From a virus, in IMG/VR virus record IMGVR_UViG_3300025583_000016, positions 1-51,655 of that record: 51,655 bases of DNA; one strand, 5' to 3'. The position numbers and the translations under genes were made by a program. Within the stretch, counting starts at the first letter, position 1. Every line of letters begins with the position of its first letter. Positions 1 to 51,655 of this stretch are shown here, piece by piece. The notes below the pieces were generated by a model. The model saw only the letters and a program-made list of their open reading frames with translations, was not told where the DNA came from and did not search any database.

Positions 1-693
1 GCCGACTGCGCCGCAGATCGCGTCGTACTGCACCCCCCGGGGAAGATCCATGCCCAGGATCTTTCCGACGTTCGCCCACGTCCTGGGCACCGGGCTGTTG
101 GTCAGGTCCGCCGACGCCTCAAACTTGCAGAGGAGGTCAGAGCGGAAGCGCAGAAAGGCGATCAACTCCGGCGGCACGTCATGATCGATGGCCCAGGAGC
201 ACCAGTCGTTCAGGTCCGGATCGAGTTGGACGATGGTGGTGAAGCGGCTCTTCACCGGTTCGAGGATCCCGGCGACCGCGGCGCGGTCCGTCCGGCGGTT
301 CGTGGCTGCGATGAAGGAGATGTGGTCGGGCAGCACGTGGCCGTTCACTCGGCGGGCGAGCAGTAGCTGCATGAAGGAGGCTTGCACCGCCGGCGTCGCC
401 TGCCCGAGATCGTCGAGAAACCAGACCGTGCGCTTCTTCGCCTTCAGCGCCATGCTGAGCTCACCGAAGGGGAGGAACGTCGCGCTCTTGGCGTCCTTCG
501 CGATCCAGGGCAGTCCCTTCGCGTCGGTCGGATCCGCGACGGCCGGATGGGAGATGATCAGGTCGGCCCCGGCGGCTGCCGTGGCCTGCTCGACGATGTC
601 CGACTTGCCAACTCCTGGGGCCCCCACCAAGAGGACGGGGTGAGCGGCCGGGATCGTCTGCTCCAGCAACTTCGTGATGTTGGACGGCTTCAT
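1..693 (-). CDS. MoxR-type AAA+ ATPase, C-terminus cut by window edge
   Basis: The gene starts at the ATG at 693 and stays open for 231 codons to position 1, so the C-terminus is missing. Residues 24-31 read GAPGVGKS (Walker A), about residues 88-95 read VWFLDDLG (Walker B), and FIAATNRR near residue 130 fits sensor 1. MoxR-family ATPases are chaperone-like AAA+ proteins that usually work with a VWA-domain partner. Here the partner candidate is the metallopeptidase-like/VWA gene at 49538-50704, at the far end of the window, which suggests the operon continues past position 1. The AAA+ class is certain; the role in the phage is inferred. Confidence 0.9.
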   Translation of the reverse strand, partial: MKPSNITKLLEQTIPAAHPVLLVGAPGVGKSDIVEQATAAAGADLIISHPAVADPTDAKGLPWIAKDAKSATFLPFGELSMALKAKKRTVWFLDDLGQATPAVQASFMQLLLARRVNGHVLPDHISFIAATNRRTDRAAVAGILEPVKSRFTTIVQLDPDLNDWCSWAIDHDVPPELIAFLRFRSDLLCKFEASADLTNSPVPRTWANVGKILGMDLPRGVQYDAICGAVG

Positions 694-744
694 GGTTCGA
701 TCGCTCCTGCAGGGTGGTTCGGGTGGATTGGCGAGGCGTGCGCC

Positions 745-1035
745 TCAGACCAGCGTCAGGGCGTGACCCTCTACGCCCAGCTTCTGGAGGGTCGCCAGGG
801 TGTCGCTCACTCGCCCCGGGTCGGCGTCGGGGCTGAACGTGAAGGTGAAGTGCTCGGAGGTCTGTCCGTAGCGCTCTCGGTTCGCCTTCGAGGCGGAGTA
901 GATGTGGCGTCGGAGGCCGTTCGCCAGCCTCTTGTTGTTCCGGCTCACTCGGCTCCGGAAGTGACTGAGGTGAACCGCGATCGCCTTTCGGGTCTCGTCG
1001 CTCATGCCCTCTTTGAAATAGTCTTCGGTCTGCAT
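745..1035 (-). CDS. small conserved-looking phage protein, unknown function
   Basis: A 96-residue product that I do not recognise. It is basic in the middle (a Lys/Arg-rich stretch around residues 20-55) and ends in an acidic and hydrophobic segment containing FTFTFSPDADPG. The ATG at 1035 has a purine-rich AGAGGG a few bases upstream. It lies between the RarA-C-like gene and the AAA+ gene on the same strand, so co-transcription is likely. Codon composition matches its neighbours. No domain can be assigned. Confidence 0.7.
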   Translation of the reverse strand: MQTEDYFKEGMSDETRKAIAVHLSHFRSRVSRNNKRLANGLRRHIYSASKANRERYGQTSEHFTFTFSPDADPGRVSDTLATLQKLGVEGHALTLV

Positions 1036-1129
1036 TGGGAACCCTCTGCGTTGGTCGCGCGTCCGCGCGTGGTTCGCATGTCAGGCGGCCAGGGGATGGC
1101 CACCACGTCTTCGAGGCTCGTGAGAGCCT

Positions 1130-1213
1130 CTACCATCGGGCGATGCCGCCGCCTCCCAGGATCCGGAAGACGGCGTCCACCACCTCGCTCATCCATCTGT
1201 GCATTCGCTTCAT
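1130..1213 (-). CDS. possible 27-residue coupled microprotein
   Basis: The ATG at 1213 overlaps the TGA of the preceding gene in an ATGA junction, the joint used throughout this genome. It would give a 27-residue peptide with a basic N-terminus (MKRMHRW) and a hydrophobic C-terminal half (VVDAVFRILGGGG). A gene coupled this way is plausible, but the product is too short for any family call and may be chance. Confidence 0.3.
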   Translation of the reverse strand: MKRMHRWMSEVVDAVFRILGGGGIARW

Positions 1214-1788
1214 CGTTCGTCGAACAGGTCGCCGCCTCCCTTGGTCTCGGCCTCTTGTCGGCGCCGGACCGCGATGCCCTGGCGCTCGTACTTCTCTGGG
1301 CGATGCGGGCTCGGCACCAGCTTGAGATTGGAGATGAAGTGCTCGAACCCTCGACCCATGCGCTTTCCGGCTGCCGTATGCTTGTCGAGCACCCAATCTT
1401 CGATCTCGGGCTTCTCGCCTCTCTGCACTTTATCTGCGGAGATCGCGGACAGCCAGTTGCCGGATCTGCTCTTCTGCGCTCGGCTCAGCGCCATGACGGC
1501 GTTTGTGATGGAGACGTTTGCTCGGTTGGGCTGACCCTTCGAGCGGATCTGGCGTGCGCCCTCGACTGTCGCGAGGACGTAGGTGACCGTGGCCATGTCT
1601 CCCAGGCCCACATCTTCCTGGGCGATCACGATCAGGCGGTTGAGCACCCTGGTACAGAAGGCCGTGCTCGACATCGCCATCTCAAGAGCGAAGTGCACCG
1701 CCTTCTCTTCTTCGCCTCGCCTGATGTGCTTCTGCATCGCGGAGATGCACTCGAAGCTATTCATGCCGTTCTTCGTGCGTGGAATCAT
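1210..1788 (-). CDS. RarA/MgsA C-terminal-domain-like protein
   Basis: A 192-residue protein. The N-terminal part has a pattern I associate with the C-terminal region of the clamp-loader-like ATPase RarA/MgsA: a start resembling FECISAMQKHIRRG, then paired helices, then a segment reading RLIVIAQEDVGLGD. There is no Walker A or B motif, so this would be that domain without its ATPase. In RarA the domain mediates tetramer formation and interaction at stalled forks. I chose the ATG at 1788 because GGAGG lies 5 nt upstream; in-frame GTG codons at 1833 and 1830 lack such a site. A role in replication or recombination is inferred. The C-terminal third is basic and unassigned. Confidence 0.6.
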   Translation of the reverse strand: MIPRTKNGMNSFECISAMQKHIRRGEEEKAVHFALEMAMSSTAFCTRVLNRLIVIAQEDVGLGDMATVTYVLATVEGARQIRSKGQPNRANVSITNAVMALSRAQKSRSGNWLSAISADKVQRGEKPEIEDWVLDKHTAAGKRMGRGFEHFISNLKLVPSPHRPEKYERQGIAVRRRQEAETKGGGDLFDER

Positions 1789-2414
1789 TGCACCCTCCAT
1801 CGGTTGTGTGTTGTGTTGCGTCGCGTCCACCACCTCACGCGAGCGGGTGGCCTCGTGCCACCATGGCGGGCATGGTTACCCGGCTCGCTCGCTAATCGGG
1901 GATCGCGGTCCAGTTGGCTAGACTGTCCTGGGTCCGTGTCGGTCGGGCCTTCACCCAGCGCGGTTCGTGGCCTTGCAGGTCGGGGCTTGTCTGCCGTCCG
2001 ACCGGGCCGGTGCGCATAGCTCCATCGCTCCGACGATGTGCTGGTGGCGAAGGGATCCGCCGGGCCTCTCCCTGGCGTTCCCTGATCTCACTCGACCTGT
2101 CCACCCTCGTGCGCAGAGGCCGCGACGGGCCATCGGCTACCGGCTTCGATGTCGCTACTCACCGGGGTCCGCGGCGGCGTGCCTTGGGTGGTCGTGACTC
2201 CTCGATCGGTCGGGCGTCTTGTGCTGCGCGGCTCCGCAGGATGGGAGCTCCCGTCCGCTGCGCGCCCTTGCCCGATCTCGGTTCACCTGTTTCCGGAGCG
2301 TTGGTGGCGTCACCCTGGGCCCTCCGGACATCCCGTCTGATGCTGGCGGGTCGTGCTGGTGGAGTTACCAACTAGTGGCCTTGTCCACCTTCCCGCGTCG
2401 TGCGGTCCTGCTAT
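1789..2414. other. 620-bp region without a supportable gene
   Basis: Both strands contain only short open frames with no convincing codon pattern or ribosome site. The 12-base string GGCATGGTTACC occurs at about 1869 and again at about 2445. The minus strand carries a GGTGGTGGACGCGA motif at its downstream edge. By position, between the end of the late genes and the next gene block, it is a good place for promoters or an untranslated RNA, but I cannot identify either. Confidence 0.4.
1821..1834 (-). repeat. GGTGGTGGACGCGA motif, copy 1
   Basis: This 14-base string lies in the leader of the RarA-C-like gene, 33 bases before its chosen start. The identical string is at 50731-50744 in the leader of the VWA gene, and a one-base variant is at 51619-51632. 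Placement upstream of starts is seen; a regulatory role is only a guess. Confidence 0.35.
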
Positions 2415-2444
2415 GGCAGCTACCGGGGCTCGAACCCGGCTGCC
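2415..2444 (-). other. tRNA T-arm-like hairpin just after the HNH gene
   Basis: On the minus strand GGCAGC pairs with GCTGCC, and inside it CCGGG pairs with CCCGG around the loop TTCGAGC, exactly the T-arm loop pattern of a tRNA. No D-arm or anticodon arm can be fitted and there is no CCA end, so this is not a complete tRNA. It begins 7 bases after the HNH stop codon. It could be a transcription terminator lacking a U-tract, a remnant of a tRNA 3' end (an old attachment site), or an RNA-binding structure. Confidence 0.4.
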
Positions 2445-2451
2445 GGCATGG

Positions 2452-2853
2452 TTACCGTGCGGCCGTCCACTTCAGTACGCGCTTCACGCTGCCGCGCCGC
2501 TCGATCATGTCTCTGGCCTGGGCCCTGGGGAGCTTCCGGCGCAGGCACTCGCGCACATGGCGGAGGATCCACTTCGCGCTCTGCGCGTCCCACTCGTCCT
2601 TCACGAACCGGCTGACGCTTCGCTTGCCGCGAGATGAATTGCAGCGCTTGCAGCACGTGAGCAGGTTGGTCGGCCGGTTCGATCCACCATGGGTATGGCA
2701 TTTGATGTGATCCAGGGTCAGCTGTGCGCCGTCCTCGATGCCCTCGCCGCAGTACGCGCAGGCCAACCCATCGCGCAGATAAAGCGCCAATCTCGTGCTC
2801 TGCCGGATCCAGTTCATCCCCTGGTATCCGCTCCCGAGTCCCCGTGCTGGCAT
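2452..2853 (-). CDS. HNH endonuclease
   Basis: A 133-residue protein. CAYCG near residue 34, LDHI near residue 49, TNLL and then CKRCN form the zinc-bound beta-beta-alpha-metal HNH fold, with His, Asn and two CxxC pairs present. Phage HNH enzymes of this size act in packaging or as homing nucleases. It lies alone between two non-coding stretches, far from the terminase genes, which leans towards a free-standing homing-type nuclease. A second start at 2817 (MNWIRQ) also matches where relatives often begin. The basic C-terminus is RRG- and K-rich. Confidence 0.85.
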   Translation of the reverse strand: MPARGLGSGYQGMNWIRQSTRLALYLRDGLACAYCGEGIEDGAQLTLDHIKCHTHGGSNRPTNLLTCCKRCNSSRGKRSVSRFVKDEWDAQSAKWILRHVRECLRRKLPRAQARDMIERRGSVKRVLKWTAAR

Positions 2854-2880
2854 CTTCTGGTTTCCCCTGTCTGTGGGCCA

Positions 2881-2939
2881 TGGGGCCCTGGTGGCGCCTG
2901 GTGGGCCCTGCGGCCCCCCTGGTGGGCCCTGGTGGGCCC
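2881..2939. repeat. GGGCCC-rich tandem repeats, left block
   Basis: Short degenerate units of the type CTGGTGGGCCCT recur about five times. GGGCCC is itself a palindrome, so each unit can fold locally. It is the first of two such blocks flanking the operator-like palindrome. No reading frame is maintained through both blocks, so I treat it as non-coding. Confidence 0.8.
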
Positions 2940-2956
2940 TACTGAAACATACAGTA
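2940..2956. promoter_or_regulatory. 17-bp operator-like inverted repeat overlapping a -10-like element
   Basis: TACTG and CAGTA form perfect 5-base arms around a 7-base AT-rich spacer, a sharp contrast to the GC-rich surroundings. A length of 17 bp with dyad symmetry is typical of lambda-type repressor operators. TATACT on the minus strand (2953-2958) and TATAAG on the plus strand (2955-2960) would each be good -10 hexamers, but no clear -35 is visible on either strand. Confidence 0.4.
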
Positions 2957-2991
2957 TAAGGATGGGGGGGTCCAGCCCTATAAACCGTTGT

Positions 2992-3083
2992 GACGTAAGG
3001 ACTTAGGGGCCTGGGGATGGGGCCTGGGGGGGGTGAAAATCCCTGGCTAAAATGCCGTAACCTATTGGGACGTAAGGACTTAG
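2992..3083. repeat. direct repeat pair GACGTAAGGACTTAG
   Basis: The 15-base string GACGTAAGGACTTAG occurs at 2992-3006 and 3069-3083, 77 bases apart. Partial similarity extends about ten bases upstream of each copy (AACC..TTG) and into the following GGCC. The stretch between is unusually AT-rich for this genome. Such a pair could be a binding-site array or recombination site; no function is shown. Confidence 0.6.
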
Positions 3084-3194
3084 AGGCCCTGGTGGGGGGG
3101 GCCTGGGGGGCCCTGGGGGCCCTGGGGGCCCTGGGGGGCCCTGGGGGGCCCTGGGGTTCTGGGGCCCTGGGGGGCCCTGGGGGGCCCTGGGGGG
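3084..3194. repeat. GGGCCC-rich tandem repeats, right block
   Basis: About nine degenerate 9-12-base units built from GGGGCCCTGG lie directly downstream (minus sense) of the sulfotransferase stop. The minus strand reads CCCCAGGGCCCC repeatedly, which could fold into stacked hairpins and act as a transcription barrier after the late operon. There is no U-tract. It could be coding for a collagen-like Gly-Pro peptide in one frame, but no start, stop or ribosome site supports that. Confidence 0.75.
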
Positions 3195-3207
3195 TTGCCG
3201 CGGCGCA

Positions 3208-3987
3208 TTAGCTGTGGACGAAGCGGAGAATGTCTGCCCGGATCTCGGATGGGAGGCGGGCCGCGCTGGCAGCGTTGTCGTGGCGCCTAGGCTTCGGCAC
3301 GGTGATCGGGCGGAGATTCAGGAACGAGAAGACGCCGTCCATGATGCCCTGGGGATCCCGCACGAGATCCTCGTACGTGATGTGGCACCAGGCCCCTTTC
3401 CCCAGCGACGCGGCCTCAAGGTGCATGAGCTCCACCGAACGCTTCCATTGCGCGGCCGCCATCAGGGCGGTGTACGACTCATAGCCGGCGGACCGTAGCT
3501 GGGCGAGTGCACCACCTCGCGGCTTGGCACGGCGGAGAATCCCTTCGACGACGGGGATTGGGTCTCTGCTTATCCCCACGAAGCGGGCCCCGGGGAAGTT
3601 GGCGCTGAGCCAGCCCATCCTGGGGACGTTCGAGACTGACTTTTCGACGAGGATCCCCCCCCGGCAGATCCATGGCATCCAATCGGCCATGAGGCGCTCG
3701 GCGATGAGAGGCTGAGACCTGGCAACCTTTCGGACGTAGGCTTCGCATTGCCACCACATGCGCACCCATCCCAGATCCTCGGGCCTTGTGAGCACCTCGG
3801 AGAACCTCGCGCCTTCCCATGGGATCATGCAGGTATCGGGATGGCGGCCTATCAGCTTGCGGAGCAAGGTGGTCCCGCTGTTGTAGCAGCCGACCACGAA
3901 GACGGGCCTGTAGGGCTGCAGCGCTGGGAACGCATAGGTAATGCGCCTGACCCGTGGGTTGGTCCAGGCTCTGAGCAGCAGCTTCAT
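3208..3987 (-). CDS. PAPS-dependent sulfotransferase (late region)
   Basis: A 259-residue protein. Residues 33-41 (GCYNSGTTL) form the 5'-phosphosulfate loop, and [11 protein letters not shown] in the second half fits the 3'-phosphate-binding segment. Such enzymes move sulfate from PAPS to a hydroxyl or amino group of a glycan, lipid or protein. The ATG at 3987 overlaps the stop of the deacetylase gene (ATGA), so the two are translated together and may act on the same glycan. It is a second, clearly diverged sulfotransferase in this genome (the other is at 22204). The natural acceptor is unknown. Confidence 0.85.
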
Positions 3988-4754
3988 TCCCGGGTAACGG
4001 CCATCCTGAAGAGCGCATCCCGTTCCTCGCGCAACGCGAGATTCTCCTTCGCCTGTGCGATGCCCTTCTGCGCACAGTTCATCGTCTCGGCGGCCTGGCG
4101 CTTGACGCAGCGCGCCAGTGACTCGTCCCACGGGGCTCCGTCGGGGGTCCAATATTCCGGGTGGAGGAGGACGTGCAGCTTTTTCAGCGCCAACGCTTCA
4201 TGAGGGTCGATGCGCCACGCCTGCAATGAGTCGCTCACGTAGGTGATGTCCTCGCCGCTGAAGAGCGGAGACCGATAGACGTTCATCAGACCAGGCACCT
4301 CAAGTGCCGCGGACGGGCCATGGAGCGTCGGGTTGTGCGCGGCCATCGTGCGGATCGGCGTCCCGAACCTTTCCTGCAGAGCGGCCGCATACGCCTGCAG
4401 AAGCTCCGGCCTCGCGGACGGCGCTGCGTCGTAGTGTAGGGCGAGCTCGTGCCCCAGACTGACAATGATCGCGAGGCGCTGTGCGGTACGTGCCTCGAAG
4501 GGATTGTACGGGCCATCGACCCGCACGAAGAAGGTGCTTCGGACGCCAACTCCGGCATCGAACTCGGCAAGCCATAGGGCCGGCACTACGTCCTGCTCGA
4601 TGTCGTGGCGGAGGACGGCGTATCGATCTGGCCGCTCGCCATCGAGCCATTCGCTGATGGTGAGCATCTCGTGCTCTGCGCGTAGCTCGTCGATGAACCT
4701 GCAGTACCCGTCGTGAGAATAATCAGTCCAGGCACTCACTGGATGTCTCTCCAT
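3984..4754 (-). CDS. NodB-like polysaccharide deacetylase
   Basis: A 256-residue protein. RHDIEQD near residue 49 supplies the first acidic/His motif, STFFVR is the next beta strand, LGHELALHYD near residue 102 gives the paired histidine motif, and HNP and HPEYW follow, in the order of NodB/carbohydrate-esterase-4-like deacetylases. The expected chemistry is removal of N- or O-acetyl groups from a sugar chain using a bound metal. The start at 4754 lies inside the preceding gene; a GTG at 4739 in a GTGA overlap is an alternative. The sulfotransferase follows in a 4-base overlap, as in Nod-factor-style deacetylate-then-sulfate chemistry, which is an inference here. Confidence 0.75.
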   Translation of the reverse strand: MERHPVSAWTDYSHDGYCRFIDELRAEHEMLTISEWLDGERPDRYAVLRHDIEQDVVPALWLAEFDAGVGVRSTFFVRVDGPYNPFEARTAQRLAIIVSLGHELALHYDAAPSARPELLQAYAAALQERFGTPIRTMAAHNPTLHGPSAALEVPGLMNVYRSPLFSGEDITYVSDSLQAWRIDPHEALALKKLHVLLHPEYWTPDGAPWDESLARCVKRQAAETMNCAQKGIAQAKENLALREERDALFRMAVTRE

Positions 4755-4930
4755 GTCTTCGGCCGTGAGATGCGGGTCGCGAGGATTTCGTCCGCCGCGG
4801 CATCGATGTTGAGGCGGAACGGCACCCTCCGGAGCTCCACGATCCGATCGCGTATGCTGCTCACTACTTCTGTGGCGGCCTTCTGGCCGCTTCGATCCTC
4901 GTTCATCGGCTTCCCGCCTTCGGTTTCCAT
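4736..4930 (-). CDS. small unknown late protein
   Basis: A 64-residue product. I chose the ATG at 4930 because GAGAGGTGACC sits just upstream and overlaps the stop of the preceding secreted protein. It is charged, probably mostly helical (IRDRIVELRRVPFRL) and has no cysteines, signal peptide or membrane segment. Its 3' end overlaps the start of the deacetylase gene. No family recognised. Confidence 0.6.
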   Translation of the reverse strand: METEGGKPMNEDRSGQKAATEVVSSIRDRIVELRRVPFRLNIDAAADEILATRISRPKTWRDIQ

Positions 4931-4932
4931 GG

Positions 4933-5589
4933 TCACCTCTCGCCGACCCTGTCCATCAGCTGCTTGAACCCGTACATGAGCCACTGATCGGGGAACAGCG
5001 GTCGCCACCGCTCCTCGTAGTTATTGACCTGCTGCTCCAGGGGCACGGGCCCGCCGAACGCGTACGGGCACTGGGCGCCGGGCGGCGGCGCCTGGTTCTG
5101 CGCTACGACGCGGCCCTGATAGAGCAGATAGCCGCATAGCTGCGCTTGCTCGCCGATCGCCGTGAGCTGGACGTCCTTGTCCCAATGCATCGTCCCGGGG
5201 CCATCGGTCACGTTGAACCAGCCGACCCGCACGGCATCGACTTCTTGGGCCATCACGTAGATGCGCACGGCCTCGTTGCCCCTGGCCTTGCGGAGCGCGA
5301 CGGCGGTGCCGGCGGCCGGGTCGATGAACTTGAGCGTGAGCGTATCGGAGCTCGCCCACGTGAGCATGGCCATGACGGTATCGCCGTCCGCGTCAAACGC
5401 CGTCGCCCTGAAATGGATCGTGTCTCCGACCTGCCAGGGGCCTCGGGCGTAGAGCGAATCGATCGCCACGCGTTCGAGTGCTCCCTGGATCTCGACGCTC
5501 GCGGTGTCGCTCACCGTCTGGGCCTGCACCGGTGGGGCGAGGCACATCAGCATGAGCATGCAGCCCAGAACGTGTCGCAGCGGCTTCAT
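4933..5589 (-). CDS. secreted protein with bacterial Ig-like domain
   Basis: A 218-residue protein. The first 24 residues form a classical signal peptide: basic start, hydrophobic core and a PVQAQ cleavage-like end. Residues about 40-80 (DSLYARGPWQVGDT.. through LTWASSD) match the core of group-2 bacterial Ig-like domains. The rest has two cysteines and a hydrophilic tail. A strong ribosome site AAGGAGGT precedes the ATG. Export from the infected cell is therefore expected; it could coat the cell surface, aid lysis or decorate released virions. I cannot choose between these. Confidence 0.7.
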   Translation of the reverse strand: MKPLRHVLGCMLMLMCLAPPVQAQTVSDTASVEIQGALERVAIDSLYARGPWQVGDTIHFRATAFDADGDTVMAMLTWASSDTLTLKFIDPAAGTAVALRKARGNEAVRIYVMAQEVDAVRVGWFNVTDGPGTMHWDKDVQLTAIGEQAQLCGYLLYQGRVVAQNQAPPPGAQCPYAFGGPVPLEQQVNNYEERWRPLFPDQWLMYGFKQLMDRVGER

Positions 5590-5899
5590 CGTCTACCTCC
5601 TTCGGGTTGGGGCGAGCTCGGGCGACCATGAACGTGTGCCAGGCATAGCGGTCCATGCGCGCCCGCTGGATCAGCGGACAATATTGGTCATGGGGCAGCT
5701 TCCGGCACGTGCACGTGGCCACTTCGAGCACGCGGTACAGGGCGCCGGTTAGCACGTCTCGATGCTGGTGCACCCCGACGGCCTTCAGTATCTCGTCTTC
5801 CAGCTGGGGATCGGGGCCGCCCATATCGCGCAGCCATTTCAGGACCCGCCGCGTATAGACCCTCAGATCGTTGGAGGGATACGCCTGGCGCTTTCTCAC
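5393..5899 (-). CDS. unknown late protein with an abnormal 3' overlap
   Basis: The GTG at 5899 overlaps the stop of the upstream gene (GTGA). Residues 1 to about 103 look like genuine protein, with a CTCRK...YCPL cysteine cluster and balanced composition. After that the frame runs on for 197 bases inside the secreted-protein gene, giving an Arg/Pro-rich tail that looks like an out-of-frame shadow. Either the tail is real, or a frameshift (biological or a sequence error) ends the protein near 5590, where a TAG lies in the neighbouring frame. Function unknown. Confidence 0.55.
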   Translation of the reverse strand: MRKRQAYPSNDLRVYTRRVLKWLRDMGGPDPQLEDEILKAVGVHQHRDVLTGALYRVLEVATCTCRKLPHDQYCPLIQRARMDRYAWHTFMVARARPNPKEVDDEAAATRSGLHAHADVPRPTGAGPDGERHRERRDPGSTRTRGDRFALRPRPLAGRRHDPFQGDGV

Positions 5900-6510
5900 G
5901 TGAGGATCCCGTTGCGCAGGAACCCGTGATAGTTGCCCGCCTGGATCGAGCCGGCGCCGGCGCTGCACGTGTCGCCCTTCTTGCCCGCTGTGACGTTCGC
6001 TTTGCGGGGGTCACCCTCGCGGACCCAGCACCGATGCTTTTTGTCCTTCGGTCTCGTGCAGTTGCTCGCCTTGCCATCGACGAGCCACGGCAGACCGTTG
6101 GGCAGGATGCACATCATCGAGATCCCATCCGGCCCCTTCATGTGTTCGGGCATCCAGAACGCGTCCCAGGTAGCTCCCGGCTTGAACTCTCCGATCGTCA
6201 GCAATCGGCCGTCGGGCGAGCCCGAGTAGAGCCGGTCGATGATCAGATGGTGCTCGGCGTCCGCGGGCAGCGGCTCGCCGCACTTCGAGCAGACGGTGGG
6301 CCATCGTGGATCGTCCTGCGGTACCGCCTTGGTGGCGCCGACGTGCGCGCCGACGAGCTCGGGCGCCAGCCACCGCGAGGCCTGCCCCTCCCGCTCGGCC
6401 ATCAAGGTCGCCTCGCATGTGTGGCCCGTGGCGCGGCACCGCTTCTCGCTCGATCGATGGAGCAGCACCCGGACGCTCCCGGTCGGCTCCATCCAGTAGG
6501 TCTTGAGCAT
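5896..6510 (-). CDS. conserved phage protein with zinc-ribbon-like segment, unknown function
   Basis: A 204-residue protein. It contains CSKCGEPLP in the middle, then a Trp-rich core (WDAFWMPEHM), then SNCTRP, RCWVREGDPR and a Gly-rich tail with GAGSI. I recognise this layout as a protein that recurs among tailed phages near late genes, without an experimental role known to me. Starting ATG directly follows the holin stop (TGAATG). Being next to the holin, it may take part in lysis or virion completion, but it has no lysozyme, amidase or peptidase signature that I can see. Confidence 0.7.
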   Translation of the reverse strand: MLKTYWMEPTGSVRVLLHRSSEKRCRATGHTCEATLMAEREGQASRWLAPELVGAHVGATKAVPQDDPRWPTVCSKCGEPLPADAEHHLIIDRLYSGSPDGRLLTIGEFKPGATWDAFWMPEHMKGPDGISMMCILPNGLPWLVDGKASNCTRPKDKKHRCWVREGDPRKANVTAGKKGDTCSAGAGSIQAGNYHGFLRNGILT

Positions 6511-7050
6511 TCAGTCGTGCCCTTTGATCAGATGGCCGCCGCGGCCTCGCCCTCTGCGTTCCTTCATGCCGTCCGGGGGCCCGACGTCTTCCTTCCTGCG
6601 GTCGCCGCCCGTCATCTGGCGGAGCTTCTTCAGCCCCCACGAGAGCAGCGGGATCGGTGGGGATCCTAGCGTTTGACGGTGCCTGTCCAGCGACTCGATA
6701 TCCTCGTAGATGAGGAGCAGGGTAATAGCAACCGCGATCAGCCCGTCCGTGCTCATTTCATGCGGCACGACCCTGGCCACCACGGCTTCCGCCGAGCGAA
6801 GCAGGGCGACGACGGTCAGCGCGATGCCCTTCGAGACGAGACCTTCCCGGGAGCGCTTGGCTTTGAACACTCCGAGCGCCCTGGCGGCCAGCCGGCCGGC
6901 AAGCCAGTCGGCCGTATTCGCCACCACGAGCACGATCCATGCGGCAAAGAACGCGTCGTGGAGGACGACGTCCATTGCGGCAAAGACGCTCGCTACCTTC
7001 ACCGGCCATGGGGGGCTGGCCAGCTTCGTCAGAAAGCGGCTCGCATACAT
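6511..7050 (-). CDS. phage holin (class with DxxxG...SxxG...K pattern)
   Basis: A 179-residue protein. About residues 22-50 form a hydrophobic segment (AWIVLVVANTADWLAG), followed by a loop with KAKRSREGLVSKG, a second hydrophobic segment (ALTVVALL) and a third (AVAITLLLIYEDIES), ending in a charged basic tail. This matches the Phage_holin_4 type. Holins oligomerise in the inner membrane and time lysis. The ATG at 7050 shares one base with the stop of the tail hub gene. No partner endolysin is recognisable nearby. Confidence 0.75.
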   Translation of the reverse strand: MYASRFLTKLASPPWPVKVASVFAAMDVVLHDAFFAAWIVLVVANTADWLAGRLAARALGVFKAKRSREGLVSKGIALTVVALLRSAEAVVARVVPHEMSTDGLIAVAITLLLIYEDIESLDRHRQTLGSPPIPLLSWGLKKLRQMTGGDRRKEDVGPPDGMKERRGRGRGGHLIKGHD

Positions 7051-9209
7051 CAAGACTCCGTCGGAAGGGGAAGTACCTCTTCGATCGTCAGGGTGCGCCA
7101 GGCGCAATCCTCGTCGGCGATTGCAATGATCTGCCCGAGCATCGAGGCCCCGCGTCGCTGCAGGGCATAGTCCGGGATCCAGCTGAGGGTGAATCGGACC
7201 CACCCGCCGGGCCTCAGCAGCGCCGAGTAGTGGGTCAGCAACTCAGGTACCCCGAGATGCAGACTCCGGATCACCGGCACCCGCACGGCCTGCGCGCCGT
7301 ACCGATACCGATTGAACACATACAGCTTCCTGTCCTGCGCCAGCTGGTAGCCGGTCTCGTTGGGCAGGCCGAGGATCGTCGCACCATCCGCATCGCCGAC
7401 GGCTCCGAAGACCACTGTCTCAAGGTCGAGGCGCTGTTCATCGTACAGCGCCAGACTGGCCTCGTCGTCGAACTCGATCGTCACGTCCCGGATCGCGACG
7501 CCATCCGGCGCGTCGCCGCCCAGGTAGAACCGCGGGTACTTCAGGCTCAGCGCGTTGACGATGAGCTCGCCAGCATCCCAGTCGGCCACCGGCTCCGTGA
7601 TCTCGTCGCTGATCTCCATCAGGTCCGCGGTGTCCTCCGGCATGACCTGGCTCACCGGACTGATGCGCAGCTGGTTGTCGAGCGCCGGCACCCAGCCGCT
7701 CGGGGCATAGATGTTCTTCTCCGTCCAGTCTCTGAGATCGTCTACCGCATCGGTTATGCGCATCCGCACGGGATCGGTCATTGCCAGTACGGCCGACGCA
7801 TCGTAGCGGATCCCTGTGGGCACGATCTCGCCGGTGAGCGGATCGCGCGGAGAATAGACGCCATCGTAGAGATCCTTCAGCAGCTGGCCCGACGTCGTCT
7901 CCAGATAGAACGGGTAGTCCTCGCTCACGGTGCCGGTGTAGAGCACCCGGAACTCAATCGAGGTGCCGGACGCCAGGCCAGTATCGAACGAGCTCCCGGG
8001 ATACAGGCTGCCCATCGCCTTCACGGTGTCGCCTGTGCTGTTCTTCACCGTGTGCTTGCCCTGGTCCCAGAAGTTGGTGTACCCGAATTGGTAGACCACT
8101 CGCGAGAGCTCCGCGACGTCGTTCCAGGCCTCCTCGCCGACCTCGCGCCACTGAAGCTTCAGATCGCCGTACGTCAGCTTGTAGAAGTCTCGATACTCAT
8201 CCCTGTCCACGTAGCCATACTCGTCGTACGTGACGATATGCTCCGTGTAGAGGAACTCGCTGCTCGTCGGCTCGCCCGTGTCCCGGAGCACGTCGGTCAG
8301 GATCACCTCGTCATCGGCGACCGTGTCGGGATCCTCGACGTCACCCGAGAAGTAGGCATCGAGGTTGAGATAGTGTATGTCCCCTTCGATCACGTATTCA
8401 CCGGTCAACGGGGTGACCTCGTTGAGCAGGTAGGTCCCATCGCCCTTCGAGCCCCACGGCTCCAGCACGCCCCGCGGGAACGCGCTGACGTTGACGGGGA
8501 AGTTGCTGAATGCGCGTATCTTCCGCTCGGTCTCTCTGGTGTCGCGGATCGTCCAGCGGAACGCTGAGTAGGACGAATCGAGGGACGGCGACCCTGCGGG
8601 CCCATCGGCGATCACCACGTATCCGAAGCCTGACGAGATGTAGCGGAGCAGGCGGCACCGCCGGCCGTGAATCGCTGTGATGCCTTCGATGCTGAGCCGT
8701 TCGGTCATCCAGCCGCTGGCCTGATCGCCGACTATCTGTGCCTTGTCGATGACCATCACCTCGACCTGCCCGATCGTGGCGGCGCCCGCGGTGAAGTCGA
8801 GCTCCTGTTCCCCGTAGTTTTCGGGCTGGCAGAGGTACGGGTTGTCGTGGGTCGGGCTCGTGCCCACCTCCCACGCGAGCGTCTCGCCGTCGTCCTCGTA
8901 GACCTGAAGGACGAGCGCGCACGCGGGGACGGGCGTCGAGATGTCGTCGAACGAGTCCACCAGCACCACGTCCCACACTCCGCTCAGCACGATGCGGACC
9001 TGCATCCCGCCTGGCACCCTGGACGCCAGCGCGGCCCCCGACTCCTCCGGGAGCGTGCGAACCGTCGCGGCCTGGGAATCCGTCTCCTCGCTGACGGCCG
9101 CCGGGGCGGAAGGCCCCAGATACCAGACCGACGGCGTGCCCAACTGGGGGAACGTGACGCCGCTCAGCCCCGACTCGCTGACGGCGCTACCGAACGTGAT
9201 CGGATCCAT
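7050..9209 (-). CDS. tail-tip / baseplate hub-like protein
   Basis: A 719-residue protein rich in beta-forming, acidic sequence without cysteine clusters, signal peptide or membrane segment. Its place after the tape measure, the small tip protein and the adhesin, and its size, fit a central tail-tip or hub protein. The C-terminal quarter (around LSLKYPRFYLGG and FTLSWIPDYALQRRGASML) resembles the hub-associated domain found at the end of such proteins. No peptidase or muramidase motif is visible. The specific homologue is not recognised; the structural role is inferred from gene order. Confidence 0.65.
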   Translation of the reverse strand: MDPITFGSAVSESGLSGVTFPQLGTPSVWYLGPSAPAAVSEETDSQAATVRTLPEESGAALASRVPGGMQVRIVLSGVWDVVLVDSFDDISTPVPACALVLQVYEDDGETLAWEVGTSPTHDNPYLCQPENYGEQELDFTAGAATIGQVEVMVIDKAQIVGDQASGWMTERLSIEGITAIHGRRCRLLRYISSGFGYVVIADGPAGSPSLDSSYSAFRWTIRDTRETERKIRAFSNFPVNVSAFPRGVLEPWGSKGDGTYLLNEVTPLTGEYVIEGDIHYLNLDAYFSGDVEDPDTVADDEVILTDVLRDTGEPTSSEFLYTEHIVTYDEYGYVDRDEYRDFYKLTYGDLKLQWREVGEEAWNDVAELSRVVYQFGYTNFWDQGKHTVKNSTGDTVKAMGSLYPGSSFDTGLASGTSIEFRVLYTGTVSEDYPFYLETTSGQLLKDLYDGVYSPRDPLTGEIVPTGIRYDASAVLAMTDPVRMRITDAVDDLRDWTEKNIYAPSGWVPALDNQLRISPVSQVMPEDTADLMEISDEITEPVADWDAGELIVNALSLKYPRFYLGGDAPDGVAIRDVTIEFDDEASLALYDEQRLDLETVVFGAVGDADGATILGLPNETGYQLAQDRKLYVFNRYRYGAQAVRVPVIRSLHLGVPELLTHYSALLRPGGWVRFTLSWIPDYALQRRGASMLGQIIAIADEDCAWRTLTIEEVLPLPTES

Positions 9210-9211
9210 GG

Positions 9212-12200
9212 CTAGAGTCCCAGCGCCCAGCGTTCATTGAAGTAGGCTTCGGCTTGCGCTCGCTCGAAGTCCGTGAGGATCCGCGACCAGACGACCAGCT
9301 GACCCCACTGGCCCCTGAAGTAGTACGCGTCGAGCGACTTGCCGACGATCGGAGGCGTCGCGAGGAACGATGGCGTATTTCCCACGCTGCTGTAATACTG
9401 GCGGAGGTTGAACTTCACGCCGTAGAGGCCCGGCCCCGACTGCACGTTGTACAAGTGGGGCTGCGTCATCTCCGGGATGTAATCCGGCCACACGTCGAGC
9501 ACTAGGATCCTGCTCGACCGGCCCCAGCCCTCGTACACCCTCGTGCCGGCCGGATGCCGCTCACCCGCACCGCACGCGCTGAAGTTCCAGCTGCCGTTGT
9601 TCGTGGTGTTGGTGGGGTACATGATGGCCATGACCTCGCCGGCTGCCATGCCGCTCACGATGGCATCGGCATAGGCGAAGTAGTTACCATCGCTCGTCTT
9701 CACCCCGGGCAGTCCGTTGATGCCCTCGGGATCGTACGTCGGGCTGCCGACCTTTCCGAGATCGTAGCCGTTGGCCTCGTCCGGCCAGACATCGATCACG
9801 TCGTCCAGGGCCAGTCCGGTCAGAGCCTGGGCGTCATGATTCACCAGCAGCCCGTCGGTCGCGAGCTTCTTGGCGATCTGGGTCCGGACCATGATCAGCC
9901 CGGAGCCTCCTGCACCGCCATCGTGCGCGTTGTCCCCCGACCCGCCACCTCCTCCGCCCGTCAGCGCTTCGCCCGCGCCCACGATGCCCGCGCCTACCGA
10001 TCCATCCCCCGCCCCGCCCTTGCCGCCTGCACCGGCGACGCTGAGCTCTGCGCCTCCGCCCCCGCCGCCTCCCAGGTACCCGTCCGAATCACCGATGCCC
10101 GAACCGTCATCGAAATCGGTGTTGGCCAGGACGCCGTCTCCTCCATCGCCGTTCTCGGGCCCCGGGGTGAGCTCGTTGTAGCTGGTCCGGATGAGGATGC
10201 CGGTGATCGGCACCGGCTCGGAGCCCGACGAATCGACGCGGATGGTGAGATCGGATCCGTCCACGTCGAACTCGCCACCCGGATAGACTTGACCCAGGAA
10301 CGAGGCGACGACCACGCCGCCGCTGTTCTTTGCCTGCATGGCGGGGAATCCATCGATCGGCACGCCCTCGATCGCGCCCGTGCTGCCGTTGCCGTACATG
10401 GTGAGATCCACGAGCGCCGTGCCTCCGGCCTCGGCCGCCGACGCCACCACGTCTCCGTCGCCGTTCAGCACTTCGACGCTCCCGCCTGACGGCATGTTCC
10501 CGACCTCGACGTACCGGCTCTTGCAGGCGAGGAAATCGGACCACAGGCCCTGCGACCGATTGATGAGGGGGCTGTGGTCCATGTACGGACCGCACGACCG
10601 GGTCAGCCCGTCGTAGGTTGCGATCGTGGCCGAATGCCTCACCAGCGTCGCGGCTTCATCGCCCTCGATATGGATCGAGCCCTGCTGCACGCTGTCTTCC
10701 GCCCACAGCTGGATGATGGTCGGCTTCGCGAGACCGCCGCCCGGGAACCCGACGTAGCTGCTCGGCCCGATATAGAACCGGCCGTAGTAGAGGTGGTAGC
10801 AGCACCGGATGCCGGTCGGCGCTTCATCGGGATCGGACGTCGGATGCTCCGCCCTGGCGATCACGCCCATGAGCGTCTGGGTTGTGGCGATCGCCTGCCG
10901 GCATTGAACGAACATGTCCTCGGCGGCCACGTTCTTCGAGATCATGGCCTGCTCGGTCGTCTCGTTCCCGCGCAGCTGTTGGTCGGCCACGATCAGGTCG
11001 AACGAGGATGGCCGCTCCCAGTCGTCATCGAGCTCGGAGCCCTGGGTCTCGACCGTCGCGCCCCGGTCCCCGCGCTCGCCTGCGCCGCCTCCGCCTCCCG
11101 CGCTCAACGCATCACCGCCGGCCGTCAGGCTGTACCCTCCGCCGTCTCCGCCCGGATAGCCGCGCATCGCGATCCCTGCCCCGCCCGCTCCGCCGTCGCC
11201 ATCTCCGCCGCCGCCCGATGCTCGGGATCCTGCAGCGCTTGCCGGCTCACCCGCGCCGCCTCCGCCGCCCTTCGCCAGCACGACATCGCCGACGCTGCTG
11301 TCCCCTCCATCACCGCCCGCGCCCCCCGCGCTGCCCGCCGCGCCGCCTGCTCCGACTGTTACGTCCTGATCCTCGGCGACGTAGGCTTCCACCTCTCGGA
11401 CGTCGCCGCCTCCTCCTCCTCCGCCACAGCCCGACCCGCCGCCTCCTCCTCCGGCGACGGCGAGGATCTCGACCTTGCCCGGCGTGGTCACGCTCAGCGT
11501 ATCGTCGGCCTCGAAGCGGAAATACTGATAGCCGTTCAGGATCGACTCGTCCCCGCCGGAGAGCTCGGCCCAGTCGATGTCGTCGAGATCGACGCGCCTG
11601 ACCCTGATGGCCACCATCCCCGTGACGCCTCCGCCTCCGGCCGACCCGCCGTCGCCTGCATTGGCGCCGCCCTGTCCTCCCTGCCCGACCTCGACGGGGA
11701 TCGTCTGGCCGGCCGGCACGAGGAGGGACGAGATCAACCGCACGCCGCCCGCTCCACCACCGCCCGGGCACGTGACGCTCGGATCGCCTTCGAGGAAGAT
11801 GCCGTTGCCGCCCCGCGGGCCGCTCCATCTCCAGCCAGCGAGCTCCGCCCCCATCCCGCCCTTCCCGGCGACGTTCGGAGCGCCCTGCAGCACCGTGCCG
11901 CCTGTTCCCCTGCCTCCGTACCCTCCACCGCCACCCGACGCTGCCCGGCGCGGGGAGAGCAGGCCCCACGTGCTCTGGCCGCCACCGGCCCCGAAGCCCT
12001 GCTCAGGATCTCCGCCCCCGCCTGCCGTCCACATGCTGTTGGTGCTCGGGCTCTGCCCGCCGCCTCCGCCGCCTGACCCGCCGCCTCCGCCATCGGTATC
12101 GGTCGATGCGCCATCACCTCCGCCCGACGCTCTCATGTTCGAGGGAGCAGAATCGCTTTCCGGGTCCAGCCCGTACCCGGCCTCGCTGACCCACAGGACG

Positions 12201-13036
12201 CTGTCCTCCGCCTGGCCTCCGCCCCCCGAATCACCGCCGGCCGCGATGATCACGGCATCGAGGCTTACGAGGCACGTGGTGCGGAGCTCGCCATCGTCCC
12301 GGAAGATGACGATCGTGTCTGCTCCATCGACGATGACCTCGGCCTCGCCCGTAGTCTCCAGACAGAACGCGTCGAGGAAGGTGTCGGGCTCCGAGATGCG
12401 CTTCAGCGTGTAGGTGCCGGTCTCTGGATCTCGGACCGACAGGATGAGGTGCAGCCGGTTGTTGCCTGACCCGCCGAGGATCGCCCGCCATAGCCGCTCG
12501 TTCGAGAGCAGGGTGTAGCCCGCGTCATGCTCGTCCGCCCAGGCCTCCTCGCCCGCTCGATACGAGATCGCGCCGGCCTTCTCGTAGAAGAGCAGCGTCT
12601 GACGCAGTCCGCTGTCGGGCGCCCTGGTCACCAGCGCGGGTGCCGTGCCTGTACCCAACTCGGTCAGCGTGTAGGAGCCGCCGTCCCGGTACCGGATCCA
12701 GATCGAACCCGCCCGTTCCATGGCCACGATGGGGTAGCCGTCCCCATCGAAGCACAGGGAGATCATGTCGATGTCGGCGCCGCTGAAGCTGAAGAGCTCG
12801 ACTTCGTCCTTCCAGTCCGACGTCGATGGATCGACCTCGCCCACCAGCACGGATCCGGCATCGTTGTCCTGCCTGACGTACCAGCCCTTGTAGGTCAGGC
12901 CATGGGACGTGTCGCCGATGGCGGTCGGCCCGGGAGCGGACGAGGCGAGCGGCACCACGGCGTCGGGTCGCAGGTCGTACGAAGCGCCCTGCACGTCGCC
13001 CTCGGCGAAGTCCGCCTGAAACTCGTAGTCAGCCAT
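9212..13036 (-). CDS. polyglycine-rich tail adhesin with C-terminal LamG-like domain
   Basis: The largest gene, 1274 residues. Three glycine-rich blocks occur at about residues 262-480, 524-665 and 962-1049, the first and last closing with a hydrophobic strand of the type GLIMVRT. Such blocks can pack as polyglycine-II helices in phage receptor-binding tips. The N-terminus (1-260) is beta-rich; a non-glycine region (about 670-960) separates blocks 2 and 3; the last about 210 residues look like a concanavalin/LamG domain ending in LTDFERAQAEAYFNERW. It likely recognises the host surface. The start overlaps the preceding stop by 8 bases. Confidence 0.8.
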   Translation of the reverse strand: MADYEFQADFAEGDVQGASYDLRPDAVVPLASSAPGPTAIGDTSHGLTYKGWYVRQDNDAGSVLVGEVDPSTSDWKDEVELFSFSGADIDMISLCFDGDGYPIVAMERAGSIWIRYRDGGSYTLTELGTGTAPALVTRAPDSGLRQTLLFYEKAGAISYRAGEEAWADEHDAGYTLLSNERLWRAILGGSGNNRLHLILSVRDPETGTYTLKRISEPDTFLDAFCLETTGEAEVIVDGADTIVIFRDDGELRTTCLVSLDAVIIAAGGDSGGGGQAEDSVLWVSEAGYGLDPESDSAPSNMRASGGGDGASTDTDGGGGGSGGGGGGQSPSTNSMWTAGGGGDPEQGFGAGGGQSTWGLLSPRRAASGGGGGYGGRGTGGTVLQGAPNVAGKGGMGAELAGWRWSGPRGGNGIFLEGDPSVTCPGGGGAGGVRLISSLLVPAGQTIPVEVGQGGQGGANAGDGGSAGGGGVTGMVAIRVRRVDLDDIDWAELSGGDESILNGYQYFRFEADDTLSVTTPGKVEILAVAGGGGGGSGCGGGGGGGDVREVEAYVAEDQDVTVGAGGAAGSAGGAGGDGGDSSVGDVVLAKGGGGGAGEPASAAGSRASGGGGDGDGGAGGAGIAMRGYPGGDGGGYSLTAGGDALSAGGGGGAGERGDRGATVETQGSELDDDWERPSSFDLIVADQQLRGNETTEQAMISKNVAAEDMFVQCRQAIATTQTLMGVIARAEHPTSDPDEAPTGIRCCYHLYYGRFYIGPSSYVGFPGGGLAKPTIIQLWAEDSVQQGSIHIEGDEAATLVRHSATIATYDGLTRSCGPYMDHSPLINRSQGLWSDFLACKSRYVEVGNMPSGGSVEVLNGDGDVVASAAEAGGTALVDLTMYGNGSTGAIEGVPIDGFPAMQAKNSGGVVVASFLGQVYPGGEFDVDGSDLTIRVDSSGSEPVPITGILIRTSYNELTPGPENGDGGDGVLANTDFDDGSGIGDSDGYLGGGGGGGAELSVAGAGGKGGAGDGSVGAGIVGAGEALTGGGGGGSGDNAHDGGAGGSGLIMVRTQIAKKLATDGLLVNHDAQALTGLALDDVIDVWPDEANGYDLGKVGSPTYDPEGINGLPGVKTSDGNYFAYADAIVSGMAAGEVMAIMYPTNTTNNGSWNFSACGAGERHPAGTRVYEGWGRSSRILVLDVWPDYIPEMTQPHLYNVQSGPGLYGVKFNLRQYYSSVGNTPSFLATPPIVGKSLDAYYFRGQWGQLVVWSRILTDFERAQAEAYFNERWALGL

Positions 13037-13454
13037 AGTAGTCGATGTCCCAGGCCGTGCCGTCCACCTTCCGGATCCTGATCGCGAGCTCCATCACGTT
13101 CGGGTACTGGGAATCGCGGCTCGGGCTGATCTCCTCACCCGCCGCGGGGCTGTCCAGCCACACCTCGAACGACTCCGATTCGTCGGCGTCCGGATACCAC
13201 GTGAGCGTCTCGCTCAACTGGCCCCAGGTCAGCATGGCGAGGAGCTCGGGCCACTCGGATGCCCAGAACCTCAGCGTGAGCGAGAGCACCGCATCGCGCC
13301 TGACCACGTACGAGGCCGGCACGCCGGCGCCGCTCTTCCTCATGCCCCCTACGGTGGGCGAGAGCATCGTCCACGGTCTGGGGGGCAGCGTCATGCTCCA
13401 GTCGGTCCGGATGCTCGCCCCATACACCCAACGGGAGCGCTTCGGGAGGCTCAT
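13029..13454 (-). CDS. small tail-tip protein
   Basis: A 141-residue protein directly after the tape measure (ATGA overlap) and before the adhesin. It is Trp- and Tyr-rich with a basic N-terminus and an acidic middle; FWASEWPELLAMLTW suggests a compact beta domain. Position and size fit a distal-tail or minor tail protein. I cannot name a family from sequence alone. Confidence 0.6.
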   Translation of the reverse strand: MSLPKRSRWVYGASIRTDWSMTLPPRPWTMLSPTVGGMRKSGAGVPASYVVRRDAVLSLTLRFWASEWPELLAMLTWGQLSETLTWYPDADESESFEVWLDSPAAGEEISPSRDSQYPNVMELAIRIRKVDGTAWDIDYYG

Positions 13455-15712
13455 GGATTGTTCCTCGTGCGATGGATGCGGACGCGGGTGTTGGGGCCCG
13501 CCCGCTCTTCATGCAGCTGCGTCGCGCCGGCCACGACACGCTGGACCCTCGGGTTCACGGCATCGAACCCCGGCCCCTCGAAGAAGACGTTGAGCTCCGA
13601 GCCGATCGGATTCGAGGCGGCAGAGAGGGGTCCGCCGATGTCTCCCGGCGCGCCTGGAGGCGCCCCAGACGCGCCTCCGGCCGTCGGGGCGCTGAACCCC
13701 CCGGTCGCGCCGGCGAGAGCGGCCCAGCCGGCAGCGATGCCGGTCAGTTGGGCAGCCGCGGCGTAGTGTCCGGCCGCCTGAGCGGCCGTCAGAGGGTTCA
13801 ACGTGGCGATCAGCCCCATGACGGCCTGCTCAGCGGCCAGCAGGGCGGCCTGCTTCGCCTTGCCGGCTGCCAGCTGCCCGATCCCCGCCCCGAACGCTGC
13901 GTTGAGGATCTCGGAGGCCGTCTGCGCCACGCCGGCCATCTGCTCTTGGGCCTGCGCGCTCAGGTCGGCCTCGCGCTGCACGGTTCGGAGGCTCTTGGCC
14001 AGATCCTGCAGCCTGGCGTCCTGCGGATCGAGGCCGGCGGCCACGAGATCCTGCATCGCGGTCGTGAGGATCGAGACCCTCTGCCCTGCCTGATCGTACG
14101 AGCTCCCCAGGAGCTCGGCGAACGTGGCGTTCTGCGCGAGCGCCTGATTCATCTTCGTGGTCGCGTCGGCCACGGGGTCCTCGGTATCGCCGGCGACCTT
14201 CTTCAGATCGTCCTGCAGCTTCTGGGCGGCGGCGACGGTGGCCCGGTTGTACGTCTCCTCGGTGATCCGCTTGGCCTGGAGGTGGGCGGCGAGCCGCCGG
14301 ATCTCCTCGTCATACACCTCCTGCGGCGTCTTCACGGATTCACGGATCCTGGCGGCCTCGTCGGCCAGCGCCTTCGCGGCGGCTTCCGCATCGCCCTGCT
14401 TCGTCGGGGGACCCTGCGCCTCCTGACGGACATCGAACTGGGCTTTCACCTTCTCGCTCGGGGCCGTGGTCTTGGCGACGCTTTCGCCCGCCTTGTCGGC
14501 CTCCGCCTTCAGGTCGTCGAGCAGTTGAGTGACGTTGCGAAGCTTCGCCTCCGCTTTGCTGGTGTCGAACCCGAACGTGCCTTTGATGGCGATCCAGGCC
14601 TTCAACGCGGCCTGCTCGACCTCGTAGAAGGTTCGGATCCCCGTCTCGACACTGTCTTCCCAGCCCTTCACCATGCCATCGATGGCACGGATCAGAAGCC
14701 GGACGGTGCCGGCCACCACGCTCACGGCAGGGGCCAGTCTGCCCTTCAGGTCGTTCGCGGCGGTCTTCAGACTGTCGGTGGTCGTGCGGCTGCGCTCCTC
14801 GGTGTCGGCCAGCGCTCCGTCCGCATTGCGCAATGCCTCCGTGAGATCGTCGATCGCGAAGACACCGGCCCGGATGTCGATGGCCATCTTCGCACCGGCC
14901 CGGCTTCCGAACGCCTCTGCGGCGATGCTACCGGCCGCCAGGTCGCTCGGCGCCGCTTTGATCCGGCGGACGAACTCCTCGAACGCCGCCGTCCCGTCGG
15001 TGAAGCCCTCCCGGGCGAGGTTCGTGAACACCCGGTTCATGCCCGCGGCGGCTTCCGTCGTCTTGATGCCTCGCCGCTCGAACTCGCTGAACAGGGCGAT
15101 CTGTTGGTTCAGACTGAAGCCCAGCTGCGCGAGCGTCGGCCCGGTTTCCAGCAGCCGCTCGGCGAGCTCCGTCACGCTGGCCCCCGTCGCCTGGCCGGCC
15201 ACGGTCAGCCGGTCCATGAGCGGCACCGCGGCATCGGCACTCAGCCCGTACCGGTTCAGCAGCTGGCCGACGGTGAGGGTGGCGTTCGCCACATTCACGT
15301 CGTTCGCCCGGGCGAAGTCGAGTGCAGACTTCGTAATCACCCGGAGCGGCTCATCGGTGACGTGGAGCAGGGTGTTGAGGTTACCCACCGCTGTGGCCAC
15401 CTCGCCCATGGACTCGGGCACGCTGCGGAACACGGCCGTCGTATCCCGCTTCAGCGTGCGGAGCAGTTGACCGGACGCGCCTGTCAGCCGGATCAGGGTG
15501 CGCCTGGACTCCTCGACGTCATTGATGAACTTGCCGATGGCGCGCACGCTGAACGCGGCGATCAGGTACGCGCCGATCCGCTTCGCCGATTCGACGAGGC
15601 GGTTCATCCCCTTGTCGATCTTCCCCAGGGAGTCCTTCGCGCCTTGCTCCGTCTGCTTCGCAGCGCGGCGGTCCAGCACCATCTGAACAAGCTGTTGGAT
15701 CGGCTTCAGCAT
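13451..15712 (-). CDS. tail tape measure protein
   Basis: A 753-residue protein. The first about 330 residues match the TP901/PhageMin-type tape-measure core, with long amphipathic helices and segments such as TLTVGQLLNRYGLSADAA and AFGSRAGAKMA. The middle holds coiled-coil-like helices (LRNVTQLLDDLKAEAD) and around residues 610-690 there are Ala/Gly-rich hydrophobic stretches. The protein sets tail length and is ejected with DNA. At about 0.15 nm per residue, this would correspond to a tail of roughly 110 nm. GGAG precedes the ATG. Confidence 0.9.
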   Translation of the reverse strand: MLKPIQQLVQMVLDRRAAKQTEQGAKDSLGKIDKGMNRLVESAKRIGAYLIAAFSVRAIGKFINDVEESRRTLIRLTGASGQLLRTLKRDTTAVFRSVPESMGEVATAVGNLNTLLHVTDEPLRVITKSALDFARANDVNVANATLTVGQLLNRYGLSADAAVPLMDRLTVAGQATGASVTELAERLLETGPTLAQLGFSLNQQIALFSEFERRGIKTTEAAAGMNRVFTNLAREGFTDGTAAFEEFVRRIKAAPSDLAAGSIAAEAFGSRAGAKMAIDIRAGVFAIDDLTEALRNADGALADTEERSRTTTDSLKTAANDLKGRLAPAVSVVAGTVRLLIRAIDGMVKGWEDSVETGIRTFYEVEQAALKAWIAIKGTFGFDTSKAEAKLRNVTQLLDDLKAEADKAGESVAKTTAPSEKVKAQFDVRQEAQGPPTKQGDAEAAAKALADEAARIRESVKTPQEVYDEEIRRLAAHLQAKRITEETYNRATVAAAQKLQDDLKKVAGDTEDPVADATTKMNQALAQNATFAELLGSSYDQAGQRVSILTTAMQDLVAAGLDPQDARLQDLAKSLRTVQREADLSAQAQEQMAGVAQTASEILNAAFGAGIGQLAAGKAKQAALLAAEQAVMGLIATLNPLTAAQAAGHYAAAAQLTGIAAGWAALAGATGGFSAPTAGGASGAPPGAPGDIGGPLSAASNPIGSELNVFFEGPGFDAVNPRVQRVVAGATQLHEERAGPNTRVRIHRTRNNP

Positions 15713-15716
15713 GGGC

Positions 15717-15986
15717 CTACGCTCCTCTTTGCACGTCCTTGCGCCACTTCATGTAGTCGTTCCGCGTGAATGATGCGGCGCGCGTAGCGGCTGCGAGATG
15801 AAGCTGGTCCCTGGCCTTCGCTCGGTTGAGATGCGCCATGCCGTAGGAGTAATGGCGCCACGACAGCGGGAAGCCATCGGGGCCGACCCACGTCGGCAGG
15901 GCCTGGACGAACGTGGCCAGGTCATCGATCAGGTCCGGGGCGCCGGTCGAACGGCCTCGATGCCGAGGGACCTCGTCCGGCGCCCC
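15717..15986 (-). CDS. tail assembly chaperone, -1 frameshift extension
   Basis: The frame one base behind the upstream chaperone is open from before 15986 to a TAG at 15717 and reads as good protein (PDLIDDLATFVQALPTW, HYSYGMAHLNRAKARDQL), but it has no start of its own. In the zero frame the last 18 codons are Arg-rich and unlike protein. A -1 slip on GGGG at 15983-15986 (codons TCG GGG CGC) would fuse the two into a product of about 230 residues. This is the lambda gpG/gpGT arrangement, conserved in siphovirus tails, and it lies exactly between the major tail protein and the tape measure. Confidence 0.75.
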   Translation of the reverse strand, partial: GAPDEVPRHRGRSTGAPDLIDDLATFVQALPTWVGPDGFPLSWRHYSYGMAHLNRAKARDQLHLAAATRAASFTRNDYMKWRKDVQRGA

Positions 15987-16411
15987 GATACAAAACGCGC
16001 GAGCTCGATCACGTCGGCGTCGGTGGCGTCCTTCAGGGGATTGAAGAACCCGACCCGGAACAGCAGCCTCCGGATCGGGGAGCCCCCGGAGCGCAGTCGC
16101 CTCCGGAGCAGGCCGGCGAGCTCGTGGATCGCGTCTCGATAGGGCGGGAGGTTCTCCAGCGTGAGCTCGGGGCCGATGGCGTTGACGCGCAGGTACGCGT
16201 CGAGGATGCGAGCGCCTTCATGATAGGGAACGGGCGGCACGCCGTACTGCCTGCCACGGAACAGGATGTAGACGGTCTCGTTCAGGTCGAGGACCGCCTG
16301 AAGGTTCCGCGGTGGCGGCTGACTCTGACGGTCCAGACTGGCGAGCGGCCGGGGATCGGCCGCCCGCCAGCGCCGCTTCATCTCCCTCTGCTCGATAGGG
16401 AAGATCCGCAT
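15929..16411 (-). CDS. tail assembly chaperone (gpG-like, zero frame)
   Basis: A 160-residue protein. The ATG at 16411 shares a base with the stop of the major tail protein gene (TGATG). It is helical, with LNETVYILFRGRQYGVP and DADVIELARFVSG. Chaperones of this kind coat the tape measure during tail growth. The zero-frame tail after residue about 143 is probably biologically short-lived sequence read only when no frameshift occurs. Assignment rests on position and the overlapping -1 frame. Confidence 0.75.
   Translation of the reverse strand: MRIFPIEQREMKRRWRAADPRPLASLDRQSQPPPRNLQAVLDLNETVYILFRGRQYGVPPVPYHEGARILDAYLRVNAIGPELTLENLPPYRDAIHELAGLLRRRLRSGGSPIRRLLFRVGFFNPLKDATDADVIELARFVSGRRTRSLGIEAVRPAPRT
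15983..15986 (-). other. candidate -1 slippery site (GGGG)
   Basis: In the zero frame the bases are TCG GGG CGC. The tRNA on GGG can re-pair after a one-base backward slip because a G precedes... the run is four Gs when counted on the minus strand, immediately before the frame where the downstream protein-like sequence begins. A TTTT run a few bases upstream (plus-strand 15992-15995) is the alternative. Confidence 0.45.
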
Positions 16412-17100
16412 CAGCTGCCGCCTTCGATGTCGATGGCGTAGTCCGCCGGATCACCGATGGTGAACAACCGCTGCCCCTCGGGCAGATCCGGATGGATCGT
16501 GGCGTGGCAGCTGACGGTCACGATGTTCTTGCCGTCGTCGCCATGGCCGCCGAGGAACGAGGACTCAGGCCGATCGAAGTACGCCCTCCAGATCCAAATC
16601 GCCCGACCCAGCAGCGTCTGGTGCGCATCGTCGAGAGCCGCGCCGTTCAGCGTCCAGTCGCCACCACTGAAGCTCAGCGTCTGATACTCGTTCGCGGCGT
16701 CGCGGAAGAGCGTCTCGGGGAACACCACGATGGTGCGCTTCTCCGTGTCGCGCACCCGGAGATAGCCGCCGCCGGCCTGGCCCACGGGCGACACGATGGT
16801 GAGCAGATCCGGATCCGCCAGGAACAGCGGGATGTCCAGCTGCGGATTGTCGCCCGTCGAGATGGCTTCGTGGATCGCGTCGCCGCTGAGCTCCGGCAAC
16901 GTGAGCGTCGCGACGCTGCCCTGCGGGTTGAACGAGATGTCCCCCTCGGTATCGCCCAGCTGCGCCAGGCGGAGCGGAGAAGCTGCGTCCCAGACGGTCG
17001 GGTCGCCCACGGCCTCGTCGGTCCCGTCGTGTGCATACCAGACCGTGCCGCGGCCGATCTGCCGGAGAACGTCCTGCAGATTGATGAGATTGAAGTCCAT
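16411..17100 (-). CDS. major tail protein (tail tube)
   Basis: A 229-residue, acidic, beta-rich protein located between the tail terminator and the chaperones, the invariant place of the tail tube protein. It contains PQGSVATLTLPELSGDAIHE and a C-terminal half rich in short strands. A very strong ribosome site (AAGGAGGT, 6 bases from the ATG) fits a protein needed in many copies. Six-fold rings of such proteins stack to form the siphovirus tail tube. Confidence 0.85.
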   Translation of the reverse strand: MDFNLINLQDVLRQIGRGTVWYAHDGTDEAVGDPTVWDAASPLRLAQLGDTEGDISFNPQGSVATLTLPELSGDAIHEAISTGDNPQLDIPLFLADPDLLTIVSPVGQAGGGYLRVRDTEKRTIVVFPETLFRDAANEYQTLSFSGGDWTLNGAALDDAHQTLLGRAIWIWRAYFDRPESSFLGGHGDDGKNIVTVSCHATIHPDLPEGQRLFTIGDPADYAIDIEGGS

Positions 17101-17120
17101 CGGTTACCTCCTTCGGGTTT

Positions 17121-17546
17121 TCAGGCTGATCGGCCTCGCTGGAGCGACTCCCTGATCGGAACGATACGGAAGCGTGTGGCGCGGCCGAAATAGTTGTTCC
17201 GATCTGGACCGAGCGCCGCGCCCAACTCGGCTCCGTCGGTGAAGTACGAGTAGCAGTAGACGCCTTCGATGGTCACCGGGCCATCGTGGTCGAACAGCCG
17301 CCTCAGCGCCCGCTCTCCCAGGGCGAGCTCCGACACGGTCTCACACCACTGGTCCGCCTGCACGATGCACGGCTCCCAGAGTTCGAGGTTGCCCTGATCG
17401 CTGATCACGTGGTACTGCAGCCCGGGGACCACCTGTTCTGTCCAGCCCGACGCGACCTTGATCGCGTCCGCGCCGTGGATCCCCACCAGGGTCTCGTCGG
17501 CCTTCGCCGCGCGGGCAAAGGCACGGAACACGTCGTCCCATCTCAT
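17121..17546 (-). CDS. tail terminator / tail completion protein
   Basis: A 141-residue product. The ATG at 17546 overlaps the stop of the gp10-like gene in an ATGA junction. It begins with a helix (WDDVFRAFARAAKAD) and continues as a beta-rich domain with a Tyr-rich segment (EGVYCYSYFTDG). Placement after the gp10-like protein and just before the tail tube fits the protein that caps the tail and joins it to the neck. Family assignment is by order and size. Confidence 0.7.
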   Translation of the reverse strand: MRWDDVFRAFARAAKADETLVGIHGADAIKVASGWTEQVVPGLQYHVISDQGNLELWEPCIVQADQWCETVSELALGERALRRLFDHDGPVTIEGVYCYSYFTDGAELGAALGPDRNNYFGRATRFRIVPIRESLQRGRSA

Positions 17547-18022
17547 GACAGCGCCCTCATGAAGATCACCTCGATCTGTGGCTCGACGCGTGCGGCCGTC
17601 GGGGCCATGTAGGGCCTCGGGGCGATGTAGACGCCTCGGCTGTCGGAGCCGCCGTACTCCATCCGCGGCGCATAGGCTCGCGAGATGTCTTGGTCCTGCG
17701 CGCTGCCACCCAGCCCGGGGCCGACGAGTGACCCGATCGACAGCCCGCTCCACTTCGGATCCGTGAACCCGACGGATCCACGTAAGTGATCGAACAGCAC
17801 GGCAGGCGGCTCGCCTGGCGCCGAGGCGATGTGGAGCTCGCCCGTCTTGGAAACCTTGTATGGCAGGCCGGATCTCCGGCCGCTCAGGGTGCGCTTGAGC
17901 TCGTTCGCATAGTGCAGGGCCGCGTCGAACACCGCGCGCTCTGCCTTCGGTCTGAGCAGGGCCAGCAGCCTGCGATCGAGCCCCTTGATGCCTTCCCATC
18001 GGGTGGTCTTGAACTTGATCAC
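17543..18022 (-). CDS. HK97 gp10-like neck protein
   Basis: A 159-residue protein starting at a GTG in a GTGA overlap with the preceding stop. The pattern of an early helix with LLALLRPKAERAVFDAALHYANELKRTL, a central GELHIASAPGEPP segment and a C-terminal YMAPTAARVEPQI is that of HK97-gp10-type neck proteins, which connect the head-tail stopper to the tail terminator. Confidence 0.75.
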   Translation of the reverse strand: MIKFKTTRWEGIKGLDRRLLALLRPKAERAVFDAALHYANELKRTLSGRRSGLPYKVSKTGELHIASAPGEPPAVLFDHLRGSVGFTDPKWSGLSIGSLVGPGLGGSAQDQDISRAYAPRMEYGGSDSRGVYIAPRPYMAPTAARVEPQIEVIFMRALS

Positions 18023-18384
18023 GACGCGTCCTCGATGCTGGGCAGCTTGCCGTTCCACTCATCCCCCTCGACCTCCAGATGGTGGCCGCGGAACGGATCG
18101 AAGCTGCGCACCTCGACGACGAACGGGGCCGTGGGCCCCTCGTAGACCTCGATCAGATCGCGGCGCTGGAGCTCGGGGCCGATGTCGAAGTAGAGCGTCC
18201 GACCTCCGCTCGGCTGGGTGCCCTGACTTGTCGGGGAGAGTACGGTCGCCATGCCATCGCTCGCGCACGCCAGGTTGTTGTACGCCAGGGCGTAGTCGGG
18301 CACCACAGCGCCGAACTCATCCTGGGTCGCCTCGCTTCTGCGCCAGACGGCAGCTTTGTGATCGAGCAGATGGGCGATGCTCAT
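18019..18384 (-). CDS. head-tail stopper (head closure) protein
   Basis: A 121-residue, mostly beta protein: LDHKAAVWRRSEATQDEFG at the start and DLIEVYEGPTAPFVVEVRSFDP later fit the small SPP1 gp16/HK97-type head closure proteins. ATGA overlap with the connector gene upstream. It would seal the portal ring after packaging and provide the tail docking surface. Confidence 0.75.
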   Translation of the reverse strand: MSIAHLLDHKAAVWRRSEATQDEFGAVVPDYALAYNNLACASDGMATVLSPTSQGTQPSGGRTLYFDIGPELQRRDLIEVYEGPTAPFVVEVRSFDPFRGHHLEVEGDEWNGKLPSIEDAS

Positions 18385-18917
18385 GCGCGCCCTCGCTTCC
18401 AGTGGTTCATGACGTCCGTCCAGCTGGCGGCTGCCGTCACGTCACCGAGCGAGTAGCTGTACCTGCCCAGCGACTCGGACACCACGTTGCTCTGGGTCGG
18501 CTCGTTCCACTTCCGCTTCACGAGATCGAGCACCAGCTGCTCGACGTCGCCCGGGATCTCCTCGAAGCCCTCCTGATAGACGAACCGATAGTTGCGCACG
18601 CCAGGCCACCACGCGCCGGCACAGACGACCTTCCTCCCGTCCACCTCGAAGTCATCCGCATCGACCTCGGTCCATGCGTATCCGATGGCGGTGCGGTAGT
18701 AGACGGTGACGTCATCGTCGATCGGCGGCTGGCGGAGGAACAGCGTCGTGCGGCCGTTGCCGTTCAGGATCTCCTCGGCGTCCCGCGGCTCCCCGAAGTA
18801 CCAGTCGAGCGCGCGCTGCACGGCATCGAGCGCCCTGGCGATCAGCGCCTCCAGCACATCGTCCCTGTCGTCCGTCGTCTTCCGGAGCCAGGCCTTTACC
18901 GAATCGAGATCAAGCAT
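18381..18917 (-). CDS. head-tail adaptor (gp6/gp15-like connector)
   Basis: A 178-residue protein with an N-terminal helical part (VKAWLRKTTDDRDDVLEALI) typical of gp6-type connectors, a beta middle and a C-terminal part ending in SWTDVMNHWKRGRA. It overlaps the preceding double glycosyltransferase gene by 8 bases, so an enzyme gene is translationally joined to a structural gene here. The adaptor binds below the portal. Confidence 0.75.
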   Translation of the reverse strand: MLDLDSVKAWLRKTTDDRDDVLEALIARALDAVQRALDWYFGEPRDAEEILNGNGRTTLFLRQPPIDDDVTVYYRTAIGYAWTEVDADDFEVDGRKVVCAGAWWPGVRNYRFVYQEGFEEIPGDVEQLVLDLVKRKWNEPTQSNVVSESLGRYSYSLGDVTAAASWTDVMNHWKRGRA

Positions 18918-20649
18918 AGTCGCTTCGCGTCAGGTTAGGCGCAGCGCCCGGGTCCACGGTTTCTGGCGCCCGGTTTGCGCGTTCGCGGGTCTTCCGGCCC
19001 GCCAGGGCGAGACGTCGAGCGCGGTAGTCGGTGCGCCTTGCCCGCTCGTCTCTCTCGATGGCGGCCATCTGCAGCTTGCCGCCGCGGGTGGGGGCAACGG
19101 GCGGGTCGCTCATGGCCAGCAACCGCCTGGCATGCTCGATCGTGGCCTTGAACGTGGCGCCTCGCTGCAGTTGCCTTGTGCCGATCTCGAACGACCGAAG
19201 CGCGACCAGGCTCACCCGGTTGTCGAGCCGCCGGGGCCGTCCGTCCGTCCTACCCTCTCGCCATCCTTCCAGCAGGTCCCAGAGCTCGTCCGGCTCCCCT
19301 TCGAGCTCCGCGATGGCTCGATACAGCCGCCTATTGGTCTGGTACCGATCATGGCTCAGCCGGCGCAGCTGGGGATGGTAGAGGTGGATCAGATCGTGAC
19401 CGAGCCGGACACGCTGCCCGGGTACCAGCGTATCGAGGATCACCGACAGCGCCTCGTCCTCGGCACCCCAGCCCTTGAACACCGACGGGATCCCCCCGGA
19501 CGCCTCGTACTTCGAGCGCTCGATCACCAGCATGCCGCCGCCCGGATAGCCCTCGTACGCGGCACGCTGCAGGCCCAGCCCGGTGAAGTCCCTCCGGCCA
19601 AATGGACCGGCCATGACCTCGGCGGTCGCAGCCTCGTCGAGCCGGTTGACCTTGCCGTGCGGGATGACCCAGCTGACCTCCGGGTTCGTCTCGACGATGG
19701 CCACGCTGTCTCGCAACGCCTTCGCGCTCACGAAGCAGTCTGCGTCGGCGATGACCAACGTCCACCCGCTGGCCTGCTCGATCGCCCTGGCGACGGCGAC
19801 ACCTTTCCGCCAGTGCGCATCGGGGCACGTGCCCACGACGACCTCGAACCAAGGATGCAGCGCAGCATAGCGGCGTCGTATCCAGTCCCAGGCCCGGTCG
19901 CGCGGGCCATTGTCCGGCCGCCAGGGCACGATGACGCTGACCCCCTGATGCCCGGAGCGGATGGAGTGCAGCTTCCTGCCGACGATGACGGTGCGGCGGC
20001 GGCTGACACGCCGTGTGTTGAAGATCGAGTCACCGTGCTGCCGGTAGTAGAAGACCGGCCTCTTCGTGGCGACGAACCGCGCCGGAGGATCGAGGTGGGA
20101 GAAGCCGAGCCACAGGGCCGTATCCCAACCGCCCGGCATGTCCTCTCGATAGGGCCGCTGCTCCCAGAGCGCCTTGCGGAACGGGCTCACGCCGCTGGCC
20201 GGCGCCTTGCTCTTCCGGGTCTGCTCGCCCTGGGTGTTGGAGTACACGCGTCGGCGCGCTCTTGGCCCGGCCGCGAGATTGCCGCTCCGCTCATAGCCTG
20301 CGGCGATCACGTCGGCCTCGTCCGCATATCGCTCGAACTCCTCGATCATGTGCGGCATGGCCTGGTCGTCGCAATCGAAGTGCTGCACCCACTCGGTGTC
20401 GGCGAGCTCGACGGCCGCGTTCCTTCCCCGGCCGATGTTCTGCGTCTCGATCCTCCGGGTCAGCACCCTGAACCCCGCTGCTTCGAGCTTCGCAGCTGCA
20501 CGCTCGATCAGCCTGGGCGAGTCGTCCGTGCTGCCGGCGTCCACGATCCCCACCATGGACGGCCTGCGGGTCATCGCGATCAGCGACGTCGCCCAGTCGT
20601 CCAGATAGCGACCGTAGTTCCGGCAGCACGTGACGATCCCCAGGTCCAT
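18910..20649 (-). CDS. tandem double GT2 glycosyltransferase
   Basis: A 579-residue protein. Domain 1 (1 to about 215) has the GT-A start GIVTCCRNYGRYL, DAGSTDDSP and an acidic HFDCDD motif for metal-nucleotide sugar binding. Domain 2 (about 235-430) begins GVSVIVPWRPDNGPR and has IADADC, then GWGAEDE, as in GT2 enzymes that elongate glycans. The C-terminal 120 residues are helical and basic. Two catalytic domains in one chain can add two different sugars. The gene shares a base with the methyltransferase gene upstream (TGATG). The acceptor is unknown; particle or host-surface glycan is inferred. Confidence 0.85.
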   Translation of the reverse strand: MDLGIVTCCRNYGRYLDDWATSLIAMTRRPSMVGIVDAGSTDDSPRLIERAAAKLEAAGFRVLTRRIETQNIGRGRNAAVELADTEWVQHFDCDDQAMPHMIEEFERYADEADVIAAGYERSGNLAAGPRARRRVYSNTQGEQTRKSKAPASGVSPFRKALWEQRPYREDMPGGWDTALWLGFSHLDPPARFVATKRPVFYYRQHGDSIFNTRRVSRRRTVIVGRKLHSIRSGHQGVSVIVPWRPDNGPRDRAWDWIRRRYAALHPWFEVVVGTCPDAHWRKGVAVARAIEQASGWTLVIADADCFVSAKALRDSVAIVETNPEVSWVIPHGKVNRLDEAATAEVMAGPFGRRDFTGLGLQRAAYEGYPGGGMLVIERSKYEASGGIPSVFKGWGAEDEALSVILDTLVPGQRVRLGHDLIHLYHPQLRRLSHDRYQTNRRLYRAIAELEGEPDELWDLLEGWREGRTDGRPRRLDNRVSLVALRSFEIGTRQLQRGATFKATIEHARRLLAMSDPPVAPTRGGKLQMAAIERDERARRTDYRARRLALAGRKTRERANRAPETVDPGAAPNLTRSDYA

Positions 20650-21395
20650 CAGCCGTTCTCGTCGCTCCGGAACCCGAAGGCCTGGTCAGGCTCCCGGGTC
20701 TCGGTGGGCTCGGCTTCGGGCTCGGCCTCGGGCTCGGCCTCGGGCTCGGCCTCGGGCTCCGGCTCTGCTTCGGGCTCGGGCTCGGGCTCGGGATCGGCGG
20801 GCTCCACGGGGGGCCGGTCCTCGTCCTCGCGGACGAGCAGGGCGCACCAGTGGTGTCCCTCGTCCTCCATCACCACGATGCGGCAGCCCAGCGCATCGGC
20901 GACGGCCTCGGGGGGTCGCGGGAACATGTGGGCCGCGGTGCCCTCGCGGTCATCGATCACGAGCATCTTGGCCCCGGGCGCCAGGACGCGTCGGAGCTCG
21001 GAGGCCCAGACGAGCCAGTCGGCGTCCGGCGTGTGCTGGATCACCCACAGCGCCACGGCGCCATCGAACGATGCGTCCTCGAACGGCAGGGCATCGTCCT
21101 TCAGGAGCACATACCGGCCGTTGCTCGGCGGGTCGCCGGCGTACTGCAGCCCGGTGGGAGAGATGTCCACGCCCACGTACTCCATGGCGCGGCCGGCGAG
21201 GAGCGCGGACCAGCGGCCCGATCCGCAACCGAAGTCCAGCACCCGCACGATCTCGTCGGGGAACAGCATCGATACCAGGGGCTCGAACCGCCGGTAGTTA
21301 TCGTCGGTCGCGGCAGGGTCGCCGAGATAGCCCACGTACGTGCTGCCCTGCTTCTGTGCTCGACGCTCCCAGTAGCGCCTCGGCTCGTACTTCAT
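20649..21395 (-). CDS. class I SAM methyltransferase with Glu-Pro repeat tail
   Basis: A 248-residue protein. VLDFGCGSGRW near residue 65 is the SAM-binding motif I, YVGVDIS follows as motif II, and ALWVIQHTPDAD and LRRVLAPGAKMLVID complete a small-molecule/glycan-type methyltransferase. The last about 50 residues are almost only Glu, Pro and Ala, encoded by 6- and 12-base repeats. The ATG at 21395 overlaps the GT9-like stop (ATGA). Set among glycosyltransferases, methylation of a sugar is the likeliest role. Confidence 0.85.
   Translation of the reverse strand: MKYEPRRYWERRAQKQGSTYVGYLGDPAATDDNYRRFEPLVSMLFPDEIVRVLDFGCGSGRWSALLAGRAMEYVGVDISPTGLQYAGDPPSNGRYVLLKDDALPFEDASFDGAVALWVIQHTPDADWLVWASELRRVLAPGAKMLVIDDREGTAAHMFPRPPEAVADALGCRIVVMEDEGHHWCALLVREDEDRPPVEPADPEPEPEPEAEPEPEAEPEAEPEAEPEAEPTETREPDQAFGFRSDENG
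20708..20792. repeat. Glu-Pro/Ala coding tandem repeat in methyltransferase tail
   Basis: About 14 units of the hexamer GGCTCG or GGCCTC (plus strand) repeat in frame and encode alternating acidic and Pro/Ala residues. The run length is prone to slippage, so it may differ between related phages. It likely forms an extended linker rather than a folded domain. Confidence 0.8.
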
Positions 21396-22207
21396 TTGCA
21401 AAGCTCCTCGGCGCGCTGCACCACAGCCGCCGGATGGCGCCAACCATCCTCCATGAGCTCGATCAGAGAACCGGTGTGGTTGGCTCGGTTGTAGTATTCG
21501 TCCATGCGGATATGCCACATAGGCTGCGGCTTGCGCATGGACGCCCGTTGGAAGGTGCCGGGTGCGGCCTTGCCGTCCTCGGCCCCGATGAGCAGCAGCG
21601 GCGTGCCACACAGCACGGCGAGGTGGGCCAGGCCCGCGTCCGTCGAGACCACCAGCTTCGCCTGGCGCATCGCCTCGATGCACGCGTCCAGCGTGCGCTC
21701 GTAATCCCAGGCCTTCTCGTCCGCCGCCACCTCATACGACGCCGCCTGTGCTCCGGCGGCGAAGACCCTCAACCCCGCGGCCCGAAGGCCCGTGGCCACG
21801 TGGGGCCAGGCATCCCAGTTCCGCTCGACCCCGACCTTCCGCTTCCTCGGCGCCACGATCACGTCCGGTGCCGGCGCATCGCCCCGCTGAGCGACGAACG
21901 GCTCCGGGACGAACCTGCGCTCCGCCCTGTCCTCTGCCCGATCGTCAGGCATGACGAGGGTGGCGCCAGGGTGGTCCTTCATGAGCTTCGCCTTCCAGTC
22001 GCTCACGAACGCGTCGTCCAGGGCATACGTCCAGCCGCGCCTCGGGTCGGGCCTCTTCGGCACGATGACCCGTTGGCAGTCGGGGTACAGCGCCTCGTAT
22101 CCCCGCTCGTGCGCCACGGTCACCGGTCGATCGAGTGCATAGACGGCCGGCACGTGGAACCGGATCATGATGCCGAGCTCGCCGCGGAAGGGTGGGACGA
22201 TGTTCAC
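21392..22207 (-). CDS. GT9-like glycosyltransferase
   Basis: A 271-residue protein starting at a GTG in a GTGA overlap. The C-terminal half carries VVSTDAGLAHLAVLCGTP and LLIGAED, the donor-binding signature of heptosyltransferase-like GT9 enzymes; the N-terminal half is shorter than in cellular GT9 proteins. The family transfers heptose or related sugars in lipopolysaccharide cores. The sequence resembles phage-encoded relatives rather than a complete bacterial WaaF. Its substrate cannot be predicted. Confidence 0.7.
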   Translation of the reverse strand: MNIVPPFRGELGIMIRFHVPAVYALDRPVTVAHERGYEALYPDCQRVIVPKRPDPRRGWTYALDDAFVSDWKAKLMKDHPGATLVMPDDRAEDRAERRFVPEPFVAQRGDAPAPDVIVAPRKRKVGVERNWDAWPHVATGLRAAGLRVFAAGAQAASYEVAADEKAWDYERTLDACIEAMRQAKLVVSTDAGLAHLAVLCGTPLLLIGAEDGKAAPGTFQRASMRKPQPMWHIRMDEYYNRANHTGSLIELMEDGWRHPAAVVQRAEELCK

Positions 22208-22767
22208 GCGGCCTCCACCTCCCAGCGCTCGCCGGCCGCGCTGACCTTCGCGATCAGGCTGGCGTACGTCTTCCTGATCCTGCTCCGCTCGTTGGGCTGG
22301 AGCTTGTAGTGCATCCTCGCACGCCACGGGAGCCACCAGATCGGCCGCCCGATGAACGACGAGATGGCCGACCGGCACTCTGCGCAGCCAAGCTGCTCGT
22401 ATCGAAGAGCGAGGGTCGGGATGGGGGGATCGGACGTCCAGCTGTCCCACAGCGCCTCGTAGTGGAGCACGTCGGCGTCGTAGAGATCCTCGGCCGGGGG
22501 CCAGTCGGCTCCGCAGTTGGCGAAGTGATTCGCCTCGAACCTGTTCAGCCGGGTGCTGACGACGCAGTCCACCACATCGCCGAACAGGAACAGGGCCCGC
22601 GCGTTCTCGGGGAGCTCGACGTCGGGCCAGGGCCTATGGACCTTCGTGATTCCGAAGGTCGAGGCCACGTGGGGGGGCGTGTACGGGCCTTCCTGCAGCC
22701 CGCAGATGGAGCGGAGCAGATACGTCGAGCCAGAGCGCGGGATCGAGGCCAGGACGAGCGGGATCAC
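22204..22767 (-). CDS. sulfotransferase (head-operon copy)
   Basis: A 187-residue, compact sulfotransferase starting at a GTG that overlaps the previous stop (GTGA). IPRSGSTYLLRSI at residues 9-21 is the PAPS 5'-phosphosulfate loop; LFLFGDVVDCVVSTR is the 3'-phosphate strand and helix. It is shorter than the copy at 3208 and clearly a different lineage. Together with the next three genes it forms a compact glycan-modifying block inside the structural operon. Confidence 0.8.
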   Translation of the reverse strand: MIPLVLASIPRSGSTYLLRSICGLQEGPYTPPHVASTFGITKVHRPWPDVELPENARALFLFGDVVDCVVSTRLNRFEANHFANCGADWPPAEDLYDADVLHYEALWDSWTSDPPIPTLALRYEQLGCAECRSAISSFIGRPIWWLPWRARMHYKLQPNERSRIRKTYASLIAKVSAAGERWEVEAA

Positions 22768-23249
22768 GAGGCGGGCTTCTCCTCTTCATCGTCGCCCGGA
22801 CCATCTTCGGCCTGGGGGGCCTCTTCCTCACCCTCACCCGTGGCGTCTTCCATGGGGTCGCCGTCGGTCCCCTCGGACTCGTCCACGAACTCGAACCCCG
22901 CTCCCTCCTCCCAAGTGGGGTCCACTTGGGGATCCTCCTCGCCCTCGGCCTTGTCCTGCTGGCCCTCGGCGCGGAGCATCTTGTCCTGCTGCTCGGTGGC
23001 GGCCCGCGACTTCACGCGCCGAAGGTCGGCCTCCTCGCCAATGACGGCGGCTCGCTGTTCCTTCGCGGCGGCCTTCCGGTTCGCCTCTTGGAAGCGCTGG
23101 CGCCGCTTCCTCCGGTCCTCGACGATCGCCTGCTGGAGCTCGGCCGGGCTCATGTCGCGGAACCGTCGCTCCTCTTCGATCGCCTTGGCGTTGTCCGCCT
23201 GGTGCCTGGCACGCTCCCGCGCGCGGCGCTTCTTGGGGTCTTCGGGCAT
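22764..23249 (-). CDS. charged coiled-coil protein after the capsid gene
   Basis: A 161-residue protein. The first about 100 residues are a Lys/Arg/Glu/Ala-rich helix likely to form a coiled coil (RKRRQRFQEANRKAAAKEQ); the last about 60 are strongly acidic. AAGGGAG precedes the ATG. It follows the major capsid gene where a decoration or minor head protein may lie, but its composition is like a scaffold or a nucleic-acid-binding adaptor. I cannot decide between these. Confidence 0.7.
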   Translation of the reverse strand: MPEDPKKRRARERARHQADNAKAIEEERRFRDMSPAELQQAIVEDRRKRRQRFQEANRKAAAKEQRAAVIGEEADLRRVKSRAATEQQDKMLRAEGQQDKAEGEEDPQVDPTWEEGAGFEFVDESEGTDGDPMEDATGEGEEEAPQAEDGPGDDEEEKPAS

Positions 23250-23293
23250 CGTCGCTCTCCCTTCGAGGATCGGTCAGGGTGGATGGCGGCAAC

Positions 23294-23305
23294 GTTGCAT
23301 GCAAC
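23294..23305. promoter_or_regulatory. 12-bp perfect palindrome GTTGCATGCAAC
   Basis: A perfect inverted repeat in the gap between the capsid gene and the coiled-coil gene. A dimeric regulator could bind it. A nearby 7-base inverted repeat (GCGGGGT at about 23315 and ACCCCGC at about 23352) could fold in RNA. No promoter hexamers are evident. Confidence 0.3.
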
Positions 23306-23370
23306 CACTCAGCGCGGGGTGACGGGAATCAGGCCGGCCATCCGACGACCTGACCCCGCCACCCCGGCTC

Positions 23371-23480
23371 GTCGCCTGGGATCAGGATCCCGCAGCGACG
23401 GTCTCGAACTTCGCGAACGCGGCGGGTCGCCTGGGATCAGGATCCCGCAGCGACGGTCTCGAACTTCGCGAACGCGGCGG
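23371..23480. repeat. exact 55-bp tandem duplication at the capsid gene 3' end
   Basis: The 55 bases from 23371 recur without change from 23426. The second copy codes the last 14 residues and stop of the major capsid protein; the first copy lies after the stop, out of frame because 55 is not a multiple of three. It carries a GGGATC/GATCCC inverted repeat. An exact duplication this long is either very recent or an assembly artefact. Confidence 0.9.
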
Positions 23481-24834
23481 GCGCGTAGATCGGCAGGGCG
23501 ATCCGCTCTTCGGCCAGGATCGTCCGCATGTTCTTGATGAACTGATCGTTCACCAGGCCGATCTGCACGGTCAGCTGCATGCGATCGAGCAGCTGGGCGC
23601 CCATCTGGAAATCGCCGACGAGGATGTTGCGGGCCCCCGTCGAGCGGGACGCGGCACCGACGGCCTCGACCACGCGCACGCCCCAGATCCTCGACCCGTT
23701 GTTGTCGGTGATCACGACCCAGACGTAGCGGTCGTCCGTGCCCTTGGTGAGCACGATGGTCTCCCAGTCGTACGGGTGCAGCACGACGGCGTTGGCCTCG
23801 TACCCGCTGACCATGACGTCGGTGATCCCCATCCGGACCACGTCGATCAGGGTGTGGTCGGCGGCGCTGTACCGCCCGTTCAGGGCGATGTCGTTCGTCC
23901 CCGACACCACGAGCAGGCCTTCGAGGTTCGGCGCGGTGCCGTCGCCGTACAGCACCTGCTCCTCCTCGGTGCGGCTCACCGAATACCGCAGCCGGCCGTC
24001 GATCAGGCTCCGCAGCTGGGCCCAGTCATCCAGCTGCTGGTTCTGCACCGGCATCCAGCCCGCGATCGTGCGGACGGGAGTCTGCTGCAGGGAGTACGTG
24101 ACGTCCTCTTCCGGCTTCGCGACGCCCGCGGCCGTGGGGGCCGCCAGGTTGGAAGCCGAGTCCTGCCGCACGTACTCCACGGACCCCGCACCGGTCTGCC
24201 CGGTGTTGATGACGTCGCGGATCCTCAGCCGCTCGTCGGCGCTCACCTGGGGGATCCGGGCGAGCCGCTCGGGCTCGATGACCCCGGTCCCGATGGAAGG
24301 AACCGACTTGGCCTGCTTCGACTGCGCGAACCGGTCGTACATCTTCCGGCCCTCGCGGCTCAGAGGCACCAGCGGCTGACCGTTGGGCCCCACGAGCGCG
24401 TTCTTTCCGTTCAGCGCGCACGCCAGCTGCACGGTGGCGCTGTGCCCCGTCGCGAACTCGCTGGCAGCGAACTTCTGGAAGGCCTCGCTCATGATCACCG
24501 CGTCGCCGATCGAGATGTAACCGGCGACGTCACGGCTGTCCCGATCGTACTTCGAGGTACCACGGCCACCGGGAGTCGGAAGCGTGGGCTCCGGCACCTC
24601 GCGCATCTGGCGCTGCCGGGCCTCCACCTCGCGCCACTTGGACTCGGCCTCGATGTCCGCCTGGAGCTCGGCGCCCTCTTCACAGAGGCGCTCGAACGTC
24701 TGACGGTCCTCGGGATCCCACCGACGCTTCTTCTTCGTCTCGGGATCCACCTCATCGTAGAAGTCCTGCAGCTTCTTCGCCTCGGCCATGATGGCTTCGA
24801 GGTCCTTCTGTCGATCTGCGACGGCGTCAGACAT
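23437..24834 (-). CDS. HK97-fold major capsid protein
   Basis: A 465-residue protein. Residues 1 to about 95 form a charged helical delta-like region (KKLQDFYDEVDPETKKKRR, RQRQMREVPEPTLP) expected to be removed by the protease. The mature part has the usual landmarks: E-loop region, QQTPVRTIAGWMPVQNQQ and DWAQLRSLIDGRL, GDGTAPNLEGLL, and VNDQFIKNMRTILAEERIA near the end. The start overlaps the protease gene by 8 bases. It assembles the icosahedral shell. Confidence 0.92.
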   Translation of the reverse strand: MSDAVADRQKDLEAIMAEAKKLQDFYDEVDPETKKKRRWDPEDRQTFERLCEEGAELQADIEAESKWREVEARQRQMREVPEPTLPTPGGRGTSKYDRDSRDVAGYISIGDAVIMSEAFQKFAASEFATGHSATVQLACALNGKNALVGPNGQPLVPLSREGRKMYDRFAQSKQAKSVPSIGTGVIEPERLARIPQVSADERLRIRDVINTGQTGAGSVEYVRQDSASNLAAPTAAGVAKPEEDVTYSLQQTPVRTIAGWMPVQNQQLDDWAQLRSLIDGRLRYSVSRTEEEQVLYGDGTAPNLEGLLVVSGTNDIALNGRYSAADHTLIDVVRMGITDVMVSGYEANAVVLHPYDWETIVLTKGTDDRYVWVVITDNNGSRIWGVRVVEAVGAASRSTGARNILVGDFQMGAQLLDRMQLTVQIGLVNDQFIKNMRTILAEERIALPIYAPAAFAKFETVAAGS

Positions 24835-25654
24835 TGGTCAACGCTCCTCTGTGTGTGGTACGGAAGTCCAGCTGACGCAACCGCAGCTGGTCGAACTTGG
24901 ATCGATCGGGCGCGTTGGGATCCCCGTCGGGATCTTCGTAGGGGGCCGCGCCACCGCCCTTGTTCGCGGGCTCTCCCCCATCGTCCTTCGTCTCGCGCTT
25001 GCGGGACTTCGGGTCCGGGTCGCACTTCCCGTCCTCGCATCGCTGAATCGCCCCGCGCAGGACGTCCTTCATGGCGTCCTTCACCTCGGACGGCGCCTGG
25101 CCTGCGAAGCGTTCGAGCACCGTGAGCTCGTGGGTGAGCAGCGACTTCACGGTATCCGGATCGGTCATGGCCATGGGGTTCGCGGGGAACCGCACCAGCG
25201 AGACCTCGTTGAGCCTGATCTTCGACAGGTACCGGATCTCCTGCCCGGTATCCGGATCCTCGGCGTAGCGCCAGTCGAGCGCATTGTAGCCGATGGACAT
25301 GCGATCGATGAACGGCCCGCCGTTTTCGGTGCTGAGCAGCTGCAGCACCTCATCGCCCTTTGGTCCGGGGATGACCTTCCACTTCGTCCACAGGCCGCTG
25401 TCCCGCTCCTCGATATCGATCAGCTTGCCGATCGTGTCGAAGATGCTGAACCAGCTGTGGCTGTCGAGCAGGGGCAGGATGTCCCCGCTCTTCTTCCAGT
25501 CCCGGATCGTCTGCTTGAACGAGCCGGGCTCGATCACGTCCCACTGGAGATCGAGATCGTACGTGGCGGCTAGGCCCTCGAACGTGCGGGTGTCGAGGTC
25601 GAGTGCCTTCACCTCCATCCTTCGGATCAGCCGTTGCTTCGTCACCTGGGCCAT
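24827..25654 (-). CDS. HK97-type prohead protease (peptidase U35)
   Basis: A 275-residue protein. The expected catalytic residues are visible as H66 in LLDSHSW and S120 in DRMSIGY, followed by RLNEVSLVRFPANP. The enzyme cleaves capsid delta domains and itself during maturation. The C-terminal 80 residues are charged and probably a removable or scaffolding segment. I chose the ATG at 25654, 7 bases after GGAGG; a TTG one codon earlier is less likely. Confidence 0.92.
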   Translation of the reverse strand: MAQVTKQRLIRRMEVKALDLDTRTFEGLAATYDLDLQWDVIEPGSFKQTIRDWKKSGDILPLLDSHSWFSIFDTIGKLIDIEERDSGLWTKWKVIPGPKGDEVLQLLSTENGGPFIDRMSIGYNALDWRYAEDPDTGQEIRYLSKIRLNEVSLVRFPANPMAMTDPDTVKSLLTHELTVLERFAGQAPSEVKDAMKDVLRGAIQRCEDGKCDPDPKSRKRETKDDGGEPANKGGGAAPYEDPDGDPNAPDRSKFDQLRLRQLDFRTTHRGALTNV

Positions 25655-25663
25655 CAACGCCTC

Positions 25664-28000
25664 CTAGCGAAACTCGTAGAGCAGAGTGCACCGGCAGTTG
25701 GGCTCGCCCGGTGCGTCCAGACCGTTCGAGAACGTTTCGTCGAGAGGGATCCAGCCGTCCGCCTCGTTGTCCTCATGCTCGGGTCGCACGCGGTCATCGC
25801 CTGCCGTGAGCCACGACTTCATCGCCTTCTGCCCGGTGCGCTGAGCGAAGGCATCGACCTGCCGGAACTGCGCACCATTCCACGCCCGGGTCGTCTCGGT
25901 CCGCGCCGTCAACCTGGCTCGCGTCCGGTCGAAGGCCGGCAGATCGCGGAGCCTCTTCACCAGCTTCGAGATCGTGTCGCCGGCTTCGATCGAGGCCTGC
26001 ACCTCGGCCGCGACGGCCTCGCCTGTGGTCTTCCCCATCACGCCGGCCAGGAACACCGTCTCCTGCACGGCATAGTCGGTCAGCCCGGGCTGCAGCAACT
26101 GGAACGTCAGCCCCAGATCGCCGGCCACCGCGTGCACGGCGGAGCTCGCGGTGCTCATGACGAGCGGATAGGCGATCGCCCTCATGCGGGCCTGGCCGCG
26201 TGTGTTGAGCCACTCGTCCACGGCGCGCTTGAACTGCGCGACGAGCTTCGGATCGAGGGAGTCTGCCTTCACCTCGATCGGGCCCCGGGCAGCCTTGCCT
26301 ATCACATGCTCGGCGATGCCCGCGATCGTGTCGCGCTGCACGGCGAGCTCGTCTGCGATGGGGTTCTCCCATTGGTCGGTGGCCAGCTTCGTGCCGAGAT
26401 CGAACGAGTGCCAGACCCGGTCCTTGCGGAGCGAGCGCTGGCCTTTCGTCTCCAGGCGTTCGAGCCTCGCCGATGCCTGAGCGGCCTGGGCCGCCGCTGC
26501 CGCCTCATCCGCGGCGCTCGGCAGGTTCTGGTCGCCGGTGCCCCCGGCGCCCTGGTCAGAACCCGGTGCGCCCTGGTCGGTTTGGGCGTTCGGCTGCGAG
26601 TTGCCTGTGCCGGCGTCCTGGGCAAACGGGTTCTCGAAGCCGGTCGGCGGGACCTCGGGCTGGCTGTTGGCCGTGTCGAGCGCGCGGAGCTCCGGGATCT
26701 CATCCGCCCGCGGATCGTCCGACGGGTCCAGGCCCACGAGCTTCCGGCGCTCGTTGAGGCTGGCGATCTCGCTCTGGCCCTGAGCGACGGTGGTCATCTC
26801 CGCGATGTCGCTCTGCAGGGCGCGGATCTTCGAGGTGTCGAACCGGAGGAAGCGACTGTGGTTCTCCTCGGTCGGCCGACGTCCCGGGGCCGGCGGGGCC
26901 CACAGCAGCTGGCGGGTGATCGCCGTCTCGAACTCTCGCCATTCGGGCTCGATCGTGTCTTCGTACGCCATGCGCCGCGCCTCGGCCATCTGGGACCACG
27001 GCGCGTTCTCGATCCCGATCTGGTACTGCAGCACGACGGCGGGGATGCCGAAGACGGCGGCGACGACCGACTCGACCCTGGCCAGCACCTCGCTCGGCAC
27101 GAGATCCTTCAGCGAGAGACTGACCTTCGTGGCGCTCCCCCCACCCAACAGGGCCAGCGGCCCGCCCCGGTTCTCTCGATCGCCGTACTTCGCCAGGGCT
27201 TGCTTGAACTTCTCCCATTCGTCGGGATCGGGGTTCCACTTCGGATCGGCCTGGACGATGACGGAGGGGAACAGCGCGTTGCGCAGCACGTCGCGGGTGG
27301 AGGCCAGGGCCTGGGCGGAAAGGTTCAGCCACGAGAGCGCGACATCGACCCGGGACGTCCCGGTGTTCCACGCGAACGGGTCGAGCTCTTGGAAGAACAC
27401 GACCTCCTCGGGGAGCCTGGTTCGCCTGTCCCGGGCGACGAGGTCGGAGTCGAGGCGGAACAGGCCGTGCATCCTGCCATCGCGCTGCTCAACCGTGAAC
27501 TCGTCGCCGTGGAAGGGCATCAGCGCGCCGACGTTGCCTGCCCTGCCCAGATCCTTGACCCATACCGCCTGTCCCGTGACGTCGAGATAGGCCTTCGTCC
27601 TGGCGAGTAGCCTGCCCATGTCGAAGTCCGGGCTCGGATTGGCGAGGAGCTCGGCCAGCGGATGATCGGGCAGGTAGGTCTCGGCGCCCGACGTCGGGTC
27701 CTCCTCGACGACCATCAGCGACGGCTCGCTGAACTTCCGCATGCGGTAGCGGATCGCCACGTAGCAGTAGGCGGCTGCTGCGTAAGCGGTCTGACGGTTC
27801 ACCTCGCTGACATCGGAACCGAAGCCGCCCATCGGGCCCATCGGCCTGCCGCCGCCGGGCTGCAGGATGTTGCCGCCGCTGACGTTGACGAGGTTGATCC
27901 CCTTCCGGCCGTCCACCGCCAACTCGGGTCTTGTGGCCACGGCGTGGCCGTTGGCCGTTGGCCCTGTCAGCCAATCGGCGAGTCGCTCGCGTATGCCCAT
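25664..28000 (-). CDS. portal protein fused to MuF-like head morphogenesis domain
   Basis: A 778-residue protein. Residues 1 to about 430 are an HK97-type portal (QTAYAAAAYCYVAIRYRMRK, ALMPFHGDEFTVEQRDG, FGIPAVVLQYQ). Residues about 440-530 are a Gln/Gly/Asn/Ala-rich linker. Residues about 550-778 form a MuF-type minor capsid domain, ending in ARTETTRAWNGAQ, WLTAGDDRVRPEH and CRCTLLYEFR. Portal and MuF are usually separate neighbouring genes, so this is a fusion. A GAGGGGAG ribosome site supports the ATG at 28000. It forms the dodecameric DNA gate, with the MuF part probably inside the head. Confidence 0.88.
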   Translation of the reverse strand: MGIRERLADWLTGPTANGHAVATRPELAVDGRKGINLVNVSGGNILQPGGGRPMGPMGGFGSDVSEVNRQTAYAAAAYCYVAIRYRMRKFSEPSLMVVEEDPTSGAETYLPDHPLAELLANPSPDFDMGRLLARTKAYLDVTGQAVWVKDLGRAGNVGALMPFHGDEFTVEQRDGRMHGLFRLDSDLVARDRRTRLPEEVVFFQELDPFAWNTGTSRVDVALSWLNLSAQALASTRDVLRNALFPSVIVQADPKWNPDPDEWEKFKQALAKYGDRENRGGPLALLGGGSATKVSLSLKDLVPSEVLARVESVVAAVFGIPAVVLQYQIGIENAPWSQMAEARRMAYEDTIEPEWREFETAITRQLLWAPPAPGRRPTEENHSRFLRFDTSKIRALQSDIAEMTTVAQGQSEIASLNERRKLVGLDPSDDPRADEIPELRALDTANSQPEVPPTGFENPFAQDAGTGNSQPNAQTDQGAPGSDQGAGGTGDQNLPSAADEAAAAAQAAQASARLERLETKGQRSLRKDRVWHSFDLGTKLATDQWENPIADELAVQRDTIAGIAEHVIGKAARGPIEVKADSLDPKLVAQFKRAVDEWLNTRGQARMRAIAYPLVMSTASSAVHAVAGDLGLTFQLLQPGLTDYAVQETVFLAGVMGKTTGEAVAAEVQASIEAGDTISKLVKRLRDLPAFDRTRARLTARTETTRAWNGAQFRQVDAFAQRTGQKAMKSWLTAGDDRVRPEHEDNEADGWIPLDETFSNGLDAPGEPNCRCTLLYEFR

Positions 28001-28022
28001 GTAGCTCCCCTCGAACGCGAAA

Positions 28023-28067
28023 GGCCCCGGCATCGTGGGCGCACGTCGCCTCAACGATGCCGGGGCC
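28023..28067 (-). terminator. strong 14-bp-stem hairpin upstream of portal gene
   Basis: GGCCCCGGCATCGT pairs perfectly with ACGATGCCGGGGCC around a 17-base loop. On the minus strand it is followed by TTTCGC, then the portal ribosome site. It may terminate upstream transcripts or protect the processed 5' end of the portal message. Confidence 0.55.
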
Positions 28068-28076
28068 CAACCAAGT

Positions 28077-28098
28077 CCAGGCCGCCGGAAAGGCCTGG
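28077..28098 (-). terminator. 7-bp-stem hairpin in the same leader
   Basis: CCAGGCC pairs with GGCCTGG around an 8-base loop. It is the middle of three stem-loops within 190 bases between the terminase operon and the portal gene. No U-tract follows. Confidence 0.35.
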
Positions 28099-28172
28099 GG
28101 GTCGTGCAAGTCCGGACCGCGCCCGTAGTCTGAAGCCGACCGATGCGGCGCGCAAGTCACCAGACGCAGAAA

Positions 28173-28211
28173 CCCCCCGGCCGCGGAGCGATCGAGACGC
28201 GGACCGGGGGG
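28173..28211 (-). terminator. GC-rich hairpin after the terminase-region operon
   Basis: CCCCCCGG and CCGGGGGG arms, extended by CCGCG/CGCGG with one bulged base, close a 12-base loop. On the minus strand the stem is followed by TTTCTG, a weak U-tract. It lies 60 bases after the last small gene of the terminase block and is the best intrinsic terminator candidate in the window. Confidence 0.6.
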
Positions 28212-28273
28212 CTCTGTGCGGGAAGCCCAAGAGCAAGAAGGGCACCCGATCATGGGGCCGACGCTTCAGCGGG

Positions 28274-28384
28274 TCAAGTCACCCTCCGGTCGGGCATCGG
28301 GACCGGGCGGTCGGGTCCCCCCGTCATGACCGCCTTGGCCTTGGCCTCGGCGCGATCGAGCGTCGTGTTCGCCGACTGCGCCAT
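28274..28384 (-). CDS. 36-residue microprotein
   Basis: The ATG at 28384 shares one base with the preceding stop (TGATG). The product is Ala-rich at the start, then MTGGPDRPVPMPDRRVT. Coupling and codon use are like the neighbours. No family. Confidence 0.5.
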   Translation of the reverse strand: MAQSANTTLDRAEAKAKAVMTGGPDRPVPMPDRRVT

Positions 28385-28890
28385 CACGACCCCCTCCGCA
28401 CGAACCGCGCCGGGCGGGGCTCGTCCTTGTGCTCGACGACGCAGAATGTGGACGCAGACGCACCGAAATGGGTGAGCGCCCACGCCCCAAACGCCCGTTC
28501 TGCCGCCTTGCGCGTCGGGAACCGATCTGGCTCGCGAGTCTTGTTGAACGCGCCGTCCGACATCGCGGAGCGGACACCACCGTAGCCACCGTAGTAGGAG
28601 ACGGCCTCCACGGTGAAGTAGGGTACGGGGGTCTCAGCCGGGAGCGCCTCGATGTCCTTCAAGGCGTCGTGCGCCTTGCTCCACACCCATGCCGCCGGCA
28701 TGGCGTCTTGCACGCGCTTGCGCACCTCGGCGAACAGCTCACCCCCTACTACGTGCGTTCCCATCGCCACATATAGCCCCCGCTGGACCGTGGCCAGGTC
28801 GGCCGTGTACGCCAGCCCTGCGACCATGGCCGCCTCCTCCACCGTCAGCTCCAGCGTGATCGTGGGCTCCTCCGCTGTGTATTTGCTCAT
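28384..28890 (-). CDS. unknown protein of the terminase operon
   Basis: A 168-residue protein with an alpha/beta look: an acidic N-terminus (TLELTVEEAAMVAGL), a Tyr/Gly-rich middle (YFTVEAVSYYGGYGG) and a basic end. ATGA overlap with the preceding gene. The middle segment and the RKAAERAFGAWA helix are compatible with a small globular domain. Not recognised. Confidence 0.65.
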   Translation of the reverse strand: MSKYTAEEPTITLELTVEEAAMVAGLAYTADLATVQRGLYVAMGTHVVGGELFAEVRKRVQDAMPAAWVWSKAHDALKDIEALPAETPVPYFTVEAVSYYGGYGGVRSAMSDGAFNKTREPDRFPTRKAAERAFGAWALTHFGASASTFCVVEHKDEPRPARFVRRGS

Positions 28891-29090
28891 CGGTGAATCT
28901 CCTTGATCGTCTCCAGCTGCGGCTCATCGAAGTGCAGCCGCTCGCGTACCTCGCCCTTCTCGCTGAGATCGGTCCGGCTGACCGTCACCGTGCGGCAGCC
29001 GTACAGCCAATCGGTGATGCCGACCACGATCCCCTGGACGCCGGTGATCCGGTCCCGGACCAGCGCCCCCAACCTCACCTCGTTACTCAT
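28887..29090 (-). CDS. small conserved phage protein (SH3/KOW-like beta barrel)
   Basis: A 67-residue protein: LGALVRDRITGVQGIVVGI, then GCRTVTVS and HFDEPQLETI. This matches a small protein seen widely in tailed phages, whose pattern suggests a five-stranded SH3-like barrel. No function known to me. ATGA overlaps at both ends. Confidence 0.7.
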   Translation of the reverse strand: MSNEVRLGALVRDRITGVQGIVVGITDWLYGCRTVTVSRTDLSEKGEVRERLHFDEPQLETIKEIHR

Positions 29091-29302
29091 GGATCCTCCT
29101 CGGATGGCAGAGACGACGCTTCAGGTTCGAGGGGCGACGTCGTCTCGTTGTACGCCCTCACGCCCCCCTGGTGCAAACGTATGCGGATCTCGACGGATCC
29201 CCCCGTCGCCATGTGGCCGACGATGCGGGCCAGCGTGCGCATAGACTTCTCGGGCAGGTTCGGCAGCCCGCCAGCGTTGGGCAAGGTGCGCTCGTCCCTC
29301 AT
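29087..29302 (-). CDS. small unknown protein before terminase large subunit end
   Basis: A 71-residue product whose ATG overlaps the large terminase stop (ATGA). It starts with a basic helix (RTLARIVGHMA), then a short strand (VEIRIRLHQGG), then an acidic tail. Not recognised. Confidence 0.55.
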   Translation of the reverse strand: MRDERTLPNAGGLPNLPEKSMRTLARIVGHMATGGSVEIRIRLHQGGVRAYNETTSPLEPEASSLPSEEDP

Positions 29303-30711
29303 GCGACGCCCGCCTCTTCGCGCACCTTGGCCACAGCTTCACGCACCAGGCGCGCCGTGCGCTCGTCCTCAGTCTCGGCAGGCTCGTGCATGCCCGGATA
29401 CCATGCCCTGACCACCGGCCCGGGCTTCACGACGCGGATGATCGGATCGAGAGCGTATCGGATGGCGTCCCACCCGTGGTCGTTGCCGTCCTTGAGCTCG
29501 GGCTTGGGATCCTTCGTGAGCCGGTCGGTCTTGTAGCTCCACGTCCTGGCCTCATCGATCAGGCCGGAGCAGCGCGGATGGATCACGATCTTCTCGAACG
29601 AGCGGAGCACGGCGACGCCGTCCATCGGACTGCCCGACCACTTCTTGGCGGGGATCACATCGAAGCCGCGCTCGTTCACGTGGTTGATCGTCTCGGGTCG
29701 GGCCGAGTCAGCCCGGATCTTGTGCGTCCTCGCGCCCGGCACCTGATCGAACAGCGCGGGCGTGTCATCCAGGCTCACCCCAACGCCTCGGGCCTCGTGG
29801 TCGATCCACAGGCGGTTGTCGCCGATCCAGCATCGCACGAGCACGGTCGGGTCCTGGGAGAAGCCCCAGTCGGCCCCGTAGTACGGCCCGTCCCAGCTGC
29901 CCGACGCCGTGAAATCGCTCCTCTCCCACTTGCCATGCAGCACGATCGCGTCGGGCACGGTGTTGTATCCGCCGAGCCAGATGTGATTGTACGCGTCCGG
30001 GTCTACACGCTGCAGGGTAGCCGCATCCTTCTTCGCTCTGTCGGGGCACAGCGGGTTATCGAGGTACGTGCTGTGGATGACGATCGCCTCATCCGGTTCG
30101 GCCTTGGCGAGCGGAATGAGGAAGCTGTCGATTGGATCCGTGTCGTTCTCTGGGTTCCAGCTGAACCAGATTTCCGAGTCGTCCATCCTGATCGTGGGGA
30201 TCAGCAACTCAAGGCTTCGCTGGCTCAGGTTATGCGCCTCCTCGAACCATGCGAACTTGAACCCCTCCAGACTGCGGATGTTATCCGCGGTGCGGTCCTG
30301 CATGCCGAGGAAGAGCATGACCCCATGACCCCCGCGTCGCTCGATCTTCTGGGCCATGATCCTGAACTCGTGCTCAACGCCGAGCTCCCGGATTTTGTTC
30401 TCGATCAGGGTCTTCGCGCTGTACTCCAACGACCTCTGCACCTCGCGGAGACAGACGGCTTTGGCATCGGGATCGTTGTGCATCTCGACGACCATCTGCT
30501 GGGCGAAGTGGTGAGACCTGCCGCTCGACCGGCCGCCCTTCGCGCCCTTGAAGCGTCGCGGCTGCAGGAGCGGTTGGGCCCAGGGCAGGGTCACCACGGG
30601 TAGCCTGGACTGGGCCCGCGGCCTCATGGCGAGATCGACGGCCTGGTGGATGTCGCGCCGCTGAACTTCGTCGCGGATCGTGGACAGGTCCGAGAAGTCG
30701 AAGTCCGTCAC
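29299..30711 (-). CDS. terminase large subunit
   Basis: A 470-residue protein of the PBSX/T4-like terminase_3 group. The ATPase P-loop-like segment is at residues 56-66 (GAKGGRSSGRS), Walker B at about 150-157 (FAWFEEAH). The nuclease begins GADWGFSQDP near residue 278 and has a further acidic site near 410 (GNDHGWDAIRYAL). It cuts and pumps concatemeric DNA into proheads through the portal. The start overlaps the small subunit stop by 4 bases. Confidence 0.93.
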   Translation of the reverse strand: MTDFDFSDLSTIRDEVQRRDIHQAVDLAMRPRAQSRLPVVTLPWAQPLLQPRRFKGAKGGRSSGRSHHFAQQMVVEMHNDPDAKAVCLREVQRSLEYSAKTLIENKIRELGVEHEFRIMAQKIERRGGHGVMLFLGMQDRTADNIRSLEGFKFAWFEEAHNLSQRSLELLIPTIRMDDSEIWFSWNPENDTDPIDSFLIPLAKAEPDEAIVIHSTYLDNPLCPDRAKKDAATLQRVDPDAYNHIWLGGYNTVPDAIVLHGKWERSDFTASGSWDGPYYGADWGFSQDPTVLVRCWIGDNRLWIDHEARGVGVSLDDTPALFDQVPGARTHKIRADSARPETINHVNERGFDVIPAKKWSGSPMDGVAVLRSFEKIVIHPRCSGLIDEARTWSYKTDRLTKDPKPELKDGNDHGWDAIRYALDPIIRVVKPGPVVRAWYPGMHEPAETEDERTARLVREAVAKVREEAGVA

Positions 30712-31202
30712 GTGACGTGCGTGCTGATGATGCGCTTCCAGTTGTCCGCGAGGAGCGCCACCCGTTCATCGAGCCATGCACGTACGGTGCTGGCGATCGC
30801 GTCTTTGGGGTTCGCCTCCTGGGTGGCGACGATGACGTTGTCCACCAGCGCAGGGCCGGGAGTCTCGAACACGTCCCTCACCGCCTCGGCCAGCTTCTGC
30901 ACGAGCTCGCCGTCGTAGCCCTTCGCTTCGCCCAGCCCGTACTTGCCCAACAGGTCGATGGCCTTGAGCCTGTCCACCTCGCGCAGCCCATGCTTCGAGA
31001 TGCGGAGGAGCTCGGGCACGCGGGCCTCGAACCCCAGCCGGGCGATGCGCCGGAGCTCGGACGACGGCCGGCCGGGGCCGGGCTTCGGATTCTTGGCCGG
31101 GCCCTGATAGATCGCACCGCCGTGCTGCTGCTTGGCCAGCCCGTCCTTGTTGCCGTTCTGGCTCCCGTTCGAGCTCGGCCCGCTTCCGTTGCTCTCACTC
31201 AT
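30708..31202 (-). CDS. terminase small subunit
   Basis: A 164-residue protein. The first 45 residues are Ser/Gly/Asn-rich and flexible; then GRPSSELRRIARLGFE and VDRLKAIDLLGKYGLG give a helical DNA-binding/oligomerising core, and the C-terminus is helical. GGAGCGG precedes the ATG at 31202. It would recognise pac or cos DNA and load the large subunit, encoded directly after it. Confidence 0.8.
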   Translation of the reverse strand: MSESNGSGPSSNGSQNGNKDGLAKQQHGGAIYQGPAKNPKPGPGRPSSELRRIARLGFEARVPELLRISKHGLREVDRLKAIDLLGKYGLGEAKGYDGELVQKLAEAVRDVFETPGPALVDNVIVATQEANPKDAIASTVRAWLDERVALLADNWKRIISTHVT

Positions 31203-31227
31203 CCGCTCCGGGGTCTCCGCCGGGGTT

Positions 31228-31743
31228 TCAGTCGTCGAGGACGATGCGGCGCAGCGTCGTATCGCCCTCTGGTCCCTCGTCTCCGTCCCCCGAAAGATGC
31301 GGGTACCCGATCCACGGTGCACCGGCCTCTCGATGCTTGGCCACGTCATGCAGGACGCCCAGACGCGGCGAGGCGCCCGGCACCCCCTGCTCCTCGTCGG
31401 TCAGGGTGCGAAGCCTCGCGCCGCACACGGGACACGGAGCAGCCGGATCCCCCGGGCTCTCGTTCGCACGACTCGTGGCCATGAGGCGCTCCCTCTGGAC
31501 CTCGATGGCCAGATCACGCAGCTGGGACGGCACCGGCCAATACACTCCACCGTGCAGCATGTACCGGGTCACGGCCTCGCGGAAGTCGGACGGGGAGACG
31601 TCGCGGATGATCTCGCACCAGATGTCCGCGGCCTGGTTCGGCCCGTAGTCCGGCGCCCGGTATCCGGCGCGTGCGAGGCGCTTCGCCTCGGCTCTGGCAT
31701 CGCTCCGGGTCAGGCTCCGGCGCTCCCTGTCGTGCCGGCTCAT
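31228..31743 (-). CDS. G39P-like helicase loader with zinc motif
   Basis: A 171-residue protein. Residues about 30-75 (DIWCEIIRDVSPSDFREAV, then GVYWPVPSQLRDLAIEV) match the N-terminal helical domain of SPP1 G39P-type loaders, where a conserved Trp/Pro pattern precedes the last helix. A CPVCG motif near residue 104 is additional and unpaired. It follows the initiator gene, as loaders usually do. It would deliver the host DnaB helicase to the phage origin. Confidence 0.5.
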   Translation of the reverse strand: MSRHDRERRSLTRSDARAEAKRLARAGYRAPDYGPNQAADIWCEIIRDVSPSDFREAVTRYMLHGGVYWPVPSQLRDLAIEVQRERLMATSRANESPGDPAAPCPVCGARLRTLTDEEQGVPGASPRLGVLHDVAKHREAGAPWIGYPHLSGDGDEGPEGDTTLRRIVLDD

Positions 31744-32864
31744 GGCGCTACCGGGGCGTCACGGGCCTGGCTCATCGCTTCGGCCGCGGCCTCCTCGGGA
31801 TCCATGCCGCAGTCCTCCAGGGCCTCGCGGATTTCGAGGTAGAGCTTGTGCTGTGCGTCGGTCAGGGGCTCCTCATCGGGCTGGTCCGGGTCTTCGCCCT
31901 CGCCGTCGGCGATGACGGCCTTCAGGATGGCCCGGAAGAGCCTGGCGTTGAACGCACGGTGGTTCTCCGACTGCCACCGGAGCATGGCGGTCGCGAGCAG
32001 CTGGGGCCGGTCGGTCTCGGGCACGTCCTGCCACACGCGCTCATCGGTGCCGTTGGGGCCGTACAGGCCGACGAGCGAAAGGCGGGTCATGGGGTCGATC
32101 CGGCCGAGGCGTTGGACCTCGGTGCCCATCCAGGCGTCGAACCGGTCGGGCTCGGGCGGGGGCTCCGGAGCGTCGGTCCCGGGCTCGCCACGTGCGCGCG
32201 TACGCGTGCGCGCTGCGACGCCGCTGTTACTCCGTTTTCCGTCTTCCGTTCTCCGTTCTCCGTTCTCCGTGATCGGGTATGCCATACCGGATGCCCTTGC
32301 CGATGGCATCGGGGATGGCATTGGGGATCCCCTTCGATCGGGCAATCCGGGAAACGGGCGGTCGAGGCCGTAGTAGTCGGCGAAGTCGTTGACCACGGGC
32401 AACTTAGGGAGCCAGGCGATGTGCCTCATGACCGACTTTCGGTGGTTCGCGTTGTCGAGCGACCGGCTCGGCTCGAAGGCCAGCCCGTTCCGGAGCCAGA
32501 TAACGGACCCCTGACGGATGACCCACGGGCCCCCGTGGCCCTCGGATCGGGCTGAACCCCCATCGGGTATGGCATTGCCGATGCCATTGCCGATGCCATC
32601 GGGGATCCCATTGCCTATGGCATTGCCCATGCCATCGGGTAGGGGATTCTGGAGCTCCCCCAGCGCGCGGCCGACGTCCTCGATCGAGAGGTTGGTCGTG
32701 TCGCTCAGTTGGGCCTCGGCCGCCGGCACGACATCGATGCCCGTCGCACCTAGCATCAACTTGAGGTGGAACCACACAAGTTGTGCTGCAGGCGACAGTT
32801 GCGTGAACTCGATCGTGTTCAGAAGCACCGTGTAGATGGCACGATGCTCGCCCCGGTCATCCAT
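31740..32864 (-). CDS. O-like replication initiator with internal repeats
   Basis: A 374-residue protein. Residues 1-70 (IYTVLLNTIEFTQLSPAAQ.. and SIEDVGRALGELQ) form a winged-helix DNA-binding domain as in lambda O and related initiators. A low-complexity part (about residues 75-100) consists of Gly-Asn-Ile repeats encoded by 12-bp DNA repeats; a second cluster lies near residues 175-195. The C-terminal 130 residues are helical and acidic and probably contact the loader. GGGAGG precedes the ATG at 32864. The DNA repeats may be the origin itself. Confidence 0.6.
   Translation of the reverse strand: MDDRGEHRAIYTVLLNTIEFTQLSPAAQLVWFHLKLMLGATGIDVVPAAEAQLSDTTNLSIEDVGRALGELQNPLPDGMGNAIGNGIPDGIGNGIGNAIPDGGSARSEGHGGPWVIRQGSVIWLRNGLAFEPSRSLDNANHRKSVMRHIAWLPKLPVVNDFADYYGLDRPFPGLPDRRGSPMPSPMPSARASGMAYPITENGERRTEDGKRSNSGVAARTRTRARGEPGTDAPEPPPEPDRFDAWMGTEVQRLGRIDPMTRLSLVGLYGPNGTDERVWQDVPETDRPQLLATAMLRWQSENHRAFNARLFRAILKAVIADGEGEDPDQPDEEPLTDAQHKLYLEIREALEDCGMDPEEAAAEAMSQARDAPVAP
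32231..32272. repeat. 7-bp direct repeats, six tandem copies
   Basis: TCCGTTC and variants (TCCGTTT, TCCGTCT, TCCGTGA) repeat six times without a gap inside the initiator gene. On the coding strand this reads as Glu-Asn-Gly-Glu-Arg-Arg repeats. It adjoins the first 12-bp cluster. Confidence 0.85.
32279..32338. repeat. 12-bp iteron-like repeats, cluster A (5 units)
   Basis: Units of the form ATGSCNTYGSSG (for example ATGGCATCGGGG, ATGGCATTGGGG) follow each other in tandem. In the initiator frame they read Pro-Met-Pro-Ser. The same DNA unit occurs in cluster B but in a different frame. Confidence 0.85.
32569..32640. repeat. 12-bp iteron-like repeats, cluster B (6 units)
   Basis: Six units such as ATGGCATTGCCG, ATGCCATTGCCG and ATGCCATCGGGG in unbroken tandem, 230 bases from cluster A. 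They encode Gly-Asn-Ile/Ala. Iteron-like arrays within an initiator gene are the arrangement of the lambda origin. Confidence 0.9.
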
Positions 32865-33123
32865 GCACCGCCTCCCTATCATGTTGGGGTGCACGGGGTT
32901 GCGGGGTCCAGCTTGAAGCACTTTCGCGGGTCATGGATCGTTTCCCCTTCCTGGGTTCTGGGGGGCTCGTGCATCGAGCGGGTGAAGGATCGGGCGGCGG
33001 GCCACCACAGGGGGGCAGCAGGACATCGCGACCCCGACCCAGACCGTCCTGGGAGGAACAGCAGACGTGCCGCGGGCCCGCGACGACGTCTCCCGCCCGT
33101 CCTTCCATCCCGGGAATCTTCAT
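32857..33123 (-). CDS. doubtful 88-residue frame upstream of initiator
   Basis: An ATG at 33123 opens a frame that ends over the initiator start. The product is Pro/Cys-rich (HVCCSSQ, LLPPCGGPPPDP) and unlike neighbouring proteins. A shorter 25-residue version starting at 32934 has a better ribosome site (AAGGGG). This 320-base stretch is otherwise without a gene and may simply be the initiator leader. Confidence 0.25.
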   Translation of the reverse strand: MKIPGMEGRAGDVVAGPRHVCCSSQDGLGRGRDVLLPPCGGPPPDPSPARCTSPPEPRKGKRSMTRESASSWTPQPRAPQHDREAVHG

Positions 33124-33181
33124 CGCCCTGGGCCATGCTCGCAATCGTTCGGCTCCTCTACGGCCCCGGATCGCTCGCCGC

Positions 33182-33544
33182 TCACTTGTGGTACGTCGCC
33201 CAGACGGGGCGCAGGGAGCAGATGCCGTAGCCCCTGCCCAGGCACTCGAAGCCCGATTCGAGCCTGAACCCACCCTCCCGCACCGTCCCATCGATGTCGG
33301 GCCTGGGTTTCGGCGGGCCCTGAACCCGAAGCCATGAGGTGACCAACGGGAGCAGTTCGTCGGCGCCGAACGCGCCCGGAAGCTGATGCACGTCCTTCCC
33401 CCCATCGAAGTGCCACAGGAGCACCAGGGCCCCGTCACGCACGGTCCATGCGTTCGCCTTCCCATCGCCGAACGCCAGACGCAGGGCATCACCCAGGGCC
33501 TCTTCGATCTCCGTCTCAACGATCACCGTTCTGCTGTCCATCAT
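33182..33544 (-). CDS. unknown 120-residue early protein
   Basis: GAGAGGAGAT precedes a double ATG. The product has an alpha/beta composition, with EEALGDALRLAFGDG, LVLLWHFDGGKDVH and GTVREGGFRLESG. No cysteine pairs, signal or membrane segment that helps. Not recognised. Confidence 0.65.
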   Translation of the reverse strand: MMDSRTVIVETEIEEALGDALRLAFGDGKANAWTVRDGALVLLWHFDGGKDVHQLPGAFGADELLPLVTSWLRVQGPPKPRPDIDGTVREGGFRLESGFECLGRGYGICSLRPVWATYHK

Positions 33545-33556
33545 GCCATCTCCTCT

Positions 33557-33964
33557 CTACGGCTTCTCTACGATCCGCATGAATACCGGCAGCCCCGTGC
33601 GGGCGCAGACGCCTTCCCAGTGGTAGCGCTTCCCCTCGATCTCCACCGATTCCAAGAGCCGGTGAAAGGTCACCTCGTGGTCATCGCCACAGCGCGAGCA
33701 ATGCGCCACGTTGAGGGTGGTCACCGTGTCCGGGAACACGTCCCGCGCCCCAGCGATGTCGAGGTTACCCATGACTGCCCTCGCGGGCGCGCTGGCCTCC
33801 GCTGGGGGCGTAAGCCGGACCGCGGCGAGGACCCGGTCCGCGCGAGAGAGATACAGATCCTGATCGCACCTCTCCCACCACGTCCTGATTTCCTGTTCGG
33901 TGGCCCCGGCCTCCTCACACTCGATCCGGTGAAGCAGTCTCGCCACCCGCTCTCGCTCCGTCAT
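33557..33964 (-). CDS. unknown protein with CxxC knuckle
   Basis: A 135-residue product. The N-terminal half is helical and basic; the second half has HCSRCGDDHEVTFHR, then KRYHWEGVCARTG, so three cysteines and two or more histidines could hold a zinc ion. ATGA overlap with the preceding gene. No family. Confidence 0.65.
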   Translation of the reverse strand: MTERERVARLLHRIECEEAGATEQEIRTWWERCDQDLYLSRADRVLAAVRLTPPAEASAPARAVMGNLDIAGARDVFPDTVTTLNVAHCSRCGDDHEVTFHRLLESVEIEGKRYHWEGVCARTGLPVFMRIVEKP

Positions 33965-34377
33965 CCGAGCACCTCCGACCTGAGCTCGTCCAGCGCCGCC
34001 TCGACCGCCGCGATGTTCGACCCCATCTCATCGAGGAGCTCGTTGCGGAGATGCGCGATCGCTTCGGCGAGCTCCGCATTCGTCGGGACCCTGATGCCTC
34101 CATGCGCCCGGTGCGCCACGTTGGCCGGCGTCAACTCCTCGGGATCCGTGCTGGGCATGGCGTAGAGACCCGGCGGCCTGACCCCCGGGCCCCAGCGCGA
34201 CGCAGCATCATCGAACGGGCACGTGGCCAGGTCGCAGTCGAGCGGGTGCGTCATCCGGTATCCGTCATCGAGGATCTGGACGTGGTGAAGGAAGGTCAGC
34301 CGGGTAGGGTGGATCACCCCGCGCCTCGCCAATTCGAGCAGTAGATCCGCATCATCGTAGCTGGTCAACAGCGTCAT
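33961..34377 (-). CDS. unknown early protein
   Basis: A 138-residue protein. A helical start (DADLLLELARRGVI), a central region with DCDLATCPFDDAA, and a C-terminal coiled-coil-like helix (ELAEAIAHLRNELLDEMGS). It lies in a run of overlapped small genes. Not recognised. Confidence 0.65.
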   Translation of the reverse strand: MTLLTSYDDADLLLELARRGVIHPTRLTFLHHVQILDDGYRMTHPLDCDLATCPFDDAASRWGPGVRPPGLYAMPSTDPEELTPANVAHRAHGGIRVPTNAELAEAIAHLRNELLDEMGSNIAAVEAALDELRSEVLG

Positions 34378-34416
34378 CTCGGGCCTCCCGATTCTCGTGG
34401 CATTGTTATGGCATTC

Positions 34417-34695
34417 CTACCGCATTCTTTCCGGGTCGCGCGCCGCCCGGAGTCCGATCAACGTCTTCACGCTCGCGACCAACCGTCGGATCTCGGGGTC
34501 GCGGTTCATCTCCAGGCGTTCCTCGTAGCTCGGCGCTCGGAGGCCGTCCCTGGTGAACACATGGATCCTGGCGCAGTACAGGCACACCCCCAGGTCGCCC
34601 GGCTCGACCCCGGCCCAACCGCGCATGTCGGTTGCGGTATCGAGCTCGTGGCCGCATGCCGGGCACGAGGTGCTCGCGAACCGCGTGGACCTCAT
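34417..34695 (-). CDS. zinc-ribbon protein
   Basis: A 92-residue protein. CPACG near residue 11 and CLYC near residue 38 are spaced as in zinc ribbons; the segment GVEPGDLGVCLYCARIHVF matches a small phage/bacterial ribbon protein often followed by an RAPS-type turn (LRAPSYEE). Probably a nucleic-acid or protein adaptor. ATGA overlap with a microprotein gene. Confidence 0.7.
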   Translation of the reverse strand: MRSTRFASTSCPACGHELDTATDMRGWAGVEPGDLGVCLYCARIHVFTRDGLRAPSYEERLEMNRDPEIRRLVASVKTLIGLRAARDPERMR

Positions 34696-34778
34696 TCGGG
34701 ATCCCTGTTAAGGGTGATGGCGAGGATGATAAAGGACACCGCCGCAACGACGGGGTACAACTTGAGGAGAAGGATCAC
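34692..34778 (-). CDS. 28-residue single-span membrane microprotein
   Basis: The GTG at 34778 overlaps the preceding stop (GTGA) and its stop overlaps the next ATG (ATGA). The product is ILLLKLYPVVAAVSFII followed by a short polar end: one membrane helix. It is too short for the usual gene finders, but both junctions support it. It could assist the adjacent two-helix membrane protein. Confidence 0.6.
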   Translation of the reverse strand: MILLLKLYPVVAAVSFIILAITLNRDPE

Positions 34779-35263
34779 GGCGCCTCCCCGTCCCACCGAC
34801 GGATCACCCCCACGTGGGCCTTCGCCAAGCTGGTCGCGCATATCACGATCAGGGCGATGGTGGCTCCGGCCACCCACCATCGTTCCGTCAGCAGATCCTT
34901 GATGACAAACGCCGCGGCGATCAGCATGCCCAAGACGGTGAGCCGATCCAAGAAGCCGCTTCGCCTGGCAGGAGCTCGTCGTTCGGGCGCGTTGTCCCGG
35001 AGCATCATCGCTTCCACGGCGGCCGGAAGCAGCTGGGCAGGATGGTATACCGCCGCGTCCACGAGCTTGATGTTCTCCCGCTCGGCGATGGCCATCAACC
35101 GGAGCACGTAACCCTCCAGCACAGCGTCGATCGTGCGCTGATCGACGTCCAGGCTCTTCAGCCTTTCCTGGGCGTCGTACAGCACCACGACGATCGCGCC
35201 AGGCGTGAACGGCGTGGCCTCGGACAGCCGGGCGGCCATCGCGCTGCGCTCGCGCGTGTTCAT
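34775..35263 (-). CDS. membrane protein with two C-terminal helices
   Basis: A 162-residue protein. A soluble helical N-terminal part of about 100 residues, then two membrane helices (LTVLGMLIAAAFVIKDLL and WWVAGATIALIVICATSLA), then a short polar end. ATGA overlap with the preceding gene. It may be a superinfection or envelope-associated protein; no homologue recognised. Confidence 0.7.
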   Translation of the reverse strand: MNTRERSAMAARLSEATPFTPGAIVVVLYDAQERLKSLDVDQRTIDAVLEGYVLRLMAIAERENIKLVDAAVYHPAQLLPAAVEAMMLRDNAPERRAPARRSGFLDRLTVLGMLIAAAFVIKDLLTERWWVAGATIALIVICATSLAKAHVGVIRRWDGEAP

Positions 35264-35910
35264 GAGTCGCCCCTGGCCCTTCCGGCCATGATCGCTCGCT
35301 CCACGGGAGTCAGGTCCCAGGCGGCGACCACGGCACACAGGTCGCCATGCAGCCGCTTGAGGAGCAGCGGATCGTAGTCGGGTCGGGCGCCATGGGCCCT
35401 GTCGTGCCATTGCTCGACTTCCCACAGGATCAGATGCCCGGAGAGCGCTGACGCCCGGCCACCGACGGCCTGCAGGGCCTCGGGCGGAACCATCGGCACC
35501 AGCGCGTACCCGTAGCGCTCGGGCGTGCCTCCCCGAACCTCGAACCGATGGGCTCGCTCGCCTCCGGGCCATCGCTGCAGGTAGTTACCCCAACCGGGCC
35601 CGCCGGCCCCGCTGATCAAGTCGTGCGGGAGCGTCGTATAGACCAGGGACTGCCCGGTCCACGGCGCCGTCACCTTGACCTGGCGTTGGTCGGCTCGCGC
35701 GACCGCCAGCATCGGCCTGCGATGCTCATCCACCGGGGCGTCCCGGATCACCTCGCTGAGTTGGATCAGCGGCGTGCCCATACCCAACGCCTCGTATCCG
35801 GCCGCAGCGGCCTGATACTCAGCATCAGCATGCATGTGAATCGACGTCCTGTACGCCTTCAGCCGTTCACGTGCTTCCTCCGGAGCCATCTCGATCAATT
35901 CGATGTCCAT
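35260..35910 (-). CDS. widespread phage protein of unknown function
   Basis: A 216-residue protein. The ordered blocks AAGYEALGMGTPLIQLSEVIRDA, PMLAVARAD, GHLILWEVEQW and DLCAVVAAWDLTPVERAIM match a protein I recall across many siphovirus early regions. No function is known to me. GGGGAGAG precedes the ATG. Confidence 0.75.
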   Translation of the reverse strand: MDIELIEMAPEEARERLKAYRTSIHMHADAEYQAAAAGYEALGMGTPLIQLSEVIRDAPVDEHRRPMLAVARADQRQVKVTAPWTGQSLVYTTLPHDLISGAGGPGWGNYLQRWPGGERAHRFEVRGGTPERYGYALVPMVPPEALQAVGGRASALSGHLILWEVEQWHDRAHGARPDYDPLLLKRLHGDLCAVVAAWDLTPVERAIMAGRARGDS

Positions 35911-36496
35911 GCTTCTCTCCCCGCGGTTCGGATAGCCTCGCCAGGTAGTGCTCGGCGAGATGGGGCTGGCCAGCGATCAGGAGCTCGACCAGCCTGGCTT
36001 CCACTTGGTCCCGGCTCAGGTCCACGCCCAGCACGTTCATGGCGTAGAACCCGGCCACGTATGGCAGGAACCAGTCGGAGTGCGGCAGCATGTAGGTTGC
36101 TCGAACCGCCACCTTCGCCTGGATCTGCAGATGGCAGACCTGGCACAGAGCCGCCAGGTTCCACCATCGGAGGTTCGTCTTGTTGTTGTCGAGGTGATGT
36201 ACCGTCAGCACCCGGGTCTTCCCGTCGGCCCGATGGCCACGGCACGCTGCGTCGCATGGCAGGATCCCGCTCCGGATCCATGCGCCACCTTCGACCCGGT
36301 CGATCCGAGCCGTCGCCGTGCAGCTGCCCTCGCGCGCCAGCGCCGCGCGGACCATCTCAGGATCGTTGGGGGCCTTGACCCATTGGGCCCCTCGATGCAG
36401 GCAGCGAACGCACCGGAAGCCGGCATCGATCTTGGTCTGTAGGGACCTCTCGGGCCACGCGTCGGGGTACGTGCCCCTGAAGTCAGGTCGCCCCAT
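35867..36496 (-). CDS. HNH endonuclease-like protein, second copy
   Basis: A 209-residue protein. CVRC near residue 31 and the core VLTVHHLDNNKTNLRWWNL.. with CQVCH form the HNH zinc fold; a Cys/His-rich insert (CDAACRGH) lies between. Its C-terminal half is helical (YVAGFYAMNVLGVDLSRD). The 3' end overlaps the next gene by 44 bases. Unlike the copy at 2452, it sits in the early cluster and is probably a homing-type or repair nuclease. Confidence 0.75.
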   Translation of the reverse strand: MGRPDFRGTYPDAWPERSLQTKIDAGFRCVRCLHRGAQWVKAPNDPEMVRAALAREGSCTATARIDRVEGGAWIRSGILPCDAACRGHRADGKTRVLTVHHLDNNKTNLRWWNLAALCQVCHLQIQAKVAVRATYMLPHSDWFLPYVAGFYAMNVLGVDLSRDQVEARLVELLIAGQPHLAEHYLARLSEPRGEKHGHRIDRDGSGGST

Positions 36497-36686
36497 CGGT
36501 TCCCAGGTCGCGATAGAGGCGGATATGCACTCTGGCCAGGCCATCCACCAGATCATGCTTTCTGGCCTTCGCCTCGGATTTGATGCCCTGCGATCGGGCA
36601 TCCCTGAGTCGCTCGTTCAGCTTCTTCGTGAGCTCATGGATCTCGCGCACGAGCTCGCTGTCGGGGTCCTTCTGTGCCCAGGACAT
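36483..36686 (-). CDS. small helical protein
   Basis: A 67-residue product starting at an ATG that shares a base with the preceding stop (TGATG); a GTG three bases earlier is possible. It is a single charged helix-rich protein (VREIHELTKKLNERLRD). It overlaps the HNH start by 14 bases. Not recognised. Confidence 0.6.
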   Translation of the reverse strand: MSWAQKDPDSELVREIHELTKKLNERLRDARSQGIKSEAKARKHDLVDGLARVHIRLYRDLGTDGAT

Positions 36687-37321
36687 CACCCTGGCCTTTG
36701 GCCCGTCAGGAGCCAGTCTGGGTCATCGGCGTGCGTCTTCAGCACGCGGCGCGTCGCACGGTCCATCCCCCAGCACCCTTGGAAGAGCGTCATACCTCGA
36801 TACCGGACGAACAGCTTCGTGTGCAGAACCTGAAGCGCGCTGTTCCCCTCCGGCACCCAGAGATCGTGCCATGCGTAGTCCCATCGCTTGTCTTCGGGCC
36901 ACTCGATCGTCGCGGCGTCACCCTCGTGAAGCGTCACGCGGCCCAGTGCCTCTTCGGCGCCGAAGCTCGGCCAGACCAGCTTCACCACCTCGGCGCTCTT
37001 CTCCACCACGTCCACGTGCTCGACGTGGCCGGTGGCGAGGAGGCCCCTGACGACGCAGCCGAGGCCCAGCCCGGTCACCAGCACCCGGCCAGACGCGAAC
37101 AGGACGACCGGCATATGCCGGGCGAGCTCCCGGGCGGAGTCCTCCATCACGACGTCGCCCATATGCTGCATCGTGGCCTCGGTCATGCAGCGCAGGACGG
37201 TGATCGGCCGGCCCCGGTTCTCGCCGTCGAGCGCCGGCATGCGACGCACCGACCACAGCCCGGCGTCGCCCGTCGGGATGTGCTCGGCTCTCATCTTCTC
37301 GTAGAGGCGCGTGCGCATCAT
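36686..37321 (-). CDS. methyltransferase-fold protein (spermidine-synthase-like)
   Basis: A 211-residue protein. VLVTGLGLGCVVRGLL is a glycine-rich SAM motif I, VEHVDVVEKSAEVVKLV places the acidic residue of motif II, and EGDAATIEW is motif III. Similar phage proteins are annotated as methyltransferase- or spermidine-synthase-like without shown activity. ATGATG double start overlaps the preceding stop. Confidence 0.7.
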   Translation of the reverse strand: MMRTRLYEKMRAEHIPTGDAGLWSVRRMPALDGENRGRPITVLRCMTEATMQHMGDVVMEDSARELARHMPVVLFASGRVLVTGLGLGCVVRGLLATGHVEHVDVVEKSAEVVKLVWPSFGAEEALGRVTLHEGDAATIEWPEDKRWDYAWHDLWVPEGNSALQVLHTKLFVRYRGMTLFQGCWGMDRATRRVLKTHADDPDWLLTGQRPG

Positions 37322-37722
37322 AGGTTCAGCGCCTTCCGGATCCGGACGCTCCAGCACTCCGGGTTCGTGCACGGCTTCACGTGGCCCGTCAGGTCGTAGT
37401 ACCGCGGCCTGCGGCAATGCTGGCAGTATCCGTTGTCCGCGCCATCCACCTCGGCGATCAGGCTCTCAATGGCGGCCCGGCCCTCTCTCGGCCGGTCGTG
37501 CTTGTCCAGAAACTCTTCCATGGCCTCAAGCATCGTCGAGCGGTCAGCGCTGGAGATGTAGGTCATGAACCCCGGCGGCGATCCGAAGTCGAACAGCATC
37601 AGAGTGAATCCGATTCGGGGCGAGCGTGGATGGCGCTCCGCATGCTGGTCGAGGGCGTGGCCGATCGCCTCGCCGATCCCGCGTGCCGTTTCTTCCATCG
37701 GCTTCAGGGTGGGCTCGGGCAT
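37318..37722 (-). CDS. unknown protein with CxxC pairs
   Basis: A 134-residue protein. CQHCRRPRYY and CTNPECW near the C-terminus can form a zinc site. The N-terminal part has a helix (ARGIGEAIGHALDQHAER) and a strand (IGFTLMLFDFG). GGGAGGAGAA precedes the ATG at 37722. First gene after a 184-base non-coding gap. Confidence 0.65.
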   Translation of the reverse strand: MPEPTLKPMEETARGIGEAIGHALDQHAERHPRSPRIGFTLMLFDFGSPPGFMTYISSADRSTMLEAMEEFLDKHDRPREGRAAIESLIAEVDGADNGYCQHCRRPRYYDLTGHVKPCTNPECWSVRIRKALNL

Positions 37723-37882
37723 CGTTCTCCTCCCTACGTTGTGGGTCGTACGTGCGTAGCTCTTCACTCGGTGTCTCCCATCGTTTGGGACTCGCCCGGG
37801 CGGGGCGGTCGTTCATACCCGACAGCCGACTCCTCCTCTTGAGTAAGGTTGGACTGCGCCTGCCTCCGCCCGGGCTTCCCGC

Positions 37883-37916
37883 AGGGCCAACGATCGGCCC
37901 TTCCTTCTACTGAAGG
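37883..37916 (-). terminator. two short hairpins at a gene end
   Basis: CCTTC/GAAGG overlaps the stop of the upstream gene, and AGGGCC/GGCCCT with a 7-base loop follows. No U-tract. They lie in a 184-base gap that also has two GCCCGGGC palindromes, so this may be a partial terminator and a start of new transcription, but no promoter stands out. Confidence 0.4.
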
Positions 37917-38644
37917 ATCGAGACCTCCACCTTCAGGTTCTCACGCAGATAATGCGCGATCCGCTCGATCGCTTCGAGCTCCCACGCGCCGCCGTCCGCC
38001 TCATGGAGCGAGGCGATGGGGCCCGAGGAGCTCCGTTCGAGCCGGAAGATGAACGGGGCCAGCGGCTGCTCGATCTCCCGGAACGTGCGGATGGGCGCCA
38101 GCATGACGGGGTTCGGGATCCCGACCTCGTCGCCCAGCGTGACCTTCACACCGGCGCGCGTCGTGACGCTCTGCGTTCGGCCATCGTCCGCCACCTTGAC
38201 CTCGCTCTCGTCCGCGACGCCGCCCAGGATCTTCAGCACCTGGGCCTTGTGCCCCCCGTCCGCGACCCGAGACTGGATCATGACGTTCGCTTCGAGCATG
38301 CGCAGGTTCAGCATGTCGCGCGCCAGGTCGGTGCACGCGGCCCTCATGTAGCAGAACCGGACCCCGCGCTCCTGCAAGGTGCTCAGTAGATCGACCCGCT
38401 GTGGCCCGACCACGTGCACCATGCACGCCGACAGGTCGAACTCGTCCCGGTTCTCCTCGACGTACGCGATCAGGGCGCTCAGCGTGTTGACGCAGAGCGT
38501 CTTCGGCTCGTCGGGCGCGTGCTCTTTCGGGAGCCTGCTCAGCGGGATCGTGCTGAGCAGCGCATTGCCGACCTCGACGACCACGTTCTGTCCGGCGGCT
38601 CTCTCGGCCATCTCTCTGATGGCGTTTACGCCTGTTCCATCCAT
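37907..38644 (-). CDS. conserved phage protein (DUF2303/YfdQ-like)
   Basis: A 245-residue protein. PKTLCVNTLSALIAYVEENRD, LNLRMLEANVMIQSR and MLAPIRTFREIEQPLAPFIFRL are in the order of a family found near phage recombination and replication genes; the last part (LHEADGGAWELEAI) is typical. ATAAGGAGATAGG is a very strong ribosome site. Function unknown. Confidence 0.7.
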   Translation of the reverse strand: MDGTGVNAIREMAERAAGQNVVVEVGNALLSTIPLSRLPKEHAPDEPKTLCVNTLSALIAYVEENRDEFDLSACMVHVVGPQRVDLLSTLQERGVRFCYMRAACTDLARDMLNLRMLEANVMIQSRVADGGHKAQVLKILGGVADESEVKVADDGRTQSVTTRAGVKVTLGDEVGIPNPVMLAPIRTFREIEQPLAPFIFRLERSSSGPIASLHEADGGAWELEAIERIAHYLRENLKVEVSILQ

Positions 38645-38675
38645 GCCCTATCTCCTTATGGTGGATAGCTTGCGG

Positions 38676-39119
38676 TCAGCTGTCGCCGGCCGCGTTGCGG
38701 TGGAGCGGGTGCACGTCGGGCTCAGCCCGCTGCGGCTCGCTCTCGGGGGAATCGGTGGGGGGGCTGGCCTGTGGCGGCACGTCCTCGAACTCGATCACCT
38801 CCTGCTTCGCGTCCTGGCAGACCGCGATGATGGGGCTCTTCGAGTCGGTGCCGTCTTCCCTGCCCATGAACATGTGGCCATCCACGGCCCGGGCGCAGGC
38901 GAGCTTCACGCTCTTCACCTGTACGCGCGTCATGGCCTCTTCCCGGCTCTTCGCCGGCTTGAACCGGACCACCAGCGTGATCGACCGCTCCTCCTCCGGG
39001 TCGGTGTTGGGGTCCTGAATGTTCTTCAGCACCCGGTTGAACTCGTACTCGAACAGCTGAGGCGCGGCGCCGCGGCTCACGCTGGCGAGGGTGACCTTAT
39101 CCAGCTTCATCGCTCCCAT
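38676..39119 (-). CDS. replication-terminator-like small protein
   Basis: A 147-residue protein. YEFNRVLKNIQDPNTDPEEER and ITLVVRFKP followed by VQVKSVKLA form the short core of proteins often annotated as phage replication terminator; the last 40 residues are acidic and Pro-rich. I trust the family more than the name. GGAGGAAGAGG precedes the ATG; an ATG three codons later is an alternative. Confidence 0.65.
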   Translation of the reverse strand: MGAMKLDKVTLASVSRGAAPQLFEYEFNRVLKNIQDPNTDPEEERSITLVVRFKPAKSREEAMTRVQVKSVKLACARAVDGHMFMGREDGTDSKSPIIAVCQDAKQEVIEFEDVPPQASPPTDSPESEPQRAEPDVHPLHRNAAGDS

Positions 39120-39163
39120 ACCTCTTCCTCCACGGATCGGGGTTCAGTTGGCTGATCGATACG

Positions 39164-39376
39164 TCACAGCCCGGGTTCGGTCCAGTCCTTCCACCTCCTG
39201 CCCGTCAGGGCGGATTCCCTCGGCGCCTCCCAGCCGCAGTTACGACAGCGGTGGCCAGGCTCGACCTTCGTGCCTGTTCCGTACCGCTCGGCGCATGTGG
39301 GGCACTCGTGATAATGCCGCCTCGCTGCGCGCTTCTGATCCTTGTACGCCCGCCAGAAATCACCGCTCTCGCTCAT
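39164..39376 (-). CDS. 70-residue zinc-ribbon protein
   Basis: CPTCAERYG and CRNCGW make a complete four-cysteine ribbon around a basic middle. Start at the ATG at 39376 in an ATGA overlap, within a 23-base repeat shared with the next gene upstream. Probably nucleic-acid-binding. Confidence 0.65.
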   Translation of the reverse strand: MSESGDFWRAYKDQKRAARRHYHECPTCAERYGTGTKVEPGHRCRNCGWEAPRESALTGRRWKDWTEPGL

Positions 39377-39389
39377 TCGGGTTCCTCCC
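39367..39389. repeat. 23-bp duplicated stop/start junction, copy 1
   Basis: The same 23 bases occur at 39771-39793. Each copy encodes the end of one gene (EEPE and stop), a GGGAGGA ribosome site and the ATGA start (MSE) of the next. A precise duplication of a translational coupling unit. Confidence 0.9.
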
Positions 39390-39780
39390 AATTGTCTTCG
39401 CCCCAATCGTCATCCACACCAGCACGGGAGCGGAGAGCGGCGATGGCCCGGGTCAGTAGCTCGGACAGGCGGCGTTCGTTAAAGCGTAGGGACTTGGCGT
39501 TGACCTCCAGCTCCCCCACCAGCGCCTCCACGTCGGCGGATGCGCCAGCCGCCATCTCTCGGTGGACCTGCTCAACGGAAGCGTCCCACGCGGCCTGTAC
39601 GTCTGGCGGGTAGTCGCTCGGCTCCCCCTGGGGGGCGCGGCGGTTCATCGCTTGCACGGCTTCGATGCAGAGATCCAGTTGCTCGGCGGTCATGCCCACA
39701 GGGGTGAAGCTCTTCGGTGCCGATCCCGTTCGGTGCAGCCGTAGGTGGCGCTCCATGTCGGCCCATCGCTTCTCGCTCAT
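39373..39780 (-). CDS. unknown protein downstream of DNA methyltransferase
   Basis: A 135-residue, mostly helical, acidic protein (KRWADMERHLRLH, ALVGELEVNAKSLRFNERRLSELLTRAIAALRS). The ATG overlaps the methyltransferase stop. The last residues before the stop repeat those of the methyltransferase. Possibly its partner. Not recognised. Confidence 0.65.
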   Translation of the reverse strand: MSEKRWADMERHLRLHRTGSAPKSFTPVGMTAEQLDLCIEAVQAMNRRAPQGEPSDYPPDVQAAWDASVEQVHREMAAGASADVEALVGELEVNAKSLRFNERRLSELLTRAIAALRSRAGVDDDWGEDNWEEPE

Positions 39781-39793
39781 TCGGGTTCCTCCC
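39771..39793. repeat. 23-bp duplicated stop/start junction, copy 2
   Basis: Identical to 39367-39389, at the junction of the DNA methyltransferase gene and the following gene. See that entry. Confidence 0.9.
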
Positions 39794-40874
39794 TCTCGGG
39801 GGTGGCGGGAGCGAGGTCGAGCACGCCCTGGCTGCAACGATGGGCGATTAGGTCGCAGTATTCAGGGTTCAACTCGATCCCGACACCCTTCCGTCCATGC
39901 TCCTTCGCTACCCAAAGCGTCGTGCCAGATCCAGCGAACGGGTCCAGCACGGTCCCGCCTTCTGGACAACCGGCCTTGATGCAGAGCGTCGGAAGCTCGG
40001 GTGGGAATGTGGCGAAGTGGGCTTCAGCATACGGCTTTGTGGTGATCGTCCAGACGGTGCGGCGGTTGCGCATACCACTGCACTGCTCGGTGCGCTCCAT
40101 GTGGTCCCATCGGTCGTTAAATCCCGCGTGCCTACGACCGTGCCCACGTTGCTTGTCGCTCTTGCGGAACTTCCGCGTGCTTGATCCCTGTCCGGCGTGA
40201 GAGACGCCGCCGCCGTGGCCGTTCTGTCCGTTGTCGTACTTCGCCTCATCTGCGTACTTCGCGGGTACCGCAATCGCATCCGCGTCGTAGAAGTAGGTCG
40301 CGCTCTTGCTGAGCAGGAACACGTACTCGTGGGCTTTCGTGGGCCGGTCCGTCACGCTCTCGGGCATCGGGTTGGGCTTGGCCCAGATGACGTCGGAGCG
40401 CAGCCACCACCCGTCCGCTTGCAGCGCGAACGCTACCCGCCACGGGATGCCGACGAGATCCTTGGGCTTGAGGCCGGGCGGGACAGCCTTCTTTTGCGCG
40501 GTGTGCGCTGCGTTCGCCGTACCAACTAGCGTTGATGTGTCGCCCTTGATCGCCAACCCGGAGACGCCATTGGCCGCGTAGCTGTCCCCCAGATTCAGCC
40601 AAAGCGTCCCGTCATCCCGCAGCACCCGACGCACCTCGCGGAACACCTCGACCATGCGGGCCACGTATTCATCGGGCGTGGATTCCAGCCCGATCTGCCC
40701 GTCCTCGCCGTAGTCACGTAGCCCCCAATACGGAGGGCTCGTCACGCAGCAATGCACGGAGGCGTCGGGCAAGGCACGGAGCCCGGCCAGAACGTCGGCG
40801 TTGTAGACCGTGACGTGCGAGTCCTCGTAGTAGGGCTTCACGTCCCCTCCCCGGTATGCCCCGTGGGCTCGCAT
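39777..40874 (-). CDS. DNA methyltransferase (N4-cytosine/N6-adenine, beta type)
   Basis: A 365-residue protein. TSPPYWG near residue 45 is the catalytic motif IV and FAGSGTT near residue 318 is the SAM motif, giving the beta-type order. The middle holds a target-recognition region with basic stretches (RKFRKSDKQRGHGRR). The TGATG start at 40874 is chosen; a GTG at 40841 has a stronger ribosome site (GGGGAGGGG). With no cognate nuclease nearby, this is probably an orphan enzyme protecting phage DNA from host restriction. Confidence 0.88.
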   Translation of the reverse strand: MRAHGAYRGGDVKPYYEDSHVTVYNADVLAGLRALPDASVHCCVTSPPYWGLRDYGEDGQIGLESTPDEYVARMVEVFREVRRVLRDDGTLWLNLGDSYAANGVSGLAIKGDTSTLVGTANAAHTAQKKAVPPGLKPKDLVGIPWRVAFALQADGWWLRSDVIWAKPNPMPESVTDRPTKAHEYVFLLSKSATYFYDADAIAVPAKYADEAKYDNGQNGHGGGVSHAGQGSSTRKFRKSDKQRGHGRRHAGFNDRWDHMERTEQCSGMRNRRTVWTITTKPYAEAHFATFPPELPTLCIKAGCPEGGTVLDPFAGSGTTLWVAKEHGRKGVGIELNPEYCDLIAHRCSQGVLDLAPATPEREEPE

Positions 40875-41149
40875 CAGATCCTCCAGTCGGCATCCGGGAA
40901 GCCCCGGCGCTCGTTCTCGGTCATCTTCGGGCCCGACCAGTCGGGGTGGAACCTGGCCCTGTCCCAGCACCAGCCGGTGAGCTTGAAGTCGCGGCTCTGC
41001 CCCTCCCCGCATGTCGGCACGTCCACGTAGCCTTCGGCCTGAAGCGCTTCCCGCGCCGCCTTCGGGAAGCGCTCGTCGATCGGCTGCCGGCATTTCGAGA
41101 GGGTGCGATGGCACCAGGGGCAGACCTTCTCCCTCTCTCCCGCGCTCAT
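40874..41149 (-). CDS. small zinc-motif protein
   Basis: A 91-residue product, ATGA overlap at 41149. CPWCHRTLSKC near the N-terminus and CGEGQSRDFKLTGWCWD later, with an internal His, suggest a zinc site. Trp-rich C-terminus. Not recognised. Confidence 0.6.
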   Translation of the reverse strand: MSAGEREKVCPWCHRTLSKCRQPIDERFPKAAREALQAEGYVDVPTCGEGQSRDFKLTGWCWDRARFHPDWSGPKMTENERRGFPDADWRI

Positions 41150-41559
41150 CGCCGCGCGGCCTCGGGGCCCATCTCGCGTGCCACGACCGCGCCCGTACCA
41201 TCGACGACCACGAGCGAGGAAGTGCGCAGTTGCTGCGAGCGCCTCCCCATGTATTCGACGAGCCACTGAGTGTCGTGCAGCGTGTCGCTCGCTCCCTGGC
41301 GGGTGATCGCGAACAGCACGGACTCGTCGGGCGCCGTCATCTTCAGGATCAGCGCGCTGAGGATCTCCCGGCGGTTCTCCTCGGCCTCGTCGCCGAGCTT
41401 CCTGTACCGACCGACCACCTTCACCGGCCGGCCGCAGACCCCGTCGAGCACCGGGGTCTCGCAGCCGCGGCTCACCGTGACTTCCTCCTGCAGATGCGTG
41501 ACGCTGAAATGTGGATGGTCCGGGTGGTCGCACTGGATCCGGATCAGATCAGTCTTCAT
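41146..41559 (-). CDS. unknown protein overlapping SMC-like gene end
   Basis: A 137-residue product. It starts IQCDHPDHPHFSVTHLQEEV, then has GCETPVLDGVCGRPVKVVGRYRK, so Cys/His spacing could bind zinc, and then a helical part. Its ATG at 41559 lies 11 bases before the stop of the ATPase gene. Function unknown. Confidence 0.6.
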   Translation of the reverse strand: MKTDLIRIQCDHPDHPHFSVTHLQEEVTVSRGCETPVLDGVCGRPVKVVGRYRKLGDEAEENRREILSALILKMTAPDESVLFAITRQGASDTLHDTQWLVEYMGRRSQQLRTSSLVVVDGTGAVVAREMGPEAARR

Positions 41560-42964
41560 CGTCCGGCACCTCCTCCTGATCGGGATCGGGCTTCGGGTCG
41601 CCCTCGGCCCAGGCCACCCCATCCTCGACGTGGATCCCGGGATCGAGTGCCCGCCCCGTGCCGCAGATGAACACCTGCAGGTCAGACGCCTCCGCCTCCT
41701 CGGCGATCGCCGCCAGCGTGTCGTCGTCCAGCACGTCTCCCTCATCGATCAGGGTGAAGCCCAGCCCCTTCGCGTCCGCGACGTCGAGCGCCATCCTCGT
41801 GCGCTCGGAGCCGCTCGCGAGCTCCAGGGGCCTGCCCTTGTAGAGCGGCTCACCCTCCGGCGAGAACGTGAGGTGAGGCACCGGGATCTCGGCGCTCGCG
41901 ATCATCGCCTTCCGCCGCTCCTCCAGCTTGGCCATCTCGGCTTCGAGCCGCGCGATCTCGGCTTCCGCATCGCTGAGGGTTTGCTGCGCACGGTCGTACG
42001 CCTTCCAGGGCTCCAGCGCCTCCTGAACGGCCTGGGCCGTACGGATTCTGGCTCGGACCTTCTCCATCTCCTCGGTCGGGTCCGGGAACGCCTCGGCGCT
42101 GATCGTGGAAGCCTCGATCTGCGCATCCTCGGCCTCGATCTCCTGGCCGATCTCGCGATGACCTTCCCGGGCGGCTTCGAGCTCCTCCTGCGCCCGTTCG
42201 AGCGCCGCGTGCGCCGCGTTGACCGCCATGATCTTCTCGGTCACCGCCGAGCCGGCACGCTCCAGCGCCTTCAGCAGTTCCTCGCGGTTCGTGACGTGCT
42301 GATCCCTCTGCTTCCACAGGTTCTCAAGCTCGATGGCCTGAGCCTGCAACTCGGTCAGGCGGTCCATCTCCGCGGTCGTGTCGATCGGTTCCGGCCGCTC
42401 GCCCTCCGGCCGCTCGACCGCCCTGCTCTTCCGCTGGGTGGAGATATGGGGCGTCCGCTCCGCGTAGAGCCTCTCCCGTTCGGCCTTCACCGCTTCGAGC
42501 TTCCCGGGCAGGTCCGGGTCCTTCCCGATCGACATCAGGATCTCGTACTTCCGCTTCAGCGGCAGCCCGAAGAAACTCTGCACGTCGGGATCCACGCCGA
42601 ACGTCAACTCATCGAGCTTGCCCTGTCCGTGCTTCCCGCCGTCGGGGCCCGTGACGTACAGCGAGCCCTTCGGGTTCGCCGGCGTGTGATGGCGGCGGAT
42701 CTCCCATCCGCCTTCCAGTTCCACCATCATGTAGCCCTTCCCATCCGGGGCCTCGTCATTCACCACGCGCTCGTGCACGCGCGTCCTTCCCCCCAGGGCC
42801 CCGTTCACCACGGCGAGCAAGCTGCTCTTGCCCGACCCGTTCTTGCCGCTGATGGGGATCAGGCCCCGGTCGGGCAGATGCCGCACGACCGCGATCGACA
42901 GGCCCTGGATCATCCGCGCCACAATCCGCACGAGGTGCGGGCCACGCTTCTTCTCGTCGCTCAT
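41549..42964 (-). CDS. SMC/Rad50-like ATPase
   Basis: A 471-residue protein. P-loop GKNGSGKS at residues 40-47, a long coiled coil from about 160 to 360 with heptads (LERAQEELEAAREG, EIARLEAEMAKLEE), the ABC signature LASGSERTRMALDVA and Walker B FTLIDEGDVLDDD. A compact version of SbcC/RecF-like ATPases seen in phage recombination modules. It overlaps the next gene and is separated by one base from the gp3-like gene before it. Presumably helps resect or anneal DNA ends with its neighbours. Confidence 0.85.
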   Translation of the reverse strand: MSDEKKRGPHLVRIVARMIQGLSIAVVRHLPDRGLIPISGKNGSGKSSLLAVVNGALGGRTRVHERVVNDEAPDGKGYMMVELEGGWEIRRHHTPANPKGSLYVTGPDGGKHGQGKLDELTFGVDPDVQSFFGLPLKRKYEILMSIGKDPDLPGKLEAVKAERERLYAERTPHISTQRKSRAVERPEGERPEPIDTTAEMDRLTELQAQAIELENLWKQRDQHVTNREELLKALERAGSAVTEKIMAVNAAHAALERAQEELEAAREGHREIGQEIEAEDAQIEASTISAEAFPDPTEEMEKVRARIRTAQAVQEALEPWKAYDRAQQTLSDAEAEIARLEAEMAKLEERRKAMIASAEIPVPHLTFSPEGEPLYKGRPLELASGSERTRMALDVADAKGLGFTLIDEGDVLDDDTLAAIAEEAEASDLQVFICGTGRALDPGIHVEDGVAWAEGDPKPDPDQEEVPDDED

Positions 42965-42965
42965 C

Positions 42966-44153
42966 TCAACCGTCCTTCAGGAGAGAACCCTGGGCGTCGG
43001 TCTCCGCCTCGGCCCGCTTTTTGATCAGTGCCATGCTGAGCTCGGACAGCATGCGGTTGACCAGCACCGCCTCCCCGCGCGAGACCGCGAGCTCGGCGCT
43101 GGCTTCCATCTCGGCCGTCAGCACCCCGGCCTCCCTGGCCTTCGCCATCAGGTTGGTGACCTGGGTGATCATCCCCGGGGAAGCCGCCTCAGCGGGGCTG
43201 TCCTCCGGCACCGGGTTGCTCTCCGGCATCGCCTCGGTCGCCGCCTGGCCTGTATCCTCCTCGACGTCGGCCTCCACGACCGGCGCTGCGTCCTCGTCCT
43301 GGGCCTTCAGCGCGTCGTCGAGGCTCTGCGCGTCGGTCGGCGGCTCGTCCGGGAACCACTCTTTGTGGATGTCGTCCGCCTCTTCCTTGTCGCGCTCGTC
43401 GAGCTCCTCCATCACCTCGGTGGCCGAGAGCATCAGGGTCTTCCGCGTCACGGCGATGGTGCGCTTCGCCTGCACCATGCGCTCCGCTGCCTCTTCCAGC
43501 CCCATGGCCAACACGAGACCGACCTTCCATGAGTTGCTCGTCTTCTCGATGTTGCCCTCCATGTAGTGATCCTCGGCAGGATACAGGACCAGGCGCACGG
43601 GCGCATGATAGAGGCTGCCGAAGTTCTCGTGGATCTCCTCCAGGGCCGTCTGGATGTTGTTGGTCGTCTCCCAGGACGTGGTGCGGAACACGTGGTAGCC
43701 CATCGAGAACGGCGAGGCGAGGAGGTGTAGGTGCAGCCTCGCATACGGCTTGCACGCGCAGGCCCCGCCGGCCGCTCTCGGGCATTCCTTGACCTCTCCG
43801 GACTTCAGATCCGTCATCGCCTCGCCGTCGCACGCCACGACCTTCGTGCGCCCCTGGTACTGGACGAGCTCGGTGTGCAGGTTCTGCTCGATCTCCGGAT
43901 ACATCAGGATGGCATCGAGCTCGGTGGGGTTCTGCCCGACCTTGGGATGGGCATGGATCCGGTCGTCGATCGCGAAGTTGCCGTCGGGCCCTCGCGTCCG
44001 GGTCGTTACCACGAAGTGGTCGTACTTCACCGGCAACTGATAGGTCTCGCCCGGCTTGTTCTTTTTCTGCCGTTCCTCACCCTTGCCCCCGATCTTGATC
44101 TTGCCGAGCTCCTGGGGACGGGCGGGTAACATGCTGCGTTTGATCAGGGCCAT
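42966..44153 (-). CDS. gp3 / recombination-directionality-factor-like protein
   Basis: A 395-residue protein. Residues about 30-200 (LPVKYDHFVVTT, PTELDAILMYPEIEQNLHTE, VACDGEAMT and a Cys-rich CPRAAGGACAC) fit the gp3-like family, some members of which are phage recombination directionality factors and others are annotated as metal-binding hydrolases. The last about 130 residues are acidic and linker-like, followed by a helical end. It lies between the exonuclease and the SMC ATPase, so a single-strand annealing or DNA-binding role is possible. No integrase is encoded here. Confidence 0.6.
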   Translation of the reverse strand: MALIKRSMLPARPQELGKIKIGGKGEERQKKNKPGETYQLPVKYDHFVVTTRTRGPDGNFAIDDRIHAHPKVGQNPTELDAILMYPEIEQNLHTELVQYQGRTKVVACDGEAMTDLKSGEVKECPRAAGGACACKPYARLHLHLLASPFSMGYHVFRTTSWETTNNIQTALEEIHENFGSLYHAPVRLVLYPAEDHYMEGNIEKTSNSWKVGLVLAMGLEEAAERMVQAKRTIAVTRKTLMLSATEVMEELDERDKEEADDIHKEWFPDEPPTDAQSLDDALKAQDEDAAPVVEADVEEDTGQAATEAMPESNPVPEDSPAEAASPGMITQVTNLMAKAREAGVLTAEMEASAELAVSRGEAVLVNRMLSELSMALIKKRAEAETDAQGSLLKDG

Positions 44154-44159
44154 CGGAGA

Positions 44160-45173
44160 TCACCCCTTCATGTCGTCGAGGGTGGAAAGGATCTTCGAGT
44201 CCATCTGGTCGAGCTTCGACCACATCCATTCGGGCAGGCCGAGCGTCTGGGTCCTGGGCGGGAATCCTGGCCAGACCCCGGTCTCATGGCAGGTATGCCA
44301 CAGACGGAGCAGTAGCAGGACGTGCTTCGAGATGTTGGCCGCAGGCATGCCGGGCTCCCAGATCGGGCCCGTGGCCTCATCGCCCAGGAAGTAGACGACC
44401 AACTCATAGGGCGGCACCTTCTCGATCGGCACCCCGGCGAACGTCTTGGCCGGCATGCCGTTGGCGCGTAGGCCCCATCGGTAGATCACGCTCTGGCGCA
44501 GGTAGCCGTTGTAGAATGCCTGCTTCCGATACTCGTCCTCGTCGGCGCCGCGCACCCCCTTGGCATCGACGGCGAGCCCGCCCTCGATCACCGGGTCGTA
44601 CCAATCGACCCTGCACTTCATGCGGACCACGATCGGCTGCTCCTCGGGCCTCAGTGCGGGGACGGGCTGGTCCCAGATCACCGAGAGCTCGCGGCTTGCG
44701 CGTGTGTTGCGCGCCATCGGGCCGGTCAGCGGATGGCCATTGAAGGCCTTCGTGCAGCCGGCGATCATCTCCGCCTCGGCTTGCGTGATCAAGAGCACGT
44801 CGTCGCGCACCTTATACTGGTTTCGGTGCGTCTTGCAGACCTCGCCGCCATGCACCGGGATGGAGCCGGTCGCCTTGCAGCGCTCACCCTTCTGGGTCTC
44901 GCCGATGCATGTGCCGGCGACCCGATAGAGATCCTTGAACACATCGGGCTCGAAGATCGCGCAATGCAGCGCCCTGCCCTCCTTCCAGACCTTCTTCTCG
45001 TCCTCGGGCTTCGGCGGATGGTCGATGCTCTCCTTCAGCTTCGACGGCGTACTGGGGGGCACCAGCTTGCCCAGGCGGCTGTTGGACGCGTACGGGCAGC
45101 TGTGGTACTGGGAGGCCGACACGTCTTCGTACACGCCGGGCTCCGGGGTCCAGATTGCTTCGGGGCTTGCCAT
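44160..45173 (-). CDS. PD-(D/E)XK exonuclease (RecE/DUF3799-like)
   Basis: A 337-residue protein. PGVYEDVSASQYHSCPYASNS, then WKEGRALHCAIFEPD, and CRVDWYDPVIEGGLAVDAKG are in the order of RecE/Cas4-type nucleases: the last block supplies the D...DAK active site. A Cys/His insert near residues 88-115 could bind zinc. It starts the recombination operon, with the gp3-like and SMC genes following. It would resect double-strand ends to make 3' overhangs. Confidence 0.8.
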   Translation of the reverse strand: MASPEAIWTPEPGVYEDVSASQYHSCPYASNSRLGKLVPPSTPSKLKESIDHPPKPEDEKKVWKEGRALHCAIFEPDVFKDLYRVAGTCIGETQKGERCKATGSIPVHGGEVCKTHRNQYKVRDDVLLITQAEAEMIAGCTKAFNGHPLTGPMARNTRASRELSVIWDQPVPALRPEEQPIVVRMKCRVDWYDPVIEGGLAVDAKGVRGADEDEYRKQAFYNGYLRQSVIYRWGLRANGMPAKTFAGVPIEKVPPYELVVYFLGDEATGPIWEPGMPAANISKHVLLLLRLWHTCHETGVWPGFPPRTQTLGLPEWMWSKLDQMDSKILSTLDDMKG

Positions 45174-45215
45174 GGACTATCGTCCTGTCGAGAGGAAGTG
45201 TGTCTGCGGTGACGG

Positions 45216-45248
45216 CCCCCGGTGCGCAACGACAGCGTGCGCCGGGGG
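45216..45248 (-). terminator. hairpin between HTH gene and exonuclease gene
   Basis: CCCCCGG pairs with CCGGGGG and an inner CGCA/TGCG extends it across a 2-base bulge, closing a 9-base loop. It lies 10 bases past the HTH stop on the minus strand. No U-tract; it may act as an attenuator so that the small regulator is made separately from the recombination genes. Confidence 0.45.
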
Positions 45249-45257
45249 TTCGCCGTT

Positions 45258-45473
45258 TCAGCCCTCGGGCTCCCCCTCCTCGATCGCGCCCGCGGGGATC
45301 TTGTGCCTGGCGGCGTACTCCCGGATGTCGTCCGGGTCGAACCGGTTCAGCACTCCGACCTTCACGACCGGCAACCGCCGCTCGTTGGCCCAGCGCTCCA
45401 CGGTCTTCGGGGAGACCTTGAGGTACGCCGCGACGTCCTCGTAGTCCCATAGGGTGGGGTTGGGTTCTGCCAT
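45258..45473 (-). CDS. MerR/excisionase-like HTH protein
   Basis: A 71-residue protein. YEDVAAYLKVSPKTVERWANERRLPVVKVG and then RFDPDDIREYAAR form a winged helix-turn-helix of the excisionase/MerR type. The ATG at 45473 follows GAGG. Placed next to promoter and parS-like sites and in front of the recombination operon, it is probably a local transcriptional switch or a site-specific recombination helper. Confidence 0.8.
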   Translation of the reverse strand: MAEPNPTLWDYEDVAAYLKVSPKTVERWANERRLPVVKVGVLNRFDPDDIREYAARHKIPAGAIEEGEPEG

Positions 45474-45518
45474 GTGGACCTCGGTGGGATATGGTGCGAT
45501 GGAGTCTGTCAGCATCGT

Positions 45519-45547
45519 AGATTAGTGGTCCCGGATGGGCCTCGCAA
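45519..45547 (-). promoter_or_regulatory. sigma-70-like promoter candidate
   Basis: TTGCGA and TAATCT are separated by exactly 17 bases on the minus strand, with the start point about 35-40 bases before the HTH gene. The -35 matches 4 of 6 and the -10 only 3 of 6. A 20-base imperfect direct repeat (about 45483-45502 and 45561-45580) flanks it. Confidence 0.4.
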
Positions 45548-45588
45548 GAGGTGGGACGGGGTGGGGTATGGTGCGGAAGGGTGGGATC

Positions 45589-45602
45589 GTTCCACGTGGA
45601 AC
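45589..45602. promoter_or_regulatory. perfect parS-like palindrome GTTCCACGTGGAAC
   Basis: A 14-bp perfect palindrome that matches the core of bacterial parS sites, bound by the CTPase ParB (GTTYCACGTGRAAC). It lies in the 170-base non-coding gap before the HTH gene. I found no second copy of the full palindrome in the window and no ParA/ParB gene. It could recruit the host ParB for partition of a plasmid-like phage, or be an operator for a phage regulator. Confidence 0.55.
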
Positions 45603-45645
45603 CGGTAGGATAGGCTGCGGGCTGGAAAACGTTGGGAGAGTAGGA

Positions 45646-46071
45646 CTATGAGGTGGTGGACGCGGGGGGCGACGAATCGCCCCCCGCTACCCCGCACTCC
45701 TGAAGGATTCTGGCGATGGGGTCCGCGGCGCTCCTCGCCCGCTCGACGGCGTCGAGCAGGGCGAAGGATCCCGCGGCGCTCAGGCGTTCGAGCTTTCCCG
45801 TGAGGGTGGGGCCCCACCCGCCGAAGAGGATCCGGGCCCGGAGGTTCCCGCGCCCGGCATTGAGCCGGTCGAGCAACAGCACGGCCTCCCCTCGCTCCAG
45901 ATGCAGGGCCCGCACTTCCTCCCTGCCCTCTTCGAGCACGCGGTAGTACCGGATCAGGTCGCGCTTCGCGACCCACGCCGGGCTTCCTGTTCCGTCGGCC
46001 CGGGCGAGGAGCTCGTCCCCGACCGGGCCCATCCGGAACGTCACCTGGGGTGACCCGCCTCGCGCGCTCAT
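45646..46071 (-). CDS. unknown early protein
   Basis: A 141-residue product, ATGA start at 46071. It resembles a phage DUF with VTFRMGPVGDELLARADG, AKRDLIRYYRVLEEG and ERGEAVLLLDRLNAG; no catalytic motif. The end has GDSSPPASTTS. Not recognised further. Confidence 0.6.
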   Translation of the reverse strand: MSARGGSPQVTFRMGPVGDELLARADGTGSPAWVAKRDLIRYYRVLEEGREEVRALHLERGEAVLLLDRLNAGRGNLRARILFGGWGPTLTGKLERLSAAGSFALLDAVERARSAADPIARILQECGVAGGDSSPPASTTS

Positions 46072-46358
46072 GAGGAGCTCTGCGCATCGTGCACGAGCTT
46101 CACGGCCTGGCCGACGAGACGGTCCACGGCAGGGGGGACCAGGGGCCCGTTCGGCACGAGCTCGATCGCCACGTCCTCGCCCTTCGTGGGGTCGAAGACC
46201 GTGAGGCTCACGTCGCCGGTCGTGAGTAGCTCGCACTCGAAGCGCCAGCCGTGCTCGCTCACCACGCGCGCCTGTTTCTCGACGGCCTCGGGTCGGTTGA
46301 TCGTGACTTCAGTGGTGCGTCCGTCCGGGAGCAGATACTGGGTGAAGGGGATGGCCAT
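46068..46358 (-). CDS. small conserved phage protein
   Basis: A 96-residue protein. YLLPDGRTTEVTINRPEAVE, then GWRFECELLTTGDVSLTVFD, and VAIELVPNGPLVPPAVDRLV match a small protein seen in siphovirus early regions. No function known. Only two bases separate it from the preceding stop. Confidence 0.65.
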   Translation of the reverse strand: MAIPFTQYLLPDGRTTEVTINRPEAVEKQARVVSEHGWRFECELLTTGDVSLTVFDPTKGEDVAIELVPNGPLVPPAVDRLVGQAVKLVHDAQSSS

Positions 46359-46360
46359 GG

Positions 46361-46618
46361 TCAGTTCTCCGCGGCTCGGATCCGGCGCTCCTCCTGCTCT
46401 TCGAGCCACCGGATCGTGTGGTCGAGTGCCTCCCCGCTCAGGCAATGAGCGAGCAGGCCTGTCTGGTCTGGATCGGGTCGGCCGTCGGCGAGCATGGGCG
46501 CACAGAGCCAGCGCCCATACTCGTCTCGGCAGTACAGCACGTTCCGGCGCCGGTACCACCCGATGTGGTTCAGCGCCTGGGCGATGATCAGGGCGTCGCC
46601 TCCCCTCGTCCGCCTCAT
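46361..46618 (-). CDS. small unknown protein
   Basis: An 85-residue protein starting in an ATGA overlap. It has ALIIAQALNHIGWYRRRNVLYC and a helical acidic end. One Cys pair is not spaced for zinc. Not recognised. Confidence 0.6.
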   Translation of the reverse strand: MRRTRGGDALIIAQALNHIGWYRRRNVLYCRDEYGRWLCAPMLADGRPDPDQTGLLAHCLSGEALDHTIRWLEEQEERRIRAAEN

Positions 46619-47208
46619 AGCGGCCCGCCCTGGTCGCTCAGCGGCCTCTGGCGATGCAGCCCGTGGTCGCTCAGCCCATCGCCATCGAGCACCGTCCGGT
46701 TCTTGAAGCCGAAGCCCAGGCGGTGGGGCGGCAGCATGCAGAACATGTGGTACTGATTCGATTCGTCGATCAGGCGGCTCTCGGCGGGGAAGAGCTCGCA
46801 TCCCTCCGCCTCGTCTCCGAGGATCGCGTTCTTCAGCCGCTGCTTCAGGCGCCAGTCACCGATCGGGGCCTTGTCCCTGCGCTTGAAGCTCATGTAGACC
46901 CCGGTCGCCTTCTCGTCTCGCGTGCCCTCCGTGGGCCACCAGACGAGCACGACGTGATTCGCGCTCTCCCATCCGAACCGGGAGGTGGGATCCTCGGGCG
47001 GGTTCCAGGCCGCCCAGGTCTCCGGATCGGGGAAGCGGCCCACGATGGCCAGCCACTCCTCGACCCAGCTGCTCACGTCGAACGTGCTGAAGTAGCGATA
47101 CGGGTGGTTATCGAGCTCGGCCAGCGTCGTCATGGCCTCGAACTCCTTGCGGCCTTGCCTCAGCTGCCGCCTGCGCTCGGCTCGGGTCCTGGGGGCCGGT
47201 GCCCTCAT
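46615..47208 (-). CDS. DUF7694-like phage protein
   Basis: A 197-residue protein. HVVLVWWPTE, SFKRRDKAPIGDWRLKQRLKN and ELFPAESRLIDESNQYHMFCMLPP are in the order of a family annotated as DUF7694, present in diverse phages. No known activity. The first 25 residues are basic. GGGAGAGGG precedes the ATG. Confidence 0.7.
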   Translation of the reverse strand: MRAPAPRTRAERRRQLRQGRKEFEAMTTLAELDNHPYRYFSTFDVSSWVEEWLAIVGRFPDPETWAAWNPPEDPTSRFGWESANHVVLVWWPTEGTRDEKATGVYMSFKRRDKAPIGDWRLKQRLKNAILGDEAEGCELFPAESRLIDESNQYHMFCMLPPHRLGFGFKNRTVLDGDGLSDHGLHRQRPLSDQGGPL

Positions 47209-47243
47209 CGTAGTACCCTCTCCCTTTTCTGGATCGTGCTCAC

Positions 47244-47423
47244 CTAGCGGACGTAGATGAAGTAGCGCATTCGGCCGTCGTACCAGTCGCGCTCCCTGAT
47301 AACGCGGGCGTAATAGCCCTCTGCCCTGAAGTCGTCGGCGCGTCGTTGGGCGCTGCGCTTCAGCCGGAACGGTCCGTCGCCCTGGGTCCAGGTCCTCCCC
47401 TCGATGGTTCTTGTCTCTGCCAT
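47244..47423 (-). CDS. 59-residue unknown protein
   Basis: CGGAGGTGAGG precedes the ATG at 47423. Basic, with a Tyr/Arg-rich end (EGYYARVIRERDWYDGRMR). Good coding composition. It fills what would otherwise be a gap between two genes. Not recognised. Confidence 0.6.
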   Translation of the reverse strand: MAETRTIEGRTWTQGDGPFRLKRSAQRRADDFRAEGYYARVIRERDWYDGRMRYFIYVR

Positions 47424-47429
47424 GAGTCC

Positions 47430-47498
47430 TCACCTCCGGAGCGCCGCGAGAAGCAACCCGGCACCGTGCACGTCGAACGTGATCGCAAAATGCTTCAT
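47430..47498 (-). CDS. 22-residue coupled microprotein
   Basis: The ATG at 47498 overlaps the previous stop (ATGA) and the 3' end holds the next gene's ribosome site. The product is amphipathic and hydrophobic (MKHFAITFDVHGAGLLLAAL). Too short for any family; the two junctions are the only support. Confidence 0.4.
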   Translation of the reverse strand: MKHFAITFDVHGAGLLLAALRR

Positions 47499-47839
47499 CG
47501 TATGGATCCTCCATCGTTGCGGTAGAGCAGCACCGGCTCGGGGAGCTCTTTCCTCCGGACGGCGTAGCGGGCGGGCTCGTACGGGTCGTCCGGGTCCTTC
47601 TTCGGCAGCACCCGGACCGGCGTGTATTCGAGCACCCAGGTCCGCGTCCCGATGAACCCGATGCCGTTCGCGGCGTCGAGGAACAGCTGCCTGACGCTCC
47701 AGCCCTCGGGTGTAGTGCAGCGATCGATCGTCGCGGAGTTGCCGGTTTGCGCCATCGCTCGCGCTACCTTCTCGGCTGCCCGCTTCGAGCCTTCGTAGCG
47801 TGGTTCGTGGTTCGTGGCCCCGATGGCATAGAAGATCAT
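47495..47839 (-). CDS. unknown early protein
   Basis: A 114-residue protein. It begins IFYAIGATNHEPRYEGSKRA, which looks like a beta strand and helix, and ends with a basic segment. GAAGGAG precedes the ATG. Not recognised. Confidence 0.6.
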   Translation of the reverse strand: MIFYAIGATNHEPRYEGSKRAAEKVARAMAQTGNSATIDRCTTPEGWSVRQLFLDAANGIGFIGTRTWVLEYTPVRVLPKKDPDDPYEPARYAVRRKELPEPVLLYRNDGGSIR

Positions 47840-47852
47840 CGTGACGGCTCCT

Positions 47853-48098
47853 TCACTTGTGGTGTGTACTGTGCGCGGATCCGGGGGCGTTTGGCTCGCT
47901 CTCCGGATCCTGACTGCCGCGTCCACCTCGCGAATCGTGCGCGTCAATTTCCTCCTCCATCGCCTGTTCGCAGGCGCTGCAGAGCGTATGGGACACGTGT
48001 CGGCGCGTCCCGGAGTCTCGATCGATGAACGGCAGGCCCCACCGCTGGCACCGACAACAGCGGCGGAAGAACAGGGCCCATCCGAACGGCAGCTTCAC
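47853..48098 (-). CDS. small Cys-rich protein
   Basis: An 81-residue product from a GTG in a GTGA overlap. CCRCQRWGLPF and, further on, CSACEQA are spaced as in a zinc-binding knuckle. The C-terminus is acidic and Pro/Ser-rich. Not recognised. Confidence 0.55.
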   Translation of the reverse strand: MKLPFGWALFFRRCCRCQRWGLPFIDRDSGTRRHVSHTLCSACEQAMEEEIDAHDSRGGRGSQDPESEPNAPGSAHSTHHK

Positions 48099-48382
48099 GG
48101 GTCCCACCTCAGCCAGCGTAGGGCTTCGAGCTCCCAGCCCCTCACGCCTGCCAGCGTTCGTGGGACGCCATACCACTTGACGGCTTTCCTCACCTCCTCT
48201 CGGGTCACGTCGCTTCGGCGCATCGCTTGGTCGGCGAGGATCGCGAGCGCCCGATTCGTGGTCTTGGGCCAGGCATCCGGGCCCCCGACCCTCCACTTCG
48301 TCGAGCTCACCTGTTCGAGCTCGACGCCCATGTACGCGGCAAGCCTCGCAAGGGCCTGCCGCGCGCTCTTGGTCTTCCGCAT
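48095..48382 (-). CDS. small helical DNA-binding-like protein
   Basis: A 95-residue basic protein with several helices (RQALARLAAYMGVELEQ, VTREEVRKAVKWYG). Size and charge suggest nucleic-acid binding, but no motif is diagnostic. It ends four bases inside the next gene. Confidence 0.55.
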   Translation of the reverse strand: MRKTKSARQALARLAAYMGVELEQVSSTKWRVGGPDAWPKTTNRALAILADQAMRRSDVTREEVRKAVKWYGVPRTLAGVRGWELEALRWLRWDP

Positions 48383-48397
48383 GATGATCGGTCCTCG

Positions 48398-48877
48398 TCA
48401 GCGGTGGTCTCGTTCCTCCAGAGGCACATCGCCGTCGCCGCCCAGGAAGTCTCCCGTGATGTCATCGATCGTTTCCCCGACCGGGCGCCCGCACGCGAAG
48501 CAGTAGCCTCGCGGGATTCCTGCATCATCCGTCGGCGGCCAGGAGGTGGCAGCGCCCGGCGTCAGCCTTACTTCGACCTGCACCGGCACGGCGTTGCCCT
48601 CCTCGTCCACCACCTTGCCGAAGAACCCGTTCGAGTACCGGTCGATCACGTCGTTCAGGATCTCCCGCTCGACGTCGTCGGACGTCATCTCTTCCTGCTC
48701 CGACCCGTCGGGGTACACGCGGGTGTACTGTGGCGCGCTCGCCCGCTCCGGCATCGCCAGCGCTTCCTCGGCTTGCTTCAGCGCCATCGGGTCGTGCTCT
48801 TCCAGATACTGCTTCATCCCGGGCGCCAGGATCATGACCTGCAGCGCTGCCCGGACGGGGTTGTTGTTCGTGCTCAT
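48398..48877 (-). CDS. unknown early protein with CFACG motif
   Basis: A 159-residue acidic protein. EEALAMPERA, DDVEREILNDVIDRYSNG, and later YCFACGRPVGE (a single CxxC). A GCGAGGAG ribosome site precedes the ATG. Not recognised. Confidence 0.6.
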   Translation of the reverse strand: MSTNNNPVRAALQVMILAPGMKQYLEEHDPMALKQAEEALAMPERASAPQYTRVYPDGSEQEEMTSDDVEREILNDVIDRYSNGFFGKVVDEEGNAVPVQVEVRLTPGAATSWPPTDDAGIPRGYCFACGRPVGETIDDITGDFLGGDGDVPLEERDHR

Positions 48878-48925
48878 GGTGACTCCTCGCGATTGCGTGG
48901 ATGGTTCAGGGTTGACGTGGCGCGG

Positions 48926-49387
48926 TCAGATCCGGGCGACCACGACCTCGCGGTTGACCTGCCGGATCCGGACGAGCCTGGCGATGTGGAACGGGGTGTG
49001 CAGATCACTCGGCGCCCTGTAGCCCTCGATGATGGCGCCGCTCAGATACCACTCGCCCGCGATCGGCGGGCGAAATTCACCGGTCGTCGCCACCCGGAGC
49101 TCTCGGCTGTTCGGCGGCCAGTTGCAGCCGAGTCGATCGGCCTCCTCCATGTTGGGAAGGTCGGCCACCGGGAACAGCGTGCGCCCAAGCTTCGGCTCGC
49201 CCCATCGCTCGGCATGGGCCGACGTCCACTCCTCCCACTCGACCTCGTGCACGCTTCGGTCGAGGAACCCTTCCCTCTCCGATGCCCCGGAGTCGAGAAG
49301 GTCTTGCACGCCGTCCGGGTACGCCTCATCAGGGACGAGCACCGTGTACGTCTCCGTTGTCACGTCCGTCACGATGATCCTCTTCAT
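48926..49387 (-). CDS. unknown early protein
   Basis: A 153-residue protein with an alpha/beta look (KRIIVTDVTTETYTVLVP at the start, LVRIRQVNREVVVARI at the end). GGAGAG precedes the ATG. It starts inside the 3' end of the preceding small gene. Not recognised. Confidence 0.6.
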   Translation of the reverse strand: MKRIIVTDVTTETYTVLVPDEAYPDGVQDLLDSGASEREGFLDRSVHEVEWEEWTSAHAERWGEPKLGRTLFPVADLPNMEEADRLGCNWPPNSRELRVATTGEFRPPIAGEWYLSGAIIEGYRAPSDLHTPFHIARLVRIRQVNREVVVARI

Positions 49388-49538
49388 GGTCTGCTCTCCA
49401 GAGTCGATTGAAGGTTTCGTGCGCGAGGCGCTGATCGTCTTCGTTCCACGCCTCGCGGCCTGCGCGCAACATCTGGCGATTGGCGGCGTCCCGCGCCGCC
49501 GCCATCGCCACGTTGTAGGTCAGAGCCAGAGCGGCCAT
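49329..49538 (-). CDS. 69-residue protein coupled to VWA gene
   Basis: The ATG at 49538 shares one base with the VWA stop (TGATG). It is a helical, charged protein (ALALTYNVAMAAARDAANR) whose 3' end overlaps the next gene by 59 bases. It may belong to the AAA+/VWA module. Not recognised. Confidence 0.55.
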   Translation of the reverse strand: MAALALTYNVAMAAARDAANRQMLRAGREAWNEDDQRLAHETFNRLWRADHEEDHRDGRDNGDVHGARP

Positions 49539-50704
49539 CAGCCGCAGAAGACCTTCTCGCCGAACGGGGCTTCCCGGTCGTAGCTCGTGGTGGCCCACAG
49601 CACCGGATAATCGGGCGCGTCCTGCGGGAACGTGCCTCGCATGTCGGTGAGGTAGATCAGGCAGGCGGGCTGGATCCCCTCTGCGTCCACCACCTCGAAG
49701 ACGGGCGCGAAGCTCGTGCTTCCTCCGCCCTTCGGGTGAAGCTCGATCGGGTCGCCGCGCTCGAAGGTCTCGATCCCGTGCACGGCACTGTCGCAGTAGA
49801 TCACGTGGACCCGCGTCGGCTTGAGATCCTCCATCACCGCCTCGATCTCGGCGCGGAACTGCGCCACCAGCACATCGTCCACCGATCCGCTGGTATCGAA
49901 GCCCCAGACGATCTCGCCCAATTCCTGCGCCCTCATGCTGGGCAAGTAGAGCCCGCTGGGGATGTACCGGGAGTTTGGCATCGACCACGTGTAGTCGGTC
50001 GGCGCCTGCTCCTGAACGAACCGCCATAGCACCGAACGCCAGTCCACCCTCGGGCGGAGCGCGGCCTTCGCGAACCGATCCAGCGACCCTGGCAGACCGC
50101 CTCGGCGCTTGGCCTGGACGGCGGCCTGTTGCACGGCCTGCTGCCAGTCGTCCTCGGTGCTCGCATCTTCCTGAGTGTCTGCCGGCGCGTCTCGAACCTC
50201 GCCCTGTGGGTTCGGCTCGGCCTGGCCCTGATCGTTCGGGCCTTGCCCGTCGGGGGCGCCGCCTCCCTTGTCCCCGTCGTCCCCGTCCCCATCTGGCAGC
50301 CGGTCGTAGATCCACTCAGCCGTCTTCCCCCGGAAGTCGGGGTTGAGGAGCACGCCGTCGGGAAGCTTATATCCGGCCTCCTCCAGCGTCGGGTTGATGG
50401 CATAATCGCAGGCCGCGTTCCATTTCTTGTGATCGCGACCCGAGCGGCGCCAGGGATGGCCCATCGCGGGATGCATGACCTCGTGCACCATCAGCGCCAG
50501 CAACTCGTCGCTGGGCAGGCTGGCGACGTATTCGGGATTGTAGCCCAGCGTCCTGCCATCGACCCAGGCAGTCTCGCACGTGGGATCCTCTTTCAACTCC
50601 AGGCGGAGCGCGAGCGAACCGAAGAACGGCTCATCGAAGACCAGCTTCGTTCGCGCCGCAAGGAGCCTCTTCAGCGGGTCAACGGACCCGAGCGGGCTTT
50701 TCAT
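49538..50704 (-). CDS. metallopeptidase-like and VWA-domain protein
   Basis: A 388-residue protein. HEVMH near residue 73, with a further His about four residues on, is the zinc motif of the DUF2201 N-terminal domain; GFDTSGSVDD near residue 268 is the VWA metal-ion-dependent adhesion motif, with later acidic residues. A Gly/Asp/Gln linker separates them. GAGGAGGTGACC immediately precedes the ATG at 50704. It is the classical partner of MoxR ATPases, such as the one cut at window position 1. Confidence 0.85.
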   Translation of the reverse strand: MKSPLGSVDPLKRLLAARTKLVFDEPFFGSLALRLELKEDPTCETAWVDGRTLGYNPEYVASLPSDELLALMVHEVMHPAMGHPWRRSGRDHKKWNAACDYAINPTLEEAGYKLPDGVLLNPDFRGKTAEWIYDRLPDGDGDDGDKGGGAPDGQGPNDQGQAEPNPQGEVRDAPADTQEDASTEDDWQQAVQQAAVQAKRRGGLPGSLDRFAKAALRPRVDWRSVLWRFVQEQAPTDYTWSMPNSRYIPSGLYLPSMRAQELGEIVWGFDTSGSVDDVLVAQFRAEIEAVMEDLKPTRVHVIYCDSAVHGIETFERGDPIELHPKGGGSTSFAPVFEVVDAEGIQPACLIYLTDMRGTFPQDAPDYPVLWATTSYDREAPFGEKVFCG

Positions 50705-50730
50705 TGGGTCACCTCCTCGTCTCTTGTTTC

Positions 50731-50744
50731 TCGCGTCCACCACC
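50731..50744 (-). repeat. GGTGGTGGACGCGA motif, copy 2
   Basis: Identical to 1821-1834, in the 45-base leader of the VWA gene, about 27 bases before its ATG. Followed in both copies by an A-rich stretch (GAAACAA or AACACAA). Confidence 0.4.
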
Positions 50745-50749
50745 CCGCC

Positions 50750-51631
50750 TCACGCCTCCTCTTCATCGGGCGTGTAGAACGCGGCCATTGCCTTCATGAT
50801 GTCGCCGGCCTTCTTGGCCGTCGCCTTCTTCAGCTTCTCGTCTTGCTTCAGGTCCACCGCCTCGTGGACGGTGAGCTCCCCTTCGACGCGCTGCCGCATC
50901 TTCTCCAGGTCGGGGTCGTCGGTGACGTTGAGCCGCTTCAGCACCTCGACGATCTCCAGACCGGCCCGGACCAGGCGCGCCCGATTGATCGGCTTCGGGT
51001 TGCTGAGGCGCTCGTGGTACTTCTCCACGACCTCGTACAGCCTGCGCCACGCGTCCTGCATGGCGATCTTCGTGGCCGCCGCGACACGGGCCTCGACCGT
51101 GCGCTCGATGTCGGCCATCTGCTCTGCAGGCAGATCGAGGCGGAAGTCTCCGGACGTAGGTACCGGGGAGAAGTCCACCGCCATCTTGAATCGGCTCTGC
51201 AGCGTGCCAGCGCTCGGATAGTCGCTCTCCCGATAGAGCCCGTTCAGGAGCGTCTCGGCCTGCCTCTTCAGGTTGGGGTAGTCTTCGATGAAGGTCCGGA
51301 CGGCCCGCTCGAAGCGCTCCCTCACCTCCCGCATCTGCTCCTGATAGACGAAGTAGTTCGAGGTCGGCAGAAGCCTCCAGCCCTCATCGTTCCAGGGCAG
51401 CGTGTTGTCGTAGTGGATCTGTCGGGCCGCGCTCGCGGCGCTCAGGACGGCGGAATGCGACGGCGCGTGCTTGGTGCCACCGAACAGATGCTTGTTGTAG
51501 CGCCCCGCGTGCTCGTCGGCGGCGTACTCTCGATTGACCTTCTCGGTAACCTTCCGATCGAACCGCCGGGCCTGGAACGCGCTCACGCTCAGCGTGACGA
51601 GCATCGCGCGGCTGTGAATCGTGTCCACCAC
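50750..51631 (-). CDS. conserved phage protein of the MoxR-VWA cluster
   Basis: A 293-residue protein from a GTG at 51631; the frame stays open to the window end. SRAMLVTLSVSAFQARRFDRK, then a long helical region (YQEQMREVRERFERAVRTFIED) and a basic-acidic end. Proteins of this layout recur between MoxR and VWA genes in phages. No activity known. Alternative start ATG at 51580s (MLVTL). Probably the third member of the AAA+ machine. Confidence 0.65.
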   Translation of the reverse strand: MVDTIHSRAMLVTLSVSAFQARRFDRKVTEKVNREYAADEHAGRYNKHLFGGTKHAPSHSAVLSAASAARQIHYDNTLPWNDEGWRLLPTSNYFVYQEQMREVRERFERAVRTFIEDYPNLKRQAETLLNGLYRESDYPSAGTLQSRFKMAVDFSPVPTSGDFRLDLPAEQMADIERTVEARVAAATKIAMQDAWRRLYEVVEKYHERLSNPKPINRARLVRAGLEIVEVLKRLNVTDDPDLEKMRQRVEGELTVHEAVDLKQDEKLKKATAKKAGDIMKAMAAFYTPDEEEA

Positions 51632-51632
51632 C
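51619..51632 (-). repeat. GGTGGTGGACACGA variant, copy 3
   Basis: One base different from the copies at 1821 and 50731, and here overlapping the proposed GTG start. If it is an untranslated signal, the gene would start further downstream, at the next ATG. Confidence 0.3.
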
Positions 51633-51655
51633 CCGCTGGACTTCTGGGTGGCCGG

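Follow-up and report, generated by a model that had tools for sequence, protein, structure and literature searches.

Four open reading frames (ORFs) resembling glycan-modifying enzymes lie at 18910-22767 on the minus strand of the viral stretch analysed here (51,655 nucleotides, IMG/VR record IMGVR_UViG_3300025583_000016, called the window), between the major capsid gene with an acidic neighbour and the first head-tail connector gene. Which molecule would such a block modify, and is it new at this place? Our preferred reading, given a probability of about 0.6, is a cassette for a virion glycan, comparable to those of cluster J mycobacteriophages and extended here with sulfotransferases.

Organization and integrity of the cassette

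The upstream boundary is set by the major capsid protein (MCP) gene with HK97 fold (23437-24834, minus strand; PF05065, E=2e-41; phrog_10). It is followed by the acidic capsid-adjacent ORF (22764-23249, minus strand, 161 aa), which has no known domain and for which Pfam/PHROG-type searches returned no family; its homologue in relative L002 carries a Glu-Pro-rich tail. The downstream boundary is the first head-tail connector (18381-18917, minus strand; Phage_connect_1 PF05135, 1e-7; phrog_442, 1e-25). Between them, all on the minus strand, come a probable minimal sulfotransferase (ST; 22204-22767, 187 aa, GTG start), a GT9-type, heptosyltransferase-like glycosyltransferase (21392-22207, 271 aa, GTG start), a class I SAM methyltransferase with a C-terminal Glu-Pro/Glu-Ala tail (20649-21395, 248 aa, ATG start) and a double GT2 glycosyltransferase (GT2x2; 18910-20649, 579 aa, ATG start).

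The original prediction described these genes as back to back and joined by short overlaps. Reading the sequence confirmed this: the overlaps are GTGA at 22764-22767 (acidic ORF/ST), GTGA at 22204-22207 (ST/GT9) and ATGA at 21392-21395 (GT9/methyltransferase), followed by a TGATG junction in which base 20649 is common to the methyltransferase and GT2x2, and by the 8 bases ATGCTTGA at 18910-18917 shared by GT2x2 and the connector. The GC3 of the cassette genes (0.86-0.91) matches that of the neighbouring structural genes, and this equality of codon-position GC argues that the four ORFs are real, resident coding genes.

A chimeric assembly, which would have undone the prediction, was considered and rejected as unlikely on two grounds. 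An IMG/VR contig with a different metagenome number (L014) is 100% identical to window positions 11913-20665 and ends 16 bases upstream of the GT2x2 start, beside the Glu-Pro repeat. In an unrelated contig (L004), ST, GT9 and double GT2 occupy the same slot and keep the order seen in the window. No further identical contig that would cover 20.67-23.3 kb was found. The further claim that the block is co-expressed with virion proteins at a high level was not supported: a strong hairpin without T-run follows the capsid gene and could lower read-through. A promoter and terminator scan of 16-29.5 kb gave no excess over shuffled sequences.

Enzymes encoded in the cassette and a second sulfotransferase

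Three of the four proposed enzyme identities (GT9, SAM methyltransferase, double GT2) are secure; that of ST is only probable, its PF13469 match being sub-threshold. GT2x2 matches PF00535 (E=9e-20), phrog_9549 (6e-43) and phrog_1721 (5e-12), with a phrog_9549-like N domain and a galactosyltransferase-like C domain. Catalytic motifs are kept in both domains, and DxDD, GGWDTALW, ADADC and GWGxED are invariant or nearly so across 6 phages. The N domain is 38% identical to gp17 of mycobacteriophage Redno2 (E=3e-40), and a C-domain profile of the family matches gp109 of mycobacteriophage Che8 (E=1e-16). Neither the double GT nor the capsid protein has a relative in about 85,000 prokaryote genomes, which therefore offered no prophage or host clue.

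The product of 21392-22207 is a GT9-type GT-B enzyme. Its match to PF01075 is marginally over the cut-off (22.7 bits against 22) and that to TIGR02195 has E=2e-5; its structural model, of moderate confidence (pLDDT 62), finds WaaF (1psw), TibC, WaaC and 3tov as best PDB folds, with 1psw, a GT-B heptosyltransferase fold, as top Foldseek match (E=2e-5). Homologues with 53-58% identity are present in L003 and L004. The methyltransferase matches PF08241 (E=2e-16) and has many PDB relatives, among them D-glucose O-methyltransferase; the Glu-Pro tail noted originally is present at residues about 190-237.

Judged from its sequence, 22204-22767 probably encodes a very small sulfotransferase. Two collinear fragments match PF13469, one over profile positions 124-195 (E=0.0084; 16.8 bits, below the curated cut-off of 27) and one over positions 1-17, at 22711-22761. 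The N-terminal PRSGSTYL (residues 10-17) contains the 5′-phosphosulfate loop P-K/R-S-G-T/S-T, and further motifs, GDVVDCVVS and then LALRYEQL..SFIG, were recognized by eye. Single-sequence and two-sequence profile searches of viral contigs retrieved the L004 homologue alone (52% identity); the two proteins have in common a Ser, the PRSG(S/K)TYL loop and, towards the C-terminus, RYE(Q/A)L..F(I/L)G. These common features, the collinear fragments and the clear second sulfotransferase of the same genome (below) speak against the alternative that 22204-22767 is another P-loop-like or a degenerate protein and the glycan methylated and unsulfated. We consider this alternative possible though rather doubtful; it is compatible with a virion glycan. 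In its favour, besides the sub-threshold score, PF13469 does not match the L004 homologue, whose loop, PRSGKTYL, is Walker-A-like. In both proteins, compared by eye, the 3′-phosphate Arg...Ser pair keeps its Ser and lacks the Arg at the usual place. PHROGs and NCBIfam gave no match to ST, and its hhalign comparison with the second sulfotransferase was not significant. ST had no match in the PDB, and neither ST nor GT9 had one among 50,697 phage records; the AlphaFold model of ST, built from two sequences, is unusable (pLDDT 35.5). An assignment to PF18920 (DUF5671; 3e-4, sub-threshold) was regarded as spurious.

Sulfation by a gene of the block, as first proposed, is thus weakened, the better sulfotransferase being found at 3208-3987 (ST2, minus strand, 259 aa). 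ST2 is unambiguous: it matches PF13469 over profile positions 1-212 of 216 (E=1e-24, 88 bits against the cut-off of 27), and its PDB matches are tyrosylprotein sulfotransferases (about 1e-5). It is ATGA-coupled to the upstream gene, which encodes a polysaccharide-deacetylase-like protein (3984-4754, minus strand, 256 aa), a pairing that is new here. The latter assignment comes from tblastn similarity to plasmid genes, one annotated as polysaccharide deacetylase (E=3e-10); the three plasmid matches inspected all lie within polysaccharide gene clusters, and Pfam and NCBIfam gave no deacetylase match. Neither ST2 (searched by PF13469) nor the deacetylase-like gene had a match in the other relatives, many of which are fragmentary; the PF13469 search is insensitive and misses the L004 ST too.

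Recurrence in relatives and the probable target

The full span from MCP to connector or head-closure gene is available in eight relatives (L003, L004, L005, L006, L007, L008, L018 and L021), and all of them carry methyltransferase-like and/or GT genes in this slot. The search for the same block in other phages, as originally suggested, yielded ST, GT9 and double GT2 together in L004; ST was found in no further relative. GT2x2 accompanies homologous neck/tail genes in six relatives. It is absent from L007 and L008, whose capsid is 53-59% identical and whose tail is unrelated. In L018 the capsid is divergent (39%), yet GT2x2 (52%) and the tail are similar. When L018 is left out, GT2x2 correlates better with head genes (r=0.91 vs 0.71). 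In the relatives an E3-binding-like domain occurs in two forms, as ORFs next to the capsid gene and as a C-terminal fusion to GTs, a distribution that is also new here.

Several observations argue for a glycan on the virion: GT and methyltransferase genes in the slot of every full-span relative, the same slot and a homologous GT in Redno2, conserved catalytic motifs in both GT2 domains, and membership of GT2x2 in the families of the cluster J and Che8 GTs. The C-domain match leads to Che8 gp109, which adjoins gp110, a protein called essential for capsid glycosylation in a later paper citing Freeman 2023. By hydropathy the four enzymes have no convincing transmembrane segment, and no lipid-carrier glycan gene was recognized among the ORFs scanned, which points the same way. 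Against this reading stand ST, sub-cut-off, without the usual Arg and present in only one relative, and the lack of a gp110 homologue in the cassette (profile search, E about 0.3). Of the sulfated and methylated virion or envelope glycan first proposed, glycan enzymes in a structural operon stand and a virion glycan is likeliest; its sulfation from within the block is the weakened part.

That the cassette acts instead on the host envelope, for example in receptor masking or superinfection exclusion, seems unlikely. The relatives of the deacetylase-like gene in bacterial/archaeal surface polysaccharide clusters would fit such a role, GT2 and GT9 enzymes commonly make envelope glycans, and the authors who described the cluster J island left viral versus host targets open (PMC3706429). 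Yet every relative found has the cassette inside the head-neck block, the ORFs scanned include no flippase, no membrane enzyme and no enzyme that primes a lipid carrier, and the GT2 domains are akin to those of mycobacteriophages for which virion glycans are reported. Hypermodification of phage DNA appears highly improbable: GTs and methyltransferases do act on DNA in phages and a DNA methylase is encoded at 39777-41201, but the families here are of glycan/protein type, their homologues sit in capsid-adjacent glycan islands, and no modified-base biosynthesis gene was recognized among the ORFs scanned.

In the virion-glycan reading, the enzymes would be soluble and draw, in the cytosol, on nucleotide sugars, SAM and PAPS of the host. 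A freshly synthesized virion protein would receive two to three sugars from GT9 and both GT2 domains, either ahead of virion assembly or while it proceeds; the methyltransferase would cap the glycan, and ST together with ST2 may sulfate it. The acceptor would be a neck/tail or capsid protein. We lean slightly towards a neck/tail acceptor, such as the major tail protein, since the double GT stays with neck/tail genes when head or tail modules are exchanged, a swap pattern that hints at which virion protein is modified, as does the E3-binding-like domain shared by capsid-adjacent ORFs and GT C-termini. Physical hitchhiking of a GT adjoining the connector could also produce this linkage. The glycan might shield the particle or alter its surface charge or adsorption. 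A sulfated, glycosaminoglycan-like glycan that covers head or tail with negatively charged sugar is a long shot; here a chondroitin-synthase-type double GT2 would make a chain or disaccharide, the deacetylase would expose amines, and two sulfotransferases and the methyltransferase would finish it. GT2x2 shares with chondroitin synthase KfoC two GT2 catalytic domains per chain, and its best PDB sequence matches are of KfoC type (2z86/2z87), at low similarity.

Comparison with known phage systems

The Che8 (cluster F1) virion glycosylation operon gp108-110 resembles the cassette through gp109. It lies at the right genome end, in contrast to the head operon location here; accessory enzymes also differ, and gp110 has no counterpart in the window's cassette. 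In DeadP (cluster F), a kinase, a methyltransferase-like gp102 and a GT, gp103, occur together with a gp110 homologue. Sulfotransferases of the Sulfotransfer_3 type are encoded by marine and glacier-ice phages, with function stated as unclear (PMC10580990, PMC8290583). As in the window, the gene is carried by a phage genome, with PF13469 in the marine ones; there they are reported as auxiliary metabolic genes, and not from a capsid-connector GT/methyltransferase cassette (PMC10580990, PMC8290583).

The closest parallel is offered by cluster J (Omegavirus) mycobacteriophages, among them Omega, Thibault and Redno2, in which 8-10 genes, including GTs, a two-domain GT (Omega gp16) and methyltransferases, occupy the capsid-connector slot (2013, PMC3706429). 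In Redno2 the order is MCP, GT, kinase, methyltransferase, GT (gp17), GT, galactosyltransferase, further genes and connectors. Both systems lie between MCP and head-tail connectors and combine several GTs, one with two domains, with a SAM methyltransferase, and the double GT of the window has in its N domain a homologue of Redno2 gp17. The supposition that the position, or a set of GT, methyltransferase and double GT, was unprecedented is therefore wrong. A Ser/Thr kinase gene and one resembling zinc proteases, both present in cluster J, are not among the four genes here; they are no strict requirement, since accessory genes vary within cluster J too (PMC3706429). A sulfotransferase is not annotated in the cluster J island, and in the literature searched the combination with sulfotransferase and GT9 within a capsid-connector cassette is unreported. 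Sulfation, if real, would likewise be a phage-particle decoration previously unreported in that literature. Glycan islands between capsid and connector genes were already described in 2013; this family of uncultured phages shows that outside mycobacteriophages too the slot changes fast, as a 'glycan cartridge' in which accessory enzymes can be exchanged around a conserved double GT core.

Position and gene content of the cassette

The window, a virus record of IMG/VR, has its head-tail operon on the minus strand. Domain and profile matches identify genes for the terminase (29299-30711), a portal-MuF protein (25664-28054), the protease (24827-25657) and an HK97 capsid (23437-24834). An acidic ORF (22764-23249) lies between the capsid gene and four genes for carbohydrate-modifying enzymes (18910-22767), directly after which comes the connector (18381-18917). 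Past the connector, the order is head-closure, gp10-like, tail-terminator, tail-tube and tape-measure, part of these neck/tail names being assigned via position and homology to relatives. The coordinates and gene overlaps of the cassette in the original prediction proved exact throughout when read from the sequence, and codon-position GC of the four genes is that of the neighbouring genes. The cassette is real; its position has precedents and its content is unusual. It is best explained, with a probability of roughly 0.6, as a soluble virion-glycan cassette.

Two further features were observed at the end of the capsid gene. Its 3′ end is tandemly duplicated with a 55-bp period (23365-23484, minus strand), the second copy being non-coding; this is either a recent duplication or an assembly artefact. 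The 187-nt intergenic region after the gene has a folding z of -2.7, and a long GC-rich hairpin without a T-run lies directly past the gene (about 23310-23370, minus strand), a possible attenuator between capsid and cassette.

At one contig end, a gene for a MoxR-like ATPase, recognized by eye, runs off the contig (1-693, minus strand), and a DUF2201 metallopeptidase/VWA protein is encoded near the other (49538-51655, minus strand). Since such genes are frequently paired, the sequence could represent a nearly complete, circularly permuted genome.

Predicted activities and a second sulfotransferase

Among the four predicted enzymes, the double GT2 glycosyltransferase (18910-20649) is securely assigned from its sequence, and its acidic and GWGxED-type motifs are kept in both domains across six phages. 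Equally secure, at the level of class, is the prediction of a class I SAM-dependent methyltransferase at 20649-21395. The GT9-like product of 21392-22207 scores just above the Pfam threshold; its structural model, of moderate confidence, resembles WaaF, WaaC and TibC, a protein heptosyltransferase. Judged by sequence, the sulfotransferase call at 22204-22767 is the least secure of the four: the protein scores 16.8 bits, below the family cut-off of 27, in two collinear fragments, with a good 5′ loop and without Arg at the usual 3′-phosphate position. We consider it a probable minimal sulfotransferase.

A record-wide search with the sulfotransferase family revealed an unambiguous second member (3208-3987, minus strand; 1e-24). 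Its gene is joined by an ATGA coupling to a polysaccharide-deacetylase-like gene (3984-4754, minus strand), whose distant relatives sit, in the three gene contexts examined, in archaeal or bacterial polysaccharide clusters. The pair follows the tail genes, with a holin-like gene upstream of it, and may act on the glycan of the cassette. The pairing is reminiscent of deacetylation followed by N-sulfation. For the cassette as a whole, sulfation of the predicted glycan appears likely. Nearby, an ARAGORN tRNA-Pro call (3085-3177, plus strand) overlaps GGGCCC-rich low-complexity repeats and is probably false.

Cassettes of related phages and the candidate acceptor

Searches with capsid and GT profiles recovered about ten related uncultured phages, mostly as contig fragments, in which some cassette genes were assigned via similarity or by eye. 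Every relative spanning the full region carries a methyltransferase and/or GT cassette at the capsid-connector slot, shifted by one gene in L021 (between connector and head closure), and content varies. L004 has sulfotransferase, GT9 and double GT genes; L003 a methyltransferase/GT9 fusion, a GT9 and the double GT; L005 and L006 a methyltransferase-like gene and the double GT. L018 and L021 combine a methyltransferase-riboflavin-kinase-like fusion, another methyltransferase, a DXD-type GT and the double GT, as does L002, whose contig stops within the latter. L007 and L008 lack the double GT and encode a GT9-like protein plus a methyltransferase.

The domain fused to the methyltransferase is a CTP-dependent riboflavin kinase (PF01982; L002:9014-9946, L021:4703-5665 and, by similarity, L018:4346-5278), an odd partner in a phage. 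In L018, a capsid-adjacent protein (2355-4015) that contains a carbohydrate-binding module (CBM_5_12) as well as Gly-X-X repeats is followed by a protein that is LamG-like by eye; both are possible glycan-binding decorations in the cassette slot.

L003, L004, L005, L006, L018 and L021 have both the double GT and homologous neck/tail genes. L007 and L008, which lack the double GT, have capsids 53-59% identical to that of the window and unrelated tails, the connector of L008 retaining weak similarity. In L018, by comparison with the window, the capsid is only 39% identical, the GT 52%, the tail genes 50% on average and the tail tube 56%. Because the double GT thus tracks the neck/tail genes, the comparison leans towards a neck/tail protein as acceptor. 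The association may reflect linkage, and without L018 the correlation with neck/tail versus capsid flips. A small E3-binding-like domain (PF02817) occurs as capsid- or connector-adjacent ORFs in L003, L004, L005, L007, L008, L018 and L021 and is fused onto the double GT C-terminus in L004 and L006; the window is without it. Speculatively, this domain would dock on the virion.

Comparison with known phages

Searching with the double GT alone gave cluster J mycobacteriophages as direct matches. In one of these, Redno2, nine genes separate the capsid from the annotated head-tail connector, including five annotated glycosyl- or galactosyltransferases and one methyltransferase. The cluster J insertion and its two-domain GT were described in 2013 (PMC3706429). 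The profile of the double GT C-domain also matches gp109 of Che8, a cluster F1 mycobacteriophage; according to a 2025 paper that refers to Freeman et al. 2023, capsid glycosylation requires Che8 gp110 and Corndog gp38. Redno2 gene content, the 2013 description and the Che8 gp109 match thus place the system in a kind already known. The original prediction had treated the combined enzyme set at this position as lacking a known precedent; novelty of position is lost to the cluster J phages, and unusual content stands. Common to both systems are the slot between capsid and connector, several GTs, the two-domain GT and a methyltransferase; variation comes with the predicted sulfotransferase and the GT9 gene.
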